This document shows positions 1 through 64,000 of a stretch of DNA of 64,000 nucleotides, piece after piece. This DNA comes from Phytopythium helicoides. Its lineage: Eukaryota > Oomycota > Peronosporomycetes > Pythiales > Pythiaceae. Position numbers and translations under genes: made by a program. Location: the NCBI GenBank assembly GCA_024867545.1, contig JANFNE010000041.1, positions 124,001-188,000 on the forward strand, in the 5' to 3' direction. Below the pieces are notes generated by a model, which was given only the letters and a program-made list of their open reading frames with translations, was not told the DNA's origin and ran no database searches. Numbering within the stretch: the first letter of the stretch is position 1; every line of letters starts with the position of its first letter.

Positions 1-211
1 ATTCACGAAGCCATGTTGGCATGCTCACCTCACTCAGCGCGCCTTCCACTTGATTCAACATCACCAAGGATGAAATTCAATAGACGAACTGCGAGTACAC
101 CGAGGCCCTACCGCGTCAATTTCCCCGGGCTGTCAACATAGCCAGCGACGGAATTCATGCATTATCAAACCTTCATTAGGTCTCAGTCTATCTCGCTTTA
201 CTCCATTCCCT

Positions 212-1483
212 CTACACGAATCTCTGATACCCAGGATGGTTCGTCATATCTCCGATAAACCCGTGAGGCGAGATCCGAGCACACCGCAGAACCTCCTCGG
301 CCTCCTCTAGATCTCGCAAAGCCTCCAAGATCGCAATTGTGATCTCGAAATCAACGTCAAACTGCGTGATCTGGAGCAAGGGACTGTCGTAGGCGTCCTC
401 GAACTCCAGGTCAAACCGTAGCTTAAACACGAGTGTTCTTCCGAAAAGCTTTCGACGAAGACGCGTGCTCAAACCTGGATACACGACGTTGAGCGTTCGG
501 TCTGTCACCGTGGCGCGTATTTGCCCCGCCACCAAGACACGGTCGGCGTGCGAATCAGACGCCACGGCATGTTCGATGGTCTGTAACTCCAGTCGTAGGT
601 TGCTGTACAGCACCGAGTATCGCCACAGCTGTTCCAACAGCGCATCCGGACCGCGCAAGCTGCTGTCGATAGCGGCGTCTGAACGCACCACTGTGCGCAT
701 GAACGCGATCTGCTTGAGAAGAGTCCCGTTGTTCTCTGTTCGACCCTGACCGATCCATCGGAGCGAAGGTTCACCAAATGACATCGAGAGGTCTTCCGTC
801 AACGTGTTGAGATCGGGATAAGTTGCTCCTGAAAGACCCGTACGAAACCGATTGAAGAACTCCACAACCACGTGCTGCACGAATGCAATGCGCGGAGGCC
901 CACCTGTGCGCATGAACGATCGCTGAACTTCCAGGAGACCGACGAGCTCACGGAGACAGGCAGTGTCTTCCTCTTTCACCCAGAGTTTGGCCTTTTGGCG
1001 CTCTCGATACCGAGCCTGGTTCGTTCGACACTGCTGCCGGCGCTTTGCAGACTTGACAGGTTTCGCGGGGGTTGGGTTTGTCCGCTTGAGGGATCTAGGT
1101 GACCCCTCCTCGCCTCTCGTGGGAGGAGAACGCCTCCCTGAAGACGAGTTGCTGGTTTGGTCGTTTGAGCTGCGGATGTGCCATCTCTTAGAGTCGACCC
1201 TTTCGACGCTCCACGGTCTGGAACTGCTGTCTTCTCCAGAATTGGGAAAGCCGCGTCTGATCCCTCTTTCCTGTCGAGTTACCACGGGTCGGATCAAGCT
1301 GTCGCTGTGTAGACCGCCTCTCTCCGATGAGAAGGTGAACGGAGTATGGGATGATGTGGACAAGGGTGCTCGAATTGATGGGAGCGAAAACGCTGTAGGT
1401 CCAGTCGAGTTGCTTGGTAGGTCAGGGAATACCAGGGAGGGGAAGCGCACGGGCTCGAAGGCTTGCGGTGGCGTGAGGCTCAT
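212..1483 (-). CDS. bZIP transcription factor, Cys-type basic region (paralogue 1)
   Basis: A 423-residue protein starting at ATG (1481-1483). The basic region lies at about residues 142-165 and contains RRQQCRTNQARYRERQK, followed by a short zipper-like stretch (LWVKEEDTACLRELVGLL). The canonical bZIP signature is N-x7-R. Here the Asn position is Cys (C-RTNQARY-R), a substitution reported for oomycete bZIPs. The C-terminal half is a conserved helical region shared with the next two genes (DALLEQLWRYS, LRLELQTIEH) and has no domain I recognise. The N-terminus is Ser/Pro-rich. It is the first of three tandem minus-strand paralogues. Its role as a nuclear DNA-binding regulator is inferred from the family; targets are unknown. 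Confidence 0.88.
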   Translation of the reverse strand: MSLTPPQAFEPVRFPSLVFPDLPSNSTGPTAFSLPSIRAPLSTSSHTPFTFSSERGGLHSDSLIRPVVTRQERGIRRGFPNSGEDSSSRPWSVERVDSKRWHIRSSNDQTSNSSSGRRSPPTRGEEGSPRSLKRTNPTPAKPVKSAKRRQQCRTNQARYRERQKAKLWVKEEDTACLRELVGLLEVQRSFMRTGGPPRIAFVQHVVVEFFNRFRTGLSGATYPDLNTLTEDLSMSFGEPSLRWIGQGRTENNGTLLKQIAFMRTVVRSDAAIDSSLRGPDALLEQLWRYSVLYSNLRLELQTIEHAVASDSHADRVLVAGQIRATVTDRTLNVVYPGLSTRLRRKLFGRTLVFKLRFDLEFEDAYDSPLLQITQFDVDFEITIAILEALRDLEEAEEVLRCARISPHGFIGDMTNHPGYQRFV

Positions 1484-1983
1484 CAGGCCACGAGTGATCC
1501 CGGAAGCAAATCTTGGTGTGGGATAGTCGCCGTGTCGTGCCCGTTAGAGGAGGCTGTAGCGACAGGCACTCAAAGAGCATATCTCGTGCTATGAGCGTTG
1601 CAGCTCAAATTTTGAGGCGGCATTAGTTTATCAGACGCTTCCTGTATAGTAAAGTGCGTGTGTGTGGAATAATTCAAGCCAATGCACGTATAGAGAGAGG
1701 TGGGGATGCGAGAGCACATCTCTCGTTGTCCGCATACCTCCCAAACCGACTTTCATCGAATAATCATGTTGATCCCGCGTAAACACAATCATGTGTTCCT
1801 GAAATCGATGGCTCACCTCACTTGTGGTTTCTTCAGCAGATTCCATGTCACCAACAAAATACAAGCAAACCGAGTTAATACATTTATTCGACTGGGTGGT
1901 GATGCAAAGCATAACAAGGCGTTGCAGCTACCAGTCCTGCGTTATATGATCGTCGGCAAAACCTTGATCAGTCTCACTCCCCT
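1484..1983. other. intergenic, between bZIP paralogues 1 and 2
   Basis: About 500 bases that should hold the promoter of the first bZIP gene and the 3' untranslated region of the second, since both are on the minus strand. Only short open frames without recognisable content are present. I see no RNA gene or repeat. Confidence 0.5.
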
Positions 1984-3285
1984 TCATTTCATCGACACAA
2001 ATCTCTGGGACCCTGGATGGCTCGTCAAGTCTCCAATGTACCCGTGAAGCGAGATTCGAGCGCACCGCAACACTTCTTCGACATCCTGCGGAACGTGGAG
2101 AACCGCCAGGATCGCAGTCGGTGCCTCCATGTCCAAGCTCAAGCGTGTGACCTGGAGGAGAGGACTATCCACCGCTTCCTCGAATTCCATGTCGATACGA
2201 ACGCTGAATGGCAGTGTCTTTCCCAACAACTTTCGGCGAAGACGCGAGCTCAAACCAGGCAGCACAGTGCTGAGCGTTCGCTCCGTCACCTTGGCTCGCA
2301 TCTGTCCCGTCGCCATCACTCGCTCAGCATGCGCGTCGGACGCCACAACACGCTCGATGGTTTTCAGCTCGAGTCGCAGATTGTTGTACAAGGTCGAGTA
2401 TCGCCACAATTGTTCTAAGAGTGCATCGGGGCCGCGCAAGCCGTCGCCAATGTCTGCATCCGAGTGCACGACCGTGCGCATAAACGCGATCTGTTTGAGG
2501 AGTGCCATGTTATTCTCTGCACGTCCGCGACCACTCCATCGCAGAGAAACCTGGCTGCGCGAACTCGTCAACTCGCTCGTCGTATCCACATCGCTGATGC
2601 TCGCGCCTGACAAGCCAGTGCGGAATCGGCTGAACATCTCCACGACGACGTGCTGCACAAACGTGATGCGTGGAGGGCCTCCCGCGCGGATGAAGGATCG
2701 CTGGGTCTCGAGGAGGTTGACAAGTTCTCGAAGACTCGCTGCGTCTTCCTCCTTCTCCCAGAGCTTAGCCTTTTGGCGCTCGCGGTAGCGCGCCTGATTG
2801 GTGCGACACTGCTGGCGGCGTCTGAATGACTTGACGGGTTTAGCGGGGGCCGACCGCATCCGTTTGAGGGATTCACCAGCTTCTTGCTCCAGCTCAGGGG
2901 TGAAGTGGCGCTTCGAGGACAGCTGAGCTCTCTGAGGACTATTGGAGTAGGTGGCATTCGACTCGGTGCCGTCCGCGCTCCAGACGGTGATGCTATTAGC
3001 TGGCTCTGGCTCAGCTGGGATTTGATCAATGTTCCACGTCTGGCGAGCGACCACTGGGCGGATCAAGCTGTCGCTGGAGGGTCCTCTGATGTCTGAGGCG
3101 AAGGCGAAGGGTGTCTGGAACGGGTTCGACTTGGATATTGAGGGGGTTCGGAGGGACGGGAGGGTGAATGCTCTCGGAGGCGTGTCCTTGGAAGTCGAGG
3201 AGCTGTCTACCCTGTTGATCGGGGCGAGTGGGAAGGCCAGCGAGGCGAGCCGCAGCGGCTCGACGGACGGCGGCGAGAGGCTCAT
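1984..3285 (-). CDS. bZIP transcription factor, Cys-type basic region (paralogue 2)
   Basis: A 433-residue protein. The open frame extends to a TTG at 3357, but the first ATG (3283-3285) gives an N-terminus (MSLSPPSVEPLRLASLAF) that matches paralogue 1 (MSLTPPQAFEPVRFPSLVF), so I use it. The basic region at about residues 150-172 carries RRRQQCRTNQARYRERQK, with Cys at the usual Asn position, then a short leucine-containing helix. The C-terminal half again has DALLEQLWRYS and LRLELKTIER. It is clearly a tandem duplicate of its neighbour and diverges mainly in the Ser-rich N-terminal third. It is likely a nuclear transcription factor; targets are unknown. Confidence 0.88.
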   Translation of the reverse strand: MSLSPPSVEPLRLASLAFPLAPINRVDSSSTSKDTPPRAFTLPSLRTPSISKSNPFQTPFAFASDIRGPSSDSLIRPVVARQTWNIDQIPAEPEPANSITVWSADGTESNATYSNSPQRAQLSSKRHFTPELEQEAGESLKRMRSAPAKPVKSFRRRQQCRTNQARYRERQKAKLWEKEEDAASLRELVNLLETQRSFIRAGGPPRITFVQHVVVEMFSRFRTGLSGASISDVDTTSELTSSRSQVSLRWSGRGRAENNMALLKQIAFMRTVVHSDADIGDGLRGPDALLEQLWRYSTLYNNLRLELKTIERVVASDAHAERVMATGQMRAKVTERTLSTVLPGLSSRLRRKLLGKTLPFSVRIDMEFEEAVDSPLLQVTRLSLDMEAPTAILAVLHVPQDVEEVLRCARISLHGYIGDLTSHPGSQRFVSMK

Positions 3286-3764
3286 CGGAGACCCGAGTGA
3301 TCCCGAGAGCGAAAGTAGTTGTGGAATTGCAAACGACGTGATCGAAAGTGTGGGCAATGGAACCGAGTGTTAGCTGTGCTCACTCTGGACTGAGCATGCA
3401 GAGCGTCTGGCTGAGTATGTACGGAGCGTGGGCTTACGGTCCCATCGCGTTTACGTGGCATCGACAGTGTTGCTCGTGGTCCATTGGTGACTTGGAATGA
3501 TCACGCGACAGAACAGTCAATGTTCTCCCAGTAAACTTGTCCCCCCATCGCATCAACAGCGTATCACAAGATCGAGTAGATAGGTGGAGTATCGAGTGAT
3601 GCAGTGCAAATTGCATGGTTTTGGTATTACAGGAGTGAAAAGTCATGACAATGTATTAAATGAAATAGTTGATGACGCTCGAAAAACACGTGATGGCGAC
3701 TAGCTCCATCTCCATCTTGCTGCATCGTACGGTACCAATAAATCCTGTAGGACATGCAACGCCT
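3286..3764. other. intergenic, between bZIP paralogues 2 and 3
   Basis: About 480 bases upstream of bZIP paralogue 2 and downstream of paralogue 3. It contains only short unsupported open frames. No transposon ends or RNA gene could be recognised. Confidence 0.5.
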
Positions 3765-4838
3765 TCACGCCCACGTCGTGCCCTCCGGATGGCCTCGCAG
3801 CTCCCCCAGCAGCCCCTCAGGGGAAATGAGAGCTCGTTCTAGCACCTCAACTGCAATGTCGAGTCGACCGAGCGCTTCTCGGAGAGCCGAGAGGAAGTCG
3901 ACCTTGAGATGCACGCGCGTGATCCGCTGCTCGCTCGAGACGCCGGAGAACTCGAAGACGATCTCCACGGGGCACTCGAGCCGCTGGCCGATTAACCGCT
4001 GCGAGATCCATTCGTCGTCCTCCACATGAGGGAACACATGTGTCATGGTGGCCGCCGAGATACCGAGCGTGAAGTGTGCGGTCGCGAGCACGAAGGTGGA
4101 CGAGCTGTCGGGCCAGGTACCCGAGTATGGCCGCTGTTTGAGGTCTTGGAGCTCGAGGCGCAGGTTTGAGAAGTAGCACGAGTACCGCCACCACTGCTCG
4201 ACGACGGCGTCGACGCCGCGGAGCTCGCTGAGCTCCACTTGGTGCGAGAAGACGGTGTGCAGGAACGAGAGCTGCGGCAGCACGGAGCGGATGACCTGGT
4301 CGTCTGCGTCGCCCGGGATGAGCATGGGCGAGGCGGCGTCTGCGCGCTGGCGGCTGCTGGGGCGCGCCTCCTGCACGCAGTGCGGGCGGATGGGCAGCTG
4401 CAGTGAGGCGCCCGAGAGCCCGAAGCGGAACATGGAGAAGAACTCTCGCGCGATGTGCACGACGGCGGCGGCCTCGGGGTCTCGTCCCCTGGCGAGCGCG
4501 TCCCTGGCCACCTCCTGCCACTTGATGGCATGCCGCAGGCGCAGCACGTCTGCCTCGAGTCGCAGCACGGCGAACTTTTGCTTGTCTCGGTACCGCTGCT
4601 GGTTAGTGCGGCACTGCTCTCTGCGTCGGGCGTCGTCTCTCCGGCGCCGCTTGTTGACGCTCTCGGCCAGCTCTGGCGCGTGCTGCTGCAGCTGGAAGAG
4701 CTCGCGGGGCTGCTCGACGTCGTCACGAGGTCGGCGCTCACCCACCGCGGGCCGCGGCAGTCGCCAGCCGCCGACGGGAGCTGCGGGCCCCGGCGGAGGC
4801 CGCGAGAGCGCGTGGATGCTCGGCAGCGGCAGGAACAT
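3765..4838 (-). CDS. bZIP transcription factor, Cys-type basic region (paralogue 3, diverged)
   Basis: A 357-residue protein starting at ATG (4836-4838). The basic region at about residues 62-85 reads RRREQCRTNQQRYRDKQK, again with Cys where canonical bZIPs have Asn. It is followed by a heptad-like helix (LRLEADVLRLRHAI) more convincing than in the two neighbours. The C-terminal half retains the shared core (VVEQWWRYS, LRLELQDLKQ). The coding sequence is much more GC-rich than paralogues 1 and 2 and the N-terminus is shorter, so it is the more diverged member of the array. Another frame is open further upstream (to 5124), but I see no splice evidence joining it. Confidence 0.85.
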   Translation of the reverse strand: MFLPLPSIHALSRPPPGPAAPVGGWRLPRPAVGERRPRDDVEQPRELFQLQQHAPELAESVNKRRRRDDARRREQCRTNQQRYRDKQKFAVLRLEADVLRLRHAIKWQEVARDALARGRDPEAAAVVHIAREFFSMFRFGLSGASLQLPIRPHCVQEARPSSRQRADAASPMLIPGDADDQVIRSVLPQLSFLHTVFSHQVELSELRGVDAVVEQWWRYSCYFSNLRLELQDLKQRPYSGTWPDSSSTFVLATAHFTLGISAATMTHVFPHVEDDEWISQRLIGQRLECPVEIVFEFSGVSSEQRITRVHLKVDFLSALREALGRLDIAVEVLERALISPEGLLGELRGHPEGTTWA

Positions 4839-7342
4839 GGCGGGGGAGCAGCCGGATGAGCTGGGTGGGCGTGAGCGAGCGTGGAGGGCCGAAGAAGCCG
4901 GGAAAAGCGCGAATGAGCTCGTCAGAAGGTAGGTACGCCACGCCGGACGCGAATTGTATGGCGCCCAGTATGGGAGGGCCGGAGCTGCTCACGTGGCTGC
5001 GCGAGGCCTCTACGGTGGGCGAGCGGACGATGTTTAGCGCCCCGCCGACCTGTGGGCGACCGATGATTAGCGCGGCCGTCCCACAATCGCAACGGACGAC
5101 GTGGGTTTCGTTTTGAGGTGACATGAACGGATGGAGGGGATTATTTCATGAAGGGTAATGTGAAGGTTAAATTCAGTAAATCAGGTATGAGATTGTAGGA
5201 AGTAACAAGTGCTACAGGTGGTCATCCCATCGAGCACAGTTGATCAGCTCACATGCTCACAGCCCATAACCCTTTGGCGTGAGCAGGTGTCACACTGGTC
5301 GAAACTACAGCGAACAATCTAGGGAATTGTATTCATTCCTACAGGATACTGGATTATTATTCACTACCAGAGTAATCATCTAGGACTCATAAATTGAAAG
5401 CAAATCATGGAAACACAGGACGAGAACGTGGCTGGCTCCTTGCCACTCGTTATCACGATGCGTGGTTCGCGGCCGGCCCACGGTGCGGCGTGGGCGTGAA
5501 CAGCAAAGCACGTCGGATATGCGCCGAACGTTCTCTGTGTGGGCGACATCACTGCTCGCGTGCAGATCCATCGTGAGGTGGGAGTGGCTTGCTGTGCAAT
5601 CTGTGACTATCTGCATGTGCGAGCGAGTTGCTGTTAACGACGACAGGCAACGATGACAGGCAAAGTGACGTACTGTATCGTCATTCAGGAAGCGACTGAG
5701 TTGGTCTGATCACTCATTTCGAACAGACATCTCCAAGCCTTTCAAGCGATTGTCATGGCTGAGAGATGCCGGAGAGGAAGGTGTCGGAGAGTCGAGTGAA
5801 AACCGTACCGCTGCGCATATGGACAAAGGCTTTTCCATATGCGCAGCGGTACGGTCCACACCCACACGTGGCCAGCACGATCATTGAAGATTCACAAGTG
5901 ATTTTGGTCCGCCAAGAGCAACCTTCGAGCAACCTTCGAGAGATATTTGAAGAGGCGAGGGCTGCCTCATTCACTTGGCTCGACGTGCTTTTACACGGAC
6001 AGATACAGTATCGAGTTGCTTGATCTATCGGATCAACCTTCCGTCTCGAAATTTCTCGCCCGGTACGCCACAGCTCCGCATCGACGGCACCACAGCCGTC
6101 AGTCGTGGGGACGTTGGTGGTGATTCATTGCAGCAATGCGTCACTCGTCATCTAAAGACTTGGAGCTCCCAGGCAGCGACCGGATCTCCGTCAAGTGTTC
6201 GCTACAACGATTCGCTCTTCGTCGGCACAACGAGCATGAACCTCATCTTACCCACGCGCTCGTCCACGGCGCCATCATGAGGTTGTCTCGGCTGCGATTC
6301 GCGATTTCAACGTCGCGATGAAGAAAGTCTTCAAACCGAATGCAATCCACTGCTTGTATCAGTGTTCTTCTGGATGCTTTTGTTCAAACCCGGGCGGTTA
6401 CTACTTCGGCGAGACCACAAGCAGCTCAATTTGCCTGAATGTTGGGTGTCACTGAGTCAATGACTGTGAATACAGCAGAAACAGCTCCGAGAATAGCTCC
6501 CGGAAGCTGCAGGCACCTTCGGCACTGGAGTGTCTCTTGAGATTTATGCAAGTTCCGAGCTCAGAGGACCGATCATGATTGCGATAGCTACCTTACAGAT
6601 TACCATATCGCCATTGCTCGACGTAACCCAATTCCAGTCTTTGTGGTCTGAATCATGCTGGCAGTCTAGTCCGTGATGACCGTACTCGCTCGCTTGAAAC
6701 AAGAGCATGCTCATCTTCAGGGTAAAATGCACACGACACAGGAGTACCTCAGACTGATTTCTTGGATCTCGTAACTGCTGTAATCGAAAACCTATATTCT
6801 CGCTCTCCAAAACGGTGGCGAACCTAGCCTGTATCGCGTTTGATTCATGCGAGCGCAAGAAACCTCATTGGATCCATCGCGTATCCTGCACGATATAGGT
6901 GGCTAAGCAAGCGTTGACGAATAGCTGTCATAAGCAAAGGAACGCATTCATGCGATTGAACGAGACGCATCAACTCGTCTATTGAAAGTGATACACGACC
7001 CAATATCCCGATAATCACAACGATCCAAGGGTGATCCCACACTTTTGGAGTCAACCGGCTCAGCTTCTTAGCGATGGAAAATGAGCTATCCAACAGCTTT
7101 GGCCCAGTTAACAGCTAGCGGATCGCGTTGAAGCGGTGATGGGATACCCTTTGAAGACCAGAAACAACATGTTATCGACCACGCCGTTCAAAGTGCAGTG
7201 GGGAGCGAGCGCTTCAACAACCCAGGCATTAATGCACCACGTCGCAGATAGCACTCGTACTTAGTCGGGCCTCCCCAGTCCGCCGGCGTCCCTCCTTCCT
7301 CCATACAAAGACCAAGAGTTTCCGCCGTCCACCAGCCACAGC
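4839..7342. other. gene-poor interval between bZIP array and CWC22
   Basis: About 2.5 kb. It holds the upstream region of bZIP paralogue 3, a strong hairpin at 5802-5855 (listed separately), and the CWC22 promoter. Two adjacent minus-strand open frames (6845-7093 and 6544-6858, 82 and 104 residues, different frames) look slightly protein-like and could be exons of one small gene or a relic. I could not join them with a convincing intron and do not call them. Nothing else is supported. Confidence 0.4.
5802..5855. repeat. inverted repeat, 22-bp perfect arms, 10-nt loop
   Basis: Positions 5802-5823 and 5834-5855 are perfect reverse complements separated by caaaggcttt. The centre of each arm contains CATATG. 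No terminator-like T run follows, and no transposon ORF flanks it. It could be a small-RNA precursor, a collapsed mobile-element end, or a cruciform-forming site. Confidence 0.75.
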
Positions 7343-10024
7343 ATGGCGCGCGGCCGCTCCGCCTCGCGCTCGGCGCGGCGCTCGCCCCCGCGCCGCCGTC
7401 GCCGCTCGCGCAGCCGCAGCGCGTCGCCGTCCTCGTCGCGCTCTCGCTCGCGGTCCCAGCGCCGCCGCCCGCGCGCTCGCAGCCGCAGTAGAAGCCGAGA
7501 ACCGCGCCGAGACGCGCCGCGCGAGCCCAGCGGCCGCCGCGAGCGGCCCGAGGCGGCCGACGGGGCCCCGCGCGCGCGCGGGAGGAGCCGGGAGCGCCGC
7601 GGGAGCAAGCGCTCGCGCTCGCGCAGCCGCTCGAGGCGCCGCCGGTCGCGCAGCGCGTCGTCCGGATCCTCGCGCTCGTCGTCGTCCGGGTCGTCGCGCT
7701 CGTCCTCGCGCTCGTCGTCGCGGTCGCCCACGCCCGTGAGGAAGAAGAGCAGGAGGGAGGACAAGGAGCAGACGTCGCCCAAGCGGGAGAAGGAGGCTGC
7801 CAAGGCCACGCGCAGGGAGAAAGAGGCCACGCGCAGGGAGGGCAAGGGCGAGCGCGGCGGAGACACCACGCCTCCGCGGCGAGCCAAGAAGGAGGATCCC
7901 GAAGACACCACCCCGCCGCGTCGCGAGAGGAAGGAGAGGGAGGACGCGACGCCTCCGCGTCGGGAGAATGAGAGAGGAGAAGCCACTCCTCCGCGCAAAG
8001 AGAGGAGAGAACGAGATGCCACGCCTCCGCGACGAGAGAAGGACAGGGACGACGCTACCCCGCCACGCCGAGAGCGCAGGGAGAGAGATGATGCGACCCC
8101 TCCACATCGTGAGAGAAGAGAGCGAGATGCCACGCCGCCGCGTCGGGAGCGGCAGGAGAGAGAGGATGCCACGCCTCCGCGTCGGAGCGTACGTGAGCCC
8201 GAGCGAGTTGATGGAAAGGACGACAAGGTGTCGCCCACGACGACGACGAGAAAGCGCTTTGAGTTCAAAGACGACCCGAAGCTAACGGGGCGCACGGGCG
8301 GCGTGTACATTCCACCATTCAAGCTTGCACAACTGCGCAAGCAGCAAGAGGCAGCAGGAATCGACAAGAGCTCGATGGAGTATCAGCGACAGACGTGGGA
8401 CGCGCTCCGCAAGAGTCTGAACGGTCTCATCAACAAGGTCAACGTGTCCAATATCAGCAACATCCTGCCTGAACTCTTCCAGGAGAACCTCGTGCGCGCT
8501 CGAGGTCTTCTTGCGCGTGCGATTATGAAGGCACAGCTCGCTTCTCCAGGCTTCACGCACATCTATGCTGCACTCGTGTCTGTGATCAACACCAAAATGC
8601 CTGAGAACGGCGAGCTCGTCGTTAAGCGCGTTGTCCACCGCTTCCGTCGAGCATTCAAGCGTGGCGATAAGGTCGTCGCTATCGCCCTAGTGCGATTCAT
8701 CGCTCACCTTGTGAACCAGCAGGTTGTCCACGAGCTGCTTGCGCTGGAAGTGCTGACGCTGCTACTGGCGAACCCGACAGACGACTCGGTTGAAGTCGCC
8801 GTCAATTTTACCAAGGAGTGCGGTCAGATTCTGGCGGAGCTGTGTCCGGAAGGTCTTCGTGCCATTTTCGAGCGCTTCCGCGGTATTCTGCACGAGGGTG
8901 AGATCGACAAGCGCGTGCAGTACACGATTGAGGGCCTCTTTGCTATTCGGAAGGGCGGTTTTGCCGACTACCCAGCGATCCATGAGCAGCTTGATTTGGT
9001 CGAATCTGGCGACCAAATCACGCACGAAACCACGTTGGAAGAAGATATCGACGTCGAAGACAAGCTGGATGTGTTCCGCGTTGATCCGGACTACGTGAAG
9101 AATGAGCAGATGTGGACGGCGATTCGGAAGGAGATCTTGGGCGAATCGGACTCTGACGACGACGGTTCCAGCGGCAGCGAGGACGGCTCCGATGACGAAG
9201 AGGAGGACGAAGAGGAGAATCAACCAGCTGTGGTCAACCAGACAACGACGATCCAGGATTACACAGAGCAAGACTTGGTGAATCTGCGACGAACAATCTA
9301 TTTGACGATCATGTCGAGTATCTCACACGAAGAGTGCGCGCACAAGCTCATGAAGTTGAACATTCGACCTGGACAGGAGAAGGAGATCTGCTCGATGCTT
9401 ATCGAGTGTTGCAGCCAGGAGCGAACGTACTTGCGGTACTATGGGTTGCTCGGTGAACGCTTCTGCTTGATCAAGCGGGAGTACCAGGATGCCTTCGATG
9501 AATGCTTTGCAGAACAGTATTCGATGATCCACCGCCTGGAGACCAACAAGCTGCGCAACGTTGCCAAGTTCTTTGCGCATTTGCTGTTTACAGACGCGCT
9601 GCCATGGACGGTGTTCGAGTACATTCACTTGAACGAAGAGGAGACGACATCTTCGAGTCGTATCTTTGTCAAGATCTTGTGCCAGGAGTTGTCAGAGCAT
9701 CTGGGCTTGAAGACGCTGAAGGAGCGATTCTTTGACGATCTCATGCAGCAGACGTTCGCGGGTATCTTCCCGAAGGATAACCCGCGCAACACTCGCTTTG
9801 CGATCAACTTTTTTACGTCGATTGGTTTGGGCGGACTCACGACAGACCTGCGCGAGTTCTTGAAGAACGCTCCGAAGATGATCATGGCGCAGGCAAAGCC
9901 CGTGGAAAGCAGGGACAGCGACTCTAGTAGCTCGGACAGTGATAGTAGCAGCTCGGATAGCTCCTCGGACTCGGACTCGGATTCAGACTCGGACTCGAGC
10001 AGCAGCGACAGTGACTCGGACTAG
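7343..10024 (+). CDS. CWC22: pre-mRNA-splicing factor CWC22 homologue
   Basis: An 893-residue protein from the first ATG, uninterrupted. The N-terminal 300 residues are Arg/Ser-rich (RS domain) and include about nine degenerate repeats of the type ATPPRRERxERD. From about residue 319 (GGVYIPPFKL) a MIF4G domain runs to about 560, with family motifs such as GLINKVNVSN and FTKECGQIL. An acidic linker (about 605-640) leads to an MA3 domain (about 640-755), then INFFTSIGLGGLT and a Ser/Asp-rich C-terminus. CWC22 is the spliceosomal protein that recruits eIF4A3 and seeds exon-junction complex deposition; nuclear location is expected. The length matches the human protein (about 900 residues). Antisense open frames over the RS region are compositional shadows. 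Confidence 0.96.
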   Translation: MARGRSASRSARRSPPRRRRRSRSRSASPSSSRSRSRSQRRRPRARSRSRSREPRRDAPREPSGRRERPEAADGAPRARGRSRERRGSKRSRSRSRSRRRRSRSASSGSSRSSSSGSSRSSSRSSSRSPTPVRKKSRREDKEQTSPKREKEAAKATRREKEATRREGKGERGGDTTPPRRAKKEDPEDTTPPRRERKEREDATPPRRENERGEATPPRKERRERDATPPRREKDRDDATPPRRERRERDDATPPHRERRERDATPPRRERQEREDATPPRRSVREPERVDGKDDKVSPTTTTRKRFEFKDDPKLTGRTGGVYIPPFKLAQLRKQQEAAGIDKSSMEYQRQTWDALRKSLNGLINKVNVSNISNILPELFQENLVRARGLLARAIMKAQLASPGFTHIYAALVSVINTKMPENGELVVKRVVHRFRRAFKRGDKVVAIALVRFIAHLVNQQVVHELLALEVLTLLLANPTDDSVEVAVNFTKECGQILAELCPEGLRAIFERFRGILHEGEIDKRVQYTIEGLFAIRKGGFADYPAIHEQLDLVESGDQITHETTLEEDIDVEDKLDVFRVDPDYVKNEQMWTAIRKEILGESDSDDDGSSGSEDGSDDEEEDEEENQPAVVNQTTTIQDYTEQDLVNLRRTIYLTIMSSISHEECAHKLMKLNIRPGQEKEICSMLIECCSQERTYLRYYGLLGERFCLIKREYQDAFDECFAEQYSMIHRLETNKLRNVAKFFAHLLFTDALPWTVFEYIHLNEEETTSSSRIFVKILCQELSEHLGLKTLKERFFDDLMQQTFAGIFPKDNPRNTRFAINFFTSIGLGGLTTDLREFLKNAPKMIMAQAKPVESRDSDSSSSDSDSSSSDSSSDSDSDSDSDSSSSDSDSD
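7864..8190 (+). repeat. degenerate ~39-bp coding minisatellite in CWC22
   Basis: About nine head-to-tail repeats of roughly 12-14 codons, each built around (A/T)TPPRRE followed by a charged R/K/E/D spacer. They lie between the RS domain and the MIF4G domain. Such tracts usually vary in copy number between strains. Confidence 0.75.
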
Positions 10025-10222
10025 GCATGCTCGTGAACCTCGATCGTGTGTGCCAGCTTCGTTGTGCTGATTTTCATGAAAGCAGGAGCAAACTCAAAGC
10101 AACAAATATATAGCGATGACTCGGTTCCGCGAGCTATTTCTAGGGTACGCATGGCGCCAATCGTGTTTTGCGTTGAGCTTGTTGATAGGGCTGGTGGTGC
10201 TCTTGCAGAGTTTTGCTGTGTG

Positions 10223-11152
10223 ATGGCGCCAGGTTTCGCGCCTGCACCGCGGTCGATAGTTTGCGCAGGTTGTAATGGCCAATACTTCGCATCATCGCTA
10301 CCCATCCACCAAAAGACGTGCTTCGAGCGCAATGCCTTCGCCCCGATCATCTGCCCAACTTGTCGAGCGTCTATCAGGCAAGTAGTGGGTTCTCGATCTG
10401 CTCGACTCGATTGTTTGGAGCTAGAGTTGCTGACAGATTTTGCGAGCAGGACTGGGATCTACCACGCACACATCAGCACTTGCACAGGGCCAAGCGCTAA
10501 TGAACAGACGTTAGACACCATCTCACCAGTACCAGCTCCGAGAAACAATCCATCAGAGATCAATGTACCAGAAGCTGACGGCCGGATCCGCTGCAAGTGC
10601 TGCGATCGCGCGTTCAATAAGGTAAGCCTTTGCGAGGATTACGAATGCTGACGAAGAACTGATGGATGAAGGGTGCAGGATCGGATAGCCAAGCATCAGT
10701 CTGTGTGCCTTGGTCGTTCAACTAGCCCTGATCGACCAGCAAGAAGGATAACGAGCACCCCTGTGCGACCGACCAGAGTCGAGCGACCAAAGTCGAGTGT
10801 GCCCACAGGTGGAGGAGTACGTTCCTTCATGCCAAGCACAGGTGTAAGATTGCGGGCTCCAGGCATTCCTCAGACTAGAGTTAGCACCAGACCATTCCAA
10901 ACTAGTAGCCGCAGCTTCCGCAGGGACGAGCTGCATCGCTTCGATACTGTCACGAGAGACTCGACAAGGCGACTCGAGAGCACAACCGGCCGAGGTGGGA
11001 TTCCGGGGGCGAATCAAATGGCAACAACTGAGCGCTGGGATAGCACCTCGAACGCAAGCTCCGCTGGGAATCCGCTTGTGACGAACCGCATGATGACGTT
11101 GACGCGACATCATCACTTTGCATCGTCCGTGACAGCGAGCAGCACATTCTAG
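10223..11152 (+). CDS. C2HC-type zinc-finger protein, two exons
   Basis: Exon 1 is 10223-10621 and exon 2 is 10679-11152. The intron (10622-10678, 57 bp) has GTAAGC and GTGCAG ends and phase 0. It splits the second zinc finger: CKCCDRAFNK lies before it and DRIAKHQSVC after, giving C-x2-C-x12-H-x4-C. The first finger is near the N-terminus (CAGCNGQYFASSLPIHQKTC, same spacing). The fingers resemble the ZC2HC1 (zf-C2HC) family. The rest is basic, Ser/Arg/Thr-rich and low-complexity. I chose ATG 10223 (about 290 residues) because the frame also opens at 10046, only 22 bp after the CWC22 stop; the longer start remains possible. Function is unknown. Confidence 0.8.
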
Positions 11153-11209
11153 CCCCATCAAATCGTAGTATGCATCTCTCAGCTCATATATATTTGCTGC
11201 TTTCCCAAG

Positions 11210-11602
11210 CTACGCCGCTGCGCCGCCAAAGTCCAGGCGCCGCTGCTGCAACTTTCGTTTACCCTTGGTCAGCACTTTCAGTCTATTTTGCGCTCCACCG
11301 CTGACGCCACCTCGCTCGAGTCGCCGGGTGACCGGACTTCGAACCCACGTGCTCGGACTCCCCGACGCTTTAAGGATTGCCTTGACATGCACCAACTCCT
11401 TCGGAAGCGAGCTGTGCCAGACTACGGGGTTCACTGGGGTCATGAGCGATGCTGGGAGGCTGCAGTAGGCTGAAGTCTGCACTCTAGTCGCGTTGGGACG
11501 TGCTGGCTTCGGAATCGCTGCTCGGACCCGCACGAGTCGGCGGCCCTCTCGCATCCACGCCGATGCACCCGACTGGTAGATGACTCCGCTCCGAAGCTTC
11601 AT
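11210..11602 (-). CDS. hypothetical basic protein
   Basis: A 130-residue minus-strand frame. The open frame begins at a GTG (11698), but the first ATG (11600-11602) gives MKLRSGVIYQ, an N-terminus of a type I associate with small oomycete proteins. It is rich in Arg, Lys and Pro and ends in a basic stretch (KGKRKLQQRR) that could be a nuclear localisation signal. No domain is recognised. It lies tail-to-tail with the C2HC gene, 57 bp away. A non-coding frame is possible. Confidence 0.4.
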   Translation of the reverse strand: MKLRSGVIYQSGASAWMREGRRLVRVRAAIPKPARPNATRVQTSAYCSLPASLMTPVNPVVWHSSLPKELVHVKAILKASGSPSTWVRSPVTRRLERGGVSGGAQNRLKVLTKGKRKLQQRRLDFGGAAA

Positions 11603-11843
11603 GACAATCAACAGTGGTTGGTAGAATGCCAAATGGCTTGGAGGAGCTGCAAGTGAGCTCGTGCAGCACTCCTGGCCGTTACACGGACCGACCAGCACTC
11701 GCCATGAGTTCCTGAAGTTGCCGTTCGACTAGCGAGACCAAATCACAAAAACCAATTCTCTCTATATCATAATGATCCTTTCAAAACCAATCCAATACGC
11801 TCCACTCCGCCCTCCCATTCGCGATTTCTCCATTAGCGCCGTC

Positions 11844-12682
11844 ATGTCGGTCGACAAGTTCGCCTACCCGGAGTACTACGACTTCCCGCCCTTCTTCACG
11901 TGCGTCCCAGGGCCCCTGGCGCCTCCACGTCCAGCCCCACATGACCCTTTGCGTGTCTACTGACTGCTGTGCGAATCTCGCGCGCGCCCGCAGCCTGCAG
12001 CCCGTGCGAGCGACCCGAGAGAAGCAGCTCGTGCTCTGGAAGCAGCTCATCCTCGAGTACCACCGCGCGCACGCGCTGCCCGTGCTGGCGCCGCTGGCCT
12101 CGTCGCTGTTCGAGAACGCCAAGATCTCGCGCAACATGGCGCCCGAGGGCCGCATGGCCGTCGTTGACTACATCGTCAAGAGCGGCAACGGCGCCTGGGA
12201 CGACGACGGCAAGACGCGCGTGCGTATTATGTGGAAGAAGCCTGCCGAGTGGGCCGCCGAGATCTACGACTTTGTGTGTAGTTGGTTGCTCTTCTTCTTG
12301 GCAAGTGGCGGACGGATGAGTGACGGGGTGCTTGGGTCATTGGCCGCAGGCCAGGGAGCGAGGCATGCTCGGCAGCGTCTTCACTGTCTACGAGCTGTAC
12401 GCGGGCGAGGAGACGCTCGGCACGAGTGCGTGCTGCTTTCAAAGCAGCTCTATTGCTGAAGAGTTTGGCACTGACGGCGTCAACTACTTGGCAGGTATCC
12501 ACGGCATGGAGCCATGGCTGCTGCGCGAGGCGCTGGGCGTGCTCGAGTTGGAGGGAAAGGTGAGGAGGCTAGAACGTTCAAGTGAGGAGACACAGTGGCT
12601 CATGCAATGCTGACTACAGGCGGCGATCATCGCGGGCGAGACGTGCGAGGAGGACGGCGTCAAGTTCCTGGCGACCGAGTAG
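11844..12682 (+). CDS. VPS25: VPS25, ESCRT-II subunit (five exons)
   Basis: Exons at 11844-11899, 11994-12273, 12350-12425, 12495-12559 and 12620-12682 give 179 residues, close to human VPS25 (176). All introns are GT-AG and the joined frame stays open. Family signatures are present: YPEYYDFPPFFT then LQPVRATREKQL across intron 1, MWKKPAEWAAEIYDF, and SVFTVYEL. VPS25 forms two copies per ESCRT-II complex and acts on endosomes in multivesicular-body sorting through tandem winged helices. I start at ATG 11844, which aligns with the family; ATG 11772 is in frame upstream and would add 24 residues. Two introns start GTGCGT, an unusual donor. Confidence 0.93.
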
Positions 12683-12882
12683 GCGTAAACGGTAATGTAA
12701 TGGAATGCTGTTGTTGTGAACTTTTCTCGAGCGGGAAACGTTTGGTCTTTTGTTCAGGAGGCGCCGGCATCTTTGGATTCCAGGTAATGGCACCGAGTTC
12801 ATTCGCTCGTTTTCATTTACGATCGATACATGCATGGCTCACCCTCCGACTCGTCACGATGCTCTCTCCCTCGCCCTGCTGC

Positions 12883-13494
12883 TTAGTGACACTTGCACGC
12901 GCAGCTTTGCTTCTTCCGGTCGCTTGCCTTGCGGTTGATGTGCGCCATCTCGATCGCCGACTGTGCCCACGCAGCACCGTGCGTCGGCTGCTCTCCACGC
13001 GTTCCCGTCAACCCCGCACACGCACGCGCTTGGTCTTCGCTCGTGCAGGTCATGAGGCCGTAGATCACGGGTGTCTTGGTCATCATCCCCACTTTCATAG
13101 CTGCGCGAGTCACAGCTTCGCCCACAAACTCGTACGAGAGCGAGTTGCCACGCACGACGCAGCCAAGGCAGATAACGACGTCGATTGTCATTGGCGCCGA
13201 GAGGATCAAGCGCTTGATCGCGTACGGCAGCTCGAACGGCAGCGCGACCTGGGCCTCATGAATGCTGTCGCGACCCACGCCCTTGAGCAGAAGCTCGCCG
13301 CGACAGGCATTCACCAGCGCATTCGCGATTTCTCCGTGCTCGCGCGTCAACACGATTCCGATTTGCAGCCCCGATCCGTCGAGCGAGTGCTTTCCGCCGC
13401 TCACGAACCCCGGGTCGCGGATCAGCACGGGCTTCTGTATCTCCGGTTCCTCGTCGTGCTTGCGCGAGGTCGCCGTCGCCGTCGTCCTCGTCAT
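12883..13494 (-). CDS. lumazine-synthase-fold protein, short form (copy A)
   Basis: A 203-residue protein from the first ATG in frame (13492-13494); the open frame runs further to a GTG, but that would overlap the divergent gene. Core motifs of 6,7-dimethyl-8-ribityllumazine synthase are visible: LQIGIVLTREH, ALPFELPYAI, VVICLGCVVRG, TPVIYGLMT and AQSAIEMAH. The motif that normally carries the catalytic His (G-x-T-x-H-F/Y) reads GNSLSYEFV, with Ser120 at the His position. The usual Arg in the QAxxRAG segment is Cys. The C-terminus ends in a tiny Cys tail, CACKCH. Catalysis is therefore doubtful. It is transcribed divergently from the Cys-tailed paralogue. The protein of the second copy is identical. 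Confidence 0.85.
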   Translation of the reverse strand: MTRTTATATSRKHDEEPEIQKPVLIRDPGFVSGGKHSLDGSGLQIGIVLTREHGEIANALVNACRGELLLKGVGRDSIHEAQVALPFELPYAIKRLILSAPMTIDVVICLGCVVRGNSLSYEFVGEAVTRAAMKVGMMTKTPVIYGLMTCTSEDQARACAGLTGTRGEQPTHGAAWAQSAIEMAHINRKASDRKKQSCACKCH

Positions 13495-13654
13495 GCTGGC
13501 TGCTTCTTCGACTATTGCTGCTTTTTCGTAAGTGATAGTGATAGCTTCCCAACGGCCAGTTGAAGCAGCCACGAGAGAAAATCCCTGTCGCACTCGAGGC
13601 ATGCCTGGAAGGCTAGTCATTTCCAAGCTTTCCCGAGGAGCAGCAGCAAGGAAG
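13495..13654. promoter_or_regulatory. divergent promoter region between the two lumazine-synthase-fold genes
   Basis: This 160-bp interval separates the start codons of two divergent paralogues and is duplicated intact at 28398-28557. The short distance implies shared or overlapping promoter elements and probable co-regulation. I see no clear TATA or Inr match. If the longer plus-strand start at ATG 13601 is used, the interval shrinks to 106 bp. Confidence 0.55.
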
Positions 13655-14755
13655 ATGGCGTCTCCAGCGACTTGTAGCCAGACAGGCCATGGCGGGTCGA
13701 TGCCCAAACCAGTGCTTGTGGGTGAGCCTGGCGCCACGGGCTCTCACGTGCTCAGCGGCAAGGATCTGCGTGTCGGCATCGTGTCCACGCGTTGGTACGA
13801 CGACGAGATCGTTGGGCCGCTGACGGAGGCGTGCTCCAAGGAGCTGCAGGATAAGGGTGTCGCGGCGAGCGACATCATCGTCGTGCAAGTGTCCGGCGCG
13901 TTCGAGCTGCCGTTCGCAGCCATGCGTCTGATCGATGCCGAGGGTGATCACCTGGACGCAGTGGTGTGCATCGGCTGCATGGTCAAGGGCCGCACCATGG
14001 CGTACGAGTTCGTGAGCGAGGCTGTGACCATGGGCATCATGAAGCTCAACGTCAAGACGGACACGCCCGTGATCTTTGGCGTCCTGACGGTCGCGAACGA
14101 GGAGGACGCCAAGGCGTGTGCAGCGGCACGCGGAAGTTGCGGCGGCAGCTCGACCAAGTGCAGCCACGGCGTCGAGTGGGCCCAGTCGGCTCTCGAGATG
14201 GCGCGTCTCAAGCACGCGACGGCCCCCAAAATCGCCGGCAAGTGCAAGTGTCAGTGCCACTGCGAGACCAAGGATTGCAGCTGCGCGTGCCACTGCTCCA
14301 AGTGCGGCTGCAACGCGTGTTCGTGCTCGGACTGCAAGTGTACGAGCTGCAAGGGAAGTCGTGGTGTTGGGAAGTCTGGCGCCAAGAGTTCATCTGCCAA
14401 GATCTGCTCCCAGTGCGGCGACGAGACGGACAAGTGTCGCTGTGATAAGTGCATGTGCAAGGAGTGCTGCAACAAGCTGACGTCCCAGATCGCTCATGCA
14501 GAGGACAAAAAGTGTTCCCAGTGCGGTGATGAAGTTGGCAGCTGCCGCTGCAAGGACTGCAAGTGCACGGACTGCTGCGCCAAGGGAACGGCGGCGTCGG
14601 AGACCAAGGAGGAAGACGACTTGCACATTTGCAGCACTTGCGGCATTGCTGCTGATCAGTGCCGGTGCACGGACTGTCAGTGCTCTGGGTGCCGCAGCGA
14701 CAAAGGAGCGAAGCGCACGGCGGAAAAGCAGTGTGGCGACTGCTGCAAGGCGTGA
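13655..14755 (+). CDS. lumazine-synthase-fold protein fused to Cys-rich metal-binding-like tail (copy A)
   Basis: A 366-residue protein from ATG 13655 (A at -3); ATGs at 13601 and 13700 are alternatives. Residues about 25-185 are a lumazine-synthase domain: VGIVSTRWYDD, VSGAFELPFAA, VVCIGCMVKG, TPVIFGVLT and AQSALEMARL. The catalytic-His motif reads GRTMAYEFV, with Ala116 at the His position, and the conserved Arg after VLT is Cys. From about residue 195 there is a tail of about 170 residues with roughly 41 Cys: first a dense CxC/HC block (KCKCQCHC, SCACHCSKCGC), then three modules of the form CSxCGxxxxxCRCxxCxCxxC, then CGDCC. A standard enzyme ends near residue 190. The tail suggests zinc or copper binding, and the core may still assemble into pentamers or capsids; both are inferences. 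Confidence 0.88.
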   Translation: MASPATCSQTGHGGSMPKPVLVGEPGATGSHVLSGKDLRVGIVSTRWYDDEIVGPLTEACSKELQDKGVAASDIIVVQVSGAFELPFAAMRLIDAEGDHLDAVVCIGCMVKGRTMAYEFVSEAVTMGIMKLNVKTDTPVIFGVLTVANEEDAKACAAARGSCGGSSTKCSHGVEWAQSALEMARLKHATAPKIAGKCKCQCHCETKDCSCACHCSKCGCNACSCSDCKCTSCKGSRGVGKSGAKSSSAKICSQCGDETDKCRCDKCMCKECCNKLTSQIAHAEDKKCSQCGDEVGSCRCKDCKCTDCCAKGTAASETKEEDDLHICSTCGIAADQCRCTDCQCSGCRSDKGAKRTAEKQCGDCCKA

Positions 14756-15559
14756 GTTTGGTGGCGTGAATGTGCTCCAGACGCAGAGTGGATCCAGTTG
14801 CTGCTGGAGGCTTTTGATATTTTTGACGTCATGAAAGGGTGAGGACGAGGGTGAGGCAGCAGGTTGGCGCTGCATGCATGTGATGAGGATGTGAGGTAGG
14901 GTATTTGGCCCGTATGGGCTTGCTTTGAATGAACAATCAGCAACGTTGGAAAATGGATATGCATGCAGCATCGATTTTCATCGCTCACGAGCTTCGACAC
15001 CATGTTGAACAAGTACAGTTGTCAGTGTGTCAACTTCGAGACGACGTGGTAGTCATTGAGATTATTGCCGGTATGGTAGTCAAATTATTGACTATCGGGT
15101 AGTCAGTGATGACCATATGCTGAAGTTGGTTGGTTGGCCACCACACGTCGAAGGTGGGTCATCTTGTGATGCGAATCATATCACGCCTCAAGCTCAGCTC
15201 GCCTGATATTCTCAAGGAGTACCTGGCTGAAGCCACGAAGTGGTTGAGCACACCATGGCTGATGACCACATTTTGTTTTGATGTCCGATGGAAATTCTAT
15301 ATTGCTTTTGGAGCTGCTGACTCACCCACTTTGGCACTAACCCCTGTAGCGGATTCAATGATTTGTGATCAGCGCCATCGCAACAAAGGTTGATGTTATC
15401 TTTCACTCGACCTCAAGATCATCTGACCGTCGCAAGCTGCAAAATGATGATTAGCGGGGCTCATGCGCGGCAACCCCAAGCCTAGGATCCCTAAACACTA
15501 GTCCAGCAGCAGACCATGCACTCCTCGTTGCTCATCGAAAGCCCCAATGTAGAGCAAGA

Positions 15560-15690
15560 GTGGATAGACGCTTGCACGGCACTGTTGAACCAACAAAAAG
15601 CTACCAACAAACTGTTACGATCAGAATCTCACTGGATCGGAGCATAAGTAACAGTTGCTGGAAGGAAGCGGAGCTTTGGGGTGTCTCACG
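15560..15690 (+). pseudogene. decayed 5' fragment of the BRO-N-like gene family (unit 1; also 18202-18332 and 20844-20974)
   Basis: The frame reads DRRLHGTVEPTKSYQQT and then drifts. This is recognisably related to GGRLHGTLEPINSYNQT in the full-length ORF 870 bp downstream. The following nucleotides still align with the EHKQQLLEG region but contain a stop and a frame change. No start codon is available, so it is a relic. The same frame, with one TAG at 15860-15862, continues as a Glu/Gln-rich stretch to 16090 that may belong to the same dead gene. Identical relics occur in units 2 and 3. Confidence 0.6.
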
Positions 15691-16160
15691 AGCCTTACCG
15701 ACGGTGGGGCTGTGGGGCGTCAAGACGAGCAACACCTACGCCAAAGCTGACGCTTACGACGTACTTGAGGGGGAGCTCGAGGTGCAGCAGAACGAGGACT
15801 CTAACGAGGAGCAGAGTGCAACAACGACGGTATCGCGAGCTTTGTCTATCGTGCAGCTATAGGTCATTGAAGTGCATCAAGACGAGAAACACACAGACGA
15901 ACCCGCCGAGGTGCAAGCCGAACAACAGGCCGAGGAGCAGTACGCCATATTTGAGGAGCAGCATCAAGATGAGGAGCACGCAAGCAGCTTGACATGTCGA
16001 TATTGCGGAAGCAATGGAGCTGGATACACCAATGGAAGAGTTCAACCTACTGCCACTTTGTCTGTCACTACGACCTTTTCCTGTTGCTAGCGCGGACACA
16101 CGGAATTCGTGAACGCTGAGCACACAAGTTGAAGACGGTGTAGGCTCGCCCGTGGAGAGC

Positions 16161-17207
16161 ATGCCCAATCTGAATGATTTATTCGACAGCTCATTCTTGT
16201 CACCTCTCTTGCCGCTGGAATCACTGAACCCGCTGTCGCCGAGCCGATCGTTGCCGAGTACACCCGAGCGAAGCGAGCCCGAAAATTGCCCACCAACTTC
16301 AAGCCCAGCAGTGCAAATGGTAGAAACTTCAAGCCCATCATATTCAAGCCCATCATATTCAAGCCCATCAGATGACCACACGCTTTCCGCCGGCCGCCGT
16401 AAGCCTAAGTACAGATCGGTAGTGGGTGGACGCCTTCATGGCACTCTGGAGCCGATTAACAGCTACAATCAGACGCTGACAGAAGATGAGCACAAGCAGC
16501 AGCTGTTTCAAGGCATGGAATCTGTAATGAAATGGACCAAGAAGCGAAAGAGAACAGAAAAGAAAGCGAAAATGAAAGAAAGGAAAAGAAAAGCTCGACA
16601 TCGTCGCCGTCTACCGACTCCGTTCGTCGATTCTGCTATGGATGAGCTCTTTGTAGACAGATTCGGATTTGCCCACCAAATTACACTGTACGGATCGTGT
16701 ACTTATGAAGGAATCTTTTTTGATCTCGCGGAGGTCGCGAAAGCCATTGGTTTCAAGCCGACGAGCATCACACAAAATGAGTGTCGTACATTCAAAGAAG
16801 GGAAGCACTATCAAATCTTCAAGAGTCGAGACGAAGAAGGGAAGCGCAAGTATGTGATTTTACTGACCCGTCAAGGATTCGAGTTGGCCGTGTATGCGAA
16901 AATGAAGTCTACAGTGCTAATTGACCAGCTTTACTCGATGGACCTCGGCGACGGAGTGGTGAAGTACGGGTTTTTGACGAACGTCGAAGTGCGCGAGAAC
17001 GCTTTGAGAATTGAGCTTTACGCGGCTCCACACCATGACCTCCTCTACCCTGTTCGGGTTCGCGGTGTCATGATGGGTAAAGGCGAACTACATATCCGCC
17101 GATCGTTGGACGCCTTCCACATTCATCTGGAGAAAAAAAATTTCAAGCTTTGTTTGGGTCGACAGAACTTTGCAAGCTCACAACACTCAAAGACTTTGAT
17201 CGCATAA
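16161..17207 (+). CDS. putative BRO-N/MSV199-like protein, unit 1
   Basis: A 348-residue frame from ATG 16161 (the frame opens at a GTG three codons earlier). The N-terminal third is Ser/Pro-rich with a short SSPSYSSPSYSSPS repeat. A very basic stretch (about 120-150, KKRKRTEKKAKMKERKRK) follows, then a globular region. FFDLAEVAKAIGF, followed about 35 residues later by YVILLTRQGFELAVYAKMKS, resembles the BRO-N/MSV199-type domain of phage antirepressors and large DNA viruses, but I hold this family call at low confidence. A run of eight A (17133-17140) precedes a C-terminus that looks out of frame: the +1 frame continues with protein-like sequence (LFGSTELCKL, DFDRIIECMN). The ORF may thus be a frameshifted pseudogene or use slippage. 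Confidence 0.5.
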   Translation: MPNLNDLFDSSFLSPLLPLESLNPLSPSRSLPSTPERSEPENCPPTSSPAVQMVETSSPSYSSPSYSSPSDDHTLSAGRRKPKYRSVVGGRLHGTLEPINSYNQTLTEDEHKQQLFQGMESVMKWTKKRKRTEKKAKMKERKRKARHRRRLPTPFVDSAMDELFVDRFGFAHQITLYGSCTYEGIFFDLAEVAKAIGFKPTSITQNECRTFKEGKHYQIFKSRDEEGKRKYVILLTRQGFELAVYAKMKSTVLIDQLYSMDLGDGVVKYGFLTNVEVRENALRIELYAAPHHDLLYPVRVRGVMMGKGELHIRRSLDAFHIHLEKKNFKLCLGRQNFASSQHSKTLIA

Positions 17208-17389
17208 TTGAATGCATGAACGCACAGCAGAATACTTGGACACAAATATCGACGAAGTCGATGAGTTCCCTTTTGATCAAGCGGAGATGATGAAGAGGCT
17301 TCACATTCGGCTGCAAAAAGCTGAACAAGGGACCCAGCGAGTTACCGCGTAGGCAGAATGACGTCACCGCTCTCTCCGAGCATGCCTCG

Positions 17390-20031
17390 AGGCGTGAGTT
17401 TGGTGGCGTGAATGTGCTCCAGACGCAGAGTGGATCCAGTTGCTGCTGGAGGCTTTTGATATGTTTGACGTCATGAAAGGGTGAGGACGAGGGTGAGGCA
17501 GCAGGTCGGCGCTGCATGCATGTGATGAGGATGTGAGGTAGGGTATTTGGCCCATATGGGCTTGCTTTGAATGAACAATCAGCAACGTTGGAAAATGGAT
17601 ATGCATGCAGCATCGATTTTCATCGCTCACGAGCTTCGACACCATGTTGAACAAGTACAGTTGTCAGTGTGTCAACTTCGAGACGACGTGGTAGTCATTG
17701 AGATTATTGCCGGTATGGTAGTCAAATTATTGACTATCGGGTAGTCAGTGATGACCATATGCTGAAGTTGGTTGGTTGGCCACCACACGTCGAAGGTGGG
17801 TCATCTTGTGATGCGAATCATATCACGCCTCAAGCTCAGCTCGCCTGATATTCTCAAGGAGTACCTGGCTGCAGCCACGAAGTGGTTGAGCACACCATGG
17901 CTGATGACCACATTTTGTTTTGATGTCCGATGGAAATTCTATATTGCTTTTGGAGCTGCTGACTCAGCCATTTTGGCACTAACCCCTGTAGCGGATTCAA
18001 TGATTTGTGATCAGCGCCATCGCAACAAAGGTTGATGTTATCTTTCACTCGACCTCAAGATCATCTGACCGTCGCAAGCTGCAAAATGATGATTAGCGGG
18101 GCTCATGCGCGGCAACCCCAAGCCTAGGATCCCTAAACACTAGTCCAGCAGCAGACCATGCACTCCTCGTTGCTCATCGAAAGCCCCAATGTAGAGCAAG
18201 AGTGGATAGACGCTTGCACGGCACTGTTGAACCAACAAAAAGCTACCAACAAACTGTTACGATCAGAATCTCACTGGATCGGAGCATAAGTAACAGTTGC
18301 TGGAAGGAAGCGGAGCTTTGGGGTGTCTCACGAGCCTTACCGACGGTGGGGCTGTGGGGCGTCAAGACGAGCAACACCTACGCCAAAGCTGACGCTTACG
18401 ACGTACTTGAGGGGGAGCTCGAGGTGCAGCAGAACGAGGACTCTAACGAGGAGCAGAGTGCAACAACGACGGTATCGCGAGCTTTGTCTATCGTGCAGCT
18501 ATAGGTCATTGAAGTGCATCAAGACGAGAAACACACAGACGAACCCGCCGAGGTGCAAGCCGAACAACAGGCCGAGGAGCAGTACGCCATATTTGAGGAG
18601 CAGCATCAAGATGAGGAGCACGCAAGCAGCTTGACATGTCGATATTGCGGAAGCAATGGAGCTGGATACACCAATGGAAGAGTTCAACCTACTGCCACTT
18701 TGTCTGTCACTACGACCTTTTCCTGTTGCTAGCGCGGACACACGGAATTCGTGAACGCTGAGCACACAAGTTGAAGACGGTGTAGGCTCGCCCGTGGAGA
18801 GCATGCCCAATCTGAATGATTTATTCGACAGCTCATTCTTGTCACCTCTCTTGCCGCTGGAATCACTGAACCCGCTGTCGCCGAGCCGATCGTTGCCGAG
18901 TACACCCGAGCGAAGCGAGCCCGAAAATTGCCCACCAACTTCAAGCCCAGCAGTGCAAATGGTAGAAACTTCAAGCCCATCATATTCAAGCCCATCATAT
19001 TCAAGCCCATCAGATGACCACACGCTTTCCGCCGGCCGCCGTAAGCCTAAGTACAGATCGGTAGTGGGTGGACGCCTTCATGGCACTCTGGAGCCGATTA
19101 ACAGCTACAATCAGACGCTGACAGAAGATGAGCACAAGCAGCAGCTGTTTCAAGGCATGGAATCTGTAATGAAATGGACCAAGAAGCGAAAGAGAACAGA
19201 AAAGAAAGCGAAAATGAAAGAAAGGAAAAGAAAAGCTCGACATCGTCGCCGTCTACCGACTCCGTTCGTCGATTCTGCTATGGATGAGCTCTTTGTAGAC
19301 AGATTCGGATTTGCCCACCAAATTACACTGTACGGATCGTGTACTTATGAAGGAATCTTTTTTGATCTCGCGGAGGTCGCGAAAGCCATTGGTTTCAAGC
19401 CGACGAGCATCACACAAAATGAGTGTCGTACATTCAAAGAAGGGAAGCACTATCAAATCTTCAAGAGTCGAGACGAAGAAGGGAAGCGCAAGTATGTGAT
19501 TTTACTGACCCGTCAAGGATTCGAGTTGGCCGTGTATGCGAAAATGAAGTCTACAGTGCTAATTGACCAGCTTTACTCGATGGACCTCGGCGACGGAGTG
19601 GTGAAGTACGGGTTTTTGACGAACGTCGAAGTGCGCGAGAACGCTTTGAGAATTGAGCTTTACGCGGCTCCACACCATGACCTCCTCTACCCTGTTCGGG
19701 TTCGCGGTGTCATGATGGGTAAAGGCGAACTACATATCCGCCGATCGTTGGACGCCTTCCACATTCATCTGGAGAAAAAAAATTTCAAGCTTTGTTTGGG
19801 TCGACAGAACTTTGCAAGCTCACAACACTCAAAGACTTTGATCGCATAATTGAATGCATGAACGCACAGCAGAATACTTGGACACAAATATCGACGAAGT
19901 CGATGAGTTCCCTTTTGATCAAGCGGAGATGATGAAGAGGCTTCACATTCGGCTGCAAAAAGCTGAACAAGGGACCCAGCGAGTTACCGCGTAGGCAGAA
20001 TGACGTCACCGCTCTCTCCGAGCATGCCTCG
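17390..20031. repeat. 2,642-bp tandem repeat unit, copy 2
   Basis: Second complete unit, nearly identical to copy 1 and even closer to copy 3. The junction at 17390 joins GCATGCCTCG to AGGCGTGAG, the 3' end of the lumazine-synthase-fold gene. Only a 9-bp stretch is shared at the breakpoint, which suggests microhomology-mediated tandem duplication followed by unequal exchange. Confidence 0.95.
18803..19849 (+). CDS. putative BRO-N/MSV199-like protein, unit 2
   Basis: Translation is identical to the unit 1 ORF (348 residues from the ATG), including the Ser/Pro-rich N-terminus, basic stretch, BRO-N-like segment and the A8 run at 19775-19782 with the apparently frameshifted C-terminus. Exact identity means either recent duplication or ongoing homogenisation of the array, so shared lesions pre-date amplification. 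Confidence 0.5.
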   Translation: MPNLNDLFDSSFLSPLLPLESLNPLSPSRSLPSTPERSEPENCPPTSSPAVQMVETSSPSYSSPSYSSPSDDHTLSAGRRKPKYRSVVGGRLHGTLEPINSYNQTLTEDEHKQQLFQGMESVMKWTKKRKRTEKKAKMKERKRKARHRRRLPTPFVDSAMDELFVDRFGFAHQITLYGSCTYEGIFFDLAEVAKAIGFKPTSITQNECRTFKEGKHYQIFKSRDEEGKRKYVILLTRQGFELAVYAKMKSTVLIDQLYSMDLGDGVVKYGFLTNVEVRENALRIELYAAPHHDLLYPVRVRGVMMGKGELHIRRSLDAFHIHLEKKNFKLCLGRQNFASSQHSKTLIA

Positions 20032-21595
20032 AGGCGTGAGTTTGGTAGCGTGAATGTGCTCCAGACGCAGAGTGGATCCAGTTGCTGCTGGAGGCTTTTG
20101 ATATGTTTGACGTCATGAAAGGGTGAGGACGAGGGTGAGGCAGCAGGTCGGCGCTGCATGCATGTGATGAGGATGTGAGGTAGGGTATTTGGCCCATATG
20201 GGCTTGCTTTGAATGAACAATCAGCAACGTTGGAAAATGGATATGCATGCAGCATCGATTTTCATCGCTCACGAGCTTCGACACCATGTTGAACAAGTAC
20301 AGTTGTCAGTGTGTCAACTTCGAGACGACGTGGTAGTCATTGAGATTATTGCCGGTATGGTAGTCAAATTATTGACTATCGGGTAGTCAGTGATGACCAT
20401 ATGCTGAAGTTGGTTGGTTGGCCACCACACGTCGAAGGTGGGTCATCTTGTGATGCGAATCATATCACGCCTCAAGCTCAGCTCGCCTGATATTCTCAAG
20501 GAGTACCTGGCTGCAGCCACGAAGTGGTTGAGCACACCATGGCTGATGACCACATTTTGTTTTGATGTCCGATGGAAATTCTATATTGCTTTTGGAGCTG
20601 CTGACTCAGCCATTTTGGCACTAACCCCTGTAGCGGATTCAATGATTTGTGATCAGCGCCATCGCAACAAAGGTTGATGTTATCTTTCACTCGACCTCAA
20701 GATCATCTGACCGTCGCAAGCTGCAAAATGATGATTAGCGGGGCTCATGCGCGGCAACCCCAAGCCTAGGATCCCTAAACACTAGTCCAGCAGCAGACCA
20801 TGCACTCCTCGTTGCTCATCGAAAGCCCCAATGTAGAGCAAGAGTGGATAGACGCTTGCACGGCACTGTTGAACCAACAAAAAGCTACCAACAAACTGTT
20901 ACGATCAGAATCTCACTGGATCGGAGCATAAGTAACAGTTGCTGGAAGGAAGCGGAGCTTTGGGGTGTCTCACGAGCCTTACCGACGGTGGGGCTGTGGG
21001 GCGTCAAGACGAGCAACACCTACGCCAAAGCTGACGCTTACGACGTACTTGAGGGGGAGCTCGAGGTGCAGCAGAACGAGGACTCTAACGAGGAGCAGAG
21101 TGCAACAACGACGGTATCGCGAGCTTTGTCTATCGTGCAGCTATAGGTCATTGAAGTGCATCAAGACGAGAAACACACAGACGAACCCGCCGAGGTGCAA
21201 GCCGAACAACAGGCCGAGGAGCAGTACGCCATATTTGAGGAGCAGCATCAAGATGAGGAGCACGCAAGCAGCTTGACATGTCGATATTGCGGAAGCAATG
21301 GAGCTGGATACACCAATGGAAGAGTTCAACCTACTGCCACTTTGTCTGTCACTACGACCTTTTCCTGTTGCTAGCGCGGACACACGGAATTCGTGAACGC
21401 TGAGCACACAAGTTGAAGACGGTGTAGGCTCGCCCGTGGAGAGCATGCCCAATCTGAATGATTTATTCGACAGCTCATTCTTGTCACCTCTCTTGCCGCT
21501 GGAATCACTGAACCCGCTGTCGCCGAGCCGATCGTTGCCGAGTACACCCGAGCGAAGCGAGCCCGAAAATTGCCCACCAACTTCAAGCCCAGCAG
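20032..21595. repeat. 2,642-bp tandem repeat unit, copy 3 (truncated)
   Basis: Follows copy 2 without a gap and stays nearly identical until about 21595, inside the BRO-N-like ORF. There it switches to a more diverged relative of the same gene. The unit is cut to about 1.56 kb. The chimeric junction lies about 90 bp before a Gypsy LTR. Confidence 0.92.
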
Positions 21596-21686
21596 CGCAA
21601 AGGGCAGGAACCAAAACCACCGGCTAATCACACACTTCATGCCATCCATATCGCTCACCGTAAGCCTAAGTATAAAGCGGTAGTGG
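21445..21686 (+). pseudogene. chimeric 5' part of BRO-N-like gene, disrupted by Gypsy insertion
   Basis: Begins like the intact ORFs (MPNLNDLFDSS) but after about 21595 becomes a diverged version and stops at 21627. The last bases before the LTR (cgtaagcctaag...cggtagtgg) still align with the intact genes at 16399-16425. The matching downstream part resumes after the element at 26735, so one ancestral gene was split by the insertion. Confidence 0.75.
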
Positions 21687-21991
21687 TGTGCCGATAGTTA
21701 GTGTCGAACAGGGAAAATTGGGAAGTGAGATTCTGTCTGTTACGTAAAAGGCTAAGACCTACGGCTCCTACTCCTACTGGCGCTGAGGGGGAGGCCGTGT
21801 CGGGCCGCGTGAGCTGCTATCGATGTCGAGTCGACATCGGTGACGCCGACGTGTCGGTGCCGGTCGCAGGTGGTGTTCATGCAGTCTTGTATATGCAGGT
21901 GGTGTTGTCGTTGTTCCTGTTGCTGTTTGGTGTTGATGTTGCCGTTGTAGTTGGTGTTGATGTTGCCGTTGCTGTTGGTGTTGCAGTTGCC

Positions 21992-22032
<41 letters not shown>

Positions 22033-22091
22033 CGTTCGGGACAGTTGGTGGACGGTCGAGGGTGATGTGCTGGTGGCCGCTGATCTCCACA
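21687..22091 (-). repeat. 3' LTR of the Gypsy element (405 bp)
   Basis: Starts TGTGCCG and ends CTCCACA on the plus strand. It matches the other LTR with about half a dozen substitutions and a 42-bp length difference due to a GTTGCT-type hexanucleotide tract at about 21960-22030, longer here than in the other LTR. Confidence 0.93.
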
Positions 22092-22159
22092 CTGCCCCCG
22101 AAAACTCGAACGTCCACGTGAAGTCCTTCCAACAATCAACATGAAATTGCACCCTGGGG

Positions 22160-24913
22160 TTACAATTGTTCGACGGCCTGGCGTAGGCGTTCTTCATCGA
22201 CCGCGGCGATGTAGTCGCCAACCATGATGGGCACGTCCTTGGACATGACCGCGAGCGGTTCCCACGAACGCTGTGCGTCCTGGAGCCCTCGCCACGCCAC
22301 AAAAAGCTCCCACTGCTTTGTGCGGGTGTTGTACTGGTGCTGTTGGATCTCGCGGACGGCCAGGACGAGCCCTTGGTGGCCCACGTGCTCCTCCACCTCC
22401 TCCGTGACGTTGAAACTCGCCTCAGCAAAGAACTTGAGCCGTGGCGCATGGACCTCATAGTGGTCCTTGATGAGGAGATGCTCGATGAGGAAAGAGTACT
22501 CGAGGGCCTCAACGACGCGGAAGGGCCCCACCCAACGAATCATGAGCTCATTTCCCGCCAGGCGCGCATCGACGCGCGACCAGAGGACGAAATCGCCGAC
22601 GTGGAAGTTGCAGTCGGTGCCTTTCTTGAGCACCATCTGGCGGAGACGTCGCTGCTCCTTCCTGTCCACGACGTCCTGGTGCCATTGCTGTATGCTGCTG
22701 CGGAGCTTGGCGAGCTCCGCCTCGACCGTGGCGTTGTCGAACGTGATCAGCTCGAACTGGCCTTCGCGGCTTTTGGGCTTTTGCATGGTGTCCAACGGCG
22801 TCGCCGGCGGTAGCGCCGTGAAAAGCTCCATGGGCGACTTGCCCGCCAACGACTCGACCGGAGTCTGGTTAAGGTTCGCTTGCAAGACGGACAAGAGCTG
22901 TGGCCAGTCCTTCGTGTCGTAGTTGCCTTCGTGCAGCATGATGCGGACGACCTACAGGATGTCGCGGTTGAGACGCTCGACCGTGCCGTTGAGCCACGGT
23001 GCGTACACGGGGACAAACGCCTGGGTGCCGCGCAGGCGGGTTGCGAGGTTGGCCATGAGCTCGGACTTGAAATGCGAGCCTTGATCTGACACCCACTTGT
23101 CCGGCACGCTAAACCGCGCCGCCCATTCCAAAATGCTAGTTACGGCCGTCAAACTCGTCGGGGAAGTGGATGCGATGAGCTGGCAAAAATGGGTGAGTTC
23201 GTCCTTGATCGCCAGAACGTACTTGACGTCGCCCCATGAGTCGCCCATGAACAGATAGTCCATGTGGATCACTTCGTTTCGCTGTGTTGCCGTCGGGTGT
23301 TCGCTACGTGGGCGTTGGACGAGACGGCCCCCTTTGACGTGTTTGCAAAGCAGGCATTGCTGGACGAACTGCTTAACTTGCCGCACCAGATCCGAGACAG
23401 CGTAGTGCTGTTAGAGTTGTTTGACCATTGGCTGCTCGCCACGATGGCCCTGGCTGCCGCAATGGGCCACAATAAAAATGCGCGTGAGTAGCTCGCGTGC
23501 CTGCGCGGGGATCCACAGCTTGCCTTCCACATAGATCAATCCATCCTCCAGCACGTGCTCGGCCGTCAATTGCCGCTGGTGGAGCTCCTGGGCCTCCGCC
23601 ACTGTGTCCCGCGATGGCCACTCGAAGTCGTCTTGTTGCAACGGTCGCAGTCGGCTCGTGGCCCCGCGCGAGCGGGTGCGCACCGGCCTGATGCCGATGG
23701 TTTCCTTCGCCGTGGCCTTCGGCAGCCAACGCGAAATCAAATCGACCCAAACATTTTCAATGCCCTTGATGTGTTCAATCGAGTACTGGTACCCGACCAG
23801 CTTCATGGACCAACGCTGCAGTTTCCCGCGCACGTGTTGTTTCATCTCCTTGTCCGGGCAAAAGATCTTGATCAGATTCGCATGATCGCAGAATAGACGG
23901 AACCCGTGGGTGCGTAGCAGTAGGTACGGTACTCTAGTTCCTGACACACTTGCACAACTGGATACGCCTCCTCCTCAACGATCGACCAGTTCACCTGCGA
24001 TCCACGGAAACAACCACCTTGGCAGGAGAGCAACTCGTGCCGCTGGTCGCCGATCGCCGCGGAGGGCTGCCACTCGCGTACTTGAGTCACCACGGCCGCC
24101 CAACCGCAGTCGCACGCGTCCGTGAAGACACACACCGTCGCGTCGTCGTCCGGATACACGAGCTTCGCGGGGTCGGACAGCAGGTGCACGGCGGACCGAC
24201 CGCGAAAACAGCACGCTTTTCATCGCGCTTAGCTTTAGGTTGTGCTCCTTGAGTCGTGCAAAGAATTCCTCGAGCCGCGTCAGGTACTGAGCGTCGTGGG
24301 CGTACAGTACGTTGTCGTCGATCCAAATGAGGACCGCCTCGTAGAGCATGTCGGCGAACACGCCTTGCATCTGGCTCTGGAAATGCACGGGCGAGTCCAT
24401 GGCCCCTTGGGGCACTTGAGTCGGCGTATACACGCCGTCGTCCGTCATAAAGCTGAATATCTCCTGCGAGTCTTCATCGAGAGGGAATTGCCAAAATCCC
24501 TTGAAAAAATCAAATTTCCCCATCGCCGCCGCGTCGCGGACACGCTGCTTCACGACGCGCAGGTTTGGTGACGCGCCAGCGATCGGGATGGTCAGGCGGT
24601 TCACAGGGCGATAGTCGTTCGTGATTCTGAAATTGAACTTGGAGCCGGCCTTGCGCACGAGCACGGTCGCTGACGCCCAGCGGCTGTGGTTGTTCTTGCG
24701 CACAAAACCTTCATGCGGTGGCGGTAGTCCGCCGTGCCGAAACCACCAGTGCCAAGCTGCTCCGTCAGGCCGTTGTCTTCGACGATGCGGTCGAAGTCGC
24801 CGAAGTACGCGACGATTCGCGCTTCGATGTCCTTCTCTTTTAAATTCATGCGCAGTTCTTTGGCAAACAGGTCCTCCACGGCGGGCAGGTGCGCATTCAT
24901 CAACCGGTTGCAA
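22160..24913 (-). pseudogene. Gypsy pol: reverse transcriptase, RNase H, integrase, chromodomain (broken)
   Basis: Reading from 24913 downward. The RT has ITNDYRPVNRLT, VPQGAMDSP and the catalytic IDDN motif. RNase H follows in another frame (24189-23872) with FTDACDCGW and EEEAYPV, then the original frame resumes (23947-23411). The integrase has its catalytic residues in HMDYL, SDQGSHF and TVERLN. A C-terminal chromodomain (VAWRGLQDAQRSWEPL) marks it as a chromovirus. Lesions include frameshifts near 24720, 24190 and 23950, and in-frame stops at 23411-23413 and 22952-22954. The integrase and chromodomain portion is otherwise continuous in one frame. Confidence 0.9.
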
Positions 24914-25106
24914 CGGTCAGTGATCTTGATCATGAGGTCGTTGTCGTCTACCCGGTCTGAGTCAACCCGGAAGACGTAGCGAGCGAGGCGCTCGAGCGAT
25001 GCCGGCCCCACAGAGCTCCGGACGCTCACTCGAACCGAGTCCACGGCTTCCCCCGTCGTAGCGCATCTGTGATAAAGCGCTTGCGCTCCAAACTCACCAA
25101 CCGATA

Positions 25107-25122
25107 CGCACACACACACACA
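25107..25122. repeat. (CA)n microsatellite inside the Gypsy element
   Basis: A run of about eight CA units in the non-coding stretch between the Gag remnant and the RT region. It is short and probably neutral. Confidence 0.7.
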
Positions 25123-26371
25123 CAGATCTCTCCACGCACGCACCAGACCGGTGGTGGTGGAGCCGACAGGCGCACGCGGGGAGCTCCCGAAGGAACTCGG
25201 ACCCGCAGCGCGCTAGAGAGGGCTCGCGAAAGCCACTCCCTAGGCAGTACCTCGGAGCGTTGTGATTCCCCTTGAGCGGCTCGGGATCAGGAGAGCTAAA
25301 CGGGCGGTTCAAGGACCGGCCCGAGACTTGTGGCAGTCGGGTCTGTCACAGACCAACACACACAAACGTTAAAATGCAAAGGTTCTTTCAGGAGCGTTGT
25401 TCGCTTCCTGAGGAACCAACCAGCGGATAGATAACTACACCTCAGAGCTCCGCAGGACTCTGAGGCACACACAGATACCGCCTAAACACGCACCACTTAC
25501 CCACGGGTGCGCTGGCGTCGAATGGGCCCTTTGCCCAGCTTTCACTTGTCTCTTCACTTGTTACTTCACTTGTTTTCGATGTCCTGTATCACAATATGGA
25601 ATGGAGGAGTTCGGGACGTGGCGCACACAACCGCACACGTCCAGCACTCAACCAAATATGGAATCAACAGCAATGCGCACTGGGAGCGCGCACTTACCGT
25701 CGAATGGGGCTGGATGGGGTTGAGACTCGCTGGACTTCCTCACGACGTGTCCCAAACCTTGGAAGAGGCTGGGGAAGACGCGTGGCACGCGGGAGGGTCT
25801 CAGGTTCGCGGCAAATTGGGAAGTCTGTATTGATTCTTTACCCTGGGAGGAAAACCTCCGAGACCTAATACCTACTGTATAGTTGATACAGATTTTCAAG
25901 TAACTATGGCCTGTAAGTATACCGGCCCAACTGGCTCTGGGGATCGTAGAATCGGAGTTGGGGCGCGTCTCTAACACCCTCGGGGATTAATCCCGACTGG
26001 ATGCTTGCGCATTCCGTAAAGGCGCGAGAACCACGCCGTCCCCAAGGGGGAGAACGCAGGCCCCGAGGGAAAAGTCCCTCGGGCAAGGTGTCCCGTATAT
26101 TAAACCTACTGGGGACACTGCTCCTAGTGTCCCCAAAGACCGGAGCCACTTTATCACACATCGCTCCTGCATCTTGAGTTCGTACTGCTTGCGCTAACGG
26201 TGCCACTTGATCAGCGACGCCTGGCCCCAACTGGTGAGCTTTGTCGCCTTGATGAACTCGAACACAGGCTGAACGACCTTCATCTCAGCGTCTCCGTCGG
26301 CGTCGAACGTGTGCGTCGCCGTGGTTGCTACGTAACTTGTTTGCTGACTGACCTTGAGGCAAAGTATACTT

Positions 26372-26734
26372 TGTGCCGACAGTCGGTGTCAAACAGGGAA
26401 AATTGGGAAGTGAGATTCTGTCTGTTACGTAAAAGGCTAAGACCTACGGCTCCTACTCCTACTGGCGCTGAGGGGGAGGCCGTGTCGGGCCGCGTGAGCT
26501 GCTATCGATGTCGAGTCGACATCGGTGACGCCGACGTGTCGGTGCCGGTCGCAGGTGGTGTTCATGCAGTCTTGTATATGCAGGTGGTGTTGTCGTTGTT
26601 CCTGTTGCTGTTTGGTGTTAATGTTGCCGTTGTAGTTGGTGTTGATGTTGCCGTTGCTGTTGCTGTTGCTGTTGCCGTTCGGGACAGTTGGTGGATGGTC
26701 GAGGGTGATGTGCTGGTGGCCGCTGATCTCCACA
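26372..26734 (-). repeat. 5' LTR of the Gypsy element (363 bp)
   Basis: Same TGTG...CACA ends as the other LTR. It is shorter because it has fewer hexanucleotide repeats (about 26650-26675). The first 25 bp hold most of the substitutions between the two LTRs. Confidence 0.93.
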
Positions 26735-26739
26735 AATGG

Positions 26740-27230
26740 GCGGACGCCTTCATGACACTCTGGAACCGACAAACTGCTACAACCAGTCTCTAACGGTCGC
26801 TGAACACAAGCAACAGCTGCTGGAAGGGATGAAATCTGTGATGAAGTGGACCAAGAAAAGGCAGAGAAGGGAAAAGCGGGAAGAGGAGAAAAAGAGGACT
26901 CAACATCGTCGGCATTTGCCAACTCCCCTGATTGATTCTGCATTGGATGAGCTGTTTGTGGACAGGTTCGGAGAGCCGCATCACGTTAATGTGTATGGAG
27001 CGCGTTCCTTTGAAGGCATCTTGTTCGACTTCGCGGATGTCGAGAATTTTTCAGTTTCAGGGAAGTAAATGTCACTCACCCACGGTGTCGACAATTATTG
27101 TGAGGCGAAAAAATAACTACAGAGTCAAGACAGAGAATGAAACCCAAAGAAGTAGCTCACTTGACCCATTTTGGATTCAAGCTGGCGTTGTACAAAAATA
27201 TAAAGTCGGCTGTATTGATCGGCAATGCGC
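26740..27230 (+). pseudogene. 3' part of diverged BRO-N-like gene after the Gypsy insertion
   Basis: Directly after the target duplication the frame reads GGRLHDTLEPTNCYNQSLT, then HKQQLLEGMKSVMKWTKKR and DELFVDRFG, clearly homologous to the intact ORFs but only moderately identical. It hits stops from 27066 onward, yet FGFKLALYKNIKSAVLI near 27170-27220 still matches RQGFELAVYAKMKSTVLI in the intact copies. It is a dead, older paralogue whose 5' part is at 21596-21686. Confidence 0.8.
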
Positions 27231-27671
27231 CTAATCGATGAGGTGACTAATATAGGCATTTGTCCAATTTCGAGACTAGCCAAAAAGCTTTGAATAAGGA
27301 GCTCTACGAAGCCTCGATGCACGATTTTCTCAGCCGACGTTTTAGACAGTTTGGAGCTAAAATCGCTGCTTTCCACAGCTTGCAAAAATTTTAGCCAATA
27401 ATTTTAGCCGGACTAGTGTTTTGAGTAGCATTTCTTAGTACCCTTCACGCATACACTCTTAGTTTTTAGTAGACGAAAACAATCTGTTTTGCTCAAACAC
27501 CACCAGTGTGATGGATTGCCTTCGCACTATTCAAAAGCCTACTGACTTAAAAATCGAAATTCAGTACATTTATAACTACATATCTGCAACCACCATTTAA
27601 GTATCTTTTGGTGATCGTAGATGTACTTGACCCGCTTTCTACGAGCACATGACCAGCAGGCAAGCGTAGGT
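27231..27671. other. intergenic, unassigned
   Basis: About 440 AT-richer bases between the dead BRO-N-like relic and the second lumazine-synthase-fold segment. Only unsupported short frames are present. I see no element ends. Confidence 0.5.
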
Positions 27672-27785
27672 ATCTTTGGATTCCAGGTAATGGCACCGAG
27701 TTCATTCGCTCGTTTTCATTTACGATCGATGCATGCATGGCTCACCCTCCGACTCGTCACGATGCTTTCTCCCTCGCCCTGCTGC

Positions 27786-28397
27786 TTAGTGACACTTGCA
27801 CGCGCAGCTTTGCTTCTTCCGGTCGCTTGCCTTGCGGTTGATGTGCGCCATCTCGATCGCCGACTGTGCCCACGCAGCACCGTGCGTCGGCTGCTCTCCA
27901 CGCGTTCCCGTCAACCCCGCACACGCACGCGCTTGGTCTTCGCTCGTGCAGGTCATGAGGCCGTAGATCACGGGTGTCTTGGTCATCATCCCCACTTTCA
28001 TAGCTGCGCGAGTCACAGCTTCGCCCACAAACTCGTACGAGAGCGAGTTGCCACGCACGACGCAGCCAAGGCAGATAACGACGTCGATTGTCATTGGCGC
28101 CGAGAGGATCAAGCGCTTGATCGCGTACGGCAGCTCGAACGGCAGCGCGACCTGGGCCTCATGAATGCTGTCGCGACCCACGCCCTTGAGCAGAAGCTCG
28201 CCGCGACAGGCATTCACCAGCGCATTCGCGATTTCTCCGTGCTCGCGCGTCAACACGATTCCGATTTGCAGCCCCGATCCGTCGAGCGAGTGCTTTCCGC
28301 CGCTCACGAACCCCGGGTCGCGGATCAGCACGGGCTTCTGTATCTCCGGTTCCTCGTCGTGCTTGCGCGAGGTCGCCGTCGCCGTCGTCCTCGTCAT
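27786..28397 (-). CDS. lumazine-synthase-fold protein, short form (copy A')
   Basis: Translation is identical to the copy A protein (203 residues from the ATG at 28395-28397), with Ser in place of the catalytic His and the short CACKCH C-terminus. Identity at the protein level, with a few silent or flanking changes, points to recent duplication or conversion. The gene and its divergent partner are both intact, so both copies are potentially expressed. Confidence 0.85.
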   Translation of the reverse strand: MTRTTATATSRKHDEEPEIQKPVLIRDPGFVSGGKHSLDGSGLQIGIVLTREHGEIANALVNACRGELLLKGVGRDSIHEAQVALPFELPYAIKRLILSAPMTIDVVICLGCVVRGNSLSYEFVGEAVTRAAMKVGMMTKTPVIYGLMTCTSEDQARACAGLTGTRGEQPTHGAAWAQSAIEMAHINRKASDRKKQSCACKCH

Positions 28398-28557
28398 GCT
28401 GGCTGCTTCTTCGACTATTGCTGCTTTTTCGTAAGTGATAGTGATAGCTTCCCAACGGCCAGTTGAAGCAGCCACGAGAGAAAATCCCTGTCGCACTCGA
28501 GGCATGCCTGGAAGGCTAGTCATTTCCAAGCTTTCCCGAGGAGCAGCAGCAAGGAAG

Positions 28558-29658
28558 ATGGCGTCTCCAGCGACTTGTAGCCAGACAGGCCATGGCGGGT
28601 CGATGCCCAAACCAGTGCTTGTGGGTGAGCCTGGCGCCACGGGCTCTCACGTGCTCAGCGGCAAGGATCTGCGTATCGGCATCGTGTCCACGCGTTGGTA
28701 CGACGACGAGATCGTTGGGCCGCTGACGGAGGCGTGCTCCAAGGAGCTGCAGGATAAGGGTGTCGCGGCGAGCGACATCATCGTCGTGCAAGTGTCCGGC
28801 GCGTTCGAGCTGCCGTTCGCAGCCATGCGTCTGATCGATGCCGAGGGTGATCACCTGGACGCAGTGGTGTGCATCGGCTGCATGGTCAAGGGCCGCACCA
28901 TGGCGTACGAGTTCGTGAGCGAGGCTGTGACCATGGGCATCATGAAGCTCAACGTCAAGACGGACACGCCCGTGATCTTTGGCGTCCTGACGGTCGCGAA
29001 CGAGGAGGACGCCAAGGCGTGTGCAGCGGCACGCGGAAGTTGCGGCGGCAGCTCGACCAAGTGCAGCCACGGCGTCGAGTGGGCCCAGTCGGCTCTCGAG
29101 ATGGCGCGTCTCAAGCACGCGACGGCCCCCAAAATCGCCGGCAAGTGCAAGTGTCAGTGCCACTGCGAGACCAAGGATTGCAGCTGCGCGTGCCACTGCT
29201 CCAAGTGCGGCTGCAACGCGTGTTCGTGCTCGGACTGCAAGTGTACGAGCTGCAAGGGAAGTCGTGGTGTTGGGAAGTCTGGCGCCAAGAGTTCATCTGC
29301 CAAGATCTGCTCCCAGTGCGGCGACGAGACGGACAAGTGTCGCTGTGATAAGTGCATGTGCAAGGAGTGCTGCAACAAGCTGACGTCCCAGATCGCTCAT
29401 GCAGAGGACAAAAAGTGTTCCCAGTGCGGTGATGAAGTTGGCAGCTGCCGCTGCAAGGACTGCAAGTGCACGGACTGCTGCGCCAAGGGAACGGCGGCGT
29501 CGGAGACCAAGGAGGAAGACGACTTGCACATTTGCAGCACTTGCGGCATTGCTGCTGATCAGTGCCGGTGCACGGACTGTCAGTGCTCTGGGTGCCGCAG
29601 CGACAAAGGAGCGAAGCGCACGGCGGAAAAGCAGTGTGGCGACTGCTGCAAGGCGTGA
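28558..29658 (+). CDS. lumazine-synthase-fold protein with Cys-rich tail (copy A')
   Basis: A 366-residue protein differing from copy A by one residue that I can see (Ile for Val in the first beta-strand, RIGIVSTRW versus RVGIVSTRW). It has the same Ala at the catalytic-His position, the same CxC block and the same three CSxCGxxxxxCRCxxCxCxxC modules. The frame is intact. Unlike copy A, its 3' flank is not followed by the tandem repeat; it runs into the 3' end of the convergent coiled-coil gene. Confidence 0.87.
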   Translation: MASPATCSQTGHGGSMPKPVLVGEPGATGSHVLSGKDLRIGIVSTRWYDDEIVGPLTEACSKELQDKGVAASDIIVVQVSGAFELPFAAMRLIDAEGDHLDAVVCIGCMVKGRTMAYEFVSEAVTMGIMKLNVKTDTPVIFGVLTVANEEDAKACAAARGSCGGSSTKCSHGVEWAQSALEMARLKHATAPKIAGKCKCQCHCETKDCSCACHCSKCGCNACSCSDCKCTSCKGSRGVGKSGAKSSSAKICSQCGDETDKCRCDKCMCKECCNKLTSQIAHAEDKKCSQCGDEVGSCRCKDCKCTDCCAKGTAASETKEEDDLHICSTCGIAADQCRCTDCQCSGCRSDKGAKRTAEKQCGDCCKA

Positions 29659-29900
29659 GTTTGGTGGCGTGAATGTGCTCCAGACGCAGAGTGGATCCAG
29701 TTGCTGCTGGAGGCTTTTGATATTTTTGACGTCATGAAAGGGTGAGGACGAGGGTGAGGCAGCAGGTTGGCGCTGCATGCATGTGATGAGGATGTGAGGT
29801 AGGGTATTTGGCCCGTATGGGCTTGCTTTGAATGAACAATCAGCAACGTTGGAAAATGGATATGCATGCAGCATCATCACTCGATATCCAGCACATCGCT

Positions 29901-31002
29901 TTACGCGGTCGACACGTTCTTCTCATCCGACTTCGACATCGAGTTAAGAGCGTCAGGCACCTTTCATCTCTACTCAAACCAACCAAAATTAAGTCGCGTA
30001 CCGTGGTGGACTTGCCGGATCGACTGCTCTTGCCCTTGCGTTTCTTGCGCATCGCTTCCACCACCAACTCCAGCCGGCGCAGGTCGTGGGCCTTCTGGTT
30101 CGCCTCCAACTTGGTTCTCGCGAGTTCCTCCTGCGTACCACCTCGACTCATAAGCACTCGTTCGTAATCTCAGCCAACGCAAGTGGACACCCTACCTCCA
30201 TCTCCTGGAAGCGCTGCCCACGCTCGCTCTCGCGATAGTTGTGGACGTCGATAAGCCGCTGCTCGAGCCGCTGCTTTTCCTTGTTGAGGTCGCTCATGGC
30301 CGCTCGCAGCGCCGCCATTTCGTGGTTCATCTCGCGCACCTGCTCTCGGTTCGCGTCCTTGACTCGCACGAGCTCCTCAACTGGAACAAAATCCTTCAGT
30401 TCCATCACCACGGGCTCACGGACCGTGGCAACGCCTGCCTCGTGTCCTCGGCGGTAAGACGCGTCCAGCAGCGCCTTCAGGCGAGGCACCTCGCCTCGCA
30501 GCAACGCCTGCACCCGCTCTTCTCGCGACAGCTTGACGGCACCTCCAGCCTCCAAGGCCAACGCTGCGTTCTCGTGATCCTCTTCCACCACCAGCAGCAG
30601 AATGTTCACGACCGTGTCGATTATACGCCTTCCCATCGCTTCGTCCACGTAGCCGAGCAGCGGTCCGCCGACGCGCCGGTACTGCGAGAAGAGGAACCTC
30701 ACGATGGCCGTGACGCCCGTGACCGTCAGCAGCTTCTCTGTCGTGTTGCCCAGCAACTGTGTCACGCGGGACGCGTTCTTCAACGCGAGGTACGAGTCCA
30801 CGAGCTGCTGGCTGGCATAGGTCGCAAACGTCTGCATCAACCGCAGCTCGAGATCCGAGTGAGCTGCCGAGAGCTCGGACTTGGACTCGACGAGAGCGAG
30901 CGAGCTGCCCGTGGGCGTCGAGTACGCCGTCGATGTCGCGCTGCGGCCGTTGGCGAGGAAGAACGCACTCGCGCCTTCGTCCTCGGACGAAAGCGCCATC
31001 AT
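29901..31002 (-). CDS. uncharacterised coiled-coil protein, three exons
   Basis: Proposed exons 31002-30196, 30130-30002 and 29960-29901. Both introns (65 and 41 bp) have GT-AG ends and phase 0. The 41-bp intron is unusually short, so the last exon (VPDALNSMSK...) is less certain. The protein is about 331 residues: a central helical region (LMQTFATYASQQLVDSYL, LLGYVDEAMGRRIIDTV), then a long Lys/Arg/Glu-rich coiled coil to the C-terminus. The frame is open upstream to 31206 with no ATG, so I start at the ATG pair at 31002. An upstream exon from ATG 31222 spliced at GTGGAC/CTGCAG would add an Arg-rich, mitochondrial-presequence-like N-terminus. I recognise no domain. Confidence 0.6.
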
Positions 31003-31376
31003 GCTGGTCGTCGGCCTCGACGAGGGTGCGATTCTAAGGGATTGCGGCGAGGAAGAGACAGCACTTCCAGCAAGGAGAAGCGCCTGAGTGACAAAATGGG
31101 ACTGCAGCCGTTTCGACGCCAAGTCGCCTTCTGACGCAAGGCGACGCGTCCACTTGGCAGCTGCCGGAGATATGCATGGTGGCGACCAGCAGTCTTGCAG
31201 CCCTACTCAGTTGCAGCTGCATGGGCTCGACATATGGGTGGCTTGCGCCGCAATCTCTCAGTGCCATCGAAGCAAATGGATGTTCGTGCACCAGCATGCG
31301 GGGAAACAGAGGCGCGTGTGTTACGAAAGACGTGCAAGCTAATGACGCGAAAACGTTGCTGCGGCTACATCTATCC
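31003..31376. other. interval between coiled-coil gene and dynein 3' end
   Basis: About 370 bases containing the promoter, or an alternative first exon, of the coiled-coil gene (a minus-strand frame with ATG at 31222 encodes an Arg-rich amphipathic start) and the 3' end of the dynein transcription unit. Nothing else is recognised. Confidence 0.4.
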
Positions 31377-34300
31377 CTACACCACCTCCATGAGCAACGC
31401 AACGCCCGCAAGAACCCATTTGGACGGCGGAGCCTTGGTGCGCAGCTGGGCACTGAAAATGAAGGTTGACCCGCGCTGCTGAGTGCGATACACGGGGCAC
31501 TCGAACACATTGCTACCTGCTGACGTCGACATGGCGTCTCTGCGAGTGGCCAGCACAGCTCGGCAGTTGATGACCGGCATGGTCACGTACATCTCCTTCG
31601 GCTGGCTCGTGTCGAGGATACTACTGCCGATATCCCATCGAGCTCCTTCGAGGTACAGCCCGTATACGTACTGTCCGTCGCGCGATGGTGCGTCGACAGT
31701 CTCCATGCTTCGCTTGGTGATATCGGTGGCGACGGCGAGCTTTTCGAGTTCGAGGTTGTTCTTGCGCGCAGCGATCTGCAAAATTGCAGTCAGGAACGAC
31801 TGCGGATTGAAGAACCCAGGAAGCCACAGCACGAGAGGAAGATCCGGTGCCTGGCCGCTCCACTCTTGGAGCTGAGCGATACGTTGCTGAAGGTTGGCGA
31901 GCCACGGTGCGAGAGCGCGGCGAGATGGATAAGCAACTGCCTCCCAGCTTGGCGGGATTCGCTCGTAGTACAGACACTCTTGGAGGTTCTCCATCGCCTC
32001 GGTCAGCGTTACCTCGCCTCGGAACGCCATCTCGAGCTCAAGTAGTGAGCTTGTCATTTCGTCCAAAAGTTGGTTCATTCGTTCGCACTCTTGAAGCAAC
32101 ACATTTTGAAACGGATCCATCTCCTCTGCCGCAGCGAGAGCAAGTGCGGCTGCGACTGAAGCGCTGCGGCCGCCCTTACTTGAACTGCCACTGCTGTCCG
32201 TCGACGAGTGCTTGAAGAAGAGTTCCTGGATGTCGAAGCGGAATTCACGATATGTCTCGAGGATGTCTTGCAAAACGCCTTCAGCAATCATTTGGACCGA
32301 GTCTACGTTTTCTTTGGTCTCAATCACCCCGGTTCCGTCTTCGTCCACCTCGTTTTCAGTCGAGCTAACGTCGCTATCTTCTTTTCTCTTGAAAAGTAGG
32401 AGCGTTTCGAACAATCTATTGCCGTGCTCTGTTCGGAACGCGACCTCAGCGTTTGGATGAAGTCCGAATGCTGTTGGCGTCTCGTTCACCAGCGTCGAAT
32501 TCACGTGCTCCAGTATTCGGTCGTATCCCGACGACAACTTTGGAGCAAAGAAGTCGCGTCGCTGCAATTGATTGGAGGTACTTGTACTTGCTTCACCTTC
32601 TCCAGCTGCATCATTGCCACCGCCACCACCACCCACTCCCCCGGTTGCATCATCTGCGAACGGAACCATGGATAGCTCTTCCAGAAGTTCGTCGCGGAGA
32701 AAGTACTGCAAGTATGTCGCTGCGACAACGCGGTCAAGCTCGTTGACGATGTGCCCTCCATACATGATTTCCCCAAAGAGATAGCGAAGATCTTGCCAAG
32801 GAACTCGAGCTGGCGCATTGTCCATATAGTTGCGTAGCACGGCGCTGCTTGCGATGAGATCACTTGAAGCAAATGGATATGACATGTTGAATCCTTGTGT
32901 TCCAAACTTCTTGCGCTCGAGCATGAGCGAGTGGAAGTAGCACAATGCAAACAGGATACAGCGAGTCCGTGGCTCGAGTTCGTCCACTTCGCTCTTGCTG
33001 AAACAACAGAATGCTCGCTTCACGTTCGCGCGCAGACCTGTGGGTGGCTCGTTTGTTAGTTTGATCGACCGCTCGAGGACACCAATTGGAATGTTCGGAG
33101 ACGGATCACTGGTGATGAATAACCGAAAGGCTGGATGCAGGCCGTTTGATGATACCATCACTGATCGGGATCTGTCGCGCTCTCCATCACCACTCTTTTC
33201 TACCTCTATGGTTTTCATGCTTGCCAATGCAGCGTATGAGGTTGACTTGGCAGTCCGTGAAAGTTGTTCGAGCCACTTATCGAGCTGAAGCAGCCATTTT
33301 GGCATCAGGTGAACGTTGTTCAAGATGACCCAGTACCCATTTTCAGCAGAAATCTGCAGTGTCTTCATAGCAATCTCTTCTTGGCCTTGACCCAGAGCGA
33401 TGTTGTGGTAATCGACACCCTTGATTCGTTGCTCGTCCTGTACTGCGAACTTGTCAACATCCGCAACTACGTCAGTGCCTGGAGACAAAATGAAATACAT
33501 TGGGGTTACCGGCGTGCTGTGTTTGAATGCACTTTTGAGGATTGCAAAGCTATTCAACTGCCCATCGCAGTTGAGGAACTGCCCACCATTGGGAAGAGTC
33601 ACCCCGATAAAGTTGGCAATTGCCTGCGTCAAGCGATCAGGACGCATGCAGCGGATTACAAGCAGCTTGAGGAATGGAGCTGACTTATCGAGGTCGCGCC
33701 AGTCGAGCGGCAATTTTTCGTGCTCTGGGTTTGGAGAGTTGTACCATTCTCGGAAGCGCTGCTCTGACTCTTCAAGGTCGGCAACAAACCTCTCGAAGGG
33801 CTCCAGGGTGATAAGCGCCTGAAGCGCTTGCCACTGTGAATCACTCAGCCATGAAATACCATTGTCTGGTCCAACCGCTTTCGGCCCTTGAAGCAGGAAG
33901 CGAGCAAATTCATCAGTGTATCCGCTACTAGCCCCGATCGCGCCTCGACGAAGTAGCAAAAGCACAAGCTGCGTCAAGAACAAGAGCTTGTGCTCTTCGA
34001 ACAGACCTCGAGAGACCATGACAAACATGGCCCATCTCAGTGCCTCGCGAAGCAACGGAACTCGCTCGTAGGCGGCTGCAAAGGATGCTGATGACATGAA
34101 GTTAGTAGCGCTTGTGTCTGTACCTGTAGACGCAACTGTTGGGTCGCGTGCAACTTTTGCAAGTGCAGAGTAGAAGAATGTCATGAACGAGTCGAGCGAA
34201 TACCTGTACATGTGGCTGACCTTAGACAACTGACCCATTAGGAAATACAGCATGCTGGCTTCGTTCGCCACAGGCCGGTACACTTCTCGTGCCAGGTTGA

Positions 34301-37300
34301 TATCTTTCTCGGCCTCTTTTCCCTTCATCAGTGCAACCGAAACCTCGTTAGCAGTCAACTTTGTCTTCTCCAATCCTTCGATCAAGGCAACATCAGACAA
34401 AATGTCTTCAGGCGCGCTCGAGAGTCGCTCTAAGAGTTGATTTTCTAGCTGCAGAAGCTGGATCTGGTAGCCATTGAACTCTTGTTGAAGCTGCCGCTTT
34501 TGGGTTTCTAGCTCTGGTTGCTCCAAGTTGACGACATTAGCCAGGAGTTGGTCTTCTAGACCTCGCTCCGTTACGCTAAAGTCAATCAAGGTGCAATAGG
34601 CGAGGATCTCAGGTCGGTAGTGCGGATTTGGTAACTTTGTGTGCAGGAAGAGGCGAAATCGAGGATCGAATTCGATTTCTTCAGCGGCAAATTGCATGAA
34701 CCAGTTGCGACCTTTCTTGTATACCCGACGCATAAGGATTGGCTCAAGAGAGGCATCGATCGTTTCGCCTATGTTTTCGAGAATCACATTTTGGCCACCC
34801 GAAATGGCAGTCTTGAGAGTCTTCGTCCAGTTCTTTTGCGACTGCTGAAGAATCACTAATGGAGGTAGCTCCTCTGCTTCGGCACCACTTTGAATACCGC
34901 GAATGGTTCCTTGGTTTACTAACTGCGGCTTTTTCTCATCACGATGGAAGTCTCGAGCGCGCAACCATAAGATGCCTTGTAGTTGAGGGTCAACAAGGAG
35001 TGGCCACCTCTCACAAGACGTAATGATGCATCCGTTCTCAATGGAGATCCTGTCTGCTGGAAGCCCTTCGTTCATCCATTGCGCAATCGAGCTGTTGTCG
35101 CTGAGCATCTCCATCGGGTCAACAGTGGCATCGACATGACCACCTCCACCAATTGAGTTGTCGCTCGATCTTGCCCCACCAGTTTGTTCCCCATCTCCAG
35201 TCAGTCGATCTCCATCGCCTGCAGTGTTTGAAGAGCCCGTCGATCGACGAGTACTTTCATTGCCCAGAGTGATCGGGATCTCCCTTGTCAAAATATCGGA
35301 AAGCCAAGTGTGCTTCCACAACTGTAATCGGAACGAAGCGTTGAATGCACCAATGTAGCTGACAAATCCTGCTGCCAGTAGGGAGTCGCCGATGAGAGCT
35401 GTTTCTCCAGCCCTAAGCACATCAATCTCTCTGCTCCAACGCTCATTTTCAGATGCAAGTCCGTTTACTAGTCGCTCAGCAAGCGATAAGCGTTCTTGGC
35501 AAGCGTGAGCTTCTGCTTCCACTTTTGCTTTTTCGTTTGTTGCTTCTCGAAACGAAGCTTGGAGTGTGCTCAGCTGCGCTTCGACCTCCGCGACCATTTT
35601 TTGCACCGATTCTAGTTCAGCGTCTGCTTCTGCTTTTGTCCGCCGTGCTTCTTCTAGGCCATCCATGAGCGGCTTTACACGCACGTAAACATGGTGGAAC
35701 GCAATGATATTGATGACCCAGACGCATAGATTTGCTGCGGCTACCGACTTGCTCTTCATCTTTTCGTAGTTGAAATTGGGGTCCTCTTGGATAAGAGGCT
35801 CAACGCGAGCAACAACTTCCGGAGGGATATTCTCCTTGTCATACTGCTCTAGTGATTGCTTGAAAGAATCAACCTTTGCCATCATTTTCTTCGCATTATC
35901 CCAGCTGAAGTTTTTCGTTTCGTTCTTGATCATCATAAGCACTGCCGCTGTGACTTTTTCAACCCCAGCAGGCGGCTTACCCATAGATTTGAGCTCAGTC
36001 AATGACGCCTTGTTGAGGCAGTTGACAGCTTGCTGTGCCGCGTCAAGTGCCGGTTTCGCGATTGCAAGCTCCACCGACGCCTGTGACTCAATCTGGGAGG
36101 CAATCTCGGCTGCTTTTGATGCCTTTGCTCTTTCTTGGTCAGCACGACGCTGTTTCACTTCGGCGTCACCGCGTTGTTTTCCCATCTGCTCCAGCAAGAT
36201 GTCTGTTGCCTTCTTCCGCTCATCTACTTTCTTCATCGTACGTTTGAGTTCTTCCTGCAGTCCAGCTACATCGTGCGCAGTTTTTTTGAGCGTGGCTAAG
36301 CCAACCTCAAGTCGGTTAATCTTAGTTGACTGCGACGCTCGTTTGGACGCTAATAATGTCTGGTAGAATCGAATTAACTCCAAGAAGGACGTTGGCGTGA
36401 CGTAGTTGAATCGTCCGTGACTCTTCTCGTAATGCAAGCTAGCCGTCGTAACTGACAAGTGCATTTCAGCCATGTGGTGGCAAACATTTTCTTGAATAGC
36501 ATGTGTCGATAGATCCACACTCTTGAGAAACTGCATCGATACATCAATCAGTGCCTCCTTGGGCCACGGGTGGAACCAGTCAATCGTGCAGCAATTTGTC
36601 AGCGAAGGAAAGTCGCGACATCGTGTTCGCAGACTTGCTCCAACTGGAGAGAATGCTAAAATCACATGAATATTCGAGCGAACCCGCTCGTGGAAAAACT
36701 CCTGGAGCTGCTCTTTAGTGTCTGGAATTCCGCGCGATTTGGCCTCAGATCGTAGAGAGCTACCCATAGCGTCCATTTCCTCTTGTGAAAATAGATCCGG
36801 AACTGCACCCGATGTTAGGAGATCATTAAGCGGGACAAGGAAGCGCTCGTCTGTGATTTGCGAGTCGGTGATCATAAGAACTAGCGGCTTAGCTGGTCGA
36901 ACACCAGCCTTACGACAGATATCCTTGAGGTCTTCTTTGAGGTCGACGATACTGTATCCGATCGTAGCTCCCATCGATAGGGAGAACAAATTGTAGCCAC
37001 ATATAAATGCTGAGAGGCGTGACAGCGATTGTTTCCCGGATCCACCAACGCCAATTAGTAGCGCATTTCCGCGCGAGCACGATAGAATGCGAACAATTCG
37101 CGTCACATGCTCTAGCGCTTGGTCGAACAGAACTAGGTTCATGACAGGGTAAACGTCATTATATGCTCGTAATTTTCCCTCTAATACACGAGTCAAGGTC
37201 GCCTTATCAGGAGCAGGTGCATATTGGAGCACATTTGTGTCGTCAGTGTCTGTATCATTCATCGACAAGGAAGATTGAGGTCCGCCACCATTTGATAGGA

Positions 37301-40300
37301 AGTTGGCGCATATCAGTGGTGTTGAAAAGAGCTCTGTTTGGTCTTCATCGAAGTGTTTCTTTGCCTGCTCGATAATTATCTCTGTAAATCGCTGGACGTC
37401 GGATGAGATGCACATTCGATCGCTGAAAACGCGATAGCATTCATGAAGCCACAGTCGGCAAAAGCGCATCGAGTAGTTCAAATACGCTTCTGGGCGAGAC
37501 ATAAACAACCCTTGAAATAGCGCGCTCAGCTCACGAATACTGAACACGTAGTGAAATTTCGCAACGGTCGGCACAAAGCTAGCGCGGACTTCCTCGTGCA
37601 GATCAACTGATGCAGATACAACAGCTGATGCCAGCTTTCGAATACGATCCGAGAAGTTTTGCAGGTGCTGCGTGATCAAAGTCGAAAAGATAATTGCAAG
37701 ATCTGCCTTCGGTGGCATGCTAACGCAAATTGTCGAAAAGTGTCTCTGAAGGCGCGGGTTGATGGTGTACGAGCCTGTTTTGTGATTCATAGCTGCGATA
37801 AATTGGACGTCTTGTATAATACGCTTCAATCCAAGGTCCTGGCGGTCATACCAACCGTTATAGTCCATATACTGTCGCAGCAGCGCTAGTGACGTCTGTG
37901 TGCCAAACTCTTCGGGTTTAGGCATGTTCAAATCATCTAGGAAGTACACCATTCGACGATTCTGCAGAGGTCCGTAGACACGGCCTGACCGCTTCTCTAA
38001 AGACTTTTCAAGGCGAAGTTGGAACTCACGAGCACCCATAAAATGGTGAAGATAAATCGACGAGCTGGCTATCTCATCATCCAGGTTCTTCAAAAACTCG
38101 CCTACTAATGACGACTTGCCTGATCCGCTACAGCCAACTAGCAATGTTGGGTAGTGCATTTGCGTAAGCAGCTCAATTGTTGAGCGCAGACGAGTAGATT
38201 CCACCGTAGGAACGACCAGTGAGTGGAAAGTCAAATCCCCAGCATTCACAAAGACAGGGACTTTCTCGCTCCACGGAATCAGCTCATTCTTGGTGATGTC
38301 GTAAAATAAGTCGAATATGGATGCATTAGCAATAGTTGCCGCAACTGATGTGTCTGCAGGACTGCTTCCAGCCGCAGATGTCGATGGCAACTTATACCTC
38401 GCAATTCCTTTGTAAATATTGGAAAATACCTTTCGCTGGTCACTCGACTTATCACTTTCTAATGCGCCACCAAACGCCCACATGCCGCAGTAAATAAATG
38501 CATTTTCGAGGACGTCAGGTGTCTTCTCATGCTCACTCAATGAGTTCAGCACGCTATCAAGTAACCGACACAGTGTGTCTACGACAGCAACAGCAGTGAT
38601 TGGGATCACTGGCTCAACCTTGGCCTCCCACATTGCCCCAAATATTGAGTCGATATATTTGCTAAATATGCCCGGAAACGTGGAGCTTTCAGCAGTGCTT
38701 TCGCGTCGTTGAATCCATGACTCGGCAAGTGGGCGCCAGCCAATGTCAGATTCATTAACATAGATGATTCCAGCACGAGACACTGTTGCAGGTGTCGCAT
38801 TGATAAGGGAAGATATCTCAAACACCATGCGCATTGAGCGCGTCAGCGGGATGCGCTCGTTCGACACAAGCGTGAGCACTTTGTTGTCATCCATGACAGT
38901 GTTCATGCTCTCAATCCACACTGCGTCGATATCGCCGTCCAGAACAACCCACTTGTAAGTCTGCGACTCATTGAATGGAGGAACATCCTTGGACATGTTT
39001 CTCATGATAGATGACAGGACACCATCCTTCCAGTCATTTTCTAGCGTCATGTATCCGTATAATTCATCGGCTGTGATAGCTTTTGGATTGACTGTCTCGA
39101 ATACTGTTAGAGGTTTGGGGCCTTCCCCATCATGTGTGTCGATGCTATTGTGGCACCCCGCTAGTGTTGTCCAGATCGTACTCTTCCCGCATCCGGCGGG
39201 GCCGATAAGCATCACACTATGTCGAACCTTGAGTACTGCCTCATACTCCATCACCTTTTTCATGAATCCTTCTTCGGCTTGGAGCTTCCGTGATGCACAC
39301 ACTTGGATGCACTTGGATCTCAGTGCTTCATCCTTTGTGTGAGAAAGTTGCTGACCTGGGAACAGATCATTCAGTAAACCAAGGAAAACAGGATAATCTG
39401 CTGGTAATATACGAGGAGTATTGAAGTCACGAAGCACCTGCATCAGCACCACCTCTTCGGAAGAAGAAGATAGTGCCCTACGCATGCTTCCAGCTACAAG
39501 AAGCACCGACTTCACCGCGCGTAGACCCCAGTCGTAGTGCTTTTGCTTAGAAAGCAGCTCACTACTGAGATTGTACAGAGTTACAAACTTGATAGAGAGT
39601 ACCCGCGCCTTCAAGAATCCTTCGGCCATCAACATATTCTCACAAATGGGCTGTAGATCTGGCTTGATCATGGCACATGATCTGAACAAAGCCTTGAGAT
39701 TCTCCGGAAGCTCGGCTCGACCGGCATATCCGGGGTTCATTGTAATAAAGAAGCCAACCGTGGGTACGAGAGTAATTGTCTTCCCAAAAAAGTCACAGCT
39801 ACCAATAGGAGGCATTACCACTGGCGGGGCTGACGTTGCCTCATGGCTTGCTGAGCCTATCCCATCTCCACCTGCCGAAGCTGTAGCTGCTCGTGTCCCA
39901 GTTGCGAGAATTAGTACGAGTCCATCTAAGACTGTTTTGACTTGAGTAGCAACGACAGATAGCACCTCGACAGAGATACGATTAAACTCGTCAAAGCATC
40001 CCCAGGCGCCAGTTTGCGCTAGTCCTCGAAAGATATCAGCCATAGTCATATAGTTCATCTGATCACTGCAGTTGAACACATAACATTGAAGTCCCATTCC
40101 GCGGGCGAGGTCCTTGGTCGTTTCAGTTTTTCCTGTCCCTGCTGGTCCTGCTGGAGCTCCACCCAAGCACAGTCGCAACGCAGTCGTTAATGTCACGTAA
40201 CATCGATCTGTAAGCGGTGTAATTACAAGACGTCCGCAGTTGCCGACATACTCATATCGATAAAATGATCGGAAGTCGCAGATCTTGATATAGACTTCCT

Positions 40301-43300
40301 TTTTTGGCGGACCACCCGTGGTCACAACTGGATTCAAATAGTATCGGAGCTGAGACTGCCATTGAAAATCGAGTGAACTATTAACTTTCTTGGCAATGAG
40401 GGACTGGACGACGTCGCGGGCGTGTACATCCACTGTTATGAGAGTGATAATTTTCTGGCGGTCCAGAGGCGATAGAGATCCCTGTACAAGCCGAATGAGC
40501 TCCTCTAGACGCACACTTGATACATCCCAGTACTTTTTTAGTGATTCCTCATTGCCGTTTTCTTGCTCTTCAAGAGCAGCCTCAACCTCTTCCGTCCACA
40601 CCACTTGGCTAGCTAGCAGTGCCACTTGTGCTGGGTAATCGAATAGCCACGTATGCCTTGCGCAGTCCACACCCCACAACGCACTTCGCTCAATTGCGTC
40701 GAAAATGCCTTGGCGAAGCGTGTCTTGCATGACAGCAACAAGGTCGTTAAACCAGTTTTCGACGCTTCCGTGTATGAGATGCGAGTCCGGAAAGCGCACG
40801 ATTTCACCCTCTTTCGATCGCATTGCGATTGCTAAGTACCTCTCAACAATCTTTTCAGATGAGGATGAAGTACCGAGCTTCGTTAAGCGCCTCCCCGGCG
40901 GTAAAACCTGGGGTGGAGGATCTCCAGATCCAGGATGAGCAGTCTCAAACTCGAACGCCTCAATACCATCAAAGCAGTTTCCAAAATGGGGTTGGAGTCT
41001 TGGAGGTGAGTTGCCGTTCGAGAGGATCTCAAGTAAAGACGCATTCGACACGAAGTAGAATCGTGGGAAGATGTCTTTCTTGCCGTTAAGGTACTGGTTC
41101 AAAGCCTTTTGACAGATCTCAAGTTCGCCTTGTAGATCTCGTAGGATTTGCTCTCGCCCCTCTCGCTGACAGCATGCCACCAAAACACTAGGAAACATTA
41201 CGGCGTCAGCAAACAGCTCCTTGATCTCCTGGTCTACGTGTTGAAAACGCTGGAACTCGGATGGTAACTGTCGTTGGATATCACCGGTCGGGCTAAGAAA
41301 GATGGATTCCAAGCTGCACCATTGTCGTTGGAGTGAGATCCAGAGCTTGAGAATTACATCGACATTTCCCAACCGCAGCTGCCAATCGAACACCTTCTCT
41401 TTAAAGTAAGCGACAAACTTGCCGGCGGCAGCCATTGTCTGTAGCTGTAACTGGTGCTCTTCTAGCGATTCGATGATCGAATTGGGCATTTTGAGGATCA
41501 TAACATCTCCGTCTTTCTGATCACCACATGTCAGATCCTCATCTTCAAATTCTGGAGTTGCCTCTACATCAGAGATGCTTTTTGCAGACGAAGATGATGT
41601 TCGATGCTCAAGCTTAGGCTTTGGTTTTGATTGAGGTTTCGAAGGAGCTGGTTTAAATCCTGTTGTTCGATACAATACAAACTCTAGCTGGAAAGTGCTC
41701 CAAATCCTCTCGATAGCTTCTAGCTGCTGCTCGATTTTGAACTCGCGCGCAGCCATTTCAACAATATCGTTGACTTCATTCACATATCGGAATAGGTCAA
41801 GCCGTAGCACATCTTCAAATCGGAGTGCTGAGGGTGAGCTGCCAATTGCACCGTGCCGCGGAGTCTCTGGCTTTGCACTAAAATCTACACTAGAGCTAGA
41901 AGATAGCTCAAAATGCTTTCTAGTAAGCACCATCAAGTTCTTCCAGTGACGATCGCGTACAACAGGAGAGTGGAGGTTCTTCACGAGTGGAAGAATAACC
42001 GACATTTGCTGGAATTTCTGGATAAGAAACTGATACACGGCCCAATCCTTAACAGTTCGAACCGACGGAAATGCCGATTGGCGGCATCGTTCGATGGCGT
42101 CAAGCTCTTCAATTAACTCATCGGTATCAAGTACGTTCCACGTCAAGCTCTGCCACTTGTGGGTATAAATGTCATCAAGCAGCGATACAAAATCCCAGAC
42201 GTTCTTGAGTAGGACAAAGTCCCCTCGCAATGTCACGAGTAGGTCGTTCTTACTTGACAGAAGCTCAAACATATCCTCGAGTTCCAAAAGTCGCTCCGCC
42301 TCCATCTCAACAGATTTTAATTTGCCGTGATACTCATCCAAGCGGTCATAGGCTTCTGCGATAGCTTGCGAGCCGGTCGGAGCATGAAGTGGCGCAGAGA
42401 TTGTAAAGTCATCCTTTAGAGCCTGCACCCGTCGACTGAACTCCACAGTTTCTACACGTATGGACTCAACCATGAGGTTTTGAAGTGGCTGAATAGCCTC
42501 CTTCTTCTTGAAAGTCTTGTTCACCATGTTTTCCCATCGCATTGGTACCTGGTCTAGGAAGGAGAGTACATTCTCTTTTCCCACGTAAGATTGCTCAAGA
42601 GAAATCCCATTTTGCTTGAGAAGGCTGACAATAGAGCGAAGAGGTTCAAAGTTGACGAGAAGATCCTCGCGCATTAGATTTCGAACGTTTCGGATATGGT
42701 GCATACACCCCATAAGTGCATGTTTGCCAAACTCAAGATTTTCTGTTTCAACATCTTGATCAAGTCCGGCATTGACACGATGCATAAACTCATCCAGCCA
42801 AATGAGTTGGTTCACCACACGGTCGTGCAGGTACTGGGTAAACGTGTACACCCATTTGGTCACCCACGTTGACAGAGCCTGCTTGATAGGCAGCGAGTTT
42901 ATGCGCACAAAGCCGACGTCTTTGGCGTGTTTAGACTCAGAAATTTCGTTCTGAAGGCTAAGAAAGAATTGAATGCGCTCTTCAAAGATAGGTAGATCAA
43001 GTAACTGAGCAGGCATGGGAGCTTGTGCCATAACCACAACATTCGACTCTCGTCCAAGAAGCGAGGAGCCTCGAGCTGTACCCACGCGAGAAATTACTCC
43101 TGTATTTCCTGACGGTTGCACTGTATCGCTTTGTTGCATGATTGTCGAGATCATAGGGAGTTTTGCATGAGGGTATGGTCTCCAAGCAGACTCCAGGAAC
43201 TTTGAGAACATCTGTGGGAGATCCGTTGTCCACAAATATTCATACTTGAGTAGTGCTTGACGATAGCTGGTGCATGCACGATCGTTCTGATCGAGAAAAG

Positions 43301-46300
43301 TCGTTATATCTGCGATTAGAAGTTGAATTTGAACGTTTTCGCGCATCTCCTTCAAATAAGAGCCTTCGGAGCTATCAAGCCTCTTGAAAACTGCTGCGCA
43401 CCGTAAAATGTCTTCTACGCATCCCATGATGATGTTATATAGACCATTTTTTGTTGTTGTCGACTGAATGGCAGGAAAGTAGACAATATCCTTGCCGTAT
43501 AGATCAAGCTCAATTTCTAGCAAAGCAGGCAAGTCTTCGCTCTCGATACGCTTGGGGTCGAGCTGGTTCCGAAGATGTCGTAACGACTGAAGAACAACTC
43601 GCGTAAGACCGTCCTCTACCATCCCACTCACATAGTCGACGTATGAACGCCAGTCGGGGCTTCCCTGCGACACACGCAGACACTTTAGGGTCTCCTTGAG
43701 TAGTCGATGAATCTCATTGCCGCCTTCCTTGATTATGTGATACTTATGCTGGCATAAACCTTGCTGTAGCTCTTGAAATTCTGTGACCGAGAGAGCCTTG
43801 CTTTTTCGGTCGAAGAGAAGCGGGGGTGCAATCCAAGCTTCGAGAAGCTCGCTAACCCGTGCTTGATGCGTCTTCATCTGACTAAGCAGTGTGTTTGCCT
43901 CGTTGACATCGGTCATGGATTCCTTCAAAAATACGTCGATTCCGTGCGATTTCCAGTTAAGAGCCTTGACTCCCTTATTAAGAGCTTGGTCCATGCGGTC
44001 GAGATAATTCTTGACCAGTGGTCGCTCGACAGGCAGCAGCGTTGAGTGGATATTGTTATACATGTCCACTATCAGCCCGAGATTTCCAGTTTGACGACGA
44101 AAAACCTCTGCTCTCTTGTAGATCGCAAGTGCGTCTTCCGGAATGTCGAGCCCCAGCAAGAGAAAATACTTTACTTCTCTTAGTAGCTGCACTAGCGCTG
44201 TATCAAAGTTGACAAAGAGCTGACCAGCTGCTATCTGCGGCGTATTTGGCGGCACCATTATTGACTGCTGGTGTTGTTGCTGCTGCTGGGCGGTCTTGCT
44301 TATTGATCCGGATTCGTTTAATGCTGTGTATGGGAGTTGATCACGTCGTATCAGTGGCAGCTTCAGTTTGGCCTTGGAAGAGGTCTCGATAGAGATCCCC
44401 CACTGCTTTACCATGTAAACTTCATACTCTTGTAACATAGCCATAACGTTTGTGTACATTTTCATGGCCTCCTTTGAATCCTCACGCTCCAGCACTACTC
44501 GCGGCGACATCTGGGAGAGCTTCTCCATCGGAAAGCGGATTCTCTCTGCCAATCCTCGACACCATGTCACTGCTCCTGCAAACGGAGGTAGGTTGTGTGG
44601 AATTGGTGGCTCTTCGCGGTTCTCGACAAAGATTTGTTGCACTAGGTGTAAATCGCTTGCGTAGGCGGCGATAAGCGCGGTGTGCTTGCGCTCAAGCTCA
44701 TTCTTAATGATCGGTCGATCAAGCAACTCTTCAAAGCAGTCGAGGCATTTAAAGCGACCCATAACTGTTTTGGCGTCATCAAATGCTTGATTGATCACAG
44801 ACGCTAGGCGACGCTCAAGCTCCTTGTTGCGAGTGCGAAAAGTGTAAAAGTCGTCGTCGAAGTGCTTCGAATCGAGGTCCATCAAGTCGTAATTAACACT
44901 CTTCATTTGACCAAGTGTTTCCTGAAAATCATCGTGGATTTGGCGTACGCTTGTTGTGAGCGTCTTTCCCTTCGTGCCTCCAATCTCCATCTGGCCGAGT
45001 TTCTGGAACTGAAAAATGGTTTGAGTAAGCTCGAGAACGTCGTGGCAGCGCTCCAAGAACGCGTCAAGGCGGATGAACAAAGCATTGTTTTGGATTCGCC
45101 AAGGGTTGCTCGGAACTTCCGCGACTGATTTTGCCTTGTAGTCAAAGTAGACACTCTTGAAATGTGCACACACCTGCAATGAAACTTGAAGCATGTTGTT
45201 TGCTTGCTCGAGATCGTCTTGCTCAATGAGCTCAAATAGTTTCCTGCCGTTCAGATGCTTCATCGCTTTGCGGATGATTTCATTGCAAATTTGCCGGATC
45301 AAGACTACGAGGCGAGCAGGTGTGTTGTAGAACCGACTGCATTTCCACACGAGCAAAATGGAGTGCATAATGGGGCGGAACAAATCACGCGTTTCGGGAA
45401 AGTTCTCAGCGTTAATCAGTTTTTCAAACCATTTTGCCAATGGCTGCAAATAGTGGCGGTTGTCGTTCGCCTCAGCACGAGCAAGGAAGACTTCCTTGCA
45501 TAGTTTGGCGAACGGTACGTTGTACGTGCTCTTGGATGCATCGAGGTACTGCAATACTTTGCGAATACTGTCGGATTGGAGCTGAGCGAAGATTGAGTTC
45601 AGATTTTTTGCCTTAGCTCGCCAAAAGTACAATTCCTCCATTGGTCCCGCGTGGTTGTCATGGCTGTCTTGGCTCTGCCGTTGCTTTTTTGTTAATACTG
45701 TTTCGGGGTCAAGTTTGAGAATGTTTTTGATCTGCTTGGTCCAAGTGATGAGGCACCCTTCAAGGCCGTGGACTTGCTCTTTGCCTAATATTGTCGATCC
45801 AGAATGATGCAGACTCCCGTGTGAATTACTGGTGGCTGGTCCTTCAGTACCCGCTTTCACAGTTTTTAGTGCCGTCGATTTGGCAACGCTCTCCATAACG
45901 ATCTGGTCCCAAGGGAGCGGAAGGTAAGTTGCTCCTTTTGTCTGACCCAGGGTGATTTGCAGACTCGAGTAGAATCCGTGAACATTGCTGACAATCGACG
46001 CAGCCACCATCTCTGGCCACATCCGCTGGTTGCGGGGGTTTCCAATCAACGGGACGTATACGTTGTGCAGCAGCTGGGCCAAAGACTCGAGTGCTTTTTG
46101 TTCCATCGTACCAAACATCATCTCCTCATGAAATTTAGTCGGGCTGACTGGCGCCTTGATCGTCTTGATCATGTACAAGACACACACCGGCTGTCGTGGA
46201 CGCCCATTCAGTGTGGTTCCGCCGTCGGATCGGAAGAGCCCAGGAGGAGGTACGGCATACACCTCCACATTTCCACTCGTCTCTTTACCGTGATCCGTGA

Positions 46301-46505
46301 TCAATAGTAGTCGAGCGTCTGGTAGGTGCAAAAACTCGAACAGGATGTTCGCGACCGCCTCGGATGCGAACTTGCGGTTGAGTTTTTCGCTTTTGACTGC
46401 TGGAAACGTACGCAACACTAGTCGACGGATGAAATCCACGCGAGCGTCATCCTTCGGCGCGGTTGGTGGTGGCCCAGGTTCTGGAGCCGCCCGCTCCGTC
46501 TCCAT
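31377..46505 (-). CDS. axonemal dynein heavy chain, single 15.1-kb exon
   Basis: A 5,042-residue protein from ATG 46503-46505, uninterrupted. Order: N-terminal tail (WRAKAKNLNSIFAQL, RLVVLIRQICNEI), linker, then the AAA ring. P-loops are AAA1 GPAGTGKTETT (about residue 2118), AAA2 GPAGCGKSTIW (about 2440), AAA3 GCSGSGKSSLV (about 2795) and AAA4 GVGGSGKQSLS (about 3155). The coiled-coil stalk and microtubule-binding region run from about 3400 to 3680, then AAA5/6 and a C-terminal domain (FGEIMYGGHIVNE) ending VALLMEVV. It drives ciliary and flagellar sliding toward microtubule minus ends. Tail motifs resemble outer-arm-type chains (DNAH9/11/17-like), but the subclass is uncertain. At about 5,000 residues it is longer than most (about 4,500), with Ser/Gly-rich inserts in the C-terminal third. 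Expected in zoospore flagella. Confidence 0.95.
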   Translation of the reverse strand: METERAAPEPGPPPTAPKDDARVDFIRRLVLRTFPAVKSEKLNRKFASEAVANILFEFLHLPDARLLLITDHGKETSGNVEVYAVPPPGLFRSDGGTTLNGRPRQPVCVLYMIKTIKAPVSPTKFHEEMMFGTMEQKALESLAQLLHNVYVPLIGNPRNQRMWPEMVAASIVSNVHGFYSSLQITLGQTKGATYLPLPWDQIVMESVAKSTALKTVKAGTEGPATSNSHGSLHHSGSTILGKEQVHGLEGCLITWTKQIKNILKLDPETVLTKKQRQSQDSHDNHAGPMEELYFWRAKAKNLNSIFAQLQSDSIRKVLQYLDASKSTYNVPFAKLCKEVFLARAEANDNRHYLQPLAKWFEKLINAENFPETRDLFRPIMHSILLVWKCSRFYNTPARLVVLIRQICNEIIRKAMKHLNGRKLFELIEQDDLEQANNMLQVSLQVCAHFKSVYFDYKAKSVAEVPSNPWRIQNNALFIRLDAFLERCHDVLELTQTIFQFQKLGQMEIGGTKGKTLTTSVRQIHDDFQETLGQMKSVNYDLMDLDSKHFDDDFYTFRTRNKELERRLASVINQAFDDAKTVMGRFKCLDCFEELLDRPIIKNELERKHTALIAAYASDLHLVQQIFVENREEPPIPHNLPPFAGAVTWCRGLAERIRFPMEKLSQMSPRVVLEREDSKEAMKMYTNVMAMLQEYEVYMVKQWGISIETSSKAKLKLPLIRRDQLPYTALNESGSISKTAQQQQQHQQSIMVPPNTPQIAAGQLFVNFDTALVQLLREVKYFLLLGLDIPEDALAIYKRAEVFRRQTGNLGLIVDMYNNIHSTLLPVERPLVKNYLDRMDQALNKGVKALNWKSHGIDVFLKESMTDVNEANTLLSQMKTHQARVSELLEAWIAPPLLFDRKSKALSVTEFQELQQGLCQHKYHIIKEGGNEIHRLLKETLKCLRVSQGSPDWRSYVDYVSGMVEDGLTRVVLQSLRHLRNQLDPKRIESEDLPALLEIELDLYGKDIVYFPAIQSTTTKNGLYNIIMGCVEDILRCAAVFKRLDSSEGSYLKEMRENVQIQLLIADITTFLDQNDRACTSYRQALLKYEYLWTTDLPQMFSKFLESAWRPYPHAKLPMISTIMQQSDTVQPSGNTGVISRVGTARGSSLLGRESNVVVMAQAPMPAQLLDLPIFEERIQFFLSLQNEISESKHAKDVGFVRINSLPIKQALSTWVTKWVYTFTQYLHDRVVNQLIWLDEFMHRVNAGLDQDVETENLEFGKHALMGCMHHIRNVRNLMREDLLVNFEPLRSIVSLLKQNGISLEQSYVGKENVLSFLDQVPMRWENMVNKTFKKKEAIQPLQNLMVESIRVETVEFSRRVQALKDDFTISAPLHAPTGSQAIAEAYDRLDEYHGKLKSVEMEAERLLELEDMFELLSSKNDLLVTLRGDFVLLKNVWDFVSLLDDIYTHKWQSLTWNVLDTDELIEELDAIERCRQSAFPSVRTVKDWAVYQFLIQKFQQMSVILPLVKNLHSPVVRDRHWKNLMVLTRKHFELSSSSSVDFSAKPETPRHGAIGSSPSALRFEDVLRLDLFRYVNEVNDIVEMAAREFKIEQQLEAIERIWSTFQLEFVLYRTTGFKPAPSKPQSKPKPKLEHRTSSSSAKSISDVEATPEFEDEDLTCGDQKDGDVMILKMPNSIIESLEEHQLQLQTMAAAGKFVAYFKEKVFDWQLRLGNVDVILKLWISLQRQWCSLESIFLSPTGDIQRQLPSEFQRFQHVDQEIKELFADAVMFPSVLVACCQREGREQILRDLQGELEICQKALNQYLNGKKDIFPRFYFVSNASLLEILSNGNSPPRLQPHFGNCFDGIEAFEFETAHPGSGDPPPQVLPPGRRLTKLGTSSSSEKIVERYLAIAMRSKEGEIVRFPDSHLIHGSVENWFNDLVAVMQDTLRQGIFDAIERSALWGVDCARHTWLFDYPAQVALLASQVVWTEEVEAALEEQENGNEESLKKYWDVSSVRLEELIRLVQGSLSPLDRQKIITLITVDVHARDVVQSLIAKKVNSSLDFQWQSQLRYYLNPVVTTGGPPKKEVYIKICDFRSFYRYEYVGNCGRLVITPLTDRCYVTLTTALRLCLGGAPAGPAGTGKTETTKDLARGMGLQCYVFNCSDQMNYMTMADIFRGLAQTGAWGCFDEFNRISVEVLSVVATQVKTVLDGLVLILATGTRAATASAGGDGIGSASHEATSAPPVVMPPIGSCDFFGKTITLVPTVGFFITMNPGYAGRAELPENLKALFRSCAMIKPDLQPICENMLMAEGFLKARVLSIKFVTLYNLSSELLSKQKHYDWGLRAVKSVLLVAGSMRRALSSSSEEVVLMQVLRDFNTPRILPADYPVFLGLLNDLFPGQQLSHTKDEALRSKCIQVCASRKLQAEEGFMKKVMEYEAVLKVRHSVMLIGPAGCGKSTIWTTLAGCHNSIDTHDGEGPKPLTVFETVNPKAITADELYGYMTLENDWKDGVLSSIMRNMSKDVPPFNESQTYKWVVLDGDIDAVWIESMNTVMDDNKVLTLVSNERIPLTRSMRMVFEISSLINATPATVSRAGIIYVNESDIGWRPLAESWIQRRESTAESSTFPGIFSKYIDSIFGAMWEAKVEPVIPITAVAVVDTLCRLLDSVLNSLSEHEKTPDVLENAFIYCGMWAFGGALESDKSSDQRKVFSNIYKGIARYKLPSTSAAGSSPADTSVAATIANASIFDLFYDITKNELIPWSEKVPVFVNAGDLTFHSLVVPTVESTRLRSTIELLTQMHYPTLLVGCSGSGKSSLVGEFLKNLDDEIASSSIYLHHFMGAREFQLRLEKSLEKRSGRVYGPLQNRRMVYFLDDLNMPKPEEFGTQTSLALLRQYMDYNGWYDRQDLGLKRIIQDVQFIAAMNHKTGSYTINPRLQRHFSTICVSMPPKADLAIIFSTLITQHLQNFSDRIRKLASAVVSASVDLHEEVRASFVPTVAKFHYVFSIRELSALFQGLFMSRPEAYLNYSMRFCRLWLHECYRVFSDRMCISSDVQRFTEIIIEQAKKHFDEDQTELFSTPLICANFLSNGGGPQSSLSMNDTDTDDTNVLQYAPAPDKATLTRVLEGKLRAYNDVYPVMNLVLFDQALEHVTRIVRILSCSRGNALLIGVGGSGKQSLSRLSAFICGYNLFSLSMGATIGYSIVDLKEDLKDICRKAGVRPAKPLVLMITDSQITDERFLVPLNDLLTSGAVPDLFSQEEMDAMGSSLRSEAKSRGIPDTKEQLQEFFHERVRSNIHVILAFSPVGASLRTRCRDFPSLTNCCTIDWFHPWPKEALIDVSMQFLKSVDLSTHAIQENVCHHMAEMHLSVTTASLHYEKSHGRFNYVTPTSFLELIRFYQTLLASKRASQSTKINRLEVGLATLKKTAHDVAGLQEELKRTMKKVDERKKATDILLEQMGKQRGDAEVKQRRADQERAKASKAAEIASQIESQASVELAIAKPALDAAQQAVNCLNKASLTELKSMGKPPAGVEKVTAAVLMMIKNETKNFSWDNAKKMMAKVDSFKQSLEQYDKENIPPEVVARVEPLIQEDPNFNYEKMKSKSVAAANLCVWVINIIAFHHVYVRVKPLMDGLEEARRTKAEADAELESVQKMVAEVEAQLSTLQASFREATNEKAKVEAEAHACQERLSLAERLVNGLASENERWSREIDVLRAGETALIGDSLLAAGFVSYIGAFNASFRLQLWKHTWLSDILTREIPITLGNESTRRSTGSSNTAGDGDRLTGDGEQTGGARSSDNSIGGGGHVDATVDPMEMLSDNSSIAQWMNEGLPADRISIENGCIITSCERWPLLVDPQLQGILWLRARDFHRDEKKPQLVNQGTIRGIQSGAEAEELPPLVILQQSQKNWTKTLKTAISGGQNVILENIGETIDASLEPILMRRVYKKGRNWFMQFAAEEIEFDPRFRLFLHTKLPNPHYRPEILAYCTLIDFSVTERGLEDQLLANVVNLEQPELETQKRQLQQEFNGYQIQLLQLENQLLERLSSAPEDILSDVALIEGLEKTKLTANEVSVALMKGKEAEKDINLAREVYRPVANEASMLYFLMGQLSKVSHMYRYSLDSFMTFFYSALAKVARDPTVASTGTDTSATNFMSSASFAAAYERVPLLREALRWAMFVMVSRGLFEEHKLLFLTQLVLLLLRRGAIGASSGYTDEFARFLLQGPKAVGPDNGISWLSDSQWQALQALITLEPFERFVADLEESEQRFREWYNSPNPEHEKLPLDWRDLDKSAPFLKLLVIRCMRPDRLTQAIANFIGVTLPNGGQFLNCDGQLNSFAILKSAFKHSTPVTPMYFILSPGTDVVADVDKFAVQDEQRIKGVDYHNIALGQGQEEIAMKTLQISAENGYWVILNNVHLMPKWLLQLDKWLEQLSRTAKSTSYAALASMKTIEVEKSGDGERDRSRSVMVSSNGLHPAFRLFITSDPSPNIPIGVLERSIKLTNEPPTGLRANVKRAFCCFSKSEVDELEPRTRCILFALCYFHSLMLERKKFGTQGFNMSYPFASSDLIASSAVLRNYMDNAPARVPWQDLRYLFGEIMYGGHIVNELDRVVAATYLQYFLRDELLEELSMVPFADDATGGVGGGGGGNDAAGEGEASTSTSNQLQRRDFFAPKLSSGYDRILEHVNSTLVNETPTAFGLHPNAEVAFRTEHGNRLFETLLLFKRKEDSDVSSTENEVDEDGTGVIETKENVDSVQMIAEGVLQDILETYREFRFDIQELFFKHSSTDSSGSSSKGGRSASVAAALALAAAEEMDPFQNVLLQECERMNQLLDEMTSSLLELEMAFRGEVTLTEAMENLQECLYYERIPPSWEAVAYPSRRALAPWLANLQQRIAQLQEWSGQAPDLPLVLWLPGFFNPQSFLTAILQIAARKNNLELEKLAVATDITKRSMETVDAPSRDGQYVYGLYLEGARWDIGSSILDTSQPKEMYVTMPVINCRAVLATRRDAMSTSAGSNVFECPVYRTQQRGSTFIFSAQLRTKAPPSKWVLAGVALLMEVV

Positions 46506-46542
46506 GAAGGCTTAGTCCGCAAGTGGCTCCGTCTAAACAAAC

Positions 46543-47338
46543 CTACTCGTCTACTTCACCAGGCTCTTTCAGGACTGGGCAAGGTAGGAAGCGGAGAAAT
46601 GGTGAAGCGACGCTCGGGACCGTATCCGTCGCTTCACTTGGATCTTGTTGAAGTGCTTGCTCACAAACAAATTTAACCCCTTGGTTCCCAACGTCGTATC
46701 TTACGACATAACCGCATGAACTGCGAGCGATAGTCTCTGCATGATACGATTGATTCTCATTAGGACGAAGTGCTGGGAACCCAAGCATGAGTCGAGCGTC
46801 ATGAAGATTGGCTTGGCGACTCGACGGACACTCCATGCTGCGGCTGGATTTAGCGGTCGGGTAGAGGGCTTGCCGAGAGAGAGCTCATTGGTAGCGTCAT
46901 GGATTCCAACGCACGGGTTCGCAAGGCTGCATCCTTGCTCCGTTCCTCCTAGCAATACAAGTGTCGAGTCCTGACTGCTCACAAGGCCGTTGGAGTGAGG
47001 ATCCACCGCGCTAGGAGACCAAGTCACATCCTCTCGTGATCAAGAGCAGACCCACTGCTCAGCTGGACCCAGGCACTCGCGAAAACCAAGCTCCCTGCCT
47101 CGGCTTCAGCAGCGCGTCCAAGTTCAAGATCTCCACGGGGACTCGGGCGGTGGCTCCATCGGACGCTTGCGAGAGCCAAGCTGCATCTATCTGCTGCTGC
47201 TCAGTCACCTCGAGAGCTGCGTCGATGAGCGAGTGTCGTGCGCTAGCGAAAACCAAGCGACACCCGCGACGTTCAGCTTGACGACTCCAGCACGAGAGCG
47301 CCGTCGAGGGAACGCGTCTTCGTAACTTCGGTCGACAT
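46543..47338 (-). CDS. possible spliced hypothetical gene (WD-like composition), incomplete model
   Basis: Minus-strand pieces look like exons of one gene, but the model is incomplete. A frame ending in LLKPRQGAWFSR can be joined in phase by removing a GTGCCT...GAGAG intron (about 47046-47086 by eye) to DVTWSPSAVDPHSNGLV, which has WD-repeat flavour. A third frame (46836-46543, 97 residues from an ATG) ends only 38 bp before the dynein start codon, on the same strand. A first ATG could be 47338. I could not join all pieces with convincing splice sites. It could be a relic. Confidence 0.25.
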
Positions 47339-47705
47339 GCGCGGCCAGCCAACTTCTTCCCGGACTACAGCGGGGCGTCAAAGATGTACGTATGCGGTCG
47401 ATGAGGCTCTGGTCTCTCACCGCGCGGCGCAGTGCTCCGCAGCCACCATAGATCCTGCACTCGCCGTGAAAGCTACATTTATCTAGTTAGATATAGTGTA
47501 GCTACTGTGCAATTGGGTCAGAAAGCAATGTATTGCTAGCACTCGCCTTCGGCTCGCGGGCATGGCCGTGGTAAACCCGGCATCCTACGATAAAAGACAA
47601 TGACTGGGAATGGAACCCAGTGAAAATGCAACAATGCCTGAGTATACAGTGCTATCTGCGGGCAACGCTGAGCGCACCTGCAGACACTTTGTGGTCCCTG
47701 ATGTG
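47339..47705. other. 3' flank of the Fanzor pseudogene, candidate guide-RNA region
   Basis: This interval lies just past the Fanzor stop codon (minus-strand sense), where Fanzor/TnpB guide RNAs normally start or end. It contains a small perfect hairpin (47603-47608 with 47616-47621, loop AATGGAA on the plus strand) and a GCC-TTC-GGC hairpin near 47547. I cannot define the transposon end or an RNA with certainty. Confidence 0.3.
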
Positions 47706-49688
47706 TTAAGTTGACGCTCGGCAAAAAAAAACGTCAGGTCTTGGTTGACCACGGAGCATGTTGAGGAGGAGCAGCAGCATGTTCTTCGAGGCGTTGACGT
47801 CGCGGTTCACAGTAATACCAAAACAGCCATTGGATCGACAATGGAGCACACTATAAACCTTGCACGTCCGCCATTCCTTGTCCGTGCTGTTCTTGACCTT
47901 GCAGAGTCGGAGACTGTACTGGTATTCTAGCTGCCGGTGGCATAGTGAGTGAAGCTTGCTGGTGCGAAACTCATCAATTGGTTGCACTCGACAGTAGTTT
48001 CTCAATGTGTGCTCGAGTCTCTTGACCGGCCCTGCGGGGCACTTCTTGATGAGTCCAGAGTAATCGGTATTGCTCCAATCTCCAAATCCAACCACCGTTC
48101 GCCTGCCTGCTTGCTGGGTCAGTCTCCGACAGAGTTCATCAAGCTTTTTCTGCGCAAAGATCTACCGTCCAAAACGCAGGTTGCGGAATCACTTCGCCCG
48201 TGAAAATCCTAGCAGGTTTTCCATACGTGGAATAACGTATCGTGTGTACTTTTCCAGTAGCTCGAGCGACGCGGTCTTCTTCGATGGCATCTGACGCTTG
48301 AACGTCAAAATGTCGGGACGCCGCTCCTTCCAGCAAGCTATCTTCTGGTTGCTCTTGTGGTAGCGAGCATCCTCGTAGAACTCACGAGTAGAACAGTGGA
48401 TAGTCTCGCCGTCCTGGTTGGTTGCTACAAACAGATCTCGTCTGCCAGGATCTAGGCCCCACATGACATCGTAGTCTTCTTCCCTAAGTGGGCGGTCTGT
48501 CGCCGGATGGGTTTTCCGCATGACGATACTGACAGCCTTTCCGTCCGTCACGATCTCTCCTGCGAACTTCTTGTTGGCTGTTTCAAACTTCTCGATATTG
48601 AAGAGACTGTGCCACCAATCGTCTGCGACAGCATTCCAATCGTCACCTAGAGGAGGCACGCGAACACCAGCACGTAGAAGTAGGCTGCGGAGCGCCGTCT
48701 TGCACATCTTGAAGTGCGAGCACTTGAACCCATTCTTTGTCGGCAGGAGACTGAGCGTGCGGACCTCTGGGATGTCCTGTCGATGCTGAAACCGGCGATT
48801 CCTCTCTTCAATGTCGGTTAGAATCATGTAGGTGAGAGGAAGCAATCTGTTAGCCTCGTCGGACAAGTAGCCGCTCTCGTTGCGCGGGATCTGCTCTCGC
48901 CAAGCCTGCACCTCGGTATCGTTGCCGTTGTAGACAGGGTCCAGGATGCTCTTGATCATGACGTAGGCCTCAGCACTGTTCATGTCATAGACCCGCTTGA
49001 TGTGACGGTGAAAGCGATGGTAGAAGTTGCGTACGATCGCGTTCTTGGTGTTAGTGGCCATCATTTGGGCTGCGTTCTGCTGCCAGCCAGCGGTAAACTG
49101 CCGGTTGCTTGCACGTCGAGCATCCTCACCTCGCCAAGTGTTGTACAGCGTGACTGATTGCTGGAATGCAGAAGACCCGAGTGTGGAGTTGGCGTTGCAA
49201 ACACACGACAGGCATCTGTAGAAGAAGACCTGGTTGAGTGGCTCCACTGCATTGCCCAGCTGACACATCCGCACGGCGTGGATGTTGGCGAGGACGTAAG
49301 CCTCCAGCACGGCCTGGTCCATATCCGCCAACACGGACTCCCACGGCAAAGTCATGGCCTCATCGCTCTTGCAAAACGCCTTGAGCGACGTCTTGGCGCA
49401 CACAAGCGAGGACTTGGCGTTAGCTGCGTCACGAGCTTCGACTTCGGCTCGTCGCCTCTTTGACTGACTCTTGCGTGGTCATGCACTGCGCTTCTTCCTT
49501 TTAGATCTAGCACCGCCTGACATCGGACCAGCTGCACGTGTTGTCTTGGACCGACCTCGACGAGTTGCGGAAGCAGTTCTTCTCATTGTGGATCTGCATA
49601 GCCCTGCGGCAGCTTGCCTGGTCTTGGACTTGCCTCGCCGGGGACCTGGATCGCCCTCTGTGCCCGATCGAGCGCGCTTGTTTGCCAT
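47706..49688 (-). pseudogene. Fanzor (eukaryotic TnpB-like, RuvC nuclease) with three in-frame stops
   Basis: One reading frame of about 660 codons from ATG 49688 to TAA 47706, broken only by stops at 49479-49481 (TGA), 48189-48191 (TGA) and 48162-48164 (TAG); no frameshift is seen. The N-terminus is very Lys/Arg-rich and looks like a nuclear localisation signal. The RuvC triad is visible: Asp in WGLDPGRRDLF (48450-48452), Glu in PIDEFRTSK (47970-47972) and Asp in NRDVNASKN (47799-47801). The zinc ribbon is atypical: HSLCH replaces the usual CxxC, while CRSNGC is present. VGFGDWSNTD and KKCPAGPVKRLE are family-like. Fanzors are RNA-guided DNA nucleases of eukaryotic transposons. All three stops are compatible with C-to-T change on the coding strand. 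Confidence 0.88.
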
Positions 49689-49696
49689 AGTGGCAA
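49680..49696. repeat. palindrome over the Fanzor start codon
   Basis: TTTGCCA-TAG-TGGCAAA is a perfect 7-bp-arm inverted repeat that spans the ATG of the Fanzor frame (49686-49688). It could be a regulatory or transposon-end feature, or chance. Confidence 0.5.
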
Positions 49697-50184
49697 ATTA
49701 CACTGTGAGTATGGAGATCAGGGTCGGCAGTGCCCGTTTACGTGTATGCTGGCAGAGCTGCAAAGGCCGCTTTCTAGCTTGCCGTGGCTCATGATGGAGC
49801 TCTGGAGATGCTTCCTATGGCATCTTCAACAAGCAATACGAAGTGTCAATGCAGTGCTGTTGTCATCGCTGGGGGAGGGCATCGCGCAACCTGATGAACT
49901 GCGCTGCCAGCTTGTCAATTGGGCAGTACCGTAACGACAGGTTTATTTAGTTTCACATCCCTTTTCCACGTTTTCCGGTTGAGTGAGAGTTTATGCGATC
50001 GTTGGGATGAGAAGGGTGAATGTAGAAATGGAGGTTTTGTGGCCATCTACCACAGCGGCAATGTATTTATGCAGTCATTCAGTGAAGTCACTCGAAGACA
50101 CGATCCGGAAATCTACTCTGCTATTAAGAAGACGGGGAGGGAATGCCGTCGCACTGGGCCGCTATCGTCGATCTGGTCCATCAG
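49697..50184. other. intergenic, between Fanzor relic and mucin-like gene
   Basis: About 490 bases forming the 5' flank of the Fanzor relic and the 3' flank of the mucin-like gene. Only short unsupported frames are present. I could not find a terminal inverted repeat matching the other side of the Fanzor region. Confidence 0.4.
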
Positions 50185-53100
50185 CTAGCTCGAGTAAGGT
50201 CGGCAGCCGAACACGCCCGATTCGATCATGGTGCAGTACGACCCGAACTCTAGCCCGTCGGTTTTTGTCGGACAAGATCCACTGTCAGACTCCGTTCCCA
50301 TGCAGATCGGCTCGAGAGCACAGAAGATTTGGGGAATTCCCTCAACGCTGATAGGGCTGTACCCCGGCTGGCATGTGGTAGCCGTTGTCGTCGAGTTGGT
50401 TGGGGCAGGTGTGAGGGCCGGAGTTGGGGTCGGTGTTGCCGTCGGGGTAGGCGTTAAGGCTGGCGTCGGGGCAGGCGTCGCTGCAGGTGTCGGGGCCGTA
50501 GTGGTGGAAGCAGGAAGGACCGCTGGCGAACCAGTGCCGATCATGCAACCGTAAACGCCCGAAGGAACGATGGTGCAGTACGACCCAGACGGCAGATCCT
50601 CGAATCCTGGACAATTTCCCGTGTTGTCCGTTGTACCAGAGCAGGCTGGCTCAGAGACGCAGAACACTCCTGGAGCTCCCACAACACTGATAGGGCTTCT
50701 CCCATTCGTGCAACCGTTGCCAGTTGTGGTCGAGTATGAACTAGTAGTGCTCGTTGAGGTGGTCGAGTTTGTTGAGTTCGTCGAAGTAGAGGTCGACGAG
50801 CTGCCGGTAGTGGTCGGCGCAGGAGTAGGGGTGGTCGTCGTGCCTGCCGTGGTCGCCGAAGTGGTGTTCGAGGTACTTGAGTTAGTGGCAGTCGACGAGG
50901 TTGTAGTAGTAGTGGGTCCACTGGAAGTCGTTGTCGATGTCGTCGTCGTCGTGGATGAAGAAGACGTTGTGCTCAGAACCTTGCAGCCAAATACTCCCGA
51001 CGACACACGCGTGCAGTACGATCCGGAGGCAAGACCCTCGAGGGTTCCAGGGCACGCACCCGTGTCCGTTGTATTGCCAGAGCACACGGGTTCCTGCACA
51101 CAGTAGACACCGGGGGCTCCCTCAACACTGATGGGGCTGCTTCCAGCACTGCATGTGCCAGTGACAGAAGTAGCTGTAGTCGAGCTATTGCCTGAGGTGG
51201 TCGTAGTGGAGGTTGAACTGCCTCCAGTAGTGGTCGAGCTGCCTCCATTAGTAGTCGTGGTGTTTCCAGTAGTGGTGGTTGAACTGCCTCCAGAAGTGGT
51301 GGCTGTAGTTGTGCCCGTCGTCGTGCTGCCTCCAGTGGCATTCGTGGTATTTCCAGTAGTGGTCGAGGTGTTTCCAGTAGTAGAAGAGCTGCCTCCAGTA
51401 GTGGTCGAGCTGCCAGTAGTAGTCGAGCTGCCTCCAGTGGTAGTCGTGGTGCTGCCAGTAGTGGTAGAGCTGGTGGTAGAGCTGCCTCCAGTGGTGGTCG
51501 TGGTGTTACCAGTAGTGGTCGTGGTGCTGCCAGTCGTGGTGCTGCCTCCAGTGGTCGTGCTACCCGGGGTGGTTGAGCTGCCCCCTGTGGTATTTGTGTT
51601 CCCAGTAGTGGTGGTCGTGGTACTGCTAGTCGTCGAGCTACCTCCAGTAGCAGTGCTGCCGCCTGAAGTTGCGGTGGAGCCTGTTGTTGTCGTGGAATCA
51701 TTGCGAACCTTGCAGCCGTAGACACCTGAAGACACGACAGTGCAGTACGATCCCGTGGGGAGTCCGTTCTGCTGGGCCGGGCAAGATCCTGAGTCGGTCA
51801 GCCTCCCCGAACAAACAGGCTCCTGGACGCAGAACACTCCAAGGGCTCCCTCAACACTAACAGGGCTAAAACCAGATGCGCACTGGTTGGGGAGAACTGG
51901 TGTTGCGGTAGCAGTAGAGTCAGCAGCACTTGCAGGTCCGACCTTACAGCCATAGACCCCCGATGCGACCACCCCACAGTGGGATCCAGTCGGTAGTGCT
52001 TCACTGACACCTGGGCAAGTACCGTTGTTGGCAGTGTTGCCTGCGCACACGGGCTCGGCGACGCAGTAGATTCCAAGAGCCCCTTCAACCGAGACAGGAC
52101 TGTTCCCGGCAGGGCACTGACTGGCTGGCACCGGAAGAGGGGCCTTCGTCGTATCTGTAGACGATCCGCTTGGGGCGCTTCCAGGCATGCAGCCGAAAAC
52201 ACCAGAAGCTACTTTGCCGCAATAGGATCCCGAAGGGAGACCAGCCTGAGCAGCTGGGCAAGAACCATTGTTGCTGCTGGTGCCCATGCAGATGGGGTCC
52301 GCAGCGCAAAAGTAACCCCTCACCCCTTCCACGCTGATCGGGCTGCTTCCAGACGGGCACTTGCCGTTGGACGTCGAGGTCGTGATAACCGTCGAACCCG
52401 AGGTCGTTGTGGTCGATCCGGTTGTGGTCGATCCGGTTGTGGATGATCCCGTTGTGGTCGTTCCCGTCGTGGTCGATCCCGTCGTGGTGGAAGATCCCGT
52501 AGTAGTCGAGCCAGTCGAGGTCGAGCCACCCGTGATTGTCGAGCCAGTGTTAGTAGTCGAGCTGGAGGTTGTGGAGCCACCCGTGGTCGTGGTCGTTGTC
52601 GTGTTCGTGGTGTTAGCTGTTGTAGTCGTGGTCGTCGAGGACGAAGCAGATCCAGGCTTGCATCCAAAGACTCCAGAAGCGACCGTGCCGCAGTATGAAC
52701 CGTTCGGGAGGCCAGCTTGTGCCACCGGGCAGTATCCCTTGTCGCTAGTAGTGCCCATGCAGACCGGGTTCTGAGCGCAAAAGATACCAGGAACTCCCTC
52801 AATACTGACGGGAGTGCTTCCTGTCGGGCAGCTACCGACAGACGCAGTGATGGAAGAGTTGCTCGTCGTGGTCGAGGTCGTGGAAGAGCCACCCGTCGTC
52901 GTCCCAGAGGTGGAATTCGTCCCAGCTGTTCCAGTTGAGTCGGAAGTTCCTGATGATCCAGTCGTTGTAGTCGAGGTGGAACTCGTACCTGATGTGGCGG
53001 TCGTGGTGGTCGTAGGAGTATTCGTAGTTGTGGTTCCCGTTGTTGTGGTCGTGCTCGCATTTGTACTAGAAGTTCCTGACGAGGAAGTTGTAGTTGAAGT

Positions 53101-54126
53101 ACTTGTGGTAGTCGACGTTGGTGCGGGTCCGACCTTGCACCCGAACACACCAGATGCAACAGTTCCGCAGTATGAGCCGTTCGGGAGACCATCTTGAGCC
53201 ACAGGGCAATTGCCCGAGTTGTCTGTGGTTCCCTGGCAGACGGTCTCGATGGCACAAAAGATCCCTTCGACCCCCTCAACGCTGACTGGGCTACTGCCAG
53301 TCGGGCACTTGTTACCAGACCCCGCACTTGGCGTTGGTGTCGGGCCGGTAGTTGTAGAGGCAGCGATTGCCGTCGTAGTAGCAGGAGTCGATGTCGTAGC
53401 AGCAGGGGTCAAAGTCGTAGCGGCAGGAGTCACTGTCGTCGAGGTCGGAGACGCTGTTGTTGAAGCTGGCGCCGAAGTCGCCGATGCTGGTGCGGGACCG
53501 ACCTTGCACCCGAACACACCAGATGCAACAGTTCCGCAGTATGAGCCGTTCGGGAGACCATCTTGAGCCACAGGGCAATTGCCCGAGTTGTCTGTGGTTC
53601 CCTGGCAGACGGTCTCGATGGCACAAAAGATCCCTTCGACCCCCTCAACGCTGACTGGGCTACTGCCAGTCGGGCACTTGTTACCAGTCGTAGTACTCGG
53701 GGTCTGCGATGGTGTCGGCGTCGGGGTCGAAGTGGTTGCAGCTGGGGCAGTAGTTGCAGGAACCGAAGATGCTGTTGTCGGAGCTGGAGTAGATGTAGTG
53801 GGCTCTGGAGTGGACGTTGTCGGGGCAGGAGTAGTTGTAGCTGTCGGGGCGTTCGTCGACACCATGTCGGCAGTAATGACCTTGCAGCCGTAGACGCCTG
53901 TGCGGACCAGCCCGCAGTACGATCCGTACGGCAGTCCGGTTTGGACGCCAGGGCACGAACCATTGCTGTTCTGGTCGATGCAAATCGGACCAGTAACGCA
54001 AAAGATCCCCTCGATGCCCTCGACGCTCATCTCATCCTCCCCGGAGGCGCACGGGGCGTACGCGTTGACAAACGGCTTGGAGGAGAGAATCGCGAAGGCT
54101 GTGGCGAGCAGGAATGGCTTCAACAT
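50185..54126 (-). CDS. secreted mucin-like protein with ten six-Cys modules
   Basis: A 1,313-residue protein from ATG 54124-54126. Residues 1-22 form a signal peptide (LLATAFAILSS core). Ten modules of about 60 residues follow, each with six Cys in the pattern C-x(15-16)-[FY]C-x4-[VIA]C-...-CP-...-[YH]C-...-GC, containing SVEGxxGxFC and GSYCxxVxSGV[FY]GC. Modules are joined by long Thr/Ser/Pro/Gly tracts likely to be heavily O-glycosylated. There is no transmembrane segment or GPI-like tail; the protein ends shortly after module 10. A role at the wall, in cyst adhesion or in extracellular matrix is inferred from architecture only. Modules 2 and 3 share 191 identical nucleotides. Valine-rich plus-strand frames here are shadows of the Thr tracts. 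Confidence 0.85.
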   Translation of the reverse strand: MLKPFLLATAFAILSSKPFVNAYAPCASGEDEMSVEGIEGIFCVTGPICIDQNSNGSCPGVQTGLPYGSYCGLVRTGVYGCKVITADMVSTNAPTATTTPAPTTSTPEPTTSTPAPTTASSVPATTAPAATTSTPTPTPSQTPSTTTGNKCPTGSSPVSVEGVEGIFCAIETVCQGTTDNSGNCPVAQDGLPNGSYCGTVASGVFGCKVGPAPASATSAPASTTASPTSTTVTPAATTLTPAATTSTPATTTAIAASTTTGPTPTPSAGSGNKCPTGSSPVSVEGVEGIFCAIETVCQGTTDNSGNCPVAQDGLPNGSYCGTVASGVFGCKVGPAPTSTTTSTSTTTSSSGTSSTNASTTTTTGTTTTNTPTTTTTATSGTSSTSTTTTGSSGTSDSTGTAGTNSTSGTTTGGSSTTSTTTSNSSITASVGSCPTGSTPVSIEGVPGIFCAQNPVCMGTTSDKGYCPVAQAGLPNGSYCGTVASGVFGCKPGSASSSTTTTTTANTTNTTTTTTTGGSTTSSSTTNTGSTITGGSTSTGSTTTGSSTTTGSTTTGTTTTGSSTTGSTTTGSTTTTSGSTVITTSTSNGKCPSGSSPISVEGVRGYFCAADPICMGTSSNNGSCPAAQAGLPSGSYCGKVASGVFGCMPGSAPSGSSTDTTKAPLPVPASQCPAGNSPVSVEGALGIYCVAEPVCAGNTANNGTCPGVSEALPTGSHCGVVASGVYGCKVGPASAADSTATATPVLPNQCASGFSPVSVEGALGVFCVQEPVCSGRLTDSGSCPAQQNGLPTGSYCTVVSSGVYGCKVRNDSTTTTGSTATSGGSTATGGSSTTSSTTTTTTGNTNTTGGSSTTPGSTTTGGSTTTGSTTTTTGNTTTTTGGSSTTSSTTTGSTTTTTGGSSTTTGSSTTTGGSSSTTGNTSTTTGNTTNATGGSTTTGTTTATTSGGSSTTTTGNTTTTNGGSSTTTGGSSTSTTTTSGNSSTTATSVTGTCSAGSSPISVEGAPGVYCVQEPVCSGNTTDTGACPGTLEGLASGSYCTRVSSGVFGCKVLSTTSSSSTTTTTSTTTSSGPTTTTTSSTATNSSTSNTTSATTAGTTTTPTPAPTTTGSSSTSTSTNSTNSTTSTSTTSSYSTTTGNGCTNGRSPISVVGAPGVFCVSEPACSGTTDNTGNCPGFEDLPSGSYCTIVPSGVYGCMIGTGSPAVLPASTTTAPTPAATPAPTPALTPTPTATPTPTPALTPAPTNSTTTATTCQPGYSPISVEGIPQIFCALEPICMGTESDSGSCPTKTDGLEFGSYCTMIESGVFGCRPYSS
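53128..53318 (-). repeat. identical module repeat (partner 53497-53687)
   Basis: 191 bp are identical between the DNA of modules 3 and 2, exactly 369 bp apart, while other modules differ at many positions. This shows recent internal duplication or gene conversion. Confidence 0.9.
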
Positions 54127-54180
54127 TATGTCGGAGGGGGAGGAGAAAAGTTGGAGAGGTTGAGGAGCGAGGTTGAATCG

Positions 54181-54197
54181 CTAACTGGAAACTGAGC
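54181..54197 (-). promoter_or_regulatory. oomycete Inr+FPR-like core promoter
   Basis: On the minus strand the sequence reads GCTCAGTTTCCAGTTAG, matching 13 of 16 positions of the oomycete core promoter consensus GCTCATTYYNCAWTTT (quoted from general knowledge). It lies 55 bp upstream of the mucin-like gene's ATG, a typical distance. Confidence 0.55.
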
Positions 54198-54696
54198 TGG
54201 ATTTGACTGGAGAGGCCAAATTCAGAAGTGAGCCGCAGAAGAGCAGGCACTCCCCTGCTGGATGAGCATGAGCTCACAACCCTGTGTTGAGGCGGATGCT
54301 TGGTCTCATGCACACATGAGATCGTTCCGTCCTCGGTTGTTGCAAAGGCGTGTCTGTGCGAGTGTTATGACCCCCAGCACCATCGCATCGAAAAGTGATC
54401 TGCCAGCTGCTCAAGTCGAGCAGCAAGAGCTCGAGACCTGCTTAGCTATCAATAGCTCCGCGAACTCTCGCCGAACGCCCCGCCAGAGCGTGATTAACCA
54501 GCCGAATCGATATAAATACCCACACACGCACAACTCCTGCGCTTGTGAGCCAGCGACATGCTGTGCGATTGAGCTCTTCCAGCACAATGTGAAGAAACAT
54601 CATTCCGGCACCCCATAGTTGCCTTTTTACCGTATGACATCACAATAGCGGCCCCTAAGGTGAGCTCGCCACCAGAAGTTCGTCGTCATCACCATC
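54198..54696. other. intergenic, divergent promoters
   Basis: About 500 bases between the mucin-like gene (minus) and the trypsin-fold gene (plus), containing upstream control regions for both. A 118-codon plus-strand frame (54262-54618) has no recognisable content and is not called. Confidence 0.4.
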
Positions 54697-55675
54697 ATGA
54701 CGAGTCCAGCGCGACGCGCTGTGCTGTCGCTCACGACGTGTTTCCGGCTGCCGCATGAGGGCATGGCGGAGCTCGAGTACCTCAGTCGGTGAGTTGGTCG
54801 ACTGTCTCCTTCACGTGGACGCTGGAGAGCGATTTCTTACTCGGTGGTGGACGGTCTGCAGCGGCTCGGCAGTGCTTGTCAAGCCTCCGAGGCGCGGAGA
54901 TGCCAAATCCCCCGCGGTGCTCACGTGCCAGCACGTGGCATGTCCGTGGCTCTTCCCAAACTACTTTGCGGACAAGTGGGACTGGCTGCAGCACGTGAGC
55001 GAGGAGTTCGTGCGCCACTCGCTCCAGCTGCTCGAGGTTCCAGGCGATCGCGAGGAGCCCCGCGTGCTGCTTGACCTCCCGCTCGCCCGCCGCGTGTGGA
55101 TCCACGACACTCGAGATGTTGCGATGCTCGCACTCGACGACGATCTCGTCATGCACTCATCTGAGGCGGAGACGATGCTGCACGTGCTCGAGGTGTTGGG
55201 CTCCGACTGCTCGCAGGGCGACGGGCTGCTCTTCTCTGGTCACCAGCAGTACCCGGATGAGCTCCCGAGTGTAAAGGACGCCGAGATTCTGCGCGCTATT
55301 CAGGAGATTGGGCAGTTCCCGAAGCAGATCGCAGGTCAGTTCGTTGGCAAGAGTTCTCGCGGACAAGCGTTCGCACGGAGTGACGAGGTGCTCGAGGAGG
55401 GAATGTGCGGCGGCGCAGTCCTGGACGCGCAGGGCAAATGCGTTGGCCTCATTGAAGGTGTCGTGCCCCCTGTTTCGCCAGCGCCAGTAATTCCCTCGAG
55501 CGCTAGTGCCAGTGAGGCAGAAGCCATGAGAGCGACGTGGAAGATGCAGAAGGCGCTAGAGAACCACGTTGCATTCGTCCCCGGGGCAGAGCTTGTTGAA
55601 TTTTTAAATGACGAGGTTGAGATGCTGCTCACTGGGACCGCGCTCGGAGACGACGATGATGACGAACTGTGGTGA
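54697..55675 (+). CDS. trypsin-fold protein with Cys at the nucleophile position, two exons
   Basis: Exon 1 is 54697-54788 and exon 2 is 54862-55675. The 73-bp intron has a strong GTGAGT donor and a CTGCAG acceptor. The product is 301 residues. Chymotrypsin-fold landmarks are present: GSAVLV with LTCQHVA (His), RDVAMLAL (Asp) and EEGMCGGAVLD, followed by GKCVGLIEG. The usual GxSGG nucleophile Ser is Cys (GMCGG), as in cysteine proteases of this fold. No signal peptide is evident, so it is probably intracellular. The C-terminus is acidic (GDDDDDELW). It could be an active cysteine protease or a non-peptidase relative. Choosing exon 1 replaces a less likely 5' extension of exon 2. Confidence 0.8.
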
Positions 55676-55773
55676 ATCAACGGAAATGAGTTTTACGATT
55701 TAGCTTTGACTTCCATGAACTCTCAAATCTAAAGGATAACGAACTCTCTCAAGAGTCTAAATGCCGCCATGTA

Positions 55774-58116
55774 TTACGTGACGGCTATTTTGTGAGCGAA
55801 ACTCGAAGCAGCAATCGCAAGCACCAAGATAGGGGACAGTGGTGCTGCATAGTCGAGCGAAAATCTCGTCTTGGACACTTTGCCAAAGCGCAGGTAGACC
55901 CTGTCTTCAGTAAATTCGTGCTCCATCTGCTCGTTGCCTTGTTCAGCGACCAAAAGAAAGTTCTTTTTGGACGCCATTTTGACACGTCCGTGAAAGTTGA
56001 GTGTCCACGCTCCAAGAGCCTCGCTCCACGACGGCTTCTTCGTTTCGAAGACGAGCAAATCGCACTGGTAGTCGTCCGCCTCGAGCGCTCCGTACGGGGT
56101 TGATGTATCTGGACCATGGCTGCGGCCAGTAAGTCTTGCCTGCTTTACCCTCATCACTCTGGCACGTCCAGCGTGATCGTCTTCATCAAGCCACGCAGAC
56201 TCAAAGCTCTCGGTGACTGCTGAGATTTCTGCTGCCGCAAGCTCCAGATTTACATCCAGATCGTTCACCGAGAAGGAGCGCAGTCGCTCAACCAACGACA
56301 GGCTACGTGATTGTTTGAGGCGTTTGTACCGGTCCGATATGTTTCCGTTGCGGTCCATCATTGTGTTATGCGTGTTGAATCTGGCGTTGTCATTACCCAT
56401 GCCAGAACCGACCGACAGCGGTTGTGTTTTTGATTCCGTTTCCTCACGTGCATGATCAACTGAAGTGCCACTTGATTCGGCATCCTGGTCTTCCTCTTCC
56501 TCGTCTCCATCTTCGTTAGCCTCGTCCTCGACCTCGTCATCCTCATCGTTTGTGGCTTTTCGCGGGCGTGGGAAGACGCATTTGAGAAAGTTAGGGACAC
56601 GCCCCAGGACATTGGAGCTGTACTCAATGAATCCAATCTCGTTGCGACGCTTCTGCTGGTGATCTAGCAAAGTAAACTCAGTTCCAATAAAGTTTGGCGT
56701 CATTTGCCCCAAGTACACAGCAGAATCCTCACTTTGAGGCAAATCTCTGAAGTCCCTCAGGTGCGAGTCTTGCAGCGTATGAAATAAAAAGACTCCAGTT
56801 GCTTCATTTACGCAGGAACACGCTAACAGAAATTCCCCTGTATCTTCGCGATGGAAGTTAAATGCTGTTACCGTCGGTCCGCGCAGACGCTCGATGCATC
56901 CATAAACGAGTCTGTCGTTTCGACGTCGCTGTTGATTTGAGGATTGCTGGCTCTCACCTGCCGCTGGTTTCGGTGTTTTCACGGGTGGCGGGGGCTGATA
57001 GAAGCGTTCTTTGTTCTGATGGATGAACTTTTTGGCTTGCACGATATCTACGTCGTTGCTGTATACGCTTAGGTCTCCTGCCGTTTCGAGTGATTTGAAG
57101 TGCAAAATATGGCGCACATGACTGACACTTCGAAGCTTTGCGAGCGTATCTGTGAAGCTCATCTCAAGACAGGGCTCCCCGTTAATGGCAATCAGCACGT
57201 CTCCTACTCGAATGATCCCGCACAATTTAGCCGGCCCGTCGTCTTTGCCGTCATTGACCTTCTTGAATCCCTTGACAACAGCTTGTCGGCCGTACCAGTC
57301 TGTTTCAAGCTCAAGTCCAATCGGACCGCGCTCAAAAGTGACGTCATACGAATCGTAGCTCCGAGGCGGAGCATCTGCTTGGGAGGACGACGATGATCCA
57401 AAGGAGAAGAGACCTCCAAAAGATGAGCTTCGATTTGAAGAAGTAGCGCCTCTAAGAGAAGCTGCAATTCGCTCAACGAGCAAGTCGGTGAATGATCCAG
57501 TTGAGCGCTGCGCTGGCAAGTTCGGCATACTGTTTCGCGCCAAATACGGTGGGCGAGGATGCGTTGGTGGCGGCGGTTGTCGGCCAGTGGTGGCTCCAAG
57601 TGGGGTATATCCTGCCGCCATCCGCTCTTCTTGCTCGGCTGTCGGCATCGCGGCTAGCGAGTGCCTCGCGTGCCTACCTCTCTCTCTCTCGCTTGACGAC
57701 TTCCTTTCAGGTGTGGGGTCTCTCCCCTCAAGATCCTCTGTTTGGTCAGCAGGGTGGGGTGAGAAGGTGACAAACTCGCCCCACTCGTCATCCTTAGGGT
57801 CTTCTACCAGCGCAGGGTTCGATTTCGCAAATGTTTTGGCGGGCATTGCTTTCGCCGACCCTGCTGGAACGAAGTTGTTGTCGTACCACGGGTCGACAGC
57901 GCGCGCAAGGTTCGCGGGTGACAGCGGGTCGAAGTCGCTCGTACTCAAGGCTGCAGACCGCGTCATGCCCTCGCTTTTGAGTGCCGCGACGCGATTCATT
58001 GGAGCAGACCCCACACCTCTGTCCTTGGTCGATGCAGCCGCGGTCTTGATCCCTCGCTCAGCCTCGCCCTGCTGCTGAAGCATTCCGGCGTACGCGTCCT
58101 TGGTGAAGAGCGACAT
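55774..58116 (-). CDS. PDZ-tubby domain fusion protein
   Basis: A 780-residue protein from the first ATG (58114-58116); the frame opens at a TTG 63 bp upstream. The N-terminal 250 residues are low-complexity and disordered. A PDZ domain lies at about 255-345 (GPIGLELE, CGIIRVGDVLIAINGEP). A tubby C-terminal domain runs from about 397 (RLVYGCIERLRG) to the end, with ASKKNFLLV, VYLRFGKVSKTRFSLDY and APLSP then SSFAHK. A long acidic Ser-rich insert (about 515-690) sits inside the tubby region. Tubby domains bind PI(4,5)P2, and PDZ domains bind C-terminal peptides, so a membrane-phosphoinositide adaptor is likely. A TATA box is present upstream. Confidence 0.88.
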   Translation of the reverse strand: MSLFTKDAYAGMLQQQGEAERGIKTAAASTKDRGVGSAPMNRVAALKSEGMTRSAALSTSDFDPLSPANLARAVDPWYDNNFVPAGSAKAMPAKTFAKSNPALVEDPKDDEWGEFVTFSPHPADQTEDLEGRDPTPERKSSSERERGRHARHSLAAMPTAEQEERMAAGYTPLGATTGRQPPPPTHPRPPYLARNSMPNLPAQRSTGSFTDLLVERIAASLRGATSSNRSSSFGGLFSFGSSSSSQADAPPRSYDSYDVTFERGPIGLELETDWYGRQAVVKGFKKVNDGKDDGPAKLCGIIRVGDVLIAINGEPCLEMSFTDTLAKLRSVSHVRHILHFKSLETAGDLSVYSNDVDIVQAKKFIHQNKERFYQPPPPVKTPKPAAGESQQSSNQQRRRNDRLVYGCIERLRGPTVTAFNFHREDTGEFLLACSCVNEATGVFLFHTLQDSHLRDFRDLPQSEDSAVYLGQMTPNFIGTEFTLLDHQQKRRNEIGFIEYSSNVLGRVPNFLKCVFPRPRKATNDEDDEVEDEANEDGDEEEEDQDAESSGTSVDHAREETESKTQPLSVGSGMGNDNARFNTHNTMMDRNGNISDRYKRLKQSRSLSLVERLRSFSVNDLDVNLELAAAEISAVTESFESAWLDEDDHAGRARVMRVKQARLTGRSHGPDTSTPYGALEADDYQCDLLVFETKKPSWSEALGAWTLNFHGRVKMASKKNFLLVAEQGNEQMEHEFTEDRVYLRFGKVSKTRFSLDYAAPLSPILVLAIAASSFAHKIAVT

Positions 58117-58196
58117 AGCGTCGCTCTGCTCTCGAAGTGGTTGGTTTCGAGCCTGAGCAGCCGTCACGGGCAGTTCCAACGCGCTCCACTCGATCC

Positions 58197-58205
58197 CTAT
58201 TTATA
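58197..58205 (-). promoter_or_regulatory. TATA box upstream of the PDZ-tubby gene
   Basis: TATAAATAG on the minus strand, about 80 bp upstream of the ATG at 58116. A near-perfect eukaryotic TATA match at a plausible distance. Confidence 0.5.
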
Positions 58206-58768
58206 CCCGTAGGATTGCTCCAGCACGACTCGCTTCAACTTGCCTTTTCAAGAGTGATGGTCGCCTCGATCCACGACCCCTTTGATGGCGCTGCCCGCTC
58301 GATGACGCCTGCGCATCCCGCCGAAGGTGCAGGAACTCGCGCCTGCTCGCCAGCTTTGCTGACGCAACTGCCTGCGGAGATGATACATTCGGTGCGACTT
58401 TCAATCATCGACCATCCCGAGGCGAGATCGACCAAACCACCGACTCAAAGCAGCCTGCACCCACATCGATCCCCATCGACCACAGTCGAATACGCCGCTG
58501 CTCTACCGCCGCCGCGTCCAAAGCCTGGAGAAATCCACCAAAGTCTCTCGCCATTGCTAGTCGCCAACGTTACACGTCGCGCCATGGCACGCGTCCCGCA
58601 AACCTTCCATCACAGGCAGCCAATCAGAACCCCTGCCCCGTCTATATCATGATTATCGACGCTCGGGCGGCATCAACATGTCCACCCCGCGGTACCGCAA
58701 CCGTCCGCCAGTCGCCAATTCGAGCCACAGACCGCACGTGCTCGTCTGCTGACTAGCAAAAGCTCACG
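58206..58768. other. intergenic, upstream of the PDR transporter
   Basis: About 560 bases. A 131-codon plus-strand frame (58257-58652, ATG start) has low-complexity content and is not called. A CCAAT motif (58620-58624) and a TATA-like TCTATATCAT (58641-58650) lie 120-150 bp upstream of the transporter ATG and could be its promoter. Confidence 0.4.
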
Positions 58769-61700
58769 ATGGACGCGTCGCCGCTTGGCTTTGAGTCGGG
58801 CAAGGCACTCATGGCGCAGGGACCAGCGGCGCTGCACGACGCGCTGGCCCAGCGGCTGGAGAAGGCACTGGGTCGTGCACTGCCACAGATGGAGCTTCGC
58901 TTCGTCAACCTGTCGTTATCAGCGGACCTGACGGTCGTGGACGACAAGGACGACGGAGACCTGCCCACGCTCTGGAACTCGGTGCGCAAGGCGTTTGCGG
59001 GGATTGGGAGGAAGCGCCAGGTCGTGCACAAGGACATTCTCAAGAGCGTGACGGGAAGCTTCAAGCCAGGGACCATGACGCTCGTGCTCGGCCAGCCGGG
59101 GTCAGGAAAGTCGTCGCTCATGAAGATGCTCGCGGGGCGGTTCCCAATGGACAAGAACATCTCGGTCGAGGGAGAGATGACGTACAACGGCAAGCCGCAG
59201 AGCGAGCTCAAGCACAACCTGCCGCAGTTTGTGGCGTACGTGACGCAACGAGACAAGCACTTTGCTACGTTGACGGTGAAGGAGACGCTCCAGTTCGCCC
59301 ACGAGTTCTGCGGAGGAGAGCTGATGAGGAGAGGAGAAGAGCTTCTCAGCAGCGGGACGCCCGAGGAGAACGCAGAGGCGCTCGCCATGGCGCGAGCCAT
59401 CTTCAACCACTACCCGGAGATCATCATCGAGCAACTCGGATTGCGTGACTGCCAGAACACCATCGTCGGCGACGCACTCATGCGCGGCATCTCTGGTGGA
59501 GAGCGCAAGCGTGTTACAACGGGTGAGATGGAATTCGGTATGAAGTATGTCACGCTCATGGACGAGATCAGTACGGGTCTCGACTCGGCTGCCACCTTTG
59601 ACATCATGAGCACACAGCGAAGTGTGGCCAAGAAACTCAAGAAGACGGTGGTGATTGCGCTGCTCCAGCCTGCACCTGAGGTGGTGGCGCTGTTTGACGA
59701 TGTCATGATCCTCAACGAGGGCGAGGTGATGTACCACGGTCCCATTGGTGAGGTCGAGGCTTACTTCGAGTCGTTGGGCTTCAAGCGTCCTTCTGGCCGC
59801 GACCTCGCTGACTACCTGATGGACTTGGGCACGAACCAGCAGTACCAATACCAGGTCGAGCAGCCAGATCGCCCAGGATTCGTGCATCCCCGTCAACCGA
59901 ACGAGTACGCTGAGTTCTTCCGACGATCGCTCATCTATGAGCGCAACCTGGCCGAGCTCGAGCAGCCCCAGAACCCCGTCCTTGTGGAGAGTTCTGAGCA
60001 TCACATTGAGCCTATGCCTGTGTTCCACCAGAACTTCTGGGATAACACGCGCACGCTTATGCGTCGCCAGCTCATGATCACTTTCCGGAACAAACCCTAT
60101 CTGTTTGGTCGCGGTCTCATGATCACCGTTATGGGTTTGCTGTACGCGACGACGTTCTTCCAGTTCGACCCGACAGAGATCCAAGTTGTGATGGGTATCA
60201 TCTTCGCTGGAACCCTGTTCCTTTCACTGGGTCAAGCCTCGCAGCTGCCGACGTTCATCGCCATGCGCGATATCTTCTACAAGCAGCGTGGCGCCAACTT
60301 TTTCCGCACGTCATCGTACGTGTTGGCCAACTCGATCAGTCAATTACCGATCTGCGTCGGAGAGACCGTCATCTTTGGCACACTTGTCTACTGGATGTGT
60401 GGTTTCGTTTCACATGCAGCCGAGTTTTTCCTCTTCCTGCTGGTTCTATTTCTCACCAACGTTGGACTCGGCTCATTCTTCTTCTTCCTGACATCGGCTG
60501 CACCGGATATCAACATCGCAACTCCGATCTCGATGGCCTCGACATTGATCTTCATCATCTTTGCGGGATTCATCATTACGGAGAGTCAAATCCCGAATTA
60601 CTTCATCTGGATCTACTGGATAACGCCAGTGTCGTGGACACTTCGAGCGCTGGCGATTATCGAGTATCGCTCGGCAGACTTCGACGTGTGCGAATACGGT
60701 GGGATCGATTACTGCAACCAATTTGGCCTCAAGATGGGCGAGTACTACTTGGGATTGTTCGACATCAAGTCAGAGAAGGAGTGGGTTTACTACTCGATTA
60801 TCTTCATGCTGGCATTCTACTTTGCCTGCGTCACTCTCGGATACTTTGCTCTCGAGTACAAGCGTTACGAAACCCCTGAAAACGTTACTCTAACAAAGAA
60901 GTCTCTCGACCAGAAGGATGACGACCAGACTTACAAGCTTGCGACCACGCCTCGATCTGGGGCAACTCCGACAGGAAAAGTTGATGCCATCCTGGAGGTG
61001 AAAGCTGAGCCTGAACATTTCACTCCTGTGACCGTCGCGTTCGAGGATCTCCGCTACTACGTGCCTGACCCTGCCAACTCCAAGGAAGAGCTCTGTCTGC
61101 TCAAGGGAATCACCGGCTTTGCTCGTCCAGGATCCATCACTGCTCTCATGGGTGCGTCCGGTGCCGGCAAGACGACCCTCATGGATGTGATTGCGAACCG
61201 CAAGACTGGCGGCAAGATCACGGGAAAAATCCTGCTGAACGGCTACGAGGCGAACGAGCTGGCCATTCGACGATGCACGGGCTACTGCGAGCAGATGGAC
61301 ATCCACTCGGAGGCGTCAACGATCCGCGAGGCTCTGACGTTCAGTGCGTTCCTGCGGCAGGACAGTAGCATCCCGGACAGCAGCAAGTACGACACGGTGG
61401 AGGAAGTGCTGGCGCTGCTGGACATGGGCGAGATCGCTGACAAGATCATCCGCGGTAGCTCGACGGAGCAGATGAAGCGTCTGACAATTGGCGTGGAGCT
61501 TGCTGCGCAGCCTAGCGTGCTGTTCCTGGACGAGCCGACGAGTGGTCTGGATGCACGATCGGCTAAGATGATCATGGATGGTGTGCGCAAGGTGGCGGAC
61601 ACGGGTCGCACGGTGGTGTGCACGATCCATCAGCCGTCGTCGGAGGTGTTTTTCCTGTTTGATAGCCTGCTGCTGCTGAAGCGCGGTGGCGAGACGGTGT

Positions 61701-62908
61701 TCTTTGGTGAACTGGGCCACAAGTGCCAGAACTTGGTGGACTACTTTGAGGCGATCCCTGGTGTGTCCAAGTGCCCTCCCAAGTACAATCCTGCGACGTG
61801 GATGCTGGAGGTGATTGGTGCTGGTGTGGCTGCTGCGGCGAATGATGCGGCTGTGGCTGCTGGATCGTCGGCGTCTACGGACTTTGTGGCCAAGTTCAAT
61901 GACAGTCCTCAGCGCCAGGCTTTGAACGAGGCGATGAGTGTTCCTGGCATTGGTATTCCGTCGCCCGATCTTCCGGAGATGGTGTTTGCCACGAAGCGCG
62001 CGGCGAGTTCTGCGACGCAGGCTCGGTTCCTGATCAAGCGCTTCATGGATATGTACTGGCGGTCGCCGACGTACAACCTGACGCGAATTGGTATGGCTGT
62101 GTTCCTGGCGCTGCTGTTTGGCGTGACGTTCACGGCAGCCGACTACGCTTCGTACCAGGGCTTGAACTCTGGCATGGGTATGATCTTCATGGCCACGCTG
62201 TTCATTGGTATGATCTCGTTCCAGTGTGTGCTGAGCGTATCGGCAGCAGATCGTGCAGCATTCTACCGCGAGCGCGCGTCGCAGTCGTACAACGCATTCT
62301 GGTACTTCATCGGATCGACGGTGGTGGAGATCCCGTACGTGTTCGGCAGCGGTCTGGTGTTCACTGCCATCTTCTTCCCGTTGGTGCAGTTCACGGGCTT
62401 CGACGTGTTCCTCCTGTACTGGATCAACTTGTCGTTCCTGATCCTGATGCTGACGTACATGGGCCAGATGTTCGTGTACGGTCTGCCGAGCGAGGAGGTA
62501 GCGGCCATCATTGGTGTGCTGGTGAACTCGATCTTCTTCTTGTTCATGGGTTTCAGTCCGCCGGCCGACCTGATCCCGGAAGGATACAAGTGGCTGTACA
62601 CGATCACGCCGCAGCGGTTCTCACTGTCGATCCTCGGTGCTCTGGTGTTCGCGGACTGCTCGACGGAACCCGTGTACGACGAGGCGACGTCGACGTGGTC
62701 GAACGTGGGTCCAGAGCTGGGCTGCCAGCCGCTGAAGAACTCTCCCGTGACGGTGGGCGCCGTGACGGTGAAGCAGTTCACCGAGTCGATCTTTGGCATG
62801 AAGCACGACGAGATCTGGCCCAACTTCTTCGTCGTACTGGCGTATATTGTGGGTTTCCGCCTGCTGGCGCTGGTGTTCCTTCGCTTCGTGAACAGCCAGA
62901 AGAGATAG
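58769..62908 (+). CDS. full-size ABCG (pleiotropic drug resistance) transporter
   Basis: A 1,379-residue protein from ATG 58769 without introns. Layout is (NBD-TMD)x2, as in PDR/ABCG. NBD1: Walker A GQPGSGKSSL (about residue 110), signature ISGGERKRVT (about 240), Walker B VTLMDEISTGLD. TMD1 covers about 430-705 with hydrophobic helices. NBD2: Walker A GASGAGKTTLMD (about 793), a degenerate signature STEQMKRLTIG in place of LSGGQ (usual for the family), Walker B VLFLDEPTSGLD. TMD2 covers about 1095-1375. It is expected in the plasma membrane, exporting hydrophobic compounds including fungicides or host metabolites. Length is slightly short for the family (about 1,400-1,500). Confidence 0.96.
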   Translation: MDASPLGFESGKALMAQGPAALHDALAQRLEKALGRALPQMELRFVNLSLSADLTVVDDKDDGDLPTLWNSVRKAFAGIGRKRQVVHKDILKSVTGSFKPGTMTLVLGQPGSGKSSLMKMLAGRFPMDKNISVEGEMTYNGKPQSELKHNLPQFVAYVTQRDKHFATLTVKETLQFAHEFCGGELMRRGEELLSSGTPEENAEALAMARAIFNHYPEIIIEQLGLRDCQNTIVGDALMRGISGGERKRVTTGEMEFGMKYVTLMDEISTGLDSAATFDIMSTQRSVAKKLKKTVVIALLQPAPEVVALFDDVMILNEGEVMYHGPIGEVEAYFESLGFKRPSGRDLADYLMDLGTNQQYQYQVEQPDRPGFVHPRQPNEYAEFFRRSLIYERNLAELEQPQNPVLVESSEHHIEPMPVFHQNFWDNTRTLMRRQLMITFRNKPYLFGRGLMITVMGLLYATTFFQFDPTEIQVVMGIIFAGTLFLSLGQASQLPTFIAMRDIFYKQRGANFFRTSSYVLANSISQLPICVGETVIFGTLVYWMCGFVSHAAEFFLFLLVLFLTNVGLGSFFFFLTSAAPDINIATPISMASTLIFIIFAGFIITESQIPNYFIWIYWITPVSWTLRALAIIEYRSADFDVCEYGGIDYCNQFGLKMGEYYLGLFDIKSEKEWVYYSIIFMLAFYFACVTLGYFALEYKRYETPENVTLTKKSLDQKDDDQTYKLATTPRSGATPTGKVDAILEVKAEPEHFTPVTVAFEDLRYYVPDPANSKEELCLLKGITGFARPGSITALMGASGAGKTTLMDVIANRKTGGKITGKILLNGYEANELAIRRCTGYCEQMDIHSEASTIREALTFSAFLRQDSSIPDSSKYDTVEEVLALLDMGEIADKIIRGSSTEQMKRLTIGVELAAQPSVLFLDEPTSGLDARSAKMIMDGVRKVADTGRTVVCTIHQPSSEVFFLFDSLLLLKRGGETVFFGELGHKCQNLVDYFEAIPGVSKCPPKYNPATWMLEVIGAGVAAAANDAAVAAGSSASTDFVAKFNDSPQRQALNEAMSVPGIGIPSPDLPEMVFATKRAASSATQARFLIKRFMDMYWRSPTYNLTRIGMAVFLALLFGVTFTAADYASYQGLNSGMGMIFMATLFIGMISFQCVLSVSAADRAAFYRERASQSYNAFWYFIGSTVVEIPYVFGSGLVFTAIFFPLVQFTGFDVFLLYWINLSFLILMLTYMGQMFVYGLPSEEVAAIIGVLVNSIFFLFMGFSPPADLIPEGYKWLYTITPQRFSLSILGALVFADCSTEPVYDEATSTWSNVGPELGCQPLKNSPVTVGAVTVKQFTESIFGMKHDEIWPNFFVVLAYIVGFRLLALVFLRFVNSQKR

Positions 62909-63570
62909 AGGAGGAGGTTGCGTCCGTGGATGTGTGCGGGAGTGTGTTGCTCGTGAGTGAGCGATGGGAGTGGAGGCATGCATCTCTAGAAAAAATGTGA
63001 ATATATCGATGGATTGAGATTGAATTGATCGTCGCTGTCAACGAGCTGGTGTTTTATTTTCACAGTGATGTGGCGGTATCACTTGAACTGCGTCTGCATT
63101 CTCAAATGGCCGATGCTGGCATAAAGTGCATGACAAGAACTACCATGCGAGCGAGTCGAAGTGCTCTGTTCTGTGTGCGGAGTCCTCTCATGTTGTAGCC
63201 ACCAGCTAACTTGAAGCAGTCAGTCGAAGCAGGTGCAAACTACATCCTCTCCAACACGCATAACAGCCTTTCCAAGTGACCGCAAGGTACTTCTGTAGCG
63301 GAAGCAGACGCAGAGATCATATCCAAGCTCTCCAGCTCAAACTTCATCTAGTCGGCTGCTCATCAAGCAGTACGGTAAAGCCACTGCGTCAGACTTTCTC
63401 TTTAGCATCTAGTTGTAGTGCTATCCTTGTAATCAAACTTTGCTGTCCGAGTTGCTAGTGTATGAATGAATGAATGAATGGAGTTTGTAACAAAGTAACT
63501 GTACTGCCAATTTTCCCCCTTACTGACTCTTTGCAACTCTGAGGCAATGAAATCTTTTGGAGTGTTAGAG
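62909..63570. other. intergenic, convergent 3' flanks
   Basis: About 660 bases between the transporter stop and the 3' end of the LRR gene. It contains a short GAAT repeat (about 63462-63480) and no supported gene. Confidence 0.5.
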
Positions 63571-63975
63571 TCACAACCTACGATAGGAACTGACAAATGC
63601 TAAAGAAAACCTGCCGTCGCCATGACTGTCTTGCACGGCGCACCCTGCCTCTATCGCGAGGTTTTCCGTTTGTATGGAGCAGAACGGAGTGCAGTACAGG
63701 TATAGCTGAACGTATACTTGCTCAAAGACCCAGTCGGGCAGCTCCGACACATTTGTGTGCTCCAAGTTCAATATGTAGATAGATAGATTAGATCGAACAG
63801 TAGCTGGGAGAGAGTCGAGAGGGTTTAGTGAGAACTGAATCACGAAGCATAGATTTCTTTGAAGAGCGTCAGATAAATCGTCTGGCAACTTGGTGATTTT
63901 GGTCCCCACGAGAGATACCATATTCAATGTAGGCAGTGCGAGCAATTCACGTAGGACCTCGGTGAAGTGCGAGTA
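63571..63975 (-). CDS. LRR protein, 3'-terminal exon (gene runs off the window)
   Basis: An open stretch of about 135 codons ending at TGA 63571-63573. Leucine-rich repeats are visible: LPTLNMVSLVGTKITKLPDD and LSIYILNLEHTNVSELPDWV. Upstream the frame meets a TAG that coincides with a pyrimidine-rich acceptor (TTCTTCCTCTAG), so I place the exon start at about 63975, with earlier exons beyond 64000. It resembles large oomycete LRR proteins, some of which carry kinase or transmembrane domains elsewhere. The family is not determined. Confidence 0.6.
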   Translation of the reverse strand, partial: YSHFTEVLRELLALPTLNMVSLVGTKITKLPDDLSDALQRNLCFVIQFSLNPLDSLPATVRSNLSIYILNLEHTNVSELPDWVFEQVYVQLYLYCTPFCSIQTENLAIEAGCAVQDSHGDGRFSLAFVSSYRRL

Positions 63976-64000
63976 CTAGAGGAAGAATATCTCGCTGAGA

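Follow-up and report, generated by a model that had tools for sequence, protein, structure and literature searches.

The gene and its surroundings

The window, i.e. the whole stretch of 64,000 nucleotides analysed here from a contig of Phytopythium helicoides, contains a gene for a protein of 366 residues in which a lumazine synthase (LS) domain is followed by a cysteine-rich tail (Table 1). Both parts are read without a stop in a single open frame. Upstream, at 13601, there is a further in-frame ATG. The start at 13655 was preferred because it agrees with the N-termini of the relatives, which begin with MASPAT or MATPAT. In a six-frame scan of the window, which yielded 66 stop-free stretches of at least 174 codons, this gene and its duplicate contain the most cysteine, 41 residues each per 174. 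The next-highest values are 25, found antisense to the same two genes, and 17.

Table 1. Features of the tailed gene, its neighbour and their second copies (positions in the window)
Feature	Position	Strand	Basis and remarks
Cys-tailed LS-like gene	13655..14755	+	366 aa plus stop, intron unnecessary; translation and relatives of the same layout
LS domain, residues 38-186	13766..14212	+	PF00885 (E 8.3e-42); AlphaFold2 pLDDT; Foldseek best match yeast LS 1ejb
Residue 116, Ala at the canonical active-site His (B. subtilis His88)	14000..14002	+	Sequence comparison
Residue 155, Cys at the canonical phosphate-binding Arg (B. subtilis Arg127)	14117..14119	+	Sequence comparison; role of Arg from PMC2935281
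Residue 169, Cys immediately before the N/S-H-G motif	14159..14161	+	Cys in 38/39 clade A rows
First tail module, residues 197-232, CxCxCHC...CxCxCHC...	14243..14350	+	15 Cys in 36 residues, Cys counted by hand
Repeat module 1, residues 251-271	14405..14467	+	Sequence pattern
Repeat module 2, residues 287-307	14513..14575	+	Sequence pattern
Repeat module 3, residues 326-346	14630..14692	+	Sequence pattern
Divergent neighbour, second LS-like paralogue (clade B), short Cys end CACKCH	12883..13494	-	PF00885 (E 1.2e-32); start codon from comparison with relatives
Gap between the two start codons, 160 bp	13495..13654		Coordinates
Second copy of the tailed gene, with a single nucleotide change (Val to Ile)	28558..29658	+	Sequence comparison
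Second copy of the divergent neighbour	27786..28397	-	Within the 2.2-kb duplicate; end points from the constant offset of 14903

The tailed gene and its neighbour form a head-to-head pair, and the short gap between them is presumably a shared promoter. A consensus pattern of the metal response element found no match in 13301-13700, a result that has little meaning in an oomycete. Consecutive locus numbers, which give adjacency and not orientation, place both kinds of gene side by side in Pythium brassicae (PybrP1_010169/010170), P. oligandrum (Poli38472_011804/011805) and two records of P. insidiosum (PINS_up009913/009912 and P43SY_000957/000956). Seven further contigs, with lengths of 22209, 6667, 11060, 3929, 8041, 13811 and 6061, seemingly carry both kinds, an assignment made by equal length only.

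Within the window the pair has been duplicated: 27669-29875 is 99.8% identical to 12766-14972, over 2.2 kb. In the whole genome (49 Mb in 100 contigs) PF00885 was found at eight places, which comprise one canonical LS, three copies of the tailed gene, three of the neighbour and one very divergent protein. A diverged tailed copy lies on contig C44, in a 19.5-kb stretch that is collinear first with window positions 7218-14953 (92.6% identical) and then with 27669-41128 (93.9%). Because of this collinearity, C44 probably represents the other haplotype or a homeologue that lacks the duplication.

From 14748 to 21611 a unit is repeated directly every 2,642 bp (starts at 14748, 17390 and 20032); it begins at the last bases of the tailed gene. 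Two units contain a 348-aa frame (at 16161 and 18803), and for the one at 16161 neither Pfam nor PHROGs gave a match. The two copies of the pair flank these repeats, and the insertion is missing from the C44 stretch. The very divergent LS-like protein, finally, is encoded at C22:473757-474140 within a 342-aa frame; it scores 55.7 bits with PF00885, and the usual active-site motifs are absent from it by eye.

A lumazine synthase fold without its active-site His and Arg

PF00885 recognises the core with 142.8 bits (cut-off 26.7). AlphaFold2, run on a 40-row alignment, modelled this part with confidence: by block, the pLDDT is 90-98 for residues 31-150, 82 and 68 for residues 151-170, which comprise the Arg site and the loop, and 94-95 for residues 171-190. 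With this model Foldseek retrieved LS structures first (1ejb with E 9.7e-13; riboflavin-bound 1kyv of S. pombe with a TM score of 0.89 by target). The sequence-only reading had seen an LS fold in the core, and domain match, model and structural comparison bear it out.

The fold has been retained; two residues of the active site have not. We here call the lineage of Cys-tailed LS-like proteins clade A and that of the divergent neighbour clade B. In a first set of 53 rows, which was grouped by eye, the canonical His88 and Arg127 are both found in 7/7 canonical rows, and each of them in 0/39 rows of clade A and 0/7 of clade B. A second set of 53 cores, selected out of 137 and grouped by a tree, lacks both residues in all 36 clade A/B rows and has both in all 17 others. 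Among 139 rows compared, 67 have both, 71 have neither, and a row with exactly one retained does not occur; the remaining row, P0119, is a fragment that shows the His and ends ahead of the Arg. These three counts are not independent tests, since they draw in part on the same rows, which moreover are related. The divergent neighbour in the window is likewise devoid of both residues.

The Arg is typically replaced by Cys: in 34 of the 36 clade A/B rows of the tree, in 35 of the 39 clade A rows of the first set (three others, one gap) and in six of its seven clade B rows (one Ala). Another new Cys is residue 169, a position occupied by His in 7/7 canonical rows of the first set. The Phytophthora group has a His one position earlier (T-H-M for T-M-H), which was not scored as the active-site His. 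Other residues of the site have been kept in clade A, i.e. the Glu of the GAFE/GAYE motif (39/39) and the Thr two positions before the active-site His (38/39). The position of Trp27 is retained in 38/39 clade A rows and in 0/7 of clade B. A joint loss of three core cysteines, suggested by row P0011, was dropped as a candidate, since there are other rows that lose just one.

How much do such losses mean? According to PMC2935281, the Arg is strictly conserved among known LSs and contacts the phosphate; His or Lys in its place leaves 62% or 9% of the activity, and uncharged residues inactivate (section 3.3). The same section also states that a number of listed active-site residues, including His and Arg, affect binding and catalysis only weakly. 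Since it calls most active-site changes weak, the loss of the His weighs less and alone proves little; the case of the Arg is the stronger one. With both gone throughout its lineage, the tailed protein is probably not a working LS, as far as sequence comparison can tell. On paper it is also unnecessary for riboflavin, because the same genome contains a canonical LS in which His and Arg are both present (C1:1169374), and domains of riboflavin synthase, DHBP synthase and GTP cyclohydrolase II were detected as well.

The cysteine-rich tail

The tail, which starts at residue 193, had been described in the sequence-only reading as some 170 Cys-rich residues with three modules. The exact figures are 174 residues and 41 cysteines, in the same frame as the core, with 15 CxC and 14 CxxC spacings and without any Phe, Trp or Tyr. 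The scarcity of aromatic residues is common to the lineage: in 39 clade A rows they account for 40 of 5380 tail residues vs 333 of 7804 core residues. Behind the first module, the three repeat modules, which start at residues 251, 287 and 326, share the pattern C-x2-CG-x5-CxC-x2-CxC-x2-C.

Cysteines in general change slowly in proteins. Their retention is for this reason a sign of constraint, not in itself of metal binding. The C44 copy retains 41/41 tail cysteines and 120/133 of the other tail residues, 13 having changed. Against four hand-picked relatives, P0002, P0003, P0005 and P0008, the cysteines are kept in 40/41, 33/33, 29/29 and 29/33 cases, the other tail residues in 85/130, 57/102, 32/102 and 24/87. 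Under equal change at all residues, this degree of Cys retention would have a chance of 0.026 for C44, 7e-6 for P0002, 1e-7 for P0003, 2e-12 for P0005 and 2e-9 for P0008. The comparison of the window gene with the C44 copy gives dN/dS values of 0.20 for the tail and 0.22 for the core. The low value for the tail together with the retained cysteines implies that the tail is constrained at the protein level.

The number of tail cysteines varies widely among the relatives in the 139-row set, and the tail goes along with the altered active site. At least five tail cysteines are present in 59 of the 71 rows with neither His nor Arg and in none of the 67 with both; in the tree the corresponding numbers are 22/23 for clade A, 7/13 for clade B and 0/17 for the others. 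Some rows of the family have few (P0021 five, P0026 one, P0070 none); these are perhaps gene models or fragments.

Compared with Pfam and the PDB at E values up to 10, the tail matched no family and no chain. As a protein query of its own in a word-based search it produced 22 word-sharing candidates, none at E 0.001 or better, and hence no stand-alone homologue. No known metallothionein family, therefore, backs the name "metallothionein-like" that we use below. Within the same genome no tail-like gene was found beyond the three copies of this one.

Relatives and evolutionary history

The relatives of the protein are already in the databases, where, if named at all, they are labelled lumazine synthase, hypothetical, unnamed or uncharacterized. 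A first protein search listed 48 of them, many without a name, the last matches being fungal LSs; the named ones include Phytophthora, Pythium, Globisporangium, Peronospora, Hyaloperonospora and Nothophytophthora. The same fusion thus recurs in records of many oomycetes. A profile search, in which 7998 candidates were scored, gave 528 matches, of which the best 120 were examined. They contain a short-tailed version from Albugo laibachii (P0069) with seven tail cysteines and a canonical protein from Aphanomyces (P0074) with His, Arg and three tail cysteines; no other record named Saprolegniales occurs among these best 120 of the 528.

The tails form a graded series. From the seven cysteines of A. 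laibachii it leads over 13-29 in six named Pythium/Globisporangium rows of clade A to the 41 of the window protein. Twelve named Phytophthora rows have 5-33, eight of them 29-33.

The tree of 53 cores unites clades A and B (support 99/97). Clade B (100/99) takes in Albugo candida, clade A (94/88) A. laibachii. The joint group adjoins the oomycete canonical LSs at 91/80, short of the level that the tool takes as firm; the tree is rooted at its midpoint, and its outer forks are only moderately supported. From this topology we infer the following order of events. A single duplication of LS in the ancestry of the oomycetes would have provided an extra lineage, which then lost the active-site His and Arg. 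The split of this altered lineage into the divergent gene pair would predate the branching-off of Albugo. The tail may then have grown by addition of modules, mainly in clade A, and a separate canonical LS would have been retained, presumably for riboflavin synthesis.

Two observations concern canonical and fungal relatives. The canonical oomycete-type LSs P0072, P0074, P0075 and P0078 have 44-54 extra C-terminal residues with a hydrophobic stretch, by eye possibly a membrane anchor. P0100, from Clathrus columnatus, combines LS and GTPase-type domains in one protein of 513 aa, either a fusion or a gene-model error.

Oligomeric state

LSs occur as pentamers and as icosahedral shells of 60 subunits, and the sequence-only reading had left room for both. 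The loop between the Arg site and the N/S-H-G motif has a bearing on this. It comprises 15 residues in the window protein, seven in the four icosahedral PDB sequences (1rvv, 4v7g, 3mk3 and 1hqk), and 11 and 10 in the LSs of yeast (1ejb) and Candida (2jfb), which are pentameric according to PMC2935281 and PMC10366380. In icosahedral LSs the α4-α5 loop lines the contact between pentamers (PMC2935281, section 3.2). Since a long loop would lie at this very contact, the pentamer seems likelier than the 60-mer. The choice follows from this one loop length, with yeast and Candida as the only pentameric comparators; of the two assemblies first envisaged, then, the pentamer is favoured and the shell disfavoured. 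The long loop is not universal in clade A, where its length ranges from 8 to 31 (P0019 10, P0068 8).

Possible functions

The loss of residues that the enzyme needs, together with a long Cys tail that resembles those of metal-holding proteins, points to a probable metal-binding protein built on a retired enzyme. We would give a probability of about 0.6 to the following reading: an LS pseudoenzyme now serves as an oligomeric, most likely pentameric, scaffold for metallothionein-like, metal-binding tails in the cytosol. The LS fold would gather several tails, the pentamer of the window protein presenting about 205 tail thiols. If reduced, the thiols in the CxC and CxxC steps could hold soft metals such as Cu(I), Zn or Cd as thiolate clusters in the cytosol. 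That the tail binds metal at all is suggested by its composition, pattern and conservation; the loss of activity, the pentamer and a role in metal buffering or detoxification are likewise putative.

The tail could, of course, also serve another purpose. It may consist of structural, zinc-finger-like units that recruit protein or RNA partners to the same pseudoenzyme scaffold, the metal being structural and not stored. The regularity of the CxxCG...CxC modules fits such units. So does the AlphaFold2 model, which in the tail (pLDDT 32-79, the best blocks in modules 1 and 3) places a bridge between the same pair of residues, seven apart, in all three modules (250/257, 286/293 and 325/332; local pLDDT up to 79 by block). 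Usual zinc fingers, however, are less dense in Cys than the first module with its 15 in 36 residues, Pfam families of whatever kind leave the tail without any match at E values up to 10, and the widely differing number of cysteines among relatives is not in favour of fixed structural units either. We regard this, the main alternative, as unlikely, if worth keeping in mind.

A still-active LS with the tail as an add-on, i.e. a bifunctional enzyme, is distinctly improbable. The protein does exceed the cut-off of the NCBIfam LS equivalog TIGR00114 (84.6 bits) with 114.6 bits, and even the neighbour reaches it with 84.6; the Trp27 position is retained, named relatives are often labelled LS, and PMC2935281 describes the majority of active-site changes as mild. 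Against this stand the tree, in which none of the 36 lineage rows has the Arg or the His, the inactivation that PMC2935281 reports for uncharged residues at the Arg, and the canonical LS elsewhere in the genome.

A more adventurous extension of the scaffold idea builds on the ring-stacking Trp, kept in nearly all clade A rows, and on the phosphate-binding Arg that is now a Cys. The pentamer might still hold a flavin or lumazine, and pocket Cys and flavin might couple redox state or light to loading or release of metal in the approximately 200 thiols. We consider such a flavin-gated metal store a long shot.

The high Cys content could also remind one of a secreted, disulfide-rich protein working outside the cell. 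A composition rich in CxC and free of aromatics is, however, atypical of disulfide proteins, and inspection by eye revealed no hydrophobic signal in the N-terminus MASPATCSQTGHGGSMPKPVLV, which makes secretion very improbable. An artefact, finally, be it a frame error, a misassembly that joined the tail as a separate gene, or a non-coding tail, is hardly conceivable: the gene does sit within a recent duplication on its contig, but the same layout recurs in the diverged copy and in the records of many oomycetes, which renders an assembly error unlikely, and the tail is under the constraint seen in its dN/dS of 0.20.

Comparison with known proteins and significance

With LS (RIB4/RibH, PF00885; yeast 1ejb, S. 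pombe 1kyv, B. subtilis 1rvv) the window protein shares the fold over residues 38-186 as well as Trp27, Glu and Thr. It differs by the lack of His88 and Arg127, by its 15-residue loop and by the Cys tail of 174 residues. With metallothioneins, taken as a kind, the tail has in common the CxC/CxxC spacing, the lack of aromatics and the addition of Cys blocks in modules. Metallothioneins, however, are small and free-standing, whereas this tail is fused to an LS fold in a protein of 366 aa and matches no Pfam family or PDB chain. The likeness to archaeal riboflavin synthase (TIGR01506) is weak: 20.5 bits are far below the cut-off of 100.55, and the lineage branches beside oomycete LS in a tree that contains no archaeal riboflavin synthase.

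Taken singly, the LS fold and the metallothionein-like tail are familiar. New, it seems, is the fusion of the two in a lineage of oomycetes that lacks the active-site His and Arg. As the sequence-only reading had supposed, no description of this architecture was found in the open-access literature searched, a body of text that leaves most subscription journals, and preprints, outside; for Pythium, downy mildews and Saprolegnia this negative carries limited weight. The passages considered in PMC9036806, PMC2242796, PMC2935281 and PMC10366380 make no mention of a Cys-tailed LS-like protein. An EST of the downy mildew Plasmopara halstedii (CB174674) is listed with the signature "Plant metallothionein, family 15" in PMC2242796.

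For this oomycete lineage the riboflavin-enzyme names on several database records are probably wrong and would mislead metabolic models or lists of drug targets that rely on them. Should the tail bind metal, Phytophthora, Pythium and the downy mildews, pathogens of crops and animals included, would have a metal-handling protein in common. Some of these pathogens are fought with copper. More generally, the protein would be an example of an enzyme fold that, minus its catalytic residues, has been reused as a thiol scaffold, and the graded series from Albugo to the window protein allows the growth of the tail to be traced.

Further features of the window

Two other features of the window may be recorded. 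Positions 7343-10024 encode an Arg/Ser-rich protein with MIF4G and MA3 domains, which we take to resemble the splicing factor CWC22. At 53113-53687 there is a direct repeat of 206 bp in two copies that are 98.5% identical.
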